Positions 1 through 41,887 of a stretch of 41,887 nt of DNA are shown here, piece by piece (within the stretch, counting starts at the first letter, position 1; each line of letters begins with the position of its first letter). This DNA comes from Bacteroidota bacterium (GTDB taxonomy: Bacteria > Bacteroidota > Ignavibacteria > Palsa-1295): assembly GCA_021825235.1 (NCBI GenBank), contig JAKAIL010000003.1, forward strand, positions 1-41,887. Direction: 5' to 3'. The notes beneath the pieces are model-generated. The model made no database searches. It saw nothing but the letters and a program-made list of their open reading frames with translations, and was not told the DNA's origin. The position numbers and the translations under genes were made by a program.

Positions 1-1
1 A

Positions 2-202
2 AATCTTTGGTTCGATGGCGAGGGTGATTTCCTCGAAGTAACTTTTTCGAACGCGCCGGGCTACATGGTGGAAACCGATAACGATGCCATCATGGCGCGT
101 GTGGATGGTGCCGGCAACGTGCTCGGCTTCTCCGTCATGGGTGTCAGCAAACTCGCGCGCGAAAAGCCGATCTCCATCGACCTGCACGCCCAAACGGCTT
201 GA
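2..202 (+). CDS. DUF2283 domain protein, 5' end cut by window edge
   Basis: An open frame runs from base 2 to a TGA at 200-202 and gives about 66 residues. The pattern (a start near LWFDGEGDFLEVTF, then an ETDNDAIMARVDGAGNVLGF stretch) fits the small DUF2283 family: a short strand, an acidic DxxxDxLxV-like segment, then a glycine-rich hairpin. Family members are about 60-75 residues, so only one or two N-terminal residues should be missing. DUF2283 has no established biochemical role and is often found beside toxin-antitoxin genes, as here. Identification rests on pattern recognition only. Confidence 0.7.
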   Translation, partial: NLWFDGEGDFLEVTFSNAPGYMVETDNDAIMARVDGAGNVLGFSVMGVSKLAREKPISIDLHAQTA

Positions 203-276
203 ATACGAAACGAGCAGCGAATCGCATCGTGCGGCGGCATGGGCACGAACTAATTGCGAGCGCCGTTGCTCAAAGT

Positions 277-495
277 ATGCAAACCTACGCTGTCGAATCC
301 GCGAATGTCAATCTTTCTGTGCTGCTAACTTTGGCCGAGAAGGGGGAAGAGGTTCTTCTTACGAAAAAAAATCGTCCCATCGCGAAACTTGTACCGGTCG
401 ATGACGATGAGGCGTATCGCCGCGAAGCGCAGGAGTTTATGGGGTTCCTGAAGGGGATGCGGCCGTTTGAACGAGAAGACGACGATCGGATATGA
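277..495 (+). CDS. Phd/YefM-type antitoxin of a VapBC-like pair
   Basis: A 72-residue protein beginning MQTYAVESANVNLSVLL. It has the Phd/YefM layout: an N-terminal strand and helix for DNA binding (residues 1-45, with the typical GEEVLLTKKNRPIAKLVP stretch at about 26-43) and an acidic, probably flexible C-terminal tail that would wrap the toxin. The frame is open further upstream to a possible ATG at 199, but that stretch has no family match and overlaps the preceding gene, so the ATG at 277 is preferred. Its stop overlaps the toxin start (ATGA, 492-495), the usual coupled arrangement. Antitoxins of this family normally repress their own promoter. Confidence 0.82.
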   Translation: MQTYAVESANVNLSVLLTLAEKGEEVLLTKKNRPIAKLVPVDDDEAYRREAQEFMGFLKGMRPFEREDDDRI

Positions 496-866
496 ACGTG
501 CTGGATTCCTCCGCGTGGATCGAATATTTCCGTGGTAGCTCTCTCGCTCCGATTTTCTTGCCGATTGTCAAGGAACGAAAGAGTCTGATTGTTCCTGCAA
601 TTGCCATCTATGAAGTACACAAATGGGCGTTGCTCGAAAAAGGAGAGGATGAAGCGTTAGCTGCGTAGAACCGAATGCTGAAAGGCAATGTGATCTTGCT
701 TGACTCTCAGCTTGCAACGGATGCGTCCCGCCTCTCCATCGAGCATAAACTTCCCATGGCCGATGCGATTATCTATGCAACCACGCTCGCCAACGCCGCC
801 GAAGTCTGGACGACGGACGGCCACTTCGAGGGATTGCCGAACGTGCGGTGCTTCGAAAAAAATTGA
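492..866 (+). pseudogene. vapC: VapC-like PIN-domain toxin interrupted by an in-frame amber codon
   Basis: One reading frame from ATG 492 to the TGA ending at 866 encodes a complete PIN-domain ribonuclease of about 124 codons, except for a TAG at 666-668. All four expected acidic positions are present on both sides of the stop: D in MNVLDSSAWIEYF, E in AIYEVHKW, D in MADAIIYATT and D in WTTDGHF. A single C-to-T change (CAG to TAG, glutamine) would explain the stop. The first half alone (58 residues) lacks half of the active site. An ATG at 675 could restart translation, but the product would lack the first two acidic residues. This is either a recently inactivated toxin or a base-call error; amber suppression is not indicated elsewhere in the window. 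Confidence 0.8.
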
Positions 867-997
867 AAATTGCGCGCCGCCCAAAATTATTTCGTATTTC
901 TGTAGTGGCAAACGGCGCAACTCTCGCAGGCACACGCGGGAAAGTAGAGCCGGCCTGAAAAACGAAAGGTGCATGCCGGAAGTTTTTTAAACACAAG

Positions 998-1034
998 CCC
1001 GTTTGCCAGGAAGCGAACGGGATTTTTTATTTTG
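998..1034 (+). terminator. Rho-independent terminator
   Basis: The arms CCCGTTTGC (998-1006) and GCGAACGGG (1013-1021) pair with one wobble around a six-base loop and are followed by ATTTTTTATTTTG. It lies about 130 bases after the broken vapC and would end that toxin-antitoxin transcript before the ankyrin gene. Confidence 0.75.
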
Positions 1035-1096
1035 TCTTTCGCAGCTTTTCGAGAAAATTTCGCAGCCTTTGAAGAACAGGAGGAAAGATACTTATC

Positions 1097-2047
1097 ATGA
1101 GAACTTTCTTTGCACTCATTACCATCCTAACGGTGCTCTTCGTATCGGAAACCATTCGCGCTCAAGGTTACAGAACGGAGGGCAAACCCGTGGTGCTTGC
1201 GGTCTGCCAAGAGGTTTGTGACGGGCAAGTTTCTCTCGATAGCATGAAGCGTCTATTGAGCACGGTTTCTGCTTCGCAGGTGTACGCTCCGGACACAACC
1301 TTTCACTACTACTATGATCAACCGACGGTTACCTACAGCGCGGATTCGAGAAATGGTGCCACTGCGGTGGAAATTGCGGTCGATTCGGGCGATTTTGTCC
1401 TGTTTCGATTGCTCGATTCAGTTGGCGGCGGTCAAGAGCGTGATCAACTAATGGCACCCGCATTGGGGCATGGTAATGTTGCCGTAGCAGAATTCCTCGC
1501 CGCACACGGAACCCGCCCGACTCCGGACGATCTTAGCGATTATCTGGCGGATAGGCGTTATGACACCCCCGAAGAACACCCAAGCCCTGGTAATCAGGAC
1601 AGCATGCTTGCCTTCTTTTTTTCAAATGGTATCGATCCGAACATGGAGGCAAGTGACGTCCTGTCCGATTTTAGTTGCTCCAGCTTTCTTAATATTGCTG
1701 CGGGAGTTCGTGACACTACCGCTGTTAGGTTCCTCCTTGCACACGGAGCAAAGGCTGATGGGTGTCCTAAATGCGCAGTGAGTGGAGGTTACCGCACTCC
1801 ACTTATCGAGGCCGTGGTAGCAGTCAACACGTATGGGGAGCAAAGGGGCTTCATTCCCCCAGGCGAACTTGGGGTCGTAAAGTTGTTGGTTGAGGCCGGG
1901 GCCAATGTGAACCAGACCGATGGAGGCTACTCTGTATTGTACTACGCAAAAGGACAGGCGAGTGGGTATGAAGGCGATGCGCCAGATGTGATTTATGAAG
2001 TAATTCAGTACCTTAAATCCAAGGGAGCCCTTGACCTTCACCAGTGA
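1097..2047 (+). CDS. Secreted ankyrin-repeat protein
   Basis: A 316-residue protein with a clear Sec signal peptide (MRTFFALITILTVLFVSETI, cleavage probably after the RAQ at 22-24). The start is supported by AGGAGG at 1078-1083, a strong Shine-Dalgarno for this window. The mature part has degenerate ankyrin repeats: GATAVEIAVDSGDFVLFRLL (about 93-112), GHGNVAVAEFLAAHGTRP, LNIAAGVRDTTAVRFLLAHG, TPLIEAVVAV and GVVKLLVEAGANVNQTDGG near the C-terminus. Ankyrin repeats bind proteins; the partner cannot be read from the sequence. The protein is presumably periplasmic. The gene stands alone between a terminator and an unrelated unknown gene. Confidence 0.82.
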   Translation: MRTFFALITILTVLFVSETIRAQGYRTEGKPVVLAVCQEVCDGQVSLDSMKRLLSTVSASQVYAPDTTFHYYYDQPTVTYSADSRNGATAVEIAVDSGDFVLFRLLDSVGGGQERDQLMAPALGHGNVAVAEFLAAHGTRPTPDDLSDYLADRRYDTPEEHPSPGNQDSMLAFFFSNGIDPNMEASDVLSDFSCSSFLNIAAGVRDTTAVRFLLAHGAKADGCPKCAVSGGYRTPLIEAVVAVNTYGEQRGFIPPGELGVVKLLVEAGANVNQTDGGYSVLYYAKGQASGYEGDAPDVIYEVIQYLKSKGALDLHQ

Positions 2048-2093
2048 TCATTGGGGCGGACGAGCTTTTTTGTAAACGTGAAAGGAACTAAGC

Positions 2094-2633
2094 ATGTACG
2101 GCATTTATCGAAACAACCTGTTGATGAAAGAACTCGGGATTGTCAATCTCAATGGGGAACCATTTAAGAAGACCTTCGAGGGGAAGGGCCTGAAACCTGC
2201 TGAGCTACCGGTTCTATGGCAGTTTGCGCTTGACGAGTACCTAAAATATGGGTACAAACTGGCGTCGGAAGGGCTGGATTTCGCCATTCTTAATCATCAG
2301 AAGGAGAGCCCGACCTGGGGAAAGCCGTCAGCGGCGGATATTCTTTTGCTGAAAGGCGGAAAGGTCGCCAGCTATTTTGACGAGGTGGGGAACCATAAGT
2401 GGAGCGTTGTAAAGTTGGAGCTTGCAGAAGCATTCCGAAAAGATCGGGAACTGAATTCGGATGAAGCGGGAAAGTTCGTTCTTCCATTCGACTTACCGGA
2501 ACGAATTCCCAACCCGCAGCGATTGGTGGAATTTTATTATCTTCGCGAGGAGTGGTCAACCCCGGGGCCGCTATCGCCTGCAATGATTTACGACGATGTG
2601 AGCGAACACTTCGGGCTTCGTACCGGCGCATAG
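2094..2633 (+). CDS. Hypothetical protein, 179 residues
   Basis: I do not recognise a family. The start MYGIYRNNLLMKELGIVNLN is preceded by AAAGGAACTAAGC, an acceptable ribosome-binding site. There is no signal peptide or membrane segment. The protein is soluble, rich in aromatic residues and mixed in charge, with helices predicted by eye around 40-60 (LPVLWQFALDEYLKYGYKLA) and 105-125. The gene lies 46 bases after the ankyrin gene on the same strand and may be co-transcribed with it. Codon use looks like that of its neighbours, so it is probably a real gene. Confidence 0.6.
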   Translation: MYGIYRNNLLMKELGIVNLNGEPFKKTFEGKGLKPAELPVLWQFALDEYLKYGYKLASEGLDFAILNHQKESPTWGKPSAADILLLKGGKVASYFDEVGNHKWSVVKLELAEAFRKDRELNSDEAGKFVLPFDLPERIPNPQRLVEFYYLREEWSTPGPLSPAMIYDDVSEHFGLRTGA

Positions 2634-2708
2634 CCGCGTATGGTTCGTTACTTTTGAAAAACGCAACTATTTCATCCATTTACTTTGAATCACATTAGGG
2701 GGACATCC

Positions 2709-3317
2709 ATGTTTTCACGGCCTGGGAACGAAAATGTGAGCGCACGAATTTCATTAGCTCTGAGGGCGCTGATTTTGGTTTTTGCAGTCCTGGCATTTTG
2801 CGACATTGCTTATTCTCAACCTTCGAATGATACTGCATCTCAGCCATTCACCCATCAGGATGTCATGGCGATGCAAAAGATTTATAATCAATTTAAGAAG
2901 GAAAGCATAGAACACAAAAGAATGGAAGAAAAATACAGGACGAACGCTCCATTCACGGATCTGGAAGATCGACTCGTAAACAATGACACTACATTACTGT
3001 TTAGAATAGAAAGTGACTTAATAAGCGAAACGAACTCCGGAAACCGCGGCCACATTGCGCTTTCTACTATCTACGGCGAGAGGAGCATGGCAGTCATCTT
3101 ATCAGATGATTTTGATAGCCCTAATTTTCAAGACATCCTACGTTCCTACGGTGCATCTAAGGGCGACTGGCTAATTATTAGTGGTGGCTTTCAAAGTTAC
3201 TTGGGCCACATCGGAGCTAACGGTGTTGCCTATACAAATGGTAACGGTAGGGTTAAGAATATACCAATCTTCAATGTTCGGGACATACATTATTACGAAG
3301 AAGAGCCCGGAGATTAA
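2709..3317 (+). CDS. Hypothetical exported protein
   Basis: A 202-residue product. The ATG at 2709 is chosen because AGGGGG at 2696-2701 sits at a good distance and because it leads into a signal-like segment at about 17-37 (LRALILVFAVLAFCDIAYSQ). The frame is open back to 2685, but that adds only a poor N-terminus. The mature part has a charged helical stretch (MQKIYNQFKKESIEHKRMEE, about 53-72) followed by an apparently alpha/beta region ending in an acidic tail. The middle of the gene is noticeably richer in A and T than the genes around it, which may indicate later acquisition. Family and function were not recognised. Confidence 0.6.
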   Translation: MFSRPGNENVSARISLALRALILVFAVLAFCDIAYSQPSNDTASQPFTHQDVMAMQKIYNQFKKESIEHKRMEEKYRTNAPFTDLEDRLVNNDTTLLFRIESDLISETNSGNRGHIALSTIYGERSMAVILSDDFDSPNFQDILRSYGASKGDWLIISGGFQSYLGHIGANGVAYTNGNGRVKNIPIFNVRDIHYYEEEPGD

Positions 3318-3339
3318 CCATCGCTCTGCGTGGGGGCCT

Positions 3340-3497
3340 TTAACCCTCCCATCCCCGCTGCCCGCCGCGGCACGAAGCGCGGTGGCCATTATCTGAACTG
3401 GGATGCGTGGGATTTTCGGGATGGGTGGGATGCGTTCCCAAAAATCTTTTCCATCCCATAAGCTTGTCCTGAGCTCGCCGAAGGATCCCAGTTCAGA
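3340..3497. repeat. Intergenic composite repeat, copy 1
   Basis: It begins with TTAACCCTCCCATCCCCGCT and a CCGCGG/CACGAAGCGCGG segment. It then carries TCTGAACTGGGAT (3392-3404) and its exact inverse ATCCCAGTTCAGA (3485-3497). Between the arms lies AGCTTGTCCTGAGCTCGCCG, which interrupts what is otherwise the same layout as the second copy at 4089-4226. No gene is seen between 3318 and 3622; this repeat and the following hairpin fill it. Confidence 0.8.
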
Positions 3498-3499
3498 CG

Positions 3500-3553
3500 G
3501 TGTGGCGCATGCTTCAGCTTGCGTCAAGGCCCAAGCTAAAGCATTGGCCACAC
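3500..3553. repeat. AGCTTG...CAAGCT hairpin repeat, copy 1
   Basis: The arms 3500-3521 and 3532-3553 pair over 22 bases with three mismatches; the core is AGCTTGCGTCAAGGCCCAAG. A related shorter copy is at 6512-6538. It is probably a dispersed palindromic repeat rather than a terminator, as no T-run follows. Confidence 0.65.
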
Positions 3554-3622
3554 CCAAGCTAACCCCCCTGCCCGCCGCGCCGGGCGCGGCACGAAGCGCG
3601 GCGGCTGCGCGTTCCAATTTTC

Positions 3623-3820
3623 ATGCAGAGCTACGTCATAACACCCCAAAACGCCATTGAGCAACAGCAGCTTGCTCAGTTTCTCACGCAGTCTCATATT
3701 CCGGCAAAAGTGTTGACGGATGAAGAGAAAGAAGACATCGGAATGCTCCTTTTGATGTCGGAAGTGGATGTGAACGACACCGTTTCGGAAGAAGAGGTCC
3801 GTAAGATACTCCGTTCGTGA
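3623..3820 (+). CDS. Small antitoxin-like protein upstream of RelE-type toxin
   Basis: A 65-residue, acidic protein (MQSYVITPQNAIEQQQLAQF at the start, ending SEEEVRKILRS). Size, charge, position and the four-base overlap (GTGA, 3817-3820) with the toxin gene match the short partner antitoxins of RelE/ParE toxins, in which an N-terminal strand is followed by helices that block the toxin. I do not see a recognisable DNA-binding domain, so autoregulation cannot be claimed. The assignment depends mostly on context. Confidence 0.65.
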   Translation: MQSYVITPQNAIEQQQLAQFLTQSHIPAKVLTDEEKEDIGMLLLMSEVDVNDTVSEEEVRKILRS

Positions 3821-4086
3821 AGCTCGTACTTACCTCCCGATTTGCGAAAGACCTTCGGTCAATTCGTGATGTTTCGGTCAAGGCCGATGTCAATTCCGCG
3901 CTCGATAAGATGAAAGCTGCAAAGCGGTTAGAGGACCTTGGTGATGTAGTGAAGATGAAGGGCGCGAAAAACGCATTCCGAATGCGGGTAGGCGAATATC
4001 GGATTGGGTTTTATCTCGATGGCGACACAATTACTCTCGGCCGCTTCGCAAATCGAGAGGATATTTATCGGTTGTTCCCCTCGTGA
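3817..4086 (+). CDS. RelE/ParE-family toxin
   Basis: An 89-residue basic protein starting at a GTG that overlaps the antitoxin stop. It has the RelE/ParE fold signature: N-terminal MKLVLTSRFAKDLRSI helix, a hydrophobic/charged middle (DVVKMKGAKNAFRMRVGEYR) and the RIGFYLDGDTITLGRFANRE beta-hairpin region near the end. The KMKGAKNAFRMRVGEYRIGF block is the most diagnostic part. Family members cleave ribosome-bound mRNA or poison gyrase; the sequence alone does not say which. The cassette is bracketed by two copies of the same intergenic repeat. Confidence 0.82.
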   Translation: MKLVLTSRFAKDLRSIRDVSVKADVNSALDKMKAAKRLEDLGDVVKMKGAKNAFRMRVGEYRIGFYLDGDTITLGRFANREDIYRLFPS

Positions 4087-4088
4087 CG

Positions 4089-4226
4089 TTAACCCTCCCA
4101 TCCCCGCTGCCCACCGCGGCGGGCGCGGCACGAAGCGCGGCAGCATTGTCTGAACTGGGATGCGCGGGATTTGAGGGATGAGTTCCCGGAAATCTATTCC
4201 ATCCCATGAATCCCAGTTCAGACAAT
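4089..4226. repeat. Intergenic composite repeat, copy 2, with 17-base inverted arms
   Basis: It opens with TTAACCCTCCCATCCCCGCT as in copy 1. The arms ATTGTCTGAACTGGGAT (4145-4161) and ATCCCAGTTCAGACAAT (4210-4226) are exact inverses over 17 bases. It lies between the convergent RelE-type toxin gene and the DEAD-box helicase, so the hairpin could also help end both transcripts, though there is no T-run. Confidence 0.8.
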
Positions 4227-4245
4227 GCCCAGATCTCGCGCTTTC

Positions 4246-5580
4246 TTAATTCCTCCGTCGCCGCCGGTTCCATCTGCGGTTGCCGGATTTCTTTTTCGGT
4301 GCCTCGCTTTGATTGGCGTGATGTTGCGGTCGTGGTGAACTGCTTGCGTGGCTGTGCTTTGGCCGATCGTTGCGCGCCTGAGCATCGCGAGGATGCTCGC
4401 GCCGCTCAAGTTTTTGATGTGGTCTCGGTGATTCGGCGTGGCGTGACTCTGGTTTGCCGAGATTGTGGTGTTCGACTGGGATCCGGACGCCGGTCAGTTT
4501 TTCGATGTCCTTGATAAAGGCCTTCTCGTCCGGCGCGCAGAAGGAGATGGCGATGCCATTGGCTCCGGCACGGCCGGTGCGACCAATGCGGTGGACGTAC
4601 GTCTCTGGAATATTTGGGATCTCGTAATTAAAGACGTATTCCAGATTGTCGATGTCGATGCCGCGTGCGGCGATATCGGTCGCGACGAGCACGCGAATCT
4701 TGCCGGTCTTGAAATTCGTCAGCGATTTTTGCCGCCGGTTTTGCGCTTTGTTCCCATGGATCGCTTCGGCTGAGATGCCATGCTGCTCGAGCGTCCTTGC
4801 CACAACGTCCGCGCCACGCTTTGTGCGCGTAAAAACCAGCGCTGAAGTAATTCGCGGATCATCAAGTAATTGCCTTAGCAGTTCTGATTTCTGGGACTTG
4901 TCAACGTAATATAGCTTCTGCTGAATAAGATCGACGGTTGTTGCAGGCGGTGTGACCGCAACTTTGACCGGTTGATACAGGATATTCTGCGATAGCTTCA
5001 CGATCGCTGGCGGCATCGTGGCGGAGAAGAAGAGAGATTGCCGCTCCTCAGGAAGTTCTGCGATGATGTCCTGCACATCGTGCACGAATCCCATGTCGAG
5101 CATGCGATCGGCTTCATCGAGCACGAGGATCTCGATGTGCCGCAGATCGACATATCCCTGGTCCATCAGATCGAGCAGCCGGCCTGGCGTGGCAACGATG
5201 ATATCGACACCGCGCCGGAGCGCTGCTGTCTGCGCGCCCTGCCCAACGCCACCAAAAATGACGGTGTTCGAAAGACGAACATGCCGGCCGTAGGCCTGGA
5301 AGCTTTCCTGTATCTGCACGGCGAGTTCACGCGTCGGCGTCAGAATGAGGCAGCGAATGTGCTTGTGTTTGCCGGACGGCTTGTGCTCGGAAAGAATTTG
5401 CAGAATAGGCACCGCGAACGCAACGGTCTTTCCGGTTCCCGTCTGCGCAATGCCGAGCAGATCGCTGCCATCGAGCACGATCGGAATGGCCCGCTGTTGA
5501 ATGGGGGTAGGCGTGCGATAGCCCTCTTCATGCAACGCACGAAGAAGAGGTTCGATGATACCGAGGTCGTTAAATAGCAT
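4246..5580 (-). CDS. rhlE: RhlE-like DEAD-box ATP-dependent RNA helicase
   Basis: A 444-residue helicase that unwinds RNA using ATP, probably in ribosome assembly or RNA turnover. The motifs appear in order: Q motif (YRTPTPIQQRAIP, about 21-33), motif I AQTGTGKT (45-52), Ia PTRELAVQ (82-89), II DEAD (155-158), III SAT (186-188), V ATDIAARGIDI and VI HRIGRTGRAG. The C-terminal tail of about 75 residues is rich in Arg, Lys, His and Pro, as in RhlE/DeaD proteins, and probably binds RNA. The start at 5580 (MLFNDLGIIEPLL) matches the family; the frame is open to an ATG at 5631, which would add an atypical extension. Confidence 0.92.
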   Translation of the reverse strand: MLFNDLGIIEPLLRALHEEGYRTPTPIQQRAIPIVLDGSDLLGIAQTGTGKTVAFAVPILQILSEHKPSGKHKHIRCLILTPTRELAVQIQESFQAYGRHVRLSNTVIFGGVGQGAQTAALRRGVDIIVATPGRLLDLMDQGYVDLRHIEILVLDEADRMLDMGFVHDVQDIIAELPEERQSLFFSATMPPAIVKLSQNILYQPVKVAVTPPATTVDLIQQKLYYVDKSQKSELLRQLLDDPRITSALVFTRTKRGADVVARTLEQHGISAEAIHGNKAQNRRQKSLTNFKTGKIRVLVATDIAARGIDIDNLEYVFNYEIPNIPETYVHRIGRTGRAGANGIAISFCAPDEKAFIKDIEKLTGVRIPVEHHNLGKPESRHAESPRPHQKLERREHPRDAQARNDRPKHSHASSSPRPQHHANQSEAPKKKSGNRRWNRRRRRN

Positions 5581-5702
5581 ATAGGCGGAAATGGAAATAA
5601 ACAGGCGTCCAGCCACAGAACAATGTGGCATCAGGAAACATCAGCGCCCTGTTATGTAAGCGTAATAGTCTCCTCGAATGTACGACATACGTGAATCTCC
5701 GA

Positions 5703-6446
5703 TTAATTGATAATCTCTCGCTCACTCTTTGCAAGCCGTTCTCGAAAAGCTTGTAGCTCTTCCGGCGATTGCCGCATCCAATCCGTAACCTCGCCAATGA
5801 TCTTGAGCGGTGCCGCGCTGCGATAGGAGCGTGTCAGGTTCCCAGGAAATTTCTTGTCGGTGACGTTGGGGTCGTTTTCAAAACTTCCGGTCGGTTCAAC
5901 GATATAGACGCGCTCGCGTCCCTCGCCTTTTGCCAGGTGCGCGGCAAGCCCCGCGCCATGCAGCATGGCTGTGAAATAAATGTGGTTCATCACGACGTCC
6001 GTTTTGTAATTGGACGTGCCCCCGGCCGTCAGAAGTTCGCCTACCTGTAGATCCGCTTTCGTTCCGTGGTAGAACGGGCCGGGGTCCGAGAGCTTATCCT
6101 TGGAGGAAGCCGCTAATTTATAGTTCCGATTGGCCCGATCAAGGTCGTTCAGCTTCTCATAACACTCTGCAATATTTTCATAGAGAACTGGGAAGGCTGC
6201 AGCGACAGTGACGTCATTTATTTTTAACGCAAATTGCAAAGCCGTTTCGAACCACTGTAACTTGGTGGCAATATCCGTTTCGTGCCGGGCAAGAGCATGA
6301 GCAGCGATAAATTTTTCGAGATCGTTCGTTGCATCTCGCCAGGCCTGAAGAAATATTCCGCCGGCCTCTTCCGTTTTTCCGGCTTCTTCCAACGCCATCC
6401 CTTGAATACAGAGCTTTACGACATGGTTATTTGGGCTGAATTCCAT
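5703..6446 (-). CDS. arr: Rifampin ADP-ribosyltransferase (Arr) with helical N-terminal domain
   Basis: A 247-residue protein. Residues about 122-247 match Arr, which transfers ADP-ribose from NAD+ to rifamycins and inactivates them. Visible signatures are FYHGTKADL (His127), HIYFTA (Tyr157), GEGRERVYIVEPTGSFENDP (175-194) and the DKKFPGNLTRSYRS stretch, then the LKIIGEVTDW ending. The corresponding His, Tyr and Asp positions are the family's catalytic residues. Residues 1-115 are not part of classical Arr, which is about 140 residues. They look like helix-turn-helix TPR-type repeats (for example VLYENIAECYEKLNDLDRAN at 87-106). The extension suggests a protein partner or a different natural substrate. 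It is a single gene, and whether it gives rifampin resistance here is unknown. Confidence 0.88.
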   Translation of the reverse strand: MEFSPNNHVVKLCIQGMALEEAGKTEEAGGIFLQAWRDATNDLEKFIAAHALARHETDIATKLQWFETALQFALKINDVTVAAAFPVLYENIAECYEKLNDLDRANRNYKLAASSKDKLSDPGPFYHGTKADLQVGELLTAGGTSNYKTDVVMNHIYFTAMLHGAGLAAHLAKGEGRERVYIVEPTGSFENDPNVTDKKFPGNLTRSYRSAAPLKIIGEVTDWMRQSPEELQAFRERLAKSEREIIN

Positions 6447-6511
6447 TTGCTGATTATTCCGACCTTGGGATTTGTTCGAACACCACTGCTGACTGAATCA
6501 ATGCGACTATC

Positions 6512-6538
6512 AGCTTGCGTCAGACCCAAGCTAAAGTA
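6512..6538. repeat. AGCTTG...CAAGCT hairpin repeat, copy 2
   Basis: The core AGCTTGCGTCAGACCCAAGCT repeats the core of the 3500-3553 element with one internal difference and a one-base length change. It lies between the divergent arr and lipoprotein genes. Confidence 0.55.
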
Positions 6539-6604
6539 TGGGTCACCGCTGATGAGTACAGGTTGTCACCCACTCGGTACGAATAATGAGGCAAATCCGA
6601 GGAT

Positions 6605-7147
6605 ATGGCAGGAATAGGGTTCCGATTCTGGATTATCTGTGCTCTTTTGATTCTTTTCGGTTGCGCCTCGAAAGAAGATGCTCCGATGAAGGCAACGGCT
6701 GAGTCCGCGCCGGAGGCTACCACTGCAGCAACTTCCGGCGTGCTCTCGGCGACAATAGGCGGGACTGCCTGGCAGGCGACGCCAGTCTCGAGCGAAGATA
6801 ATGATGACGCAATTGCAAGCGTCGATGCAAAGAGCGGATTGGTTACGATCCGTGGGACGCGAAATTCCGGGAGCGGACCTGAACTGGTCGAGATTACCCT
6901 CGAGTCTTCGCATCCAGGGACGTACAAGCTGTTTCCGGAATTCGGTCATTTGCAGACCGCGATCTATAGCATCGGCACGGACACATCGCAAGTCTATTTC
7001 ATTCAGGAGAAGCAATCCGGCGAAGCGATGATTTCGCAATCGGATGGCCGCCGCTTATCCGGCACATTTTCTTTCGATGCACGCAATACACAGGGCAAGG
7101 ACATTCGTGTCTCGAATGGGAAATTCGATGTAACGATAAAACAATAA
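6605..7147 (+). CDS. Lipoprotein, DUF6252-like
   Basis: A 180-residue lipoprotein: hydrophobic segment FRFWIICALLILFGC with a lipobox LFGC (Cys20), followed by a low-complexity Ala/Thr/Glu linker and a beta-rich domain starting LSATIGGTAWQA at about 48. That opening, and the closing LSGTFSFDARN and SNGKFDV strands, resemble the DUF6252 lipoproteins common in Bacteroidota (inference from pattern). Likely anchored in the periplasmic leaflet. No enzymatic motif is seen. Confidence 0.7.
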   Translation: MAGIGFRFWIICALLILFGCASKEDAPMKATAESAPEATTAATSGVLSATIGGTAWQATPVSSEDNDDAIASVDAKSGLVTIRGTRNSGSGPELVEITLESSHPGTYKLFPEFGHLQTAIYSIGTDTSQVYFIQEKQSGEAMISQSDGRRLSGTFSFDARNTQGKDIRVSNGKFDVTIKQ

Positions 7148-7230
7148 ACACTCGCTCATAAGGTTCTTGCTTCCGGCACTTACATTCTGAACAGACGTAC
7201 CTCTGCCGCTGTTGCTATAGCTCGCAGCTC

Positions 7231-8414
7231 ATGAGAATCATCATTGTTGGAACGGCGTATCCGCTGCGCGGCGGGATTGCGCATTACATAGCGCTCCTGC
7301 GGGAAGCACTGGTGCGGCGCGGGCATGATGTCCGCATTCTGACCTTTAAGCGGCAATATCCGAAGCTGTTATTTCCAGGAAAATCACAGGAGGAGGTGGA
7401 TACCGGGCCGAGCGAGAGTCAGGAGAAGCTCCGCGAGCAGCTTGCCGTAACCGATATTGTGATCGACTCGATTAATCCAATCACCTGATGAAGGCCGGCG
7501 CTGTTGCGGCAAAGTTCCAACCCGATCTGATCCTCTTCAAATATTGGATTCCGTTTTTTGCTCCGGCTTATGGGGTGATTGCCCGCGTTGCCAAGCGGAT
7601 TGCAAGACGGAAGGGACAACGCCCGCCACGCATTGTCTTTATCGCGGATAATGTGGTTCCGCACGAGGCGCGTCCGGGCGATCTCCAGCTCACACGCTAC
7701 GCATTTCGCGCGGTGGATCACTTCATCGTGCATTCGGATGCAGTGGAGCGGGAACTGATGCGGGTGTATCCGAGCGCAAAATTTATCAAACTCCCGCACG
7801 GCATCTTTGAGATTTTTGGCGAACCAATGCCTATTTCCGATGCGCGGCGATTACTGGAGCTACCCCAGGATGTACCAGTGATTTTGTTCTTTGGATACAT
7901 CCGCAAGTATAAGGGTCTGGATATTCTCCTTCATGCCGTACCAAAGCTACTTGAGAAAATGCCGGAGCTTCGCATTGTCGTTGCAGGGGAATATTACGGT
8001 GACGAAGCAGAATACCGTTCGTTCATTTCATCGCTTGGCATTCCGGAACGAAATCTTCTGTTTGCAACAGATTATATTCCGAACGATGAGGTTGCGAAGT
8101 ATTTCTCCGCCGCGAACGTCGTGGTCTTACCATATCGAAGTGCTACGCAATCCGGCATCGTGCCCATCGCGTATCAATTCGATAAGCCCGTGATCGTTAC
8201 CGATGTTGGCGGATTGCGCGAGACCGTGGTGGACGGCGTCAGTGGCCTCATCGCGAGGGAAGCAACGCCAGAATTGGTAGCCGAGCAAGTGCTGCGCTTC
8301 TTCGATGAGCACTTAGAAGCGCGACTCGTCCAGGGCGTAAAGCAAGAGAAAAAGAAGTATTCGTGGGATACGTTTGCGGAAGGCATCGAGCGGATGATGG
8401 CATCACGTCAATGA
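7231..8414 (+). pseudogene. GT4-family glycosyltransferase split by a one-base frameshift
   Basis: Two adjacent reading frames (7231-7488 and 7488-8414) encode one family 4 glycosyltransferase of about 394 residues. The first part carries the N-terminal Rossmann start MRIIIVGTAYPLRGGIAHYI. The second has the acceptor-side VPHEARPGD region, the GYIRKYKGLDILLHA donor-site strand and the VLPYRSATQSGIVPIAY nucleotide-sugar site with its ExxxxxxE-like region replaced by TQSGIV, as in some GT4 members. Inserting one G in ACCTGATGAAG (about 7486) reads INPITWMKAGAV and restores continuity. The frames overlap as TGATG, so coupled translation of two halves is formally possible, but the split lies inside a conserved segment. 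Probable role: envelope polysaccharide or glycolipid synthesis. Confidence 0.82.
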
Positions 8415-8431
8415 ATCCCCCTAGATAAGCT

Positions 8432-9418
8432 TCACCTCGCCGCGGTAAGCAGTTCGTCCAACGTGAGGAGTGTTGCATTCCAGGTGGCCCACTCTACTGC
8501 TTGCTGAAGCGCATCTGCTGGAGCAACGCCGTTCGCAATGGCATAGGTATAGGCGGCGCCAAAAACATCGCCGGAACCCGTCGGCTCCAGGACACGCGCC
8601 ATAGGAATGGGAACGTAATGGGTCTTGTCGCGGTGGGCATCGTACAACGTCGCTCCGCGTTCCGCCCGCGTGATAATAAGCGATTGCGGGCGAAGTGCAT
8701 TACGATTCTCTTGCACATAAGCGAGCAGCGCCTCTTCCGATTGCACTTCGGGATCTCCAAACCATCGCGCTTCGAGTTCATTGACCTGAATCGAATCGAC
8801 CAGCCGGAGCCATCGCTTCCAGTCCCGTACGCCGCGCAACTCATAGCGATAGCCGCTTGCAGAATCGTCGCCGGTTACCGAAAGTCCGGCGAACACGAGA
8901 GCATGAACGTCAAGATGTATGTATGGTCTTCGTTTGGCCCGGTCCAGAACAGCTTCCAATGTTCCTATAGATACATCGTAGCCGGACATCATATTGATAA
9001 AGAGCGCGTCGAGCGAGCTTATCAATTCCGGCGTGAGTTCTCGCTCCGTGAGTGTCGGGAGTATATTCGGGCAGTTCGCTGTCCGCTCTCCACGCTCGTC
9101 ATAGACCAGGTACACGCGGTTGGTCGGAAGATCGGTGTGCCACAATCCGGCCTCGCGGTCGATATGGCGGAAGCGCGCGAGCATCGGGTCCAGGAGTGGC
9201 CGGTCCGGTTCGGCGAGCCATGTGAGCGGAACGAAATGGTCCTTGGTGCCAGCATCGTTCATCATCCGCTCCATCGCGGCATAGACGTAAAGAATGCCGC
9301 CGAGGGCATGTCGGCGCGATCCACCCTGTTGTCCCCCCGCCTGTGGGGGTGTTAAAGGGGGAGCGTCCAAATGGACGATTTCGTCAATGCAGGGCTGCCC
9401 GATAATTCCGATTCGCAC
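8432..9418 (-). CDS. PfkB-family carbohydrate/nucleoside kinase
   Basis: A 328-residue protein. The GTG start at 9418 gives MRIGIIGQPCIDEIV, the expected first strand; a TTG at 9436 is also possible. The C-terminal PfkB signature EPTGSGDVFGAAYTYAIANG contains the anion-hole GSGD with the catalytic Asp. The N-terminal GG motif is present as ALGGILYVYAAMERM. The substrate cannot be read. An oddity is the proline/glycine segment PPLTPPQAGGQQGGS between the first strand and ALGG, encoded by a dispersed hairpin repeat inserted in frame (9322-9362). A second PfkB-type kinase lies 1.6 kb away. Confidence 0.85.
   Translation of the reverse strand: MRIGIIGQPCIDEIVHLDAPPLTPPQAGGQQGGSRRHALGGILYVYAAMERMMNDAGTKDHFVPLTWLAEPDRPLLDPMLARFRHIDREAGLWHTDLPTNRVYLVYDERGERTANCPNILPTLTERELTPELISSLDALFINMMSGYDVSIGTLEAVLDRAKRRPYIHLDVHALVFAGLSVTGDDSASGYRYELRGVRDWKRWLRLVDSIQVNELEARWFGDPEVQSEEALLAYVQENRNALRPQSLIITRAERGATLYDAHRDKTHYVPIPMARVLEPTGSGDVFGAAYTYAIANGVAPADALQQAVEWATWNATLLTLDELLTAAR
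9322..9362. repeat. C-rich/G-rich hairpin repeat inside the PfkB reading frame
   Basis: It contains CCCCCGCCTGTGGGGG (9334-9349) flanked by TTAAAGGGGGAG. It belongs with the elements at 35931-35973 and 37517-37555, which have the same CCCCC...GGGGG core. Its length keeps the kinase frame open. Confidence 0.65.
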
Positions 9419-9537
9419 AGCTATAGAACTCCGCAACAGCTATCTTCTATCCCAAAGAATCATCCGGGGATTCCGTGGTTCGAGCGAGTCCGGCGGAACT
9501 ATTAAGGCTGTGAGCGGTTAACGTTCGTAGTTTGTCA

Positions 9538-10095
9538 ATGAAAAAACGCCTGTTGTCGCTTTTAGTGCTCGCCGCGAGTCTTTTTGCCTGTACTGCAAGT
9601 GCGCAAGTATCGGTGCATACGCCGCTGGAAGGAATCGTTGTGCGGCTCCATGCCATCCGGTTGAATGGAAGGGCGGACACATTAGATAGTTCCGTACCCT
9701 TTGAATTACATGCCAGGACCGATGTGGATGGGAAATTCATGTTCGGGTATGTGCCGCCCGGCACGTATGCCTTAGGGTGTTCGTATTCGGCTTGTAACCT
9801 TGCCGTCCACAAAATCAAACGTAGCGAGAGTACTGGCGCTTTGACCGAAGGAGGAAACAATGCTTCCAATGATCCTATAATCCGAATTTCGGTCGATGCG
9901 TGCGAAGGAATGGTCTGCAAGGTGGCGGTCGCGAATATTACACCGGACGATTGGTCCGATTCGCAACCCTCCACGACGACGAGAGTTGGAAGAGATTGGA
10001 GCAATCGAATGTCCTGGCTGAAAAACGGGGGTGGCATCATTCTACGTGTGGATGAAACAAGTTCCATAATTTCGGGGAAGATAGAGATAGAATAA
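9538..10095 (+). CDS. Exported protein with a carboxypeptidase-regulatory-like fold
   Basis: A 185-residue product with a signal peptide (MKKRLLSLLVLAASLFACTA, cleavage probably after SAQ at 22-24). The start is the ATG at 9538. The mature part contains RTDVDGKFMFGYVPPGTYAL (about 59-78), the hallmark of CarboxypepD_reg-type beta-sandwich domains, in which a DG..F turn is followed by VPPGTY. Such domains usually act as structural modules of surface proteins. A Cys at about 19 might suggest a lipobox (SLFAC), so lipidation is an alternative. The C-terminal half has no recognised domain. Confidence 0.68.
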   Translation: MKKRLLSLLVLAASLFACTASAQVSVHTPLEGIVVRLHAIRLNGRADTLDSSVPFELHARTDVDGKFMFGYVPPGTYALGCSYSACNLAVHKIKRSESTGALTEGGNNASNDPIIRISVDACEGMVCKVAVANITPDDWSDSQPSTTTRVGRDWSNRMSWLKNGGGIILRVDETSSIISGKIEIE

Positions 10096-10121
10096 ATTAA
10101 GGACCAATGAGTGATGATCCT

Positions 10122-11021
10122 TTACCTAATCTTCCGCTCCAAAAACGTTCGGTTCCAATTACCAAGCGTAGCAACTGTTTCGTACGAGCTTGTTAGAAAT
10201 TCGAGAATCGCCTCATCTGGCGAAGGAAAAATGCGCACATTGTTATAGGGTAAAATAAATTCACCGAGCGTGTCATTCCAATAGGCTCCTTGGGGTCGAA
10301 GGGGAGCTTTTTCCAATCCGGGAAGTGCAGGGTAGCGGTAGGCATAAAAAGCTGGTTCGGGTAGCCGGTTATCGCCAGGCCAGAATCCGGCAGCAAAGTG
10401 CTCCTCATCGTCGCCTACGCGTGCCATGCGGCCGGAGTGGGGAGGTGCACTGCATGGGTTCCCGCAATAGCGCGAGAGGGCCAAGTCGAACGATCCCCAA
10501 TAGAATTGGACCGGGCTGCTTTTGCCTGCAAATCCGGAACGGAACTTCTCGAATATGCCAGCTACCCCCGAAAGCACCACCCAAAACCGGCCAACGGCAT
10601 TTCGATCATACGAGCGATGGAGCATATCGGTGTCGAGTGGAATCTTATTCACCATTTCCTGCGGCGCAGGACTGAGATCGATTTCAATTCCCATAGCGTT
10701 GAGGGAGGACATCAGCCGTTGATAGAATTCCGCGACAGGGCGCGGCGCCAACTCGATCCCATCGGAATTCCCGGTACTATCCATCACTTCGACGATATGC
10801 GAAATAAAATCGAAGCGAATTTCCAGAAGTCGAGAGCCGAAAGGAAGTGGCCCGGTTGTAATTCCGCGCGCCCAGATCGCAAGCGCAACGTGCCACCACT
10901 CCGCAAGCCACGGTGCAAGCGCGAGCTTTATTTTCCCAGCGATTTGTGTGTAGAGATGGAGCGTCTCGTACGTGTCAAGCCACTCAGTATAAGGCAATTC
11001 CGGCCAATAAATTGATTCCAT
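10122..11021 (-). CDS. DUF5996 family protein
   Basis: A 299-residue cytosolic protein. The N-terminus WPELPYTEWLDTYETLHLYT, the WWHVALAIWARGITTGPLP block and the SSPVQFYWGSFDLALSRYCG block are characteristic of the DUF5996 family; length is also typical. Its function is unknown; the conserved His, Trp and Arg residues suggest an enzyme, but nothing more can be supported. The gene is convergent with the exported protein upstream (26-base gap) and lies after the kinase gene on the same strand. Confidence 0.8.
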   Translation of the reverse strand: MESIYWPELPYTEWLDTYETLHLYTQIAGKIKLALAPWLAEWWHVALAIWARGITTGPLPFGSRLLEIRFDFISHIVEVMDSTGNSDGIELAPRPVAEFYQRLMSSLNAMGIEIDLSPAPQEMVNKIPLDTDMLHRSYDRNAVGRFWVVLSGVAGIFEKFRSGFAGKSSPVQFYWGSFDLALSRYCGNPCSAPPHSGRMARVGDDEEHFAAGFWPGDNRLPEPAFYAYRYPALPGLEKAPLRPQGAYWNDTLGEFILPYNNVRIFPSPDEAILEFLTSSYETVATLGNWNRTFLERKIR

Positions 11022-11070
11022 AATGCACGGTATTCGGCTGGAATGACACGAAGGAACCTTCTTAGGAATT

Positions 11071-12018
11071 CTAGATTACCATCTCTTCCTCCAGCTCGAA
11101 GCTGGAGAGGGTCCGCAGCGCCCGGAATCGGTCGTGAATGAGTTCCATCGATAGGTCCTCGATGCCTTCCGTCGAAAACTTAGAGCAGCAATAGCTTGCC
11201 AGGACCGTGCCATAAATGACGGCGCGCTTCGCATCTTCGTAGTCTTGCGAATTCCGGCGCGCCAGATAGCCAATGAACCCGCCCATGAACGTATCGCCTG
11301 CGCCGGTGGGATCGAAAATCTCTTCCAGCGGATACGCCGGTGCGGAAAAAATATGCTCATCGTAAAAGAGCAGTGCGCCGTGTTCGCCTTTCTTGATAAT
11401 GACGATTCGAGGTGATTCCTCCGCAAGCATTTCCTGCAACTTGCGTCCGGCAACGATCAGGCTTGGATGCTCGATCAGCAAGCGCGCCTCGCTATCGTTG
11501 ATGACGAGCGCGTTGGAAAGCTTAAGTGTGCGCTTGAGGCTCGCCAAGTGTCCTTCGATCCAGAAGTTCATCGTGTCCAGCAAAATCATTTTGGGCCGAC
11601 GGTCCAAGTGCTCAATCACTTGGCGCTGGAGATCGGGCTGGATGTTGCCAAGCACCAGGAAATCGGGCGATTTGAAGTGTTTGGGAACCTGCGGGTTGAA
11701 ATCGGCGAAGACATTTAGGTTCGTCGCGAGCGTGTCCCGCGTGTTCATGTCGTAATGATAGCGGCCATGCCAGGAGAAGGTCTTGCCACCGGGGACGATC
11801 TCGATGCCCGTGGTGTCTATGCCGCGAGTGCGGAATAGGTCCCATGCTCGTTCGGGGAAATCTTCGCCCACAACGCCAACCACACCCACACGCTCGGGCG
11901 CGAAATAGCTCGCGGCAAGTGAAATGAACGTGGCGCTGCCGCCCAGCGCATCTTCCAGCGTGGCGAATGGCGTTTCGATAATATCCAGTGCGAGTGAACC
12001 GACGATGAGTAGTGACAA
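11071..12018 (-). CDS. PfkB/ribokinase-family sugar kinase
   Basis: A 315-residue kinase if translation starts at the TTG at 12018 (MSLLIVGSLALDIIETPFAT), which fits the family exactly. The frame is open to an ATG at 12183, but that would add 55 residues partly encoded by a tandem AGTGCT repeat and is less likely. Signatures are EDALGGSATFISLAASYF (N-terminal substrate-binding GG motif) and EIFDPTGAGDTFMGGFIGYL (C-terminal PfkB motif with catalytic Asp). The VIIKKGEHGALL strand is also typical. Substrate is unknown; this subgroup is often annotated as ribokinase- or adenosine kinase-like. Confidence 0.86.
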   Translation of the reverse strand: MSLLIVGSLALDIIETPFATLEDALGGSATFISLAASYFAPERVGVVGVVGEDFPERAWDLFRTRGIDTTGIEIVPGGKTFSWHGRYHYDMNTRDTLATNLNVFADFNPQVPKHFKSPDFLVLGNIQPDLQRQVIEHLDRRPKMILLDTMNFWIEGHLASLKRTLKLSNALVINDSEARLLIEHPSLIVAGRKLQEMLAEESPRIVIIKKGEHGALLFYDEHIFSAPAYPLEEIFDPTGAGDTFMGGFIGYLARRNSQDYEDAKRAVIYGTVLASYCCSKFSTEGIEDLSMELIHDRFRALRTLSSFELEEEMVI

Positions 12019-12022
12019 AGTA

Positions 12023-12054
12023 AGTGCTAAAAGTGCTGTTAGTGCTGAGGTGCT
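12023..12054. repeat. Tandem AGTGCT repeat
   Basis: AGTGCT occurs at 12023, 12032 and 12041, with GGTGCT at 12049; the spacing is 8-9 bases. The array lies immediately before the probable TTG start of the kinase. A similar array is at 34759-34787. Confidence 0.7.
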
Positions 12055-12185
12055 AATATCTCTGCTGAGGGTGGGATAACACTGGTAGGACTGGGAAAGC
12101 TTCATCCCGCCGGTGGACGCGGAAGCTCCAACTTCCACGGCGGGGACTAACTTAGCCAGCAAAGGTGTTGTTGAAACAGACAAAA

Positions 12186-12497
12186 ATGGATACTACTTCA
12201 CGGTGGAACGCGAGTCCTGTGACTGCTTTGAAGCTCACATCGCTTTCCATGCTTGTGTGGGTCACAGCGCTTCTTACGAAAGCAGGGGTCGATGCATTCA
12301 TGTCGTCGGCCGCTCCCCATCTGCATGCATCGAGCCATGTGTGGGGTATTTTGTTCATGCCTCAGCTAATGCTGCTTGCATATTCAGCCTTTAGAATTCA
12401 CAAAATACCGTTTTGGAAAAATGTCCTGGTCACGTCAATTTTATCCATTGCCGTTGCGATTGTGATAAGTTTCGGTTTTTGCTGGATGATGTCATAA
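12186..12497 (+). CDS. Small integral membrane protein
   Basis: A 103-residue hydrophobic protein from the ATG at 12186; an upstream TTG at 12165 is an alternative start. Three membrane segments can be seen: about 16-34 (ALKLTSLSMLVWVTALLTK), 53-70 (WGILFMPQLMLLAYSAF) and 80-99 (VLVTSILSIAVAIVISFGFC). No family was recognised. It is first in a row of three small membrane-protein genes on the same strand with short gaps, perhaps one transcript. Confidence 0.55.
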   Translation: MDTTSRWNASPVTALKLTSLSMLVWVTALLTKAGVDAFMSSAAPHLHASSHVWGILFMPQLMLLAYSAFRIHKIPFWKNVLVTSILSIAVAIVISFGFCWMMS

Positions 12498-12507
12498 GTG
12501 TGCAACG

Positions 12508-12846
12508 ATGGAATTGCTATGTGGCAAGTTGGGAATGATATTGCTTGGCATATTCTGTTTCCTCGTTGGTGCTCTGGTCGCTATTGTAGCAAGCCGTAAG
12601 AATATCAAAAGCAAACGTCCTCGCTGGTTAGCGCTTATTCTGCTTTCTGTGGGTTCATTTCTGGTTAGTGCGCAATTGTTGTTTCCTAAAGTTTTAGAGG
12701 ACCACTTTTCTCTGCTACGCTATGTCATTAAGGGTGTAGCTATTATGATGCCTGTCTATGTAAGTGTAGCGGCTGATTTTGTCCGATCCCTCAGAAGAAG
12801 GGGACATCACCCTTCTGCGAACCAGCAATCGAGTTCAATTCCATGA
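12508..12846 (+). CDS. Small integral membrane protein
   Basis: A 112-residue protein with probable membrane segments at about 8-28 (LGMILLGIFCFLVGALVAIV), 41-58 (LALILLSVGSFLVSAQLL) and 71-90 (RYVIKGVAIMMPVYVSVAAD), then a basic, polar C-terminus. It starts 10 bases after the previous gene. No family was recognised and no catalytic motif is visible. Confidence 0.5.
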   Translation: MELLCGKLGMILLGIFCFLVGALVAIVASRKNIKSKRPRWLALILLSVGSFLVSAQLLFPKVLEDHFSLLRYVIKGVAIMMPVYVSVAADFVRSLRRRGHHPSANQQSSSIP

Positions 12847-12906
12847 TTAACGACTGGTCGGATGCTGCGAGGCACGTTCTGAGTTCAATGTTGTTGTTTT
12901 TTACAA

Positions 12907-13170
12907 ATGCGTTCAATATTCATTTACACACTCATCCTTCTCGGCCTCTATCTTTCCTGGCTCTCGACGCGACCGCGCTTCAAAAGCGGGCTCATCAATA
13001 CGGTGCTTTATGGTTTGTCCATGGGCTTTATTGCCGGCGGTATTGTGTCTCTCTTCCCTGCGCTCGATCATGAGTCCTGGCCGTGGCCTTTGGTTCTGAT
13101 CACCTTCGGGGCCGGATTATTGCCAACAGTAGTCGAACTATTAGAGAGGCGCTTTCCGAGACATTCCTAA
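12907..13170 (+). CDS. Small integral membrane protein
   Basis: An 87-residue hydrophobic protein with three likely membrane segments (about 4-20, 30-50 and 60-78). Short basic loops, for example STRPRFKSG, suggest normal inner-membrane topology. No family was recognised. It is followed after 7 bases by the GrpB-family gene and may be co-transcribed with it. Confidence 0.5.
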   Translation: MRSIFIYTLILLGLYLSWLSTRPRFKSGLINTVLYGLSMGFIAGGIVSLFPALDHESWPWPLVLITFGAGLLPTVVELLERRFPRHS

Positions 13171-13177
13171 TTGATCG

Positions 13178-13750
13178 ATGCCCCGATCCCGCACCACCAC
13201 CGAAGAAGACATCCGCGCTGCCACGATTGGCGAGGTGCGCGCACTGAACGAACAGATTCGGCTGCTGGAATACGATCCCGCATGGCCGGTGCTTTTCGAG
13301 CTGGAGGCAGCCAAAATTCGGAGCGCGCTGGGGGAGCGCGTACTCCAGCTCGATCATGTCGGTTCCACTTCCGTTCCTGGACTTTCAGCGAAACCCATCC
13401 TCGATCTATTGCTCGCAGTCGAAAACTCTGCAGAGGAAGGTGCTTACGTTCCAGAAATGGAAGCGGCCGGATATGTTCTGCACAATCGGGAACCCAAATG
13501 GTACGAGCACCGCATGTTCAAAGGGACCGGTCCGGCGGTAAATCTCCATGTCTTTTCGACGGATTGCCCGGAGATCGAGCGCATGGTCCGCTTCCGCGAC
13601 TGGCTGCGTTCCAGCGAAGCCGACCGCGAACTCTACTTGTGCACTAAGCGCGAACTTGCCCAGCGCACCTGGAAATTCACTCAGAATTACGCGGATGCGA
13701 AGACGGAAGTGGTGGAAGAAATTCTAGAACGGGCAGGAAAATCTCTTTAG
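13178..13750 (+). CDS. GrpB/UPF0157 family nucleotidyltransferase-like protein
   Basis: A 190-residue cytosolic protein. EYDPAWPVLFELEAAKIRSA (31-50), LDHVGSTSVPGLSAKPILDL (58-77), and NREPKWYEHRMFK with VNLHVFSTDCPEIERMVRFR are the landmark GrpB segments; GSTSVPGLSAKPILD resembles the nucleotidyltransferase GS...D/KPxLD active-site pattern. The name comes from a locus beside glutamate-related genes in other bacteria, and the true substrate is unknown. Length is in the usual range with a slightly longer N-terminus. Confidence 0.88.
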   Translation: MPRSRTTTEEDIRAATIGEVRALNEQIRLLEYDPAWPVLFELEAAKIRSALGERVLQLDHVGSTSVPGLSAKPILDLLLAVENSAEEGAYVPEMEAAGYVLHNREPKWYEHRMFKGTGPAVNLHVFSTDCPEIERMVRFRDWLRSSEADRELYLCTKRELAQRTWKFTQNYADAKTEVVEEILERAGKSL

Positions 13751-13892
13751 CGTAGGTAAAAAATTTGTCGCTGGTGTGTATGAATTTCTTACATTGCCCT
13801 TGCACTGAGAGGCCCTTGCACAGGCGAAACGCGTTGGATTACCAATTGCCATGCGCGGTGGAATGCTGGAGCCCTCATTCGGTTGCGAATTT

Positions 13893-15182
13893 ATGCGCGC
13901 CAAGGATAGCAAGGCGAAACGGCGACGGTGCGGAACTGCGCTCGTTATGGCAGGCATCGTCGTTGTCCTCCTTCACGGCTGCTTTGATTTTTCGATGCCA
14001 AGGTTCGACTTTGGAAGTAACTGGCACGGGCCATCCGATACAGGAGGCACTTCGTTAACCCCTCAAGTCTGGCAGCCCTACATTTCCGGTGCGTTTCAGG
14101 GCAGCGCGGATATTATCATCACCTGCGGCCCGGTGGAGCATGCCTTCTCGCGCTACGGAGTCATTCTTTCCGACGGGGTAACGAAGGACACGATCCAAGT
14201 CGATAGTGCGATCCTTTACGAGGCAACGGTAACTCTTTCCGGCCTGAAGGCGGGTACGACCTACACCGTCTGGTCTTACATAATGGGGCCTGCGGACTTG
14301 AGTCCACCGGCCACGTTCGTCGAGACGGACGATTTTGGGAACTGGAAACAGGTCGCGGACCCGCCCTTCTCGCCCTGCTACGGAAATCTCTATTTCGCGG
14401 CAGAAGCCAAGGCCTTTGTGGTGACGGGTTCGGCGTACCAGCGGTCGTTGTTCACGTACTCACCTTCTCTCAATCGGTGGGACAGCTTGAGCCTGGGTGC
14501 CTCGAACTTCGGAAATGCAGCCGTTGCAAATAATACGTGCTTCCTCACGTCCGGTTCGGGATTCGAACAGTTCGATCCCATCCAGGGAGAGTTCGTGTTC
14601 GATTGGAGTCCACCGCCTTCGGCTGCCGCCTGGCCTGGGCTTTTCTTCACAGATGCGACATCCCTGTATTGGAGTTCCGGAAGTTCCTACGCCACGGGTG
14701 GCTCGCAGTACGACCGTTCGCTCTGGAGATTTTCACTCGATTCGGAGACCTGGACGCGGTTGCACGATGCCCCAATCAATCCGGCCAACACGCTCAACTC
14801 CGGCTTTTTTGCAGACGGCAATTACGTCTTTTCCGGGATGCCATACCGCAACTCCGCAACGTGGCCGGACAGTTGCTGGCATTACAACGCTTCCACGGAT
14901 TCGTGGGCCGTTCAAGACGTGACTGATCCCACTTCCGGCACGCGGCAATTCGCAGGAGTGATGGGGCAGGGTTTTGCTTTTGCGCATTTTACCAGCTCGG
15001 GCGGGGGTACGATCTCGATTCTCACACCTGGCACGCAAACCTGGACGCCGATGGCTCCGCTGCCGCTGTGCACTGGCACCGTCTCCTGGTACTGGCAGGT
15101 CATGACGGACAGATCGAATCTGTACCTCATCTATGGTAACGCCAACGGTTCGCGGCGGGCCTGCTGGAAGTACGTTCCTTAG
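13893..15182 (+). CDS. Lipoprotein with fibronectin-like and Kelch-like segments
   Basis: A 429-residue product from the ATG at 13893, which gives a standard lipoprotein signal: basic N-region MRAKDSKAKRRRCG, hydrophobic core and lipobox LLHGC. An upstream ATG at 13851 would add 14 residues. After the Cys, about residues 50-130 look like a fibronectin type III-like sandwich (ATVTLSGLKAGTTYTVWSYI). The rest consists of Kelch/galactose-oxidase-type blades, with repeated pattern of short hydrophobic strand, then WxxL/WTR (NRWDSLSLG, ETWTRLHDAP, DSWAVQDV, QTWTPMAPLP). Probably a cell-surface beta-propeller; no catalytic residues are identifiable. Confidence 0.75.
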   Translation: MRAKDSKAKRRRCGTALVMAGIVVVLLHGCFDFSMPRFDFGSNWHGPSDTGGTSLTPQVWQPYISGAFQGSADIIITCGPVEHAFSRYGVILSDGVTKDTIQVDSAILYEATVTLSGLKAGTTYTVWSYIMGPADLSPPATFVETDDFGNWKQVADPPFSPCYGNLYFAAEAKAFVVTGSAYQRSLFTYSPSLNRWDSLSLGASNFGNAAVANNTCFLTSGSGFEQFDPIQGEFVFDWSPPPSAAAWPGLFFTDATSLYWSSGSSYATGGSQYDRSLWRFSLDSETWTRLHDAPINPANTLNSGFFADGNYVFSGMPYRNSATWPDSCWHYNASTDSWAVQDVTDPTSGTRQFAGVMGQGFAFAHFTSSGGGTISILTPGTQTWTPMAPLPLCTGTVSWYWQVMTDRSNLYLIYGNANGSRRACWKYVP

Positions 15183-15267
15183 CGATAAGCAATCCGCCTC
15201 CATTTGATTCTGTACTTTTCCCCCGGCGGGCATTAACTCCGTTCTCCATCCGTTCCTCGTCTCACGG

Positions 15268-17886
15268 ATGATCGCTCGGCTCGCTCTCGGATTCCTGCTT
15301 CTGCCAGCAATGGTGCTGGCGCAAGGCATGGACATGCGTAGCACGTCCAGCCAGGACTCGCTTCCCTTATTGCCGGAGGCAAAGCGATTGGTACATCCAC
15401 CCGGCGTGGCGCTCGTCCTTTCCGGCGGGGGACTCAAAGGCTTTGCCCATATTGGCGTGCTCGATGTGCTCGATTCTGCGCACGTTCCTATTGATTTAAT
15501 CACGGGTACCAGCATTGGAGCGGTGGTCGGAGGGCTGTATGCCGCCGGCTACACGCCGAAACAGCTCGAGCAATTTGCGGAGTCTATTAACTGGCCGGAT
15601 GTCCTTGGCCTAACCGGCGAATCCAATCGTTCCGAACGAACGCTTAGCGAAAAGGACATGAACCACTCGTTGCTCTCGCTACGCTTCACCGGATTTTTCG
15701 ATCCGGTCATTCCGCAAGCCATTTCGAATGGCGAACGGCTGACCATGCTGTTGAACGAAATGGTATTGGGGGCACCAGCGGGCGTTCCCCGCGATTTTCT
15801 TCGCGACCTTCGGGTTCCCTTCGTGGCTGTTACTACCGATATTGTCCATGGCACCCGCCGCCTGCTTACCCGTGGTGATTTGACGGAAGCACTCCGGGCG
15901 AGTGCAACACTGCCGCTCCGATTTAGTCCGCTGCCGATCAATACGGGTTCCACAGAGGGCGATTCTGCCATTCTGATGGATGGCGGGCTCATCTCGAACA
16001 TTCCAGCCGATGTCGCAAAGGAGTTCGGAGCGTCGCGCATCATTGTGTCCAACGCGACGGCGGGTCTCCACCCGCGTAACGAACTGAATACACCGTGGGA
16101 TGTAGCCGATCAGGTGATTACGCTGATGATGCTGCGGGAGAACGCCAAGGAACTCCGATATTCGAATTGTACCATTACCCCGGAACTTTCTGGAATCGAT
16201 GAGAACGATTATTCGAAAATTCCGGAGTTTATCGAAGCCGGTCGTGAAGCCGCGCGTGCCATGCTGCCGGAGATCGAGCGGGATATTGCAGCGGTAAAAG
16301 ATCCCACACCGCCTGCCGTACCGGAAGATACACTGTTGCCCGTGCTTCGCGCAATTCGAATGATCGGAACGCAGCACCGATATGTGGATTCCGCGGTCCT
16401 GTTCGATCGTTCCCTGCTCGACCAGCCATTACTGCGTTCCCAGAACATGAAGGCCATCGAGCAGCGAGTTCTCCAGGATTACCGGTCCCAGGGTTTCAGT
16501 TTGGTCCGAATCGATAGTGTGGTATTGCGGACAACTATTGGCCGCGCTGATTTATATGTAGATGAAGGCCACATTGGACGAATTGCCGTTCGCGGGAGCG
16601 AAAACACCGATACGGATTTTGCCTTGCGCGAAGTAGCATTTCACCCCGGTGATATTTTCCGCGCTACGGCGGGCAAACAATCGTTGCAAAATCTGACGGG
16701 TACCGGGCTATTCGATTTCGCGATTCTTCAAGTAGCCTACGATACCCTATGGCCTGGAACCCAGTATATTCGAACCGCAGATACATTTGCTTATCCGGAA
16801 GGTGCGCCATCGTTTGGGCCTTCGGTGATCCTCACCGTCCATTCGGAGAGTCCGAATGTGTTGCGCCTCGGCGTGCTGGCGGATAATGAATTCGGTGCTG
16901 AGTTTTCCGCGCAATTGGCGAACGAAAATATCAGTGGAAGCGGAATGGAATATGTGCTAACCGGAAGTATCGGTTCCCAGGCGCGGTCCGCTTCGTTGGC
17001 CTTTTCCGCGCCGCGTTTGCTGCACGGCTTCGGGGTGCTCGATGCACGCGCCTATGCTGGCTACCGTGATATTAACGCGTATGCCGTTCTTACGGATGTT
17101 ACCCAACAGAGCATCCGCAATACCGTGACGGATGTGGTGCGGGAATCGAGAGACTGGGGTATCCGCCTCCGCCTGGGTGGCCAGATCGAGCGCCTGGGTG
17201 CGCTAACCGTGGCACTCCGGGCCGAAAAGCAATCCTGGTTCAGTGTGCGCGACAGCGTGGGGGATAGCGGCTCGGACCAGGTGCGGGCACTGCGTGCTCA
17301 ATTGCTCCTCGATTCCCGCGATGATGCAAACTATCCTCATACCGGCAGTTACGTTCGCGGTTACGCAGAGACGGGCCTAACGCTGCTCGGAGTAGGAACG
17401 AATTACACGAAACTATTCGGAGAAGTAGCGCAGGCAATCCCGCTTTCTCCCCTGCATACCCTTATACCTCGGTTCCAGGTAGGCTTTGCCGATGCCGAAT
17501 TGCCCCGGCTCGAACAATTCGATTTGGGCGGCATGGAATCCTTTTATGGATTGAACGAATATGAATTGCGCGGAAAGCAGATGGTGGAAGGGAGCTTAAC
17601 CTACCAGATCGCAATCCCTCACGCTCTCTTTTTCCCGACGTTCGTCTCCGTGCGTTATGATGTGGGTGCTGTTTGGCCCGAGCCGGCTGCGATTAAATTC
17701 GAGTCCCTCTTGGACGGTATTGGCGCTCAGGTCGGAGTCAAAACGCCGCTCGGGCTCGCTCAGTTTGGAATCGGCGAGAATTTCCGCTTTGTTAAAGTAC
17801 CTGGTACGTCGCCGCTAAGGGAGCCATCGCATGTAATTGCGTGGAATGCTCCGCACTTCTACTTCTCGATCGGTTCCCGGCTGTAG
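15268..17886 (+). CDS. Patatin-like phospholipase with POTRA and outer-membrane beta-barrel
   Basis: An 872-residue protein with a signal peptide (MIARLALGFLLLPAMVLAQG). The patatin lipase domain is at about 45-345: oxyanion loop SGGGLKGFAHIG (52-63), nucleophile elbow GTSIG with Ser82, and catalytic Asp in DGG (238-240), so the Ser-Asp dyad is intact. Residues about 375-500 resemble a POTRA module (LYVDEGHIGRIAVRG). From about 530 to the end is a BamA/Omp85-like surface antigen barrel (NENISGSGMEYVLTGSIG onwards), ending in an aromatic-rich HFYFSIGSRL. This is the type Vd autotransporter (PlpD/FplA-like) layout, releasing or exposing the lipase at the surface. Predicted to hydrolyse phospholipids; the target is unknown. 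Confidence 0.92.
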   Translation: MIARLALGFLLLPAMVLAQGMDMRSTSSQDSLPLLPEAKRLVHPPGVALVLSGGGLKGFAHIGVLDVLDSAHVPIDLITGTSIGAVVGGLYAAGYTPKQLEQFAESINWPDVLGLTGESNRSERTLSEKDMNHSLLSLRFTGFFDPVIPQAISNGERLTMLLNEMVLGAPAGVPRDFLRDLRVPFVAVTTDIVHGTRRLLTRGDLTEALRASATLPLRFSPLPINTGSTEGDSAILMDGGLISNIPADVAKEFGASRIIVSNATAGLHPRNELNTPWDVADQVITLMMLRENAKELRYSNCTITPELSGIDENDYSKIPEFIEAGREAARAMLPEIERDIAAVKDPTPPAVPEDTLLPVLRAIRMIGTQHRYVDSAVLFDRSLLDQPLLRSQNMKAIEQRVLQDYRSQGFSLVRIDSVVLRTTIGRADLYVDEGHIGRIAVRGSENTDTDFALREVAFHPGDIFRATAGKQSLQNLTGTGLFDFAILQVAYDTLWPGTQYIRTADTFAYPEGAPSFGPSVILTVHSESPNVLRLGVLADNEFGAEFSAQLANENISGSGMEYVLTGSIGSQARSASLAFSAPRLLHGFGVLDARAYAGYRDINAYAVLTDVTQQSIRNTVTDVVRESRDWGIRLRLGGQIERLGALTVALRAEKQSWFSVRDSVGDSGSDQVRALRAQLLLDSRDDANYPHTGSYVRGYAETGLTLLGVGTNYTKLFGEVAQAIPLSPLHTLIPRFQVGFADAELPRLEQFDLGGMESFYGLNEYELRGKQMVEGSLTYQIAIPHALFFPTFVSVRYDVGAVWPEPAAIKFESLLDGIGAQVGVKTPLGLAQFGIGENFRFVKVPGTSPLREPSHVIAWNAPHFYFSIGSRL

Positions 17887-18203
17887 TACCTAAAAGCGAA
17901 TGCGTATTGTGCTCTGCGATAGGACCGCGCCAACTGTGGTTCCCATTTTCGGGGACAAGGACAACATCGGGTTTCCTTTCCGCGCGACGCGCATGGCAAG
18001 CATCTCCCTTGTCATTCCTGCGAATGCGGGTACTTAGGCCCCGGATCACACTAAACCTTGGGTCCCCGCTTTCACCAGAAGGACAAGTAAACCACTTGCA
18101 CCGTAAAAAACCCCGGAGCGAAATTCGCGCCGGGGCCTGTTCTTTCTCTTCTTTTAAGACGCCAGTAATAGGTTGGTCTTCGTTGTAACCCGCACTATAG
18201 GGT
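17887..18203. other. Gene-free interval
   Basis: This 317-base stretch separates the convergent phospholipase and lipoprotein genes. Apart from the hairpin at 18104-18135 I see no gene or RNA in it. Short open frames here lack starts and family resemblance. Confidence 0.6.
18104..18135 (-). terminator. Rho-independent terminator for the lipoprotein gene
   Basis: The stem is formed by CCCCGGAGCG (18111-18120) and CGCGCCGGGG (18126-18135) with one mismatch. Read on the minus strand it is followed by TTTTTTAC, so it suits the gene ending at 18204. A weaker pyrimidine-rich tail on the plus side may let it act in both directions. Confidence 0.8.
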
Positions 18204-19166
18204 TTAGTTGTGAGTCAGTGAGATAAGAGAGCGGGTAAAATCTTCCTTGGTAAACGAGTTGCCATCGGCCGTCACGTACCACCAATCGTATTGATAGATA
18301 GGTCCGGCGAAGCACCCGTAATACTTGTACTCACGATTGAAGTCATAGTCGTCAACCGCACTGGTCTTGATGCGGATATCGGCCGTATGATTCCACGTTC
18401 CAGCCGGGACCGTCCAGGATTCGTCATCGACAATTACATCGCACGAAGTGGTGGGATTAGGCTCGTTGATGACGTCATAATCCCAGGTTTCATTCGTGTG
18501 GAAGTCCTTTAAAAAGACGCAGCGCTCTTTGATAATGGGTCCGGTTCCACCTTCGCGTTCCCAGATAAACGCCGAATCCAGGTGTTCGCTGTACCAGATG
18601 GTATCCGTTTGCCAGGTATAGTTTCCGGTATCGTTAAAGTCGTCCACGGTTGTACGAACGTAGCCGCCAATGCCCGATAGGATCGTATCCGCAGAAACGG
18701 CGCGGGCGAGCCCGCTCATCGAGGACATTCCGCTGACGGTATCGCCAGGCAGCACAAAGGCCCCATGCGTATTGTCGGCGTGTGTTGCTGAGACGTAATT
18801 GATCGTCACGAATGGACGCCCCGCATACGCATTCGCGACGCGATAGCTTATCTGATAGCGGAACAGTGAATCGCCGTTGGAAGCCAACTGATCGTAGCCC
18901 ATGGTGCGGACCGTATCGTTCGATCCGTCCAGCGTAGCAGCTACCGAGCCATCACTGTTGTAGATTTTCTCTACATTGGTGAAGGCATAGGTCCAGCCGG
19001 CATCCTTATGATAGAAGTAGTCGCTCATGTTGGGGGAACCGAGGGTTCCACGTGAGCCGCCCGGGCCTACTGGACCGTTTGGATTGACGGCGCAGGATGC
19101 AAGGACGGTACTGGCGAGTGCAACGCATGCTAAGCGCGCATGCCAGGAGATAATGGGGATTTTCAT
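18204..19166 (-). CDS. Lipoprotein of unknown function
   Basis: A 320-residue lipoprotein with signal segment ARLACVALASTVLASC (lipobox LASC, Cys25). A Gly/Pro linker (NPNGPVGPGGSRGTLG) follows, then a beta-rich domain with many Tyr, Trp and Thr residues. The repeated strand-turn pattern (WTYAFTNVEKIYNSDGSV, VDDESWTVPAGTW) is typical of surface lipoproteins in Bacteroidota-related lineages, but I recognise no named family. It is monocistronic, with a strong terminator directly downstream. Confidence 0.7.
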   Translation of the reverse strand: MKIPIISWHARLACVALASTVLASCAVNPNGPVGPGGSRGTLGSPNMSDYFYHKDAGWTYAFTNVEKIYNSDGSVAATLDGSNDTVRTMGYDQLASNGDSLFRYQISYRVANAYAGRPFVTINYVSATHADNTHGAFVLPGDTVSGMSSMSGLARAVSADTILSGIGGYVRTTVDDFNDTGNYTWQTDTIWYSEHLDSAFIWEREGGTGPIIKERCVFLKDFHTNETWDYDVINEPNPTTSCDVIVDDESWTVPAGTWNHTADIRIKTSAVDDYDFNREYKYYGCFAGPIYQYDWWYVTADGNSFTKEDFTRSLISLTHN

Positions 19167-19211
19167 CGGTGTTGTGTTAGGTTATAATGGATGAATAATT
19201 CAGGATGGATG

Positions 19212-19574
19212 TCAAATATTGGAAGCAACCAAACCTGGATGAGCAATCATCCAAGGAGCAAGCAGCCACGGAACCCGGGATCCAGACGCATCGCTGACGA
19301 TGCCCGGAGTCCGGGTTCCGGGCATCGTCGCCGATGCGTCCGCTGCTCGATAACAGGCAACCAAACTACGGGGTAGGAGATGATCCATCATCCACGGATG
19401 ATCGGTCATCCACGCGCTGCTACCCGAAGAACTCCGCATGTCGCAAGTAAGATGTGAACCGTGACGCACCCGCTCTCGGCGGGGACGACCCACGGCAAGG
19501 TCCGCTTTACAAAAGGGGCAGACGTGTTCCCAATCGTTTCCGACGTAAGAACAGGATGGACACGTTTTCAGCAT
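19212..19574 (-). CDS. Possible small zinc-ribbon protein extended into repeat DNA
   Basis: The first 45 or so residues look real: MLKTCPSCSYVGNDWEHVCP and FCKADL hold two CxxC knuckles (Cys5/Cys8 and Cys19/Cys22), the pattern of a double zinc-ribbon. The remaining 75 residues are encoded by palindromic repeat DNA (WMTDHPWMMDHLL and similar) and have no protein-like pattern. The gene may originally have been shorter, or the 3' part has been replaced by repeat insertion. Function is unknown; such ribbons occur in small regulatory or membrane-associated proteins. Confidence 0.4.
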   Translation of the reverse strand: MLKTCPSCSYVGNDWEHVCPFCKADLAVGRPRRERVRHGSHLTCDMRSSSGSSAWMTDHPWMMDHLLPRSLVACYRAADASATMPGTRTPGIVSDASGSRVPWLLAPWMIAHPGLVASNI

Positions 19575-19653
19575 TGTCGTTAAGAATCTATTAGGTTAAA
19601 TCTCTATGTCAAACTCGGCGAAGCAAGAACCATCCAAGGATGAGCGGTCATCC
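19237..19653. repeat. Cluster of GGATGANCGNTCATCC palindromes
   Basis: Near-perfect 16-base palindromes lie at 19237-19252 (GGATGAGCAATCATCC), 19396-19411 (GGATGATCGGTCATCC) and 19638-19653 (GGATGAGCGGTCATCC). Two more copies are in tandem inside the MTA/SAH nucleosidase gene at 38699-38729. They look like a dispersed palindromic element rather than an operator, because the copies are not placed at promoters. Confidence 0.75.
19285..19340. repeat. Long imperfect hairpin
   Basis: The arms 19285-19307 and 19318-19340 pair at 21 of 23 positions around a 10-base loop. The shorter CGGAACCCGG at 19269-19278 can also pair with CCGGGTTCCG at 19311-19320, so two alternative folds compete. No T-run follows. 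Confidence 0.7.
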
Positions 19654-20292
19654 GGCATAATGCTTTGTAAACTTGACATACCGTAATATAAGCGGCGAAC
19701 TGTCAGTTTCCCTGACACTTGCATGGTATTCTATAGAAAAGTAAAAATCGCCGAATGCGTGCCAAATTCAGCATGTCAAAATTAAATACTTATCTAATAG
19801 ACAGCGTCAACATTGCAAATTGGAATGACGACGAGGCAAAAGTGTATCAGAACGATACGGATTCATGAAGCGACGACCCATCACCGGTGGTTCAACAGGG
19901 AGGTCCACGGATGAGTGATCTGCCAGAGGATGTTCCATGCACCTGCAATCCGCCTGGAGGACTTAGATAGGGAATCCCGAGGCCAAGAGCTCCGAGGATA
20001 AATCAGTAGCGGCAGAAGCGCGGTAAGCACCGGCGGAAGAAACCGGACCCCGGTACGGGAAGCCTACCCAGGCCGAAGGATGCCATTAACAGAAGGCTCT
20101 GCGATAGGTACTAAGCATGCCGAGCAGCGCAGACCAAACAAGACCGCACGGCAAGAGGCCATGAGCGATCCTTGGAAGAGCGATCACCCCTGCCTGCTTA
20201 AGAACCAGTTGGGAACCTGCGAGACCCAACATCGAAATACCCTGCCGCAACAGAAATCACACGGCCGAGTCGACGAATCTTACTTATGAATA
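19575..20292. other. Gene-free interval with a strongly T-poor block (possible structured RNA)
   Basis: No convincing reading frame is present here. From about 19960 to 20270 the plus strand is rich in A, G and C and poor in T: in 19981-20160 I count 16 T against 56 A. Short self-complementary stretches occur, for example GTTGGG (20206-20211) with CCCAAC (20225-20230). Strand-biased composition of this sort is common for structured RNAs, but I cannot match it to a known family. It may also be decayed mobile DNA. Confidence 0.35.
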
Positions 20293-20330
20293 GGAAGATT
20301 TATTTACCGGTCTCTGTAAAATTTCTTTAC
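20293..20330. promoter_or_regulatory. Two copies of a 15-base inverted-repeat element upstream of the NrfD-type operon
   Basis: GGAAGATTTATTTAC (20293-20307) and GTAAAATTTCTTTAC (20316-20330). The second is a perfect 5-5-5 inverted repeat. Both resemble the copies at 20517-20531 and 31143-31157. Start-to-start distance is 23 bases, about two helical turns, as expected for paired binding of one regulator. The regulator itself is not identified. Confidence 0.5.
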
Positions 20331-20516
20331 CATCTGGAAGGAATGCGGGTGTTGTCTTGAGGACCGTAAAGGAACTTTCCGCGATCTTACAAAATAATTT
20401 AACATGGTTGACTTTCTGAAAATATAACGGTAAGAATATTCGAAGGAAAAATTCTGATACGAAGAAACAAAAATCTCATGCTTCCTTCAAAAGCATAAAA
20501 AAATTTTTGACAGGTA

Positions 20517-20531
20517 GTAAGATTTACTTAC
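20517..20531. promoter_or_regulatory. Inverted-repeat element GTAAGATTTACTTAC
   Basis: A perfect 5-5-5 inverted repeat (GTAAG, ATTTA, CTTAC) about 205 bases before the first gene of the NrfD-type operon. A TTGACA-like hexamer (20507-20512) lies just upstream of it, so a bound protein could control that promoter. The neighbouring 11-mer GTAAGAATATT (20430-20440) carries the same half-site. Confidence 0.5.
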
Positions 20532-20735
20532 GAACATCGCGAGGAGTGTTAAAGAATTATCCGTCGAATCAAGCGAAATCGTGCAATTGATTGACGTGGG
20601 TATGCTGGTTGCTATGCGTGTTCCAATAATTTTTACAGGATGGGGAAACATGCGCGATGGAAACGTTGCGATGTCCTCCCATCAGCCATAATGATTGAGT
20701 CAAGCATCCACGGAAGGGGCGATTTACTATTTAAC

Positions 20736-21713
20736 ATGGAACAGAACGAAGCAACAAGCAGAAGAAAATTTTTGAAGGTCGCAGCCGCTGCCGGGGCTGT
20801 CATCGCGACCGGTGCCGGACTTAAGAAAGCATTCTCAGCGGATAATCCATCCGGCAGCGATTCGCTCTCGGCAAGCTCTTCCCCAGCCGATACTTCGGCA
20901 TCCGGAGCCGATACTGCCGCGGCTGGTGAGAAGCTAAAAGTTCTTACACCCAGCGGTACGCTTCTCGAAATTGACAGCGCCCATGCCTATGCTACGCAGC
21001 ACAAGCCGGTATCCAATGAAGAAGCACGTATCGGCATACCAGGCCGAAAGTTCGTGATGGTCATTGATCTCTCGAAGTGCGATGGCTGCCGGAAGTGTAC
21101 GAAGGCGTGTCAGAAAATGCACTTTACCCCACCGGACCGCGAGTGGATCAAGGTCTTCGAAATGAAGGATTCGGAAGAAACCGGATCTTACTGGATGCCG
21201 AAGCCCTGCTTCCATTGCGATAATCCTCCCTGCACGAAAGTCTGCCCCGTTGGAGCAACGTTCAAGCGGGAAGATGGCATTGTTCTCATCGATAATACCC
21301 GTTGCATTGGCTGCCGCTTCTGTATGGCGGCCTGCCCATACTCCACGCGGTACTTTAATTGGGAGCACCCTGCAGAAATTCCCGCCATGGCGGATATTCC
21401 GTACACGCCGGAACAAGGGTATCCGCGCCGCGTGGGAACTGCCGAAAAGTGCGATTTCTGTCCGGACATGATTCGTGAAGGGCGCATGCCGGCCTGTATC
21501 GATTCCTGTGATATGGGCGCACTCTATTTCGGCGATGAGAACGAAGATGCGGTAACCAATTCCAATGGTGAGACGGTCCGCTTAAGCACGTTGCTCGATC
21601 AGAACGCGGGATACCGTTTTATGGAAGAATTGGGAACGAAGCCACGCGTCTATTATCTCCCGCCCAAGAATCGCCGTTATCCGGAACCCGTGCATGCAAC
21701 GGTCGTCGGATAA
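20736..21713 (+). CDS. Tat-exported four-cluster iron-sulfur protein (NrfC/DsrO/PsrB type)
   Basis: A 325-residue periplasmic electron carrier. The ATG at 20736 leads straight into a Tat signal (SRRKFLKVAAAAGAVIATGA, twin Arg 9-10); the frame is open to 20640 but that extension precedes the signal and is unlikely. Sixteen cysteines form four [4Fe-4S] sites: 115/118/121/125, 158/161/166/170, 190/193/196/200 and 239/242/254/258. This is the arrangement of NrfC, DsrO and PsrB and of the C-terminal part of ActB. Such subunits pass electrons between an NrfD-type quinone protein and a redox partner. No molybdopterin catalytic subunit is encoded next to it. It is the first gene of a five-gene operon. 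Confidence 0.92.
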   Translation: MEQNEATSRRKFLKVAAAAGAVIATGAGLKKAFSADNPSGSDSLSASSSPADTSASGADTAAAGEKLKVLTPSGTLLEIDSAHAYATQHKPVSNEEARIGIPGRKFVMVIDLSKCDGCRKCTKACQKMHFTPPDREWIKVFEMKDSEETGSYWMPKPCFHCDNPPCTKVCPVGATFKREDGIVLIDNTRCIGCRFCMAACPYSTRYFNWEHPAEIPAMADIPYTPEQGYPRRVGTAEKCDFCPDMIREGRMPACIDSCDMGALYFGDENEDAVTNSNGETVRLSTLLDQNAGYRFMEELGTKPRVYYLPPKNRRYPEPVHATVVG

Positions 21714-21766
21714 TACCATCGTACAGTAGAGTAGAACGGTACCATCAGCCGCCACAAACCTTTATT

Positions 21767-23272
21767 ATGGAACACATTACAAAACAGAAGAACGGAGTAG
21801 CAATGGCTCTTGCCGGAGGAGAAACGGGCGAGAGCCGTGGAGATTTTCCACTTCCGACTGGACCGGGCATCGAAAGCATACGCCAGCATTATTTGCGCCC
21901 CATTGCGCCGGGTAATTTTGGGACGCGAAGCAAGTATTGGATTGCTGGGCTCCTTGTTGTTATGGCATGGGGGCTTTATGCCTACATCCATCAACTACAG
22001 ATGGGTCTCGAAGCCACGGCGATGCGGAACTATGTGTCATGGGGGCTCTATATTGCTACCTTCGTCTTTATTATCGGCATCAGCCATTCGGGCACTCTGG
22101 TCTCAGCCATCCTCCGGGTGACGAATCAGGAATGGCGGCGACCGATTACGCGATCGGCGGAGCTTCTGACGGCCGTCGCACTTATGTTCGGTGGGCTAAT
22201 GCCCATCATCGACATGGGGCGTCCGGACCGCGTGCTCAACCTGATCTTTTACGGACGTATTCAATCCCCCTTACTGTGGGATGTTTTGTGCGTCACGACT
22301 TACTTTACGGGAAGTGTGATGTTCTTGTATTTGCCGATGATCCCGGACATTGCACTGGCGAAGAAGCGGTTTGCTACAACCGGCTCGAAGTTTCGGCTTT
22401 GGGTCTACGATAAGCTTTCGATGGGCTGGCAGGGAACTCCGGAGCAATGGCGCCGGCTCGAACGCGCCATGCGAGTCATGACCGTCATGATCATTCCGAT
22501 CGCGGTTTCCGTACACACCGTGATCTCCTATATCTTTGCAATGACCTTACGGGCAGGATGGGATAGCACCGTGTTCGGGCCCTATTTCGTCGTCGGTGCA
22601 CTGTATTCTGGTTCCGCCGGCGTGATCCTGGTAATGGCGGCATTCCGCAAAATCTATCACCTGGAAGAATTTATTACTCCGCGCCATTTTGACTTAATGG
22701 GGAAAATCGTGCTATCGCTCACGATGATTTATGCCTATTTCAATCTCAATGAATATTGGATCCCAGCGTATAAAATGGCCTCCGGGGAAGCGCCACTGCT
22801 GCACTCGCTCTTCTCCGGTAACCTTTCTACTCTCTTCTGGACCTTACAGTTCGGGACGGTGCTGATTCCCATCATTATCCTGGCCACTCCACGTGGTCGC
22901 AGGCCTACCCTTTCGGTTATTGCTTGCATCATCATCGTGGTCGGTGCCTGGGTGAAGCGATACGCCATTGTCATTCCCGTGCTTGAGCATCCATTCCTTC
23001 CGATGCAGCATGCCCCGCAATCGTGGACGCATTACTTCCCCAATTGGGTGGAATTCTCCGTTGTTGGTGGTATGCTGGCCGGAATATTCTTAGTCCTTAC
23101 CCTCTTTTCGAAGTTCTTCCCCATTAGTTCCATCTGGGAAGTGGAAGAAGGCGTCCACCGATCGGAACATTCGGCGCACGATCACTCATCCGGTCAATCG
23201 CACCTTGCAGCAAATGGGAAGGACACTAATCACAAACACATTCCTGCAGTCGAGGAGGCCTTCGCGCAATGA
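21767..23272 (+). CDS. NrfD/PsrC/ActC-like integral membrane quinone-interacting subunit
   Basis: A 501-residue protein with about ten membrane helices, longer than classical eight-helix NrfD and closer in size to ActC or QrcD. The segment ISHSGTLVSAILRVTNQEWR (about 104-123), followed by ITRSAELLTAVALMFGGLMP and IDMGRPDRV, is the recognisable ActC-like core. Family members exchange electrons with menaquinone or ubiquinone at the periplasmic side. The C-terminus is cytosolic or periplasmic and His-rich (HSAHDHSSGQSH). The gene starts 53 bases after the iron-sulfur gene and its stop overlaps the next start by four bases. The pair probably forms a quinone-cytochrome module. Confidence 0.9.
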   Translation: MEHITKQKNGVAMALAGGETGESRGDFPLPTGPGIESIRQHYLRPIAPGNFGTRSKYWIAGLLVVMAWGLYAYIHQLQMGLEATAMRNYVSWGLYIATFVFIIGISHSGTLVSAILRVTNQEWRRPITRSAELLTAVALMFGGLMPIIDMGRPDRVLNLIFYGRIQSPLLWDVLCVTTYFTGSVMFLYLPMIPDIALAKKRFATTGSKFRLWVYDKLSMGWQGTPEQWRRLERAMRVMTVMIIPIAVSVHTVISYIFAMTLRAGWDSTVFGPYFVVGALYSGSAGVILVMAAFRKIYHLEEFITPRHFDLMGKIVLSLTMIYAYFNLNEYWIPAYKMASGEAPLLHSLFSGNLSTLFWTLQFGTVLIPIIILATPRGRRPTLSVIACIIIVVGAWVKRYAIVIPVLEHPFLPMQHAPQSWTHYFPNWVEFSVVGGMLAGIFLVLTLFSKFFPISSIWEVEEGVHRSEHSAHDHSSGQSHLAANGKDTNHKHIPAVEEAFAQ

Positions 23273-23925
23273 AAATTCTAAGATGCTCTCTACTATTCGT
23301 GCTCGCACTATTCCTGTTCAGCGTGCATGTACGCCGCTCTCTGGCCATGGACTCTATGGGCGGTATGGCGATGGATTCCGCAGGCGCCAGCACCGCCGCT
23401 GTGAGCGCGAGTGGCGCCGGCGATTCCTCCGCTTCCAATGCCAAACTTACGCTCGCTGTAACGGATGGCGATACGGTTTGGAACGTCCAGGCGAACTTTA
23501 TCGGCCCGGATTCAACCGGCAAGATCGGACCGCTCGCCAATCAGACCGTTAGCTTTTACGTCAAACGGCTCTTTGGCATCATGCCGATGCGAGACGATGA
23601 TAACACGGGAACGACGGATGATTCCGGAAACGCCGTGATTCAAATGCCGAAAAACATTCCCGGTGGTACCACCGGGATGCTCACGATCATTGCTCGTGTG
23701 GAACAAGACGATCAAACCGGTTTGGTCGCCGCCAGCGATTCTGGACATTGGGGGAAGGTCGTTCCTCTCGAGGCTAATCCATTCCCACGCGCGCTGTGGG
23801 AGCCCAATGCGCCCATTTCCATGATCATCGTTTTTGTCATTCTCTTCGGTGGCGTATGGTCCACCTACGGATTTGTAGTAACTCAACTTGTAACCATTAA
23901 AAAGGAACACCAGAATGAAGCATAA
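23269..23925 (+). CDS. Membrane-anchored periplasmic protein, unknown role in the complex
   Basis: A 218-residue protein with an N-terminal signal (LLFVLALFLFSVHVRRSLAM) and a C-terminal membrane anchor at about 184-205 (SMIIVFVILFGGVWSTYGFV), followed by a short basic tail. The mature N-terminus is rich in Met, Ser and Ala (MDSMGGMAMDS). The middle (about 60-165) looks like an immunoglobulin-type beta-sandwich (KLTLAVTDGDTVWNVQANFI). It overlaps the NrfD gene by four bases and the cytochrome c gene by eleven, so it is translated with them and is probably a structural subunit. No cofactor motif is visible. Confidence 0.7.
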   Translation: MKILRCSLLFVLALFLFSVHVRRSLAMDSMGGMAMDSAGASTAAVSASGAGDSSASNAKLTLAVTDGDTVWNVQANFIGPDSTGKIGPLANQTVSFYVKRLFGIMPMRDDDNTGTTDDSGNAVIQMPKNIPGGTTGMLTIIARVEQDDQTGLVAASDSGHWGKVVPLEANPFPRALWEPNAPISMIIVFVILFGGVWSTYGFVVTQLVTIKKEHQNEA

Positions 23926-24343
23926 ATCAGTATCCTCCCTTAGTGCTATCTTTCTTTCGATAGCCATTGCGGGGTTCATCGTTGCGTTTATTGTGACGAA
24001 TTCACCTGCAAGCAATGCCGGGAAATGGATGGCGCCAGCCTCCGCGAATAACATGAAAAATCCGGTCGCGAAGACGCCGGTCTCCATTCAGGACGGCAGG
24101 AAAATATTCAATAAAGAATGCAGTTCCTGCCACGGGCCAAAAGGTTTGGGCAATGGCCCAAAGGCGGGCGACCTGAATATTCAACCCAGCAACCTTGCCT
24201 CCCATTTGGTACAGAGCCAAAGCGATGGAGCGATCTTCTGGAAGATCACCACGGGCAATAAGCCGATGCCAACGTTTCGGACGGCCTATTCCGATCAAGA
24301 CCGTTGGAACCTTGTGAACTTTGTACGCACGCTGGGAAAGTAA
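23915..24343 (+). CDS. Membrane-anchored monohaem cytochrome c
   Basis: A 142-residue cytochrome with an N-terminal hydrophobic segment (about 8-30) that may be an uncleaved anchor. The haem motif CSSCH is at 69-73, followed by GPKGLGNGP and a Met ligand in NKPMPTF (Met118), as in class I cytochromes c. It resembles ActE-like and other small c-type partners of quinone complexes and could carry electrons from the NrfD complex to the porin-cytochrome encoded next. The ribosome-binding site AAAGGA lies just before the start. Confidence 0.9.
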   Translation: MKHKSVSSLSAIFLSIAIAGFIVAFIVTNSPASNAGKWMAPASANNMKNPVAKTPVSIQDGRKIFNKECSSCHGPKGLGNGPKAGDLNIQPSNLASHLVQSQSDGAIFWKITTGNKPMPTFRTAYSDQDRWNLVNFVRTLGK

Positions 24344-24428
24344 ACGGAAGCATTTATCTCATTTCCGCGCATCCACAGCCCCCTTTACTGTCAATGCGCA
24401 ACCCTGTTCATTTATCAGAACTACTACC

Positions 24429-25697
24429 ATGAAACGATTCATCACGATTCAATTACTCCTGCTGGCAAGCGCGGTTCTGCTGTTGGTCTCCGTAACCAAA
24501 AGCAACGCCATGCCGATATTCGCTCGCAAGTATGGCTTCAAATGTTCGTATTGCCATACCACGATTCCGCGTTTGAACGAGACGGGATTTCGGTTCCGGG
24601 CCGCGGGCTTCCGGCTGCCAAGCGATATCGGTGGGCCACAACCCGATGAAAATTACCAACTCGGTAACTATCTTGCAATAGCGCTTACGGGTGCACTGTC
24701 TAATAACACAACAAATCCTCCGGGCGCAGCTTCTACTTCTACCTTTTCCATGGGACTCGATCAGATTATGGTGGCCGCGGCTGGTGCGATGACCCCGGAG
24801 ATGTCCGGCGATGTACATTTGATGTACGATCCAATGAGCGGCACATTCGGGCTCGATAAAGCCTATGCGCAATACACCACCGGTGCCGAAAATGGATTCT
24901 TCACTGCCAAGCTGGGCGTGCTCGATCCGTTCCAGGGCTATCAGGCCTCGGATGAGGCGATGGGGCTTTCGGATCCACTCATAAAAGCCGACGCTGCGGT
25001 TGGACCCAATGGTTCCACGCTCTTCACGTCCGGTGGGCTTCCACAATTCGGATTGGAACTTGGATATACCTGGCCGACGACGGCTGTACGAGCTTCGGTC
25101 CTGGGTGGCGTGTTTAATTCCAGTGGCCAACCAATGCCCGTCGAGGGAACCGGTGGTAAACCGGTGGGACCCTCACAGAATAGCGTTGATTTTCAACTCT
25201 TCGTTACGCAGTTCCTGAATCAGGAAGGGGCCGGACTTTCGGGGTACTTCTACATGGGCAGTATCGACCTTCCGACCGGAGTTAGTTCCAGTTCGCCCGA
25301 TAGCAATGTCTTTCAGGATAAGTTCATTCGCTATGCGATCTACGGAACGCTTCCCATCTCCTCGTTTCAGGTGCTGGCCGGTTGGCAACAGGGAACCGAT
25401 AATAGCTGGGACTCCACGACCTTTGCGAAGGGTAGCGACTTTTCGAGTTCCGGATTCTTTGGTGAACTCGATTACCAGCTCGCTCCGCTTCTGGGCGTGG
25501 GCGTCCGCTATGATCAATTCGATCCCTGGACGAAGCAATCCGATAATCTAATAAACGGTGTGGCTGGCTTTGTCAATTATGCCGTTGGGGACGGGCTCCA
25601 ATTCGTTGGAGAATATCAGTCACTTACTACTCAGCAAGGCCCCGGACAAAAAGAGACCGACGGTAGCTTTGGAATCAACGTGATCTGGATTCACTAA
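24429..25697 (+). CDS. Porin with fused N-terminal monohaem motif (Cyc2-like), paralogue 1
   Basis: A 422-residue predicted outer-membrane protein. A signal peptide (about 1-27, ending SNA) is followed by MPIFARKYGFKCSYCHTTIP with haem motif CSYCH at 39-43, then LNETGFRFRAAGFRLP. The remaining 350 residues alternate polar and hydrophobic residues with many Gly, Tyr and Phe, as in a beta-barrel, and end in an aromatic-terminated strand (FGINVIWIH). The short haem segment plus barrel, and the LNxxGxxFxxxG pattern after the haem, match Cyc2-type fused cytochrome-porins of iron oxidisers in outline. Iron oxidation is not proven by this; other haem-porins share the layout. A strong terminator follows. 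Confidence 0.82.
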   Translation: MKRFITIQLLLLASAVLLLVSVTKSNAMPIFARKYGFKCSYCHTTIPRLNETGFRFRAAGFRLPSDIGGPQPDENYQLGNYLAIALTGALSNNTTNPPGAASTSTFSMGLDQIMVAAAGAMTPEMSGDVHLMYDPMSGTFGLDKAYAQYTTGAENGFFTAKLGVLDPFQGYQASDEAMGLSDPLIKADAAVGPNGSTLFTSGGLPQFGLELGYTWPTTAVRASVLGGVFNSSGQPMPVEGTGGKPVGPSQNSVDFQLFVTQFLNQEGAGLSGYFYMGSIDLPTGVSSSSPDSNVFQDKFIRYAIYGTLPISSFQVLAGWQQGTDNSWDSTTFAKGSDFSSSGFFGELDYQLAPLLGVGVRYDQFDPWTKQSDNLINGVAGFVNYAVGDGLQFVGEYQSLTTQQGPGQKETDGSFGINVIWIH

Positions 25698-25754
25698 GAA
25701 GTCGTAGAACGCTATGAAGCTGGCTGCAAAAGGCGGCCTGCTAAGGTTATGTAT

Positions 25755-25787
25755 GGGAGATGCCTGAGAGGCATCTCCCATTTTTTG
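25755..25787 (+). terminator. Rho-independent terminator of the NrfD-type operon
   Basis: The arms GGGAGATGCCT (25755-25765) and AGGCATCTCCC (25769-25779) are perfect inverses with a three-base loop, followed by ATTTTTTG. It lies 58 bases after the porin stop. Confidence 0.93.
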
Positions 25788-25809
25788 TCGTATTTCTGCA
25801 TTTCCTCCT

Positions 25810-26417
25810 ATGAAACAAGAACGTTCTCTTTCGACCCAGCCGCTCGTACCGTTGATCTGCACAATCCGGAACAGCCGCGTCATGTTCGAGGCGGACTTAG
25901 CCAGATTGTATGGCGTTAGCACAAAGCGTTTTAACCAAGCATTTAATCGAAATCGTCTCCGATTTCCGGAGGATTTTGCATTTCAGCTTTCAGCTGTAAG
26001 AATGTAAGATACTTCCATTAGAAACACAAGAGCTCCTTTTGAGGTCGCAATTTGCGACCTCAAACAACGAGAAAGAAAATAAGGGGATGCCGACGCTATC
26101 TGCCCTGGGCCCTCACCGAGCACGGCGCGCTTATGGCCGCAAATATTCTTCGAAGTAAACGTACTCGCGAAATGAGTGTCTTTATCATTCGAGCGTTCGC
26201 AAAACTACGCGAGGAAACTGCTGCAAATGCGGTAATCCTCAAACGCTTTGCGGAGATTGATAGGACATTGCTTGTGCATGAAAAGGAGCTGCGAAAGCTT
26301 TATCAACAGCTCCGTCCACTGCTGGCTCCTGGCGAAGTGTCATCCAAACGAAGAATCGGATTTCGAACTCCCGGTGAAGAGGGCTCTCTCACATCAAGCA
26401 GGGATGGGCGAAAGTAG
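25810..26417 (+). pseudogene. ORF6N-domain protein broken by two frameshifts
   Basis: The first frame (25810-26007) encodes the ORF6N start: LICTIRNSRVMFEADLARLY followed by GVSTKRFNQAFNRNRLRFPE and DFAFQL. Its stop comes early. A second frame at about 26020-26085 gives ETQELLLRSQFATSNNEK, and a third from about 26086 gives RRYLPWALTEHGALMAANIL and a helical C-terminus ending near KRRIGF. Together they rebuild one ORF6N DNA-binding protein of about 195 residues, with shifts near 26000-26030 and at 26085. Homologues occur in phages and in bacterial genomes as regulators of unknown role. Either the gene is decayed or the read has base errors. Confidence 0.82.
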
Positions 26418-26439
26418 CATGTCGCAATATGTAACCAGT

Positions 26440-26973
26440 TCAAGCATTCGCCACTCGTTTCAGGAAGCAGACTCGTGAAATGGCATCATATATCGCATGG
26501 CTGCCAATGTGCTCATAGCCGAGCGCTTCATTCATGTGGATAGCTTCAGCATTTTCCGGATGCTGGAATGTAAAGATCCATTCGATACCGCGCGATTTAC
26601 ATTCCGCTTCAAGTGTGCTCTTTAGTTCACGGGCGATCCCTTGCCGGCGGAATTCCGGCTCGACCCACAGATCGAAAATCTCTGCAAAGCGCATGGAAGA
26701 CCCAATGATTGGAATAAGAAGTTTCCAGGTATTTTCCGTGACCGTTGGTTCCGAAGGGTTTGAAGTGCGAACCATGATAGCGCCGACGGAACGATTAGCA
26801 GTTTGAGCAACGAAGCTAAAGTTCTGACTTTCCTCTAGGAAGCTTCGGATCAGGGCCTCCCGTTTGGCCTTAGCTCCCTGCCAATCGAAGCCCTCCCGAT
26901 CGCAGGAACGCTGGTCGATGGAAAGCAGAAGTGGGAGATCGACCATCGTGGCGCGGTGTAGGGAATAATCCAT
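26440..26973 (-). CDS. GNAT-family N-acetyltransferase
   Basis: A 177-residue acetyltransferase. The acetyl-CoA site (motif A) is EIFDLWVEPEFRRQGIARE followed by LKSTLEAECKSRG, and the C-terminal motif B region contains HPENAEAIHMNEALGYEHIG, a standard N..A...Y..LGY pattern. The substrate is unknown. The gene lies between the broken ORF6N gene (convergent) and the cytochrome bc operon, separated from the latter by a terminator. Confidence 0.87.
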   Translation of the reverse strand: MDYSLHRATMVDLPLLLSIDQRSCDREGFDWQGAKAKREALIRSFLEESQNFSFVAQTANRSVGAIMVRTSNPSEPTVTENTWKLLIPIIGSSMRFAEIFDLWVEPEFRRQGIARELKSTLEAECKSRGIEWIFTFQHPENAEAIHMNEALGYEHIGSHAIYDAISRVCFLKRVANA

Positions 26974-27041
26974 AGCCAGTGGAACGCCATCCTGGGCAAG
27001 AACGTCATTGAGGGACTCTAAGAAGCTCGAACGAAAGCAAT

Positions 27042-27071
27042 AAAAAACCCTCTCCGTTCGAGAGGGTTTTC
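27042..27071 (-). terminator. Rho-independent terminator of the cytochrome bc operon
   Basis: The arms ACCCTCTC (27047-27054) and GAGAGGGT (27060-27067) are perfect inverses with loop CGTTC. A-runs at 27042-27047 become a U-run on the minus-strand transcript that ends at 27093; T residues on the other side allow bidirectional action. Confidence 0.9.
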
Positions 27072-27092
27072 AGTGTGATCTTCTCTAACCGA

Positions 27093-28535
27093 TTACTTTT
27101 TCAGGCTCTGTAGGAACGCTACGAGCTCATGGAATTCGCTATCGGAAACATCGACGGGGTCCATACCGGCATCGCTGGCCTTTTTGGTCGGATGAAGTAG
27201 GCGATCGACCAGCGTATCGGGTCCGAGTTTGTCCGCGGCGCCAAGAAGCGCTGGGGCTTTATCGGTTCCCTCACCATTCTCGCCGTGGCATTGGTCGCAC
27301 GAGTTATCCAGAAAAACGCCTTTACCGGCTTTTGCCGCCGGACTCAACGCGGCGGCAGCATTGGCAGTGGAACCACCAACCACTTCCGGCACAAACGGGG
27401 AAGTCATAAACGCGTTCGCGAGAGAATCCTGCTTGGTAATCTGTTTTGCAACTGAGGGATCGTTCGTATCCTGATAGTTGCTTTGCCATCCAAGAAAGAG
27501 AAGCGCGCAAAATACGATCGCAAAGGAAAACGATGCGACGGGCCGCTTCCACGGTCGTCGTTCCAAGCGGCGATCCAGGAACGGTAACACCACAAGTATG
27601 AGTGCAATGATACCGGGGATCACCACAATGCCAATTACGGAATATGCACCGCTCCAATATTTCAGCCATTGGAACATCGGAAGGTAATACCACTCGGGCC
27701 GAGGAAGGAAGGACGTATCGGCGGGATTTGCCTTCGGCCCAAGACCTACCGGATAAAGGTAGGCGAGCAATCCAAGCGTGCCAATCAGGACCGTCGCAAA
27801 TGCGATATCCATCAGGACCTGCTTGGGGTAAAATTGCTCCGCCTTTTGCTGTGGCATAATCGGATGTTCGGAGACCGGTCCAGCGCTTCCGGCTTTGCGG
27901 AAGAGATAGACGTGAAGCCCCACGAAGAGGAAAATGCACGATGGAATCAGAAATACGTGAGCGACGAAGAAACGGGACAATGTAAGTGTTCCCATCTCCG
28001 TGCCACCCCGCAGGAGCTCCTTAATCCAGTTCCCAACGAGCGGTACTTCGCCGGCAATGTTTGTCCCAACCGCCGTAGCGAAATAGGCTTTCTGGTCCCA
28101 GGGAAGTAAATAACCGGTGAATGCCATGAGGATCACCAGGCCAAACAGTCCCAAACCTGAAAGCCATAGAATTTCCCGACGCCCTTTGTAGGAGCCAAAG
28201 AAATACGTTTGCCCCATGTGGACGAGGAGCGTTACAACCATGGCACTCGAACCATACGAGTGCAGGCTCCGAAGGAACGATCCAGCAGTAACGACCTTCG
28301 TAATGTATTCGATCGTCGTATGGGCGTGATCGGCGCTCGCGACATAATACATCGCAAGAAAGACTCCGGTCACAATCTGCGAAAGCAGAATGTAAAGGAG
28401 TCCCGAGCCAAAGACGTACGACCACCGCGCGCCACCGGGGATTGGTTCATTCAGCGCTTCATCGGCCAGATGAAAGATTCCCGTTCGTTCATCGAGCCAG
28501 CGCATGAAGCGTAAGCTGCGTAAATGCTTTCTCAT
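27093..28535 (-). CDS. Cytochrome b with fused C-terminal cytochrome c domain
   Basis: A 480-residue catalytic subunit of a quinol-cytochrome c oxidoreductase. Haem-b ligands are His92 and His106 (helix B) and His193 and His208 (helix D); the 14-residue gap in helix D is the b6f/green-type spacing. The quinol-oxidation site motif is PEWY (280-283). About residues 32-350 contain the membrane helices; from about 395 a cytochrome c domain follows with haem motif CDQCH (413-417), replacing a separate c1 subunit. The start overlaps the Rieske stop by four bases. Electrons would go from quinol to this haem and on to the small cytochrome c and porin-cytochrome of the same operon, or the reverse. Confidence 0.94.
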   Translation of the reverse strand: MRKHLRSLRFMRWLDERTGIFHLADEALNEPIPGGARWSYVFGSGLLYILLSQIVTGVFLAMYYVASADHAHTTIEYITKVVTAGSFLRSLHSYGSSAMVVTLLVHMGQTYFFGSYKGRREILWLSGLGLFGLVILMAFTGYLLPWDQKAYFATAVGTNIAGEVPLVGNWIKELLRGGTEMGTLTLSRFFVAHVFLIPSCIFLFVGLHVYLFRKAGSAGPVSEHPIMPQQKAEQFYPKQVLMDIAFATVLIGTLGLLAYLYPVGLGPKANPADTSFLPRPEWYYLPMFQWLKYWSGAYSVIGIVVIPGIIALILVVLPFLDRRLERRPWKRPVASFSFAIVFCALLFLGWQSNYQDTNDPSVAKQITKQDSLANAFMTSPFVPEVVGGSTANAAAALSPAAKAGKGVFLDNSCDQCHGENGEGTDKAPALLGAADKLGPDTLVDRLLHPTKKASDAGMDPVDVSDSEFHELVAFLQSLKK

Positions 28536-29206
28536 GCCATCACCTCCTTCGTTTTGACGAGGTTACGGAATGATTGATAGCGCACCTTCAGATGACCCTC
28601 TTCGATTTTGGATTCGAGTGAATCCATATCTCGCGGCGGGGGCCCTGAAATCAGTTTGCCGGTTGCCGCAAACTTACCACCATGGCACGGGCATTTGAAT
28701 TGGTGATCGTCATCGACATACTTAACCGAGCAGCCCAAGTGTGGACAGACCGCCGTTAGCACCGCCGGTTGGCCGTCTGCGCCTTTGATTACGTACACCA
28801 CCTTTTCGGAATTGACTTTTCTCCAACCATCGAGTTGGGTAATCGAGATCGTCTTCTTTTGTGGTGTGCTCAGGTCACCCAAATCATCCACGGAACCCAG
28901 GTCGGTCCATTCCGTTTCCTGGGAAACCCGGAGCAGCGGATCGATCGCGAACCGAAACAGCGGTACGGAAAGCGCGCCTGCTACTCCCACGGTTCCGATT
29001 CCGAGGAACCATCCGAGGAACCGGCGCCGCGCCACAGACTCCGCCGCACCGAGCGTGCCACCGGCGGCCGTATGTTCGTGCCCGGAAGTCATCTCTAAAT
29101 GCGAAGCATCATGCGCCGAGCGCCCATTCGTTGGAATGGGCGCCCGTTGCTGGATTTCGTTGGATGACCGATTATCCGTTACTTCTTCTTTTGACTTTCG
29201 AGCCAT
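28532..29206 (-). CDS. Rieske iron-sulfur protein of the cytochrome bc complex
   Basis: A 224-residue protein. A long polar N-terminus (about 57 residues) precedes a Tat-type signal-anchor (ARRRFLGWFLGIGTVGVAGA, 59-78), then the periplasmic Rieske domain with CPHLGC (154-159) and CPCHGG (172-177), which bind the [2Fe-2S] cluster through two Cys and two His. The SGPPPRD segment that follows is also conserved. The GTG/ATG-rich start region was left as the longest frame beginning at the ATG at 29206, which overlaps the cytochrome c stop by 28 bases; a shorter start is possible. It transfers electrons from quinol to cytochrome c. Confidence 0.93.
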   Translation of the reverse strand: MARKSKEEVTDNRSSNEIQQRAPIPTNGRSAHDASHLEMTSGHEHTAAGGTLGAAESVARRRFLGWFLGIGTVGVAGALSVPLFRFAIDPLLRVSQETEWTDLGSVDDLGDLSTPQKKTISITQLDGWRKVNSEKVVYVIKGADGQPAVLTAVCPHLGCSVKYVDDDHQFKCPCHGGKFAATGKLISGPPPRDMDSLESKIEEGHLKVRYQSFRNLVKTKEVMA

Positions 29207-29520
29207 GCCGTCAGTGTGTTAAGTTCTTCATCGGAACCAGTGAACTTTTTCATGTGCTTTTTGCCATGCTGTTCCACTTCCTTGTGCAGCCACTGCTTCA
29301 TCCAGTCCTGCGTATGGCGGTCGCCAACGTCGGAAAGATCGGGTGGTGGATACTTCGCACCTTCCGGCGGCTCGCTGGTATGATGAATACCCTGCGAGGA
29401 GATCGAATGGCACTTGTTGCACCCGTTATCGAGGAAAAGGCTCTTTCCCGAATTGCTTTTGAGTGTGGCGCTCGTGAGTAAACCGGTCGCGAGCAAACCT
29501 AAGAATAGTGTTTTCTTCAT
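29179..29520 (-). CDS. Small periplasmic monohaem cytochrome c
   Basis: A 113-residue protein with signal peptide MKKTLFLGLLATGLLTSATL, haem motif CNKCH (34-38) and a probable Met ligand in KHMKKFTGSDEE. The start at 29520 has AAGGAAGGA just upstream; the frame is open for 12 more codons. The region GKSLFLDNGCNKCH resembles the cytochrome domain fused to cytochrome b in the same operon, suggesting a shared origin. It probably shuttles electrons between the bc complex and the outer-membrane porin-cytochrome. Confidence 0.9.
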   Translation of the reverse strand: MKKTLFLGLLATGLLTSATLKSNSGKSLFLDNGCNKCHSISSQGIHHTSEPPEGAKYPPPDLSDVGDRHTQDWMKQWLHKEVEQHGKKHMKKFTGSDEELNTLTAWLESQKKK

Positions 29521-29543
29521 CGAATTATTATCCTTCCTTTGAT

Positions 29544-30899
29544 TTATTGGAACCAACTGACACGCAGCGCAAAGGCATTATTCTGTGCTGTTCCCAGCAA
29601 GCTCTCTCCATTCGAAGTCGGAGTCTTTGTGCTCGTGGCAGCGTAGGAGGCGGTGAGCGAGAACCCATCGCCGAAATTATAGTCCACGTAGCCCGTAATC
29701 ACGTTAATGTTATCGATGCTGGCGTTCGAATTGTCTGGCGTTACTGCATCGTAGCGCGCGCCAACGCCGATGAGGTCCGTAACCGGATAATCGGCTTCGC
29801 CGAACCAGCCAGAGCTGCTGATATCCGGGCCATACGAGAAGGTTTTCAGAGCCCAGCTATTATCGGAACCGTGTTCATAGCCGCCTTCCAGAAGGACCTT
29901 CGCGACGGGAATCGGGTAACTCGCATAGATCGCATAGCGGCTGAATTTATTTTGCCAGAATTCCGAATCGACATTGGTCGAAGCAGAGCCCGTGTTAATG
30001 TCGGCGTTTCCAAGGTAGTACGCCGCGGAAATACCGCCACCATCCTCGGTCAGGATATAGTTGGCCCAAAACATATAGTCAAAGGAATTAGCGGAGGGGG
30101 CTTGCCCTGCACCGACGCCGGTCGGTTTACCGGCCACGGCTGCCGAAGGCTTTCCGCCGGCATAGGTATAACCACTCAGGACTTCCGCATGTACCGTCGC
30201 TTCACCGAAGACATATCCGAGATCGATTCCCATATTGGAACCAGTCAGTCCGGTGTACGTGGGCTTTACCCCGCCATTCTGATAATTATACAAGCTGATT
30301 GCATACCCCGAATTCATCTTCGGGCTGCCACTCCACCCACGATCGGAGCCGCCGTAGCCCATGAAGGTATTAAGCTTTCCAATGCGTGCCGAGAACCAGG
30401 AATCTTCGGTACCCGTGTAATAACCAACAGAAGCCGTCGAAACTTCGAGGCTGCCATTGGTGCTGAACCCGAGTTCCGATTCTGATGAGATATTCGGCGT
30501 TAGAGCGCCGAATATGGCATAGATAGAACCACCGGTGAAGGCCATGTTCATGTTGCTAACCGAGGGCGATCCGGATGCCGCCGCGGTTGCCGACGACTGA
30601 TTCACGGCAAAATTCAGCCTGCCCGCGAAGTAGTCCCCGATGTTATACGATGCTTGTTTCTGCCCGATTTCGTCCGGCATCCGGTAACCGGCTGCACGGA
30701 ATTTCCAGCCGAATTCGTTCAGTTTCGGAATTACGTCATGGCAGCTGCCGCAGCCAAGGCCGTACTTCCGCGCGAAATTAGGCATCGCGCTGGCCGTGTG
30801 TAGTATGGGAATTACGGGCGATGCCGAAATCGCGAAGAGTGCAAGCAGGAGCGCCATCACCCGTAGTGTCTGTTGGAGTTGTAAGCTATGAGAACGCAT
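29544..30899 (-). CDS. Porin with fused N-terminal monohaem motif (Cyc2-like), paralogue 2
   Basis: A 451-residue protein. The ATG at 30899 starts a long signal region that ends near TASA at 36-38; the frame is open to 31001 but that stretch is unlike a protein. MPNFARKYGLGCGSCHDVIP holds the haem motif CGSCH (50-54), followed by LNEFGWKFRAAGYRMP. The rest is a beta-barrel-type sequence with Gly/Tyr/Trp-rich strands, ending FALRVSWFQ. The N-terminal 40 residues of the mature protein are clearly homologous to those of paralogue 1, though the barrels differ. Encoded first in the bc-complex operon, it is likely the outer-membrane end of that electron chain. Confidence 0.83.
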   Translation of the reverse strand: MRSHSLQLQQTLRVMALLLALFAISASPVIPILHTASAMPNFARKYGLGCGSCHDVIPKLNEFGWKFRAAGYRMPDEIGQKQASYNIGDYFAGRLNFAVNQSSATAAASGSPSVSNMNMAFTGGSIYAIFGALTPNISSESELGFSTNGSLEVSTASVGYYTGTEDSWFSARIGKLNTFMGYGGSDRGWSGSPKMNSGYAISLYNYQNGGVKPTYTGLTGSNMGIDLGYVFGEATVHAEVLSGYTYAGGKPSAAVAGKPTGVGAGQAPSANSFDYMFWANYILTEDGGGISAAYYLGNADINTGSASTNVDSEFWQNKFSRYAIYASYPIPVAKVLLEGGYEHGSDNSWALKTFSYGPDISSSGWFGEADYPVTDLIGVGARYDAVTPDNSNASIDNINVITGYVDYNFGDGFSLTASYAATSTKTPTSNGESLLGTAQNNAFALRVSWFQ

Positions 30900-30972
30900 A
30901 GTGTTTCTTTGGTTATGGTTGAAGTTCGAAGGCCAGGATCCGCTATCCGTGGTCCGGCGTGTGGCCAACAGT

Positions 30973-30989
30973 GTTCCGAAATTCGGAAC
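30973..30989. promoter_or_regulatory. Perfect palindrome GTTCCGAA-A-TTCGGAAC
   Basis: Eight-base arms (30973-30980 and 30982-30989) are exact inverses around one base. It lies about 75 bases before the start of porin-cytochrome 2 and could be an operator. No partner copy is seen at the other operon. Confidence 0.35.
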
Positions 30990-31142
30990 CCCGCCCCGCA
31001 AACCGGAAGCAGCGTCGGCGATGCTCGGACTCTACGGACCTCGGGCTCCCGGCCTTTGAGGCGCTTGGCCTATCAAGCAGCATACCTACCGGTACTATTT
31101 GCGGGAATTAAAGGATTTTGAGCACCCGGAAGATTTCAATCA

Positions 31143-31157
31143 GTTAAGTTTACTTAC
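31143..31157. promoter_or_regulatory. GTTAAGTTTACTTAC element upstream of the bc/porin operon
   Basis: It matches GTAAGATTTACTTAC (20517-20531) at 12 of 15 positions and lies about 245 bases before porin-cytochrome 2. The 11-mer AATATTCTTAC (31254-31264) is, on the minus strand, identical to GTAAGAATATT at 20430-20440, and a weaker copy GTAAGATTTGTTAGC is on the minus strand at 31369-31383. The interval 30900-31388 otherwise contains no gene. Confidence 0.45.
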
Positions 31158-31388
31158 AGCGTTAATAAAATCTTTCACACACGTTTTATGAACCCGTAAA
31201 AACATTGCTATGCACGAGAACTATTTTCCAGAAACCGTAGGAATTAATAGTCAAATATTCTTACGCGCGAACGATCTAAAGGTGAATATTTCTTTTACAC
31301 ATCGTAGGGGTGCATTGCAATCGCTCCCTGTTTCATGCAAATTTCTTAACTGGGAATGAGAAAGACGCGCTAACAAATCTTACGGACT

Positions 31389-31512
31389 ACGGACAGTGGA
31401 AAGTGGACAACGGATAGTGGATAATGGAAAGTACCGTGGACAACGGATAGTGGATAGTACCGCCTGAGTAGTCTCCATTATCCACTATCCACTATCCACT
31501 TTCCACTTTCCA
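31389..31512. repeat. GTGGATA-type direct and inverted repeats next to the RND gene stop
   Basis: A 21-base direct repeat begins GTGGACAACGGATAGTGG at 31403 and again at 31436. The stretch 31474-31512 is the inverse of the 31395-31427 region, giving a long hairpin that ends directly at the stop codon of the efflux pump gene. It may serve as that gene's transcription end. Confidence 0.7.
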
Positions 31513-34500
31513 CTACTGAAACAGTTTCCGGAACTTCTCCCGCCATTCCGAGAAGATTTCGTAAATCGTCGGGATGACCACCAGCGTAAGGATCGTGGAC
31601 GTAATGACGCCGCCGATCACCGCACGGCCCAGCGGAGCCCGGAAATCCGCGCCTTCTCCCGCGCCGATAGCTACCGGGATCATGCCCGCGATCAGCGCAA
31701 GCGTCGTCATCATAATTGGACGCAACCGCACCCGGCCCGCCTCGATGAGCGCCTCCCGCAATGGCATACCTCCTTCGTGTTGCCATTTCGCAAAGTCGAT
31801 GAGAAGGATCGCGTTCTTCGCTACGATACCCATCAGAAGCATGATACCGATCAGCGCCATTACGTTCAGCGTATCGCCCGTGATGAGCAGCGCAAGCACC
31901 ACGCCGATCAGCGAGAGCGGAAGCGAAATCAGGATCGCAACCGGATCTAAGAACGAGCCGAATTGCACCACTAAGATCAGGTACATCAGCAATATCGCAA
32001 GACCAAGCGCCTCGAAGATCGCTACATAGAACTCCCCTTGTTGCTGCACCTGGCCGCCATTCGTTACCCGAATGCCCGGCGGTAGTTTTAGCTTCGCTAC
32101 CGCGCTATTGATATCCTGGGACACCTGCCCGAGCGAACGGCCCTGCGTATTGCACTCCACGTTGATGACCCGGTCCTGGTTCAAATGGTCTATCTCCGCT
32201 GGGCCAAGACCTTGCGTTATGTTCGCAATCTGCCCGAGTGGAACAATTCCTGCTCCGCCCGAACCGCCTGCCTGAGTGGGAGCGACCACCAAGGGAACTT
32301 GTGCCAGATTCGCGGCGGACTCCCGCGCTTCCGGAGCCAGCCGCACCGTCACATCACGCGTCTTGCCGGTCGGATCGACCCAGTCGCCCGTCTTCAGGCC
32401 GGCGAAGGCCGGAAGCAGCGATTGGGCGACCTGGCCCACCGTCAGCCCCATCGACCCAATCAGACCGCGACGCAAAGTGACTTCGATTTCCGGCTTTTGC
32501 CCTTTGGTCGAAAGCCCAATATCCGCCGTGCCGGGGACCTTCCGAATGGCGTCCTCGATCATCAGCGAAGCGTGCTCCATACTCGCTTCGTCCGAGCCCT
32601 GGACCTGTAGCTGCACTTCCTTTTGCGCGCCGCCGAACCCGCTGGAAAACACGTACGCGTCCACGCCGCCAATGGTCGCAAGCTGTTTGCGGAAGACTTC
32701 CGCGAGTTCCCATTGCGCCAGCGAGCGGTCCGCTTTCGGAATCAGCTTTACATAGATAGAGGCTTGCGTCACATCGCCGGAACCGGATGACGTGCCCAGC
32801 ATCGTCGTTTCGCTGCCAATCGTCGTGTACGTGTAGGCGACTTCCCGGTGGGCCCGCAGCAGGTTGGTAAGCTCCTGCGTCTTCGCCAGGGTATAGCCAA
32901 GGCTGGAACCCGGCGGTGCCTCCACCGAGATCGTGAGTTCCGAGCGGTCGCTGTTCGGAACGAAGCCGGAGCCGCCGTATTTGGCTTGCACGAAGAGCGC
33001 ACCGAAAAATGCAACCACGGCGATCACCACCATCCACCACCGATGGTCCAGCGCCCACGCGATAATGCCGCGATACCCATCCGCGGTCCGATTGAACCAG
33101 GTATTGAACGCATCCAGCCACGGATACATAATCCCGAGCACGCCTAAGCCAAGCAGCAGGTAACTTAGGAGGGGGGTGGCCAACCCGTACACAAGCCCGC
33201 CAAGCCCAAACAAGAAGGATGCAATGCCAAGTATGGTCGGGAGCGTTTTCCGGCGCGTGTGGACTACGGTATGGGGGTCCGGCCAGTAGGCCGAAAGCAT
33301 CGGGTCCAGCGAGAAGCTCACGAAGAGCGATACGAGCACCGCGCACGCTACGGTAAGCGCGAACGGCTTGAACCATTGGCCGGAAAGACCGCCCATGAAC
33401 GCGACTGGAACGAAAACGGCAACGATAGAAAACGTCGTTGCCGTTACCGCCAAACCGATTTCATTCGTTCCATTATGGGCGGCCGTCAGGTGGTCCTCGC
33501 CGAGTTCCACATGGCGCACGATGTTCTCGCGGACGACGATCGCATCGTCTATCAGAATCCCAATCGCGAGCGAAAGGCCCATGAGCGACATCGTGTTCAG
33601 CGTAAAGCCGGCCGCCAGCACCGCCATAAACGCTGCGAGAACAGAAACAGGCAAGGCGAGGCCGGTGATAACCGTCGAACGCCACGAATTCAGGAACAAG
33701 AAGACGACCAGCACCGTAAGCAACGCGCCTTCGAAGAGGGTCTCTTTTACGTTCTCCACCGAGCGCGTGACCTGAACGCCCTGGTCTTTCACAATATCGA
33801 GTGTGGTTCCCGGAGGTAGCGTCTTTTTAATGCCGGCAATAGCCGCGCGAACAGCATCTGCCACCGTAGCCGTGCTGGCGCCTTTCGCTTTGGTAATATC
33901 CAAGCCCACACACGCTTCGCCATTGAATAGCGCCATCGTTCGTGCCTCTTGCGCGGTATCCGCAACAGAGGCAACATCCTGCAAGCGAATGACTTGCCCG
34001 TTGCGCGTGGCAATCGGCACATAGTTGAAGTCGTTCGGATTTTCTATCCTTCCCTGAAGCCGAATGGACTGCTCTGTGAGTGGCGTTTGCAAGGAACCCA
34101 CCGGTGCCGCAAGGTTCTGCGCCTCGAGCGCCTGCACGACCTGCGCTACGCTCACTCCGTTCGCTTCCAAATCCCTGGGGCGGACATTTACCGCGATCTC
34201 GCGATTGACGGCCCCTTCAATGGCGACCTGCGCGACTCCATCGATGGCCGAAAGAGCTTTCTTGATTTCCGGATCGGCAAGCGATGTTAAATCTGCCGGC
34301 GTCATACCGGGCGAACGCAGCACGAGCGAAACAATCGGCAATTGGTCCGGATCGAATTTCTCGAGGATCGGCGGCTTCATCTCCGTCGGCAGGTCATTCT
34401 GGATGGTCGAGATGGCATCCCGTACATCCGCCATCGCTTCGTCGGGATTCTTCGAAAAGACGAATTGGATTGTGATTAGCCCAAAGCCATCGAGCGATTG

Positions 34501-34746
34501 CGAGGTCATTTTATCGAGGCCGCTTATGGATCCAAATGCCTCTTCCATACGGTCCACGACTTCGCGTTCCACCTGCTCCGGCGAGGCGCCCGGATAGGGG
34601 ACGGCAACGACCACAATGGGGTTTGTAATGTCCGGGAACTCGTCTATTTGCAGATTTGCAAGGGCAAACAGTCCAAAGATGACCAGCGCAATCATCGTTA
34701 CCACCGTAACGACGGGTCGCTTGATCGCAAAATCGGAAATAAACAA
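31513..34746 (-). CDS. RND-family efflux pump inner-membrane transporter (HAE1/AcrB type)
   Basis: A 1077-residue proton-driven transporter. N-terminus MFISDFAIKRPVVTVVTMIA is the standard first helix. LSLAIGILIDDAIVVRENIV carries the paired Asp residues of the proton relay in helix 4, and ALIGIMLLMGIVAKNAILLI has the Lys of helix 10. Two periplasmic loops contain the porter and docking subdomains, as usual. This HAE1 group exports drugs, solvents and other hydrophobic compounds through a tripartite assembly with the next two genes. The central linker between halves is somewhat extended (HTVVHTRRKTLPTILGIASF region). The start is preceded by a tandem repeat (34759-34787). Confidence 0.95.
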   Translation of the reverse strand: MFISDFAIKRPVVTVVTMIALVIFGLFALANLQIDEFPDITNPIVVVAVPYPGASPEQVEREVVDRMEEAFGSISGLDKMTSQSLDGFGLITIQFVFSKNPDEAMADVRDAISTIQNDLPTEMKPPILEKFDPDQLPIVSLVLRSPGMTPADLTSLADPEIKKALSAIDGVAQVAIEGAVNREIAVNVRPRDLEANGVSVAQVVQALEAQNLAAPVGSLQTPLTEQSIRLQGRIENPNDFNYVPIATRNGQVIRLQDVASVADTAQEARTMALFNGEACVGLDITKAKGASTATVADAVRAAIAGIKKTLPPGTTLDIVKDQGVQVTRSVENVKETLFEGALLTVLVVFLFLNSWRSTVITGLALPVSVLAAFMAVLAAGFTLNTMSLMGLSLAIGILIDDAIVVRENIVRHVELGEDHLTAAHNGTNEIGLAVTATTFSIVAVFVPVAFMGGLSGQWFKPFALTVACAVLVSLFVSFSLDPMLSAYWPDPHTVVHTRRKTLPTILGIASFLFGLGGLVYGLATPLLSYLLLGLGVLGIMYPWLDAFNTWFNRTADGYRGIIAWALDHRWWMVVIAVVAFFGALFVQAKYGGSGFVPNSDRSELTISVEAPPGSSLGYTLAKTQELTNLLRAHREVAYTYTTIGSETTMLGTSSGSGDVTQASIYVKLIPKADRSLAQWELAEVFRKQLATIGGVDAYVFSSGFGGAQKEVQLQVQGSDEASMEHASLMIEDAIRKVPGTADIGLSTKGQKPEIEVTLRRGLIGSMGLTVGQVAQSLLPAFAGLKTGDWVDPTGKTRDVTVRLAPEARESAANLAQVPLVVAPTQAGGSGGAGIVPLGQIANITQGLGPAEIDHLNQDRVINVECNTQGRSLGQVSQDINSAVAKLKLPPGIRVTNGGQVQQQGEFYVAIFEALGLAILLMYLILVVQFGSFLDPVAILISLPLSLIGVVLALLITGDTLNVMALIGIMLLMGIVAKNAILLIDFAKWQHEGGMPLREALIEAGRVRLRPIMMTTLALIAGMIPVAIGAGEGADFRAPLGRAVIGGVITSTILTLVVIPTIYEIFSEWREKFRKLFQ

Positions 34747-34758
34747 GTGCGGTCCCTA

Positions 34759-34787
34759 AGTGCTAAAGTACTGAGTGCTGAAGTGGC
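34759..34787. repeat. Tandem AGTGCT/AGTACT repeat
   Basis: AGTGCT at 34759, AGTACT at 34767 and AGTGCT at 34774 are followed by AAGTGG. It is related to the array at 12023-12054 and fills the gap between the membrane-fusion protein stop and the RND start. Confidence 0.65.
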
Positions 34788-34791
34788 CCTA

Positions 34792-36024
34792 CTATTTTGC
34801 CGGTGGTGCGTTGGGCGGAGTCTGGGGCGTATCGGTGATAGTCTTCACTTTAGATCCCAGCGCAATATCCATGGCTGCGCCGCGAAGAACGGTATCGCCG
34901 GTGGAAACTCCGGAAGTAACTTCGATAAGATTATCTTTGGTATCCAGCGTCCCCAGAGTAATAAGCACGCGTTCCACCACCCCGCCTTTTACTCGCATGA
35001 CGGCCGGTGTAATGGTTCGGTGGTCAATCGCGTCCGTTGGTAAGGCGAGGGCGTTTTTCACGCTACTGGCTATGCGGCCTTCGGCATACAGCCCACCGAC
35101 CAGCGTTTTGCCGGTGTTCGGAATGTCCGCATAAATTCTCACCTGCCGCGTCACCGGATCGGCGGTCGGATTGATCCGCGCAACCACGCCCTGGAATTTG
35201 CGACCGGGATAGCCCGTAATATCGAATTGAACAGGTAATCCTATATGGACCACTTCCAAGGCATCCGCCGGAACGGTTCCCTGCAACTCGAGCGTCGAAG
35301 GATCGACGATGGTATATAACTGGGTGCCTTGCTGGACCACATCTCCGACGGAAACGCTTTTTTCGCTCACAATTCCCGAGAACGGAGCTCGGACCGTGGC
35401 ATATCCCAGTTGTTTCTCTGCACTCGCCAAAGCAGCGATTGCCTGTGCCACGCCCGCCTGTGCGGCGACTGTTGCTTTTCGAGCTTCATCCACACTCTGC
35501 TGCGAAATCGCTCCGGCCTTCAGCAGTGTTTCCTGGCGTTCCTGTTCGCGCTGAGCTACGTCCAAAGCGCTCTTAGCGTTCGTGACTCCGTTTTTGGCGC
35601 TGGTCACTGCATCGGTGAGTGCGCTATTGTCGATGGTGGCGATTACTTGTCCTTCTCGAACCGGGGAACCCTGATCGACCATCGTTCGCAGGACCGACCC
35701 CGAAATCTGCGCGCGGACGACGGCCTGATCGCGTGGAACTAACGTGCCGCTAATCACGGGCCCGCTTTCGATTTGCTGCACGTGCGCCACGACGTAACTT
35801 TCCGGTCCAAGCTCCATCGCCGGCGGCGGGCCTGCTGGAGGCGCCTTATGACAGGACGCAACGAAAAAGGTGGCAAGGGCGAGGAACGCGAACCTATATA
35901 GGGACGGACGGACTTTGGGCCTATGCGCGCCTTCCCCACTCTTCTCCTCCCGCGAGCGGGGGGACAGAGGAGGGTAAGACACCTGCGTATCGTAATTCGT
36001 CATTCGAAAATGGTTATTGATCAT
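34792..36024 (-). CDS. RND efflux periplasmic membrane-fusion lipoprotein
   Basis: A 410-residue adaptor protein. A lipobox FVASC follows the hydrophobic segment LYRFAFLALATFFV (about 43-56). Then come lipoyl half-motif SGTLVPRDQAVVRAQISGSV, a long alpha-helical hairpin rich in Ala, Gln and Glu (about 120-200), the second lipoyl half YATVRAPFSGIVSEKSVSVG and beta-barrel and membrane-proximal domains. It links the RND pump to the TolC-like channel. The start overlaps the TolC stop (ATGA, 36021-36024). The first 35 residues contain YPPLSPRSREEKSGEG, encoded by a hairpin repeat, so the true start may originally have been closer to the lipobox. Confidence 0.92.
   Translation of the reverse strand: MINNHFRMTNYDTQVSYPPLSPRSREEKSGEGAHRPKVRPSLYRFAFLALATFFVASCHKAPPAGPPPAMELGPESYVVAHVQQIESGPVISGTLVPRDQAVVRAQISGSVLRTMVDQGSPVREGQVIATIDNSALTDAVTSAKNGVTNAKSALDVAQREQERQETLLKAGAISQQSVDEARKATVAAQAGVAQAIAALASAEKQLGYATVRAPFSGIVSEKSVSVGDVVQQGTQLYTIVDPSTLELQGTVPADALEVVHIGLPVQFDITGYPGRKFQGVVARINPTADPVTRQVRIYADIPNTGKTLVGGLYAEGRIASSVKNALALPTDAIDHRTITPAVMRVKGGVVERVLITLGTLDTKDNLIEVTSGVSTGDTVLRGAAMDIALGSKVKTITDTPQTPPNAPPAK
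35931..35973. repeat. C/G-rich hairpin repeat inside the membrane-fusion gene N-terminus
   Basis: It contains CTCCTCCCGCGAGCGGGGGG, which resembles the cores of 37517-37555 and 9322-9362. It lies between the start codon and the signal segment of the membrane-fusion protein and keeps the frame. Confidence 0.6.
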
Positions 36025-37511
36025 GGTGCGGTTGCCCCCGAAGCTGCGCCCGTGTTAAGTGGAGCGGTAAGGCCTTGTGAAGAAGTTTGTGCTTGCGCGG
36101 CGGGCGAGGATGCGGCTTGTTCGGTAACGGCTCCCTGGGCTCCCGATGCCGCAACTGGCGCTTGCGCTGGATTTACCGGCAAGTCCTTCAGGAGCGATAA
36201 TTTAGCTCGGGCCACCTGATAATCACGAATGGCGGTCGCCCAGTTGGCCCGCGCCTGCTCCTCCTGAATCCTCGCATCATCCAGCTCGACTTGTGTGGAA
36301 ATGCCCTGCTCAAACCGGACATTGGCGATCTGGTATGCGCGCTGGGCTTCGCCGGTCGTACTCTCGGTCGCGCGCAGGTTTGCTTCGGCGGAGTGCAATT
36401 GGTTGAGCGCGACACGGGTATCGAGCGCGGCGGCTTCGCGAGTCTGGACGAGCCGTGCCTCGGCTTGTTCCACGCCGCCCTCGGCTTCTTCGATATTTCC
36501 GGCGATATTGCCTCCGGTATAGATGGGAATGGAGAGCGTAATGCCAGCCGTCCAGTTGGTCAGCCAGTCGTTCGAGTTTGGGAAGAGATTGGCGGGGTAC
36601 GCGACGGGCGAATAGGCGGAGCTAATGGAAATCTGCGGCCATTGAGCGCTTTCCGCAACGCGCACCTGCGCTTTGGAGGCGGTGAGGTTGTCCACCGCCT
36701 GCCGAACACTTGCGCGCTCATTGGTGGCTGTGTCGCTCATCATTGCAAAGCGGGCTTGTGAGTCAATAATCGGTGTCGTGAGGACCAGCGAATCGTCGAG
36801 CGGGTCATTGAGCAACTGCTTGAGGCGATAATACGCCACTGCCCGGTTGTCCTCGCTTTGTAGCACGATGGGGACCTGGTTATCGCGGGCCACTTTAGCG
36901 CGTAGCGCATCGAATTCAGCCTTCTGGCCGACCTTGTAGGCCAGATCGGTCTGCCGATAGACTTCCTGCGCCTCAGCCAGGGCATCGCGGGCAATCTTAA
37001 CGATGGTATCGGCAAGTATTGCGTCGTAATAGCTTTGGGTAACATCGAGCACGAGCTGCGCCTGGGCGGCGGTAAGGTCGATATCGGCGGCGTGCTCCCG
37101 CGCATTTGCGGCGTCCCGCTGGGCGGTGAGTCTTCCGCCGGTGAAGATATTTTGGGACGCGCTGATCCCGAGGGTGTAGGTATTGGGCCGTCCAAAGGGT
37201 AGGTTCTTAAAGAGGGAACCCAACGAAGCGGCGGTACCGGTATCGGGTCCCGAGGAGAGTCCGCTATATTGGGACTTGAGTGTCCGGGTATAGTTTGCCG
37301 AGATACCCACCTGCGGCAGCATTCCGCTCAGGGCAACCGCTTGCCCACCCTTCGCGGCCTGGACCTCACCTTGTGCCAGCTCGATTTCTTCGCCGCGATG
37401 GAGCGCAGTGTTGATGGCATCATCCAGGGAGATGGCAACCACATTGGATTGTGCGAATGCGATGGATGAATGGCCGATTATTGCTGCAAGGAGCAGTACG
37501 CAGGGGCGCAT
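36021..37511 (-). CDS. TolC-family outer-membrane efflux channel
   Basis: A 496-residue outer-membrane factor. The ATG at 37511 begins the signal peptide MRPCVLLLAAIIGHSSIAFA; an AGGGGG ribosome-binding site directly upstream is supplied by the hairpin repeat at 37517-37555. The frame is open to 37700, but that stretch is repeat-derived. Two OEP repeats are visible, each starting with a helix like SLDDAINTALHRGEEIELAQ and AVDNLTASKAQVRVAESAQW, with barrel strands such as GISANYTRTLKSQY. The C-terminal 60 residues are Ala/Pro/Gln-rich and probably unstructured. It is the first gene of the efflux operon. Confidence 0.92.
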   Translation of the reverse strand: MRPCVLLLAAIIGHSSIAFAQSNVVAISLDDAINTALHRGEEIELAQGEVQAAKGGQAVALSGMLPQVGISANYTRTLKSQYSGLSSGPDTGTAASLGSLFKNLPFGRPNTYTLGISASQNIFTGGRLTAQRDAANAREHAADIDLTAAQAQLVLDVTQSYYDAILADTIVKIARDALAEAQEVYRQTDLAYKVGQKAEFDALRAKVARDNQVPIVLQSEDNRAVAYYRLKQLLNDPLDDSLVLTTPIIDSQARFAMMSDTATNERASVRQAVDNLTASKAQVRVAESAQWPQISISSAYSPVAYPANLFPNSNDWLTNWTAGITLSIPIYTGGNIAGNIEEAEGGVEQAEARLVQTREAAALDTRVALNQLHSAEANLRATESTTGEAQRAYQIANVRFEQGISTQVELDDARIQEEQARANWATAIRDYQVARAKLSLLKDLPVNPAQAPVAASGAQGAVTEQAASSPAAQAQTSSQGLTAPLNTGAASGATAP

Positions 37512-37516
37512 TTTTT

Positions 37517-37555
37517 CCCCCTTTCTCCCCCCGCGAGCGGGGAGAGAAAGGGGGG
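37517..37555. repeat. Perfect-type C/G-rich hairpin repeat upstream of the TolC gene
   Basis: CCCCCTTTCTCCCC (37517-37530) pairs with GGGGAGAGAAAGGGGG with one extra base around CCGCGAGC. On the transcript it provides the Shine-Dalgarno-like AGGGGG next to the TolC start, so folding of the hairpin could mask the ribosome-binding site (inference). Confidence 0.75.
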
Positions 37556-37668
37556 AAAAGCGAGAGCGTTGTGTGAAAGGCATTATCATTCCGCGCGGGT
37601 AAGACGCCGAAATACGTCGGATATTGTGAGAAGATTCGGGAAACCAGTAGATAGTGCGGGAAATGATG

Positions 37669-37722
37669 AATGTAGAATGGTGAATGATGAATTGCGGCAT
37701 TCATCATTCACCATTCTACATT
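37669..37722. repeat. 23-base perfect inverted repeat
   Basis: The arms 37669-37691 and 37700-37722 are exact inverses with an 8-base loop. They lie between the dihaem cytochrome gene and the TolC gene and could form a very stable RNA hairpin. No T-run follows, so simple intrinsic termination is not assured. Confidence 0.88.
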
Positions 37723-37772
37723 ATTGCTGTCATTGGCGCGAACGCGGGCAGCAGCCGGCGTTCGGCGGTACG

Positions 37773-38306
37773 CTACTCTCTGGTCGTATGGCAGTTACCG
37801 CAGCTAAAGCCCTTGCCGGTCTTCGGGTCGAACAGCGGCATACTAAGGAGGTTGGCCATCGAGGGTTTCACGGTCTTGTCCATGAATTCCATCCACTGTG
37901 GTTTATCGCGCACGAGCTTTTGGAACAGTGCCCTGGTATTCGGTAGCTTAGGCAGTTCGGGATTGGGCATCTTGAACTGTCCGTTGTGAGCGCCTTCGCC
38001 ATGGCAGGTAGCACACTTCATATCGCGAAACTTCTTGGCGTCGAATTGTACGAAGATGGGCTTGATCTTCGGCATGATAACGTCCTTCATGTATGCCTTT
38101 CGTTGGTCATGGGTCATTTTTTCCCAGTTGATGACAGAGTCCGCCTTGACGACGGTGTCGGTAACGTGCAGGCTATCGGCGGGGCCGGACGTACGCAGCA
38201 TGTTCGGCCGGGGATAATCGGTTATTCCGCGATTGCTCATCCATCCCGTCGTTGGCAGCAGAGATGTAATCCAAAGAGCTATAAAAGATAGGAGAGTGAG
38301 ATTCAT
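37773..38306 (-). CDS. Periplasmic dihaem cytochrome c
   Basis: A 177-residue protein with signal peptide MNLTLLSFIALWITSLLPTT (start 38306; the frame is open 14 codons further). Two haem motifs are visible: CATCH (98-102) and CGNCH (169-173, nearly at the C-terminus). The stretch MKDVIMPKIKPIFVQFDAKK before the first haem resembles the small photosynthetic-reaction-centre-cytochrome-like family found in non-phototrophs. Met residues in KMPNPELP and SMPLFD are candidate axial ligands. It may belong functionally with the electron-transfer operons to its left, but is not linked to them directly. Confidence 0.87.
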   Translation of the reverse strand: MNLTLLSFIALWITSLLPTTGWMSNRGITDYPRPNMLRTSGPADSLHVTDTVVKADSVINWEKMTHDQRKAYMKDVIMPKIKPIFVQFDAKKFRDMKCATCHGEGAHNGQFKMPNPELPKLPNTRALFQKLVRDKPQWMEFMDKTVKPSMANLLSMPLFDPKTGKGFSCGNCHTTRE

Positions 38307-38397
38307 TGGTTCAAAAAGGCTAATCGCTAATCCGGCTGATTGCTCCACCGGCTTTCATTCTAACGCGTTCCCACGAGGAGATGATTAGGTTAAAAAG

Positions 38398-39183
38398 CTA
38401 TAAACGAGAAACGAGTGTGTTAAGAATCCCGTAAGAGTAATGTCGCGCAACGTCCCTGACGAAAGAGAGGAAATCCATGGGCGCGGAGTGATCGGCTTTG
38501 TCGGAGATGGCTCGAATTACGAGATAGGGAACTTTGTACTCGTGGCATACCTGGGCTACCGCCGCACCTTCCATTTCGACACACAGCACGTTTGGAATCT
38601 CCACGCGTAAAGTTTCCAGCTTTTCTCGGTGCGCGATAAATTGGTCGCCGCTGGCGATGGTACCGACATGAACGCTCCGCGTAGCGCCGAACTTCCATGG
38701 ATGATCGCTCATCGGATGATCGCTCATCCCTGCAGCGCTAGACGAGATGTATTCTTCGGCGGCTTTCCTGGCAAGGACTACGAGGCGCTCCTCGACGGGG
38801 AAGTAGCTAATTCCGAGAAAGGGAATGGCATATTTAGGAAGCATTCCTCCCGCATCATCGCTGATGCGGGCGGCGCTGACATCGAAATCGTGTTGAATGA
38901 GCCGGTCGGCGATAACCACATCGCCGACATCGAGGTGCGTGGCAACCGCCCCCGCGACGCCGGTGAAAATAATGCAATCGACGTTGAAGCGTTCGATGAG
39001 GGCGGTCGCAGTGGCTGCTGCGGCGACTTTACCCCATCGGGAAAAAACTAAGACGGCATCGCATCCCTTAAAGCGCCCTATGTGATATTCGCGTCCCGCA
39101 ACGAATTGGCTGGCATCTCGCTGGAAGTCTTCTGCAATGCGTTCAATTTCCTCGGGCATTGCGCCGATAATACCAAGTTTCAT
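38398..39183 (-). CDS. mtnN: 5'-methylthioadenosine/S-adenosylhomocysteine nucleosidase
   Basis: A 261-residue cytosolic enzyme that splits MTA or SAH to adenine and the thioribose product, in methionine salvage and SAH removal. The start at 39183 gives MKLGIIGAMPEEIERI with catalytic Glu12. VLCVEMEGAAVAQVCHEY supplies the substrate-binding Met-Glu, and IRAISDKAD the catalytic Asp. It is about 30 residues longer than the usual 230: an insert in the middle (SSSAAGMSDHPMSDHPWKFG) is encoded by two tandem palindromic repeats (38699-38729). The insert lies on a loop, away from the catalytic segments, so activity may be kept. Confidence 0.92.
   Translation of the reverse strand: MKLGIIGAMPEEIERIAEDFQRDASQFVAGREYHIGRFKGCDAVLVFSRWGKVAAAATATALIERFNVDCIIFTGVAGAVATHLDVGDVVIADRLIQHDFDVSAARISDDAGGMLPKYAIPFLGISYFPVEERLVVLARKAAEEYISSSAAGMSDHPMSDHPWKFGATRSVHVGTIASGDQFIAHREKLETLRVEIPNVLCVEMEGAAVAQVCHEYKVPYLVIRAISDKADHSAPMDFLSFVRDVARHYSYGILNTLVSRL
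38699..38729. repeat. Tandem GGATGATCGCTCATC(C) palindromes inside mtnN
   Basis: Copies at 38699-38713 and 38714-38729 encode MSDHPMSDHPW on the minus strand and keep the frame. They match the palindromes clustered at 19237-19653. Confidence 0.82.
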
Positions 39184-39193
39184 GATGGGTAGC

Positions 39194-40018
39194 TTATGCA
39201 ATTCGTCCGTGCGTACATCGAGCTACCAGTTCGCTGGCAGCATATAGGGCGAAGAGAATAGCGGTGATCCAAAAGCTGGGTGGCAAACTCGTAGCGCATG
39301 CAATGAGAATCCCGGCTGAGACGGCGACGAGGGCGATACAGACCGAGGCAATCATACCCTGCCAGAAGGTCCGCGCCAGTCGGGCGGCAATCCCTGCCGG
39401 TCCGATAATGAGCGCGAAGACCAATAAAATGCCGACGACCTGGCTTGCGAGGGTGACGGCAATTGCAACGATTACCATAAACGCAATGGACATTCCTGCG
39501 AGAGAAATACCTCGAGCCTCGGCAAGATCGGGTTGGATACTTGCAAAGAAGAGTCGTCGCGAGAAGAGCAGCAAGCCGATAAGTGTACCGGCCGCCAGCC
39601 AGATCATTTGAGAGATCGCGGCTGAGGAAACACCGAAGATGTTCCCGAAGAGAATAGCGGAGGCTTGCCCGGAAAATCCACGATAGAGCGCAAGGAAGAG
39701 CAATCCTACACCAAGGGCGATGGAGAGGACCATTCCGATGGCAATATCGCGCTGCTCGATGCGATTGCCGAACGCACCCATCAGTGCTCCGGCGAGGGCG
39801 GAAATTCCAAGCATTCCGAACATGGGACTGATGGCAAGAAGCGCGGCGCCGGTTGCGCCTGTAAAGCCAATGTGTGCTAAAGCGTGAGCAGCAAAGCTGG
39901 TGCGGCGAATGACCACGAAATAGCCGATCACCGCACTGAGCGCACCCGCGAGCGAGCCCGCGATAAGCGCATGCTGGACGAAATCATAAGTGAGATAACT
40001 CGTCAGGATTTCAAGCAT
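39194..40018 (-). CDS. Zinc/manganese-type ABC transporter permease (ZnuB/MntB family)
   Basis: A 274-residue inner-membrane permease with about eight helices; start at 40018 (MLEILTSYLTYDFVQHALIA). The segment SFAAHALAHIGFTGATGAAL (about 45-64) matches the family's conserved first cytoplasmic region, and the helix VTLASQVVGILLVFALIIGP with PAGIAARLA is the coupling segment. It would pair with the ATPase encoded at the window edge and a periplasmic metal-binding protein outside the window. It precedes mtnN by 10 bases, so both may be on one transcript. Metal specificity cannot be read from the sequence. Confidence 0.9.
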   Translation of the reverse strand: MLEILTSYLTYDFVQHALIAGSLAGALSAVIGYFVVIRRTSFAAHALAHIGFTGATGAALLAISPMFGMLGISALAGALMGAFGNRIEQRDIAIGMVLSIALGVGLLFLALYRGFSGQASAILFGNIFGVSSAAISQMIWLAAGTLIGLLLFSRRLFFASIQPDLAEARGISLAGMSIAFMVIVAIAVTLASQVVGILLVFALIIGPAGIAARLARTFWQGMIASVCIALVAVSAGILIACATSLPPSFWITAILFALYAASELVARCTHGRIA

Positions 40019-40221
40019 GGAATGCTTGAGCAAATCTTAGGAGGAGTAAATTCCCCACGGCCAAAGAAAACTTCTGATCACGTTATCCTGAGTAAAGTTC
40101 GGTGGAGCGAAGCTGAACCGTACGTGTCCCCTGGTTCGTGTATTTTTTTGTCCAACGAGAGGGAACCCTTCTAGTTCTCTCTCGGCTTTAATCGCAGCTT
40201 CATTTTTTTGCAAACTTTCCG

Positions 40222-41517
40222 ATGATAAGGTCATCATTTACACTTCGTTTCACAATCGCATTTTTGCTCCACTCCACTTTGTTTGCTCTTTTCACATCCA
40301 ACATACGTGCGCAGATGATTTCCGGTAGTTGGGAGGATGCGTCCACAATAGGGTTTACCGCGCGTTATGGCCTGACATCCAATGTAATCGGTGGGAAGAT
40401 ATACGTTTTTGGAGGGATTTCTAGTGGTTCTGTTGTAAATACACTGGAAGTGTTTGATCCCGCAACCGATTCTTGGAGTACCCCCGAAACCGCAGGTCTT
40501 GCATCGCCTCGAGCGTTTCACACTGCTTCGGAAGTCGGTGGCAAGATCTATATTATAGGGGGGATAACGCAGACATCCTCAACCTATCCTGATAGCATGG
40601 TTGATGTATTCGACCCAGCTACGAGTAGTTGGAGTTCACTGGTCACATCGGGTACCTTTATTCCGCGTCTCTGGCATTGTGCAGCAGCCGTCGGAAACAA
40701 AATATATGTGTTTGGGGGGGATACAACATTTCAAGCTGTTCCAACAATTACGAAAACGGTCCAAGTCTTAGACCTCGCGACGAAGGCCTGGAGTACCCTC
40801 ACTACAACCGGCAAATTCATTCCTCCATTCCTGTCCACCTGCAACGTGATTGGCAGTAAAATATATTTTACAGGTGGTGAGGATTCCACTGGCAACCATA
40901 GCCTGAGCACCTACGAAATTTTTGATCCGGTAACAAATTCATGGACCATCCCTGCGACTGAGGGTAGTATGGTTGCTAGAGGCGGACAAGCTTCAGCCTA
41001 TGTGGACTCCAATTTAATAGTTTTTGGCGGCTTCGGCGCATCATCTGACATTTCTTCAACGCAAGCCCTTTATATATCAAAAAACGAATGGTATACCCCC
41101 TCATTCGGAGATGGTTTCATTGCACGCGATGCATTGACTGCAAGCACTGTAAACAATGAAATTTTCACAATCGGTGGTGAGAATAATGCTAGCGTAGCGC
41201 TTAGTATTAATGAAATGCTTACGTTGAAAAGTGACATTGTCACTCTAAACAACGCAGATTCAGCATTGGACATATTTCCCAACCCCGCGACAAGCATTCT
41301 CCATATCCTTTGCAACGTAGCTCCTATAAGGGAGATTGTAATTTTTGATGCGCTCGGTAGAAAGGCCCTTGATATCGAAGAGAAAGTGCATTCTATATCG
41401 ACCGACGGGCAACAAGACTACGCCGTTGACCTCCAATCATTATCACCTGGAAATTATTTTATTGAAATTCGAACTAACGAGGAGAATTCTTGGCAGCGTT
41501 TATCCATTTTACGTTAG
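40222..41517 (+). CDS. Secreted Kelch-repeat protein with type IX sorting domain
   Basis: A 431-residue protein. A signal peptide (about 1-30, ending IRAQ) is followed by five or six Kelch repeats, each with the GGKIYVFGG-like strand, then a VFDPATDSWSTP-like strand (for example 50-100, 100-155 and 155-205), forming a beta-propeller. The last 85 or so residues form a Por/T9SS C-terminal domain starting ALDIFPNPATSILHI, with EIVIFDALGRKALD and the LSPGNYFIEIRT strand and a basic end (WQRLSILR). Such domains direct export and surface anchoring through type IX secretion. The gene is on the opposite strand to, and splits, a metal ABC transporter operon. Its GC content looks lower than that of its neighbours. 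Confidence 0.92.
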   Translation: MIRSSFTLRFTIAFLLHSTLFALFTSNIRAQMISGSWEDASTIGFTARYGLTSNVIGGKIYVFGGISSGSVVNTLEVFDPATDSWSTPETAGLASPRAFHTASEVGGKIYIIGGITQTSSTYPDSMVDVFDPATSSWSSLVTSGTFIPRLWHCAAAVGNKIYVFGGDTTFQAVPTITKTVQVLDLATKAWSTLTTTGKFIPPFLSTCNVIGSKIYFTGGEDSTGNHSLSTYEIFDPVTNSWTIPATEGSMVARGGQASAYVDSNLIVFGGFGASSDISSTQALYISKNEWYTPSFGDGFIARDALTASTVNNEIFTIGGENNASVALSINEMLTLKSDIVTLNNADSALDIFPNPATSILHILCNVAPIREIVIFDALGRKALDIEEKVHSISTDGQQDYAVDLQSLSPGNYFIEIRTNEENSWQRLSILR

Positions 41518-41583
41518 GTACAGGAGGAATTGCCACATTGTTTCATTCGGCTGAGTGCCGCTTGATCTAATTCGTCTTCGGAA

Positions 41584-41887
41584 TTATGCGTGCTGGTGCT
41601 CCGCTTCCGTAACGTTGCCTTCGGTGGCGACGATAAAGATTCTTCCTTCCGCTCGTACGACCAGCATGTGCATGCCATAGAGCTTGCTCAAGGATTCTTC
41701 GGAAATCACCGATTCCACCGGGCCGATAGAAGCGCCGCCGCCGGCCACGTAGAGCACGCGGTCCATTACGCGGATGAGCGGATTGATGTCGTGGGCCACG
41801 AAGAGGACGGTGGCACCGGTCTCGTGCTGAATGTGGTGAACGGTATCGATCATTCGTGCTTGATGTTTGGGGTCTAGCTGATGAGCG
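41584..41887 (-). CDS. ABC transporter ATP-binding protein, C-terminal part (5' end beyond window)
   Basis: About 100 residues continue without a break to the window edge (AHQLDPKHQARMIDTVHHI at the boundary). LFVAHDINPLIRVMDRVLYV contains the H-loop His and the strand after it, and GPVESVISEESLSKLYGMHM is typical of the C-terminus of ZnuC/MntA-type metal transporter ATPases. Walker A and B and the LSGGQ signature lie outside the window. An ATG at 41853 is internal and not the start. It probably energises the permease encoded at 39194-40018. Confidence 0.87.
   Translation of the reverse strand, partial: AHQLDPKHQARMIDTVHHIQHETGATVLFVAHDINPLIRVMDRVLYVAGGGASIGPVESVISEESLSKLYGMHMLVVRAEGRIFIVATEGNVTEAEHQHA

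Follow-up and report, generated by a model that had tools for sequence, protein, structure and literature searches.

Alternative complex III (ACIII, ActABCDEF; PDB 6F0K, 6BTM, 6LOD, 8K9E) shares with the operon reported here an ActC-related NrfD protein, an ActB-like Fe-S part and a monohaem cytochrome c. The operon differs in lacking ActA, ActB1, ActD and ActF, in encoding a free rather than fused Fe-S protein and an extra Ig-like subunit, and in having an NrfD protein that is altered at four ActC signature residues and lies outside the ActC clade. A quinone module without a molybdopterin subunit, passing electrons to a c-type cytochrome, is likewise known from the FeS/NrfD/multihaem modules of MBNT15 and Melioribacter (PMC9386147) and from Qrc, Nhc and Mcc, but the cytochrome of these systems is multihaem (Qrc also contains QrcB), whereas a monohaem cytochrome and an Ig-like protein are found here. 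DsrMKJOP resembles the operon in its NrfD fold and in DsrO, whose cut-off the Fe-S protein closely approaches; however, the NrfD protein scores far under the DsrP cut-off and DsrM, DsrK and DsrJ are lacking. Finally, neutrophilic iron oxidisers with Cyc2 and ACIII (PMC4643136, PMC8406198) likewise have a Cyc2-type porin, a cytochrome c of the periplasm and a quinone complex of the ActC type in the same organism, while in the present case porin and putative quinone complex share one operon and the complex is without ActA and ActB1. This composition is not included in the published survey of NrfD complexes (PMC8076601), and no description of an FeS-NrfD-Ig-cytochrome c set was found in the open-access literature searched. 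All building blocks are already known; what is new is their combination, not a new kind.

A five-gene operon and its products

The window, that is, the whole stretch of 41,887 nucleotides that was analysed, belongs to a Kapabacteria-group bacterium with an assembly that is 92% complete. It carries a plus-strand operon (20736-25697) encoding an Fe-S protein, an NrfD-family protein, an Ig-like subunit, a cytochrome c and a cytochrome-porin, in this order (Table 1). The NrfD gene overlaps the Ig-like gene and the latter overlaps the cytochrome c gene, the neighbours being otherwise near-touching. An earlier sequence-only reading had closed the operon after four genes, at 24343; this boundary had to be moved, as the sole strong plus-strand terminator nearby is located 3′ of the cytochrome-porin gene and not at 24343. 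Around the four-gene set, no molybdopterin, NrfA, multihaem or DsrMKJ genes were found within the window.

Table 1. Features of the five-gene operon and of the parallel operon in the window.
Feature	Position	Strand	Characteristics
Tat-exported Fe-S protein	20736..21713	+	325 aa, 16 Cys, four cluster motifs
NrfD-family integral membrane protein, ActC-related	21767..23272	+	501 aa; PF03916, PDB relatives, tree, residues
Ig-like subunit	23269..23925	+	predicted signal peptide, beta sandwich, C-terminal TM helix (AF2)
Monohaem cytochrome c	23915..24343	+	142 aa; PF13442 and PF00034
Cyc2-type fused cytochrome-porin (predicted)	24429..25697	+	422 aa; sequence motifs, AF2 model, fold matches
Intrinsic terminator of the operon	25753..25781	+	13-pair stem and T run
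Cytochrome b with fused cytochrome c domain, parallel operon	27093..28535	-	PF00033, PF00032, PF00034
Rieske protein, parallel operon	28532..29206	-	PF00355
Monohaem cytochrome c, parallel operon	29179..29520	-	PF00034
Second Cyc2-type cytochrome-porin	29544..30899	-	40% identical to the first; AMPNFARKY, CGSCH, PKL

The earlier assignments of the first four products all held. The Fe-S protein displays the Tat motif SRRKFLK and 16 cysteines in four cluster motifs, the first of which is complete here and one cysteine short (CxxxxxCxxxC) in 53 of 90 Fe-S relatives. Its best solved relatives are PsrB, ArrB and the Fe-S part of ActB. The ActC-sized NrfD protein reaches 125.8 bits on PF03916 (curated cut-off 25.8) and its PDB matches are all ActC or ActF, with ActC best; its scores of 119.2 bits for DsrP (cut-off 350) and 90 bits for QrcD (NCBIfam cut-off 570) lie below threshold. 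For the Ig-like subunit, the AF2 model (mean pLDDT 80) predicts a beta sandwich preceded by a signal helix at the N terminus and followed by a TM helix at the C terminus, in agreement with a membrane-anchored protein, and a PDB fold search with this model returned weak sandwich matches only (best E 1.5e-3) and no functional lead. The cytochrome c contains a single CXXCH and is weakly similar to ActE.

The product of the fifth gene is secreted and displays the succession AMPIFARKY-GFK-CSYCH-TTI-PRL near its N terminus. Cyc2-type proteins have been defined by AXPXFAR[Q/K][T/Y] before CXXCH, PXL after it and a length of >365 aa (PMC8406198), all of which are found in this 422 aa product (AMPIFARKY, CSYCH, PRL). 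The AF2 model contains 16 barrel strands at moderate confidence (mean pLDDT 62, barrel blocks mostly 60-79), and its top five fold matches include OprO and OprP, phosphate porins that are structural neighbours of Cyc2 (PMC8406198). Motif and predicted 16-stranded barrel together point to an outer-membrane, Cyc2-type fused cytochrome-porin.

Congener G001 has the complete gene order, porin included, and G002 agrees with it up to the end of its contig. Just downstream of the operon, G001 encodes a 10-haem cytochrome, of which no homologue was found in the window's own genome, and a large protein without a Pfam match that looks MtrB-like by position and size. Such porins also occur in congeners without the NrfD module. 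The window itself carries a parallel operon on the opposite strand, running from 30899 down to 27093, in which a second porin is followed by cytochrome c, Rieske and cytochrome b genes; porin, Rieske and cytochrome b are together in G004, G005, G006 and G009 too. Therefore, the window holds two different quinone complexes, each beside its own cytochrome-porin.

Relatives and phylogeny of the NrfD protein

A single scan, covering about 85,000 species genomes, yielded at least 580 relatives of the NrfD protein, of which the best 80 loci were kept. These 80 loci, with 42-77% identity, come from MAGs and isolates mainly of Bacteroidota, Chloroflexota, Acidobacteriota and Gemmatimonadota, and nearly all carry the FeS-NrfD-Ig-cytochrome c set. 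Since the loci were picked by NrfD alone, this gene context counts as independent evidence, and the repetition of the gene order across several phyla argues that the four-gene arrangement is not due to chance. The Fe-S gene lies upstream of NrfD in 78 of the 79 compared loci with room for it, the exception being the genome's own ActC. Downstream, among 77 loci with room, a separate Ig gene was found in 58 and an NrfD-Ig fusion, by profile, in 6; the other 13 include sub-threshold fusions (L061 by Pfam) and ACIII or Mo-type loci. A cytochrome-Ig fusion is present in Chloroflexota members and Marinifilum, and the two kinds of gene fusion link the parts to one another. Flanking genes vary by lineage around the constant four-gene core. 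In a phylum sample of 395 genomes, 12 (3%) gave a match at E 1e-80 or better, at least one of which (G038) is a Mo-subunit-bearing relative. Because most relatives are without the porin and have other barrel proteins (DUF5777) instead, the porin link is a genus-level one, extended by one Gemmatimonadota locus (L082) and the Mo-type locus L042.

A first tree including E. coli NrfD, HybB, haloarchaeal NrfD and ActF suffered from very long branches, and its root was unstable; the main tree was therefore restricted to ActC, the new clade and DsrP, with DsrP as outgroup and QrcD and PsrC left out. ActC forms a single clade (100/100). The window NrfD protein is nearest to ActC of ACIII, yet outside this clade, and is far from DsrP; in keeping with the initial reading, it falls in no known enzyme clade among those tested in the two trees. 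Four loci (L040, L041, L042 and L105) group with ActC at 97/88. A separate ActB1-like molybdopterin protein is encoded at L041, L042 and L105, together with a pentahaem ActA at the last two, and L040 ends at a contig edge. The remaining 44 rows, including the window, constitute a third group that is not firmly supported (69/76). A phmmer search of their loci found no ActA or ActB1, bar two weak exceptions, namely a weak match to a Mo enzyme almost 4 kb off (L075) and a marginal ActA match to a monohaem cytochrome (L101); like the operon, the core-clade loci also lack ActD and ActF. The best tree places the 44-row clade outside ActC and the Mo-subunit-bearing relatives, and AU tests rejected neither the 48 non-ActC rows as one group (p 0.20) nor ActC plus the 44 rows as one group (p 0.07). 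The data are thus compatible both with loss from ACIII and with an origin as a simpler sister lineage. The description of the complex as a stripped-down relative of ACIII is supported as to kinship, by the PDB matches to ActC and ActF, whereas "stripped-down" expresses only one of the two polarities.

At the residue level, ActC Ser164, Asp169 (quinone site) and Arg395 (gating) are invariant in the NrfD clade. The ActC residues His139, Asp253, Tyr323 and Glu394, which are conserved at >95% (PMC8076601), correspond to Asp149, Ile256, Asn326 and Lys397 in the window protein. Quinone binding is still plausible because DsrP, QrcD and HybB usually have Asp at the first of these positions (PMC8076601), although the four changes mean that the quinone chemistry may differ from that of ACIII.

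Proposed electron transfer and alternative readings

The operon probably specifies a membrane complex for electron transfer between the quinone pool and a cytochrome c of the periplasm, a complex that has neither a molybdopterin nor a multihaem subunit and is coupled here to an outer-membrane cytochrome-porin. Its putative quinone:cytochrome c activity, partner order, proton coupling and extracellular partner are those suggested by gene content, homology, gene order, fusions and quinone-site residues. Briefly, NrfD would hold a quinone site facing the periplasm and may also translocate protons, the Fe-S clusters would link this site to the monohaem cytochrome c, and the Ig-like subunit would be a membrane-anchored scaffold docking this cytochrome. 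In this genus, the cytochrome would exchange electrons with the Cyc2-type porin of the same operon, so that the five genes would wire the outer membrane to the quinone pool. Electron flow could be inward, with Fe(II) or a different donor as the source, or outward, towards an acceptor. The Cyc2, periplasmic cytochrome and ACIII model proposed for neutrophilic iron oxidisers (PMC4643136) is a precedent for the inward direction, and the Fe-S/NrfD/multihaem modules of iron reducers (PMC9386147) are one for the outward direction.

FeS-NrfD pairs normally serve a catalytic subunit (PMC8076601), and the four genes might accordingly be the quinone-side module of a larger enzyme encoded elsewhere, with the cytochrome c merely feeding a terminal reductase or dehydrogenase; the EB_dh-domain, YceI and small cytochrome-like proteins added at Bacteroidota loci would fit such an enzyme. 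The genome content makes this unlikely. No PF00384 molybdopterin enzyme was found in the 92% complete genome by a search that was positive in 11 of 14 control genomes, and the only NrfA match in the genome search was sub-threshold and inside ActA, which separates the operon from molybdoenzymes and NrfABCD alike. Moreover, the flanks differ among lineages while the four-gene core stays. A triple-CXXCH pattern search of the same genome gave no match, but little follows from this, as the spacing of the pattern would miss ActA also. The earlier claim that a dedicated catalytic subunit is missing is thus upheld for the operon and, as regards PF00384 and NrfA, for the 92% complete genome. No NrfD-linked DsrK was found either, the CCG-domain proteins on contigs C165 and C190 having no adjoining NrfD gene; by sequence, the former, which starts with a membrane region, looks like a fused NarI/CCG quinone oxidoreductase and the latter like a soluble Fe-S oxidoreductase, and both were rejected as DsrK. 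The more general claim that the usual partners are missing holds for the operon and window and for PF00384, NrfA and NrfD-linked DsrK, but not for ActA-ActF, as a complete separate ACIII (ActA to ActF, plus SCO and CoxB genes) is encoded on contig C23. A haem-copper oxidase subunit I is present on C179.

The occurrence of both systems in one genome raises the option of an ACIII variant in which the new protein replaces ActC alone and ActA or ActB is borrowed from the C23 operon. This is highly improbable, since an Fe-S protein and a cytochrome c come with the module itself, its NrfD protein stands apart from the firmly supported ActC clade with Lys at the Glu394 position in 42 of the 44 clade rows, and genus members G003, G005 and G006 have an ACIII-type ActC without the module. 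A DsrOP-type module of sulfur metabolism is nearly refuted: the Fe-S protein reaches 194.1 bits on DsrO, just below the NCBIfam cut-off of 200, but the NrfD protein is also below the DsrP cut-off and distant in the tree, DsrMKJ is not nearby, and the genes for CCG proteins elsewhere lie in a different context.

Implications for ACIII and extracellular electron transfer

Beyond the proposed quinone-cytochrome c complex itself, a wider reading is possible but rather doubtful. In it, the clade would represent a widespread and hitherto undescribed quinone:cytochrome c oxidoreductase whose lineage split off prior to the acquisition of ActA and ActB1 by ACIII; it would retain the simple core on which ACIII was built and, in this genome, would drive the five-gene wire. 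The best tree is compatible with such pre-ACIII branching without establishing it. The ActB1 domain of ACIII is cofactor-free and its role is puzzling. A sister complex that has neither ActB1 nor ActA, but nevertheless combines an ActC-type subunit and a cytochrome c, would reveal the parts on which quinone:cytochrome c electron transfer and proton coupling depend, and would be relevant to the origin of ACIII. For this Bacteroidota group, the operon provides a further candidate for a quinone gate in extracellular electron transfer, and homologues in the named isolates Niastella vici, Solitalea agri, Pinibacter aurantiacus and Marinifilum flexuosum make the system testable.

Cytochrome-porin genes beyond the module

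Aside from the operon of the module (Fe-S protein, NrfD protein, Ig-like protein and monohaem cytochrome c), whose fifth gene encodes a Cyc2-type cytochrome-porin, a second operon with such a porin lies in the window, and its grouping of porin, Rieske protein and cytochrome b is kept across related genomes. A third cytochrome-porin is encoded on another contig of the genome, where its companions are two cytochromes c, one dihaem and one monohaem, and a plastocyanin-like protein. In the related genomes G004 and G005, the same set (porin, dihaem and monohaem cytochromes c, and plastocyanin-like protein) is placed after the Rieske/cytochrome b genes.

Coordinates of the features discussed and of other genes in the window
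Feature	Location	Positions	Strand
Rifampin ADP-ribosyltransferase family protein (Arr-ms)	window	5703-6446	-
Patatin-like phospholipase fused to POTRA and Omp85 barrel domain	window	15268-17886	+
Second operon: Cyc2-type cytochrome-porin, monohaem cytochrome c, Rieske protein, cytochrome b with fused cytochrome c domain	window	27093-30899	-
Operon for a tripartite RND efflux system, with ACR_tran pump, fusion protein of HlyD type and OEP channel	window	31513-37700	-
Set of third cytochrome-porin (motif IPLFAHKY...CFTCH), dihaem and monohaem cytochromes c and plastocyanin-like protein	L044 (own genome, contig C230)	2555-6337	
Small Tat-signal protein, about 82 aa	L107 (counterparts at 28 other loci)	6150-6398	
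Halocyanin, 4Fe-4S protein and NrfD protein	L155 (Halomontanus rarus plasmid)	2115-5353	

Gene surroundings and copy number of the module

The small Tat-signal protein is encoded directly upstream of the Fe-S protein gene and resembles the N-terminal part of that protein, but carries no cluster motif. The module itself occurs as two or three tandem copies at L046, L051, L054, L095, L104 and L119, some of which are adjoined by a MarR-like regulator. At L048, L050, L052, L054 and further Bacteroidota loci, the genes found with the four-gene core encode barrel proteins of the DUF5777 family, proteins with an EB_dh domain, YceI proteins, small lipoproteins of GCH type, and regulators that resemble Crp/Fnr and have cysteines near the N terminus.

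Possible archaeal occurrences

Two MAGs with an archaeal label (L067 and L069) also contain the module, which may reflect misbinning or gene transfer. A molybdopterin gene was absent from the 9 kb viewed around the haloarchaeal halocyanin/4Fe-4S/NrfD set, which is perhaps an archaeal parallel to the module.
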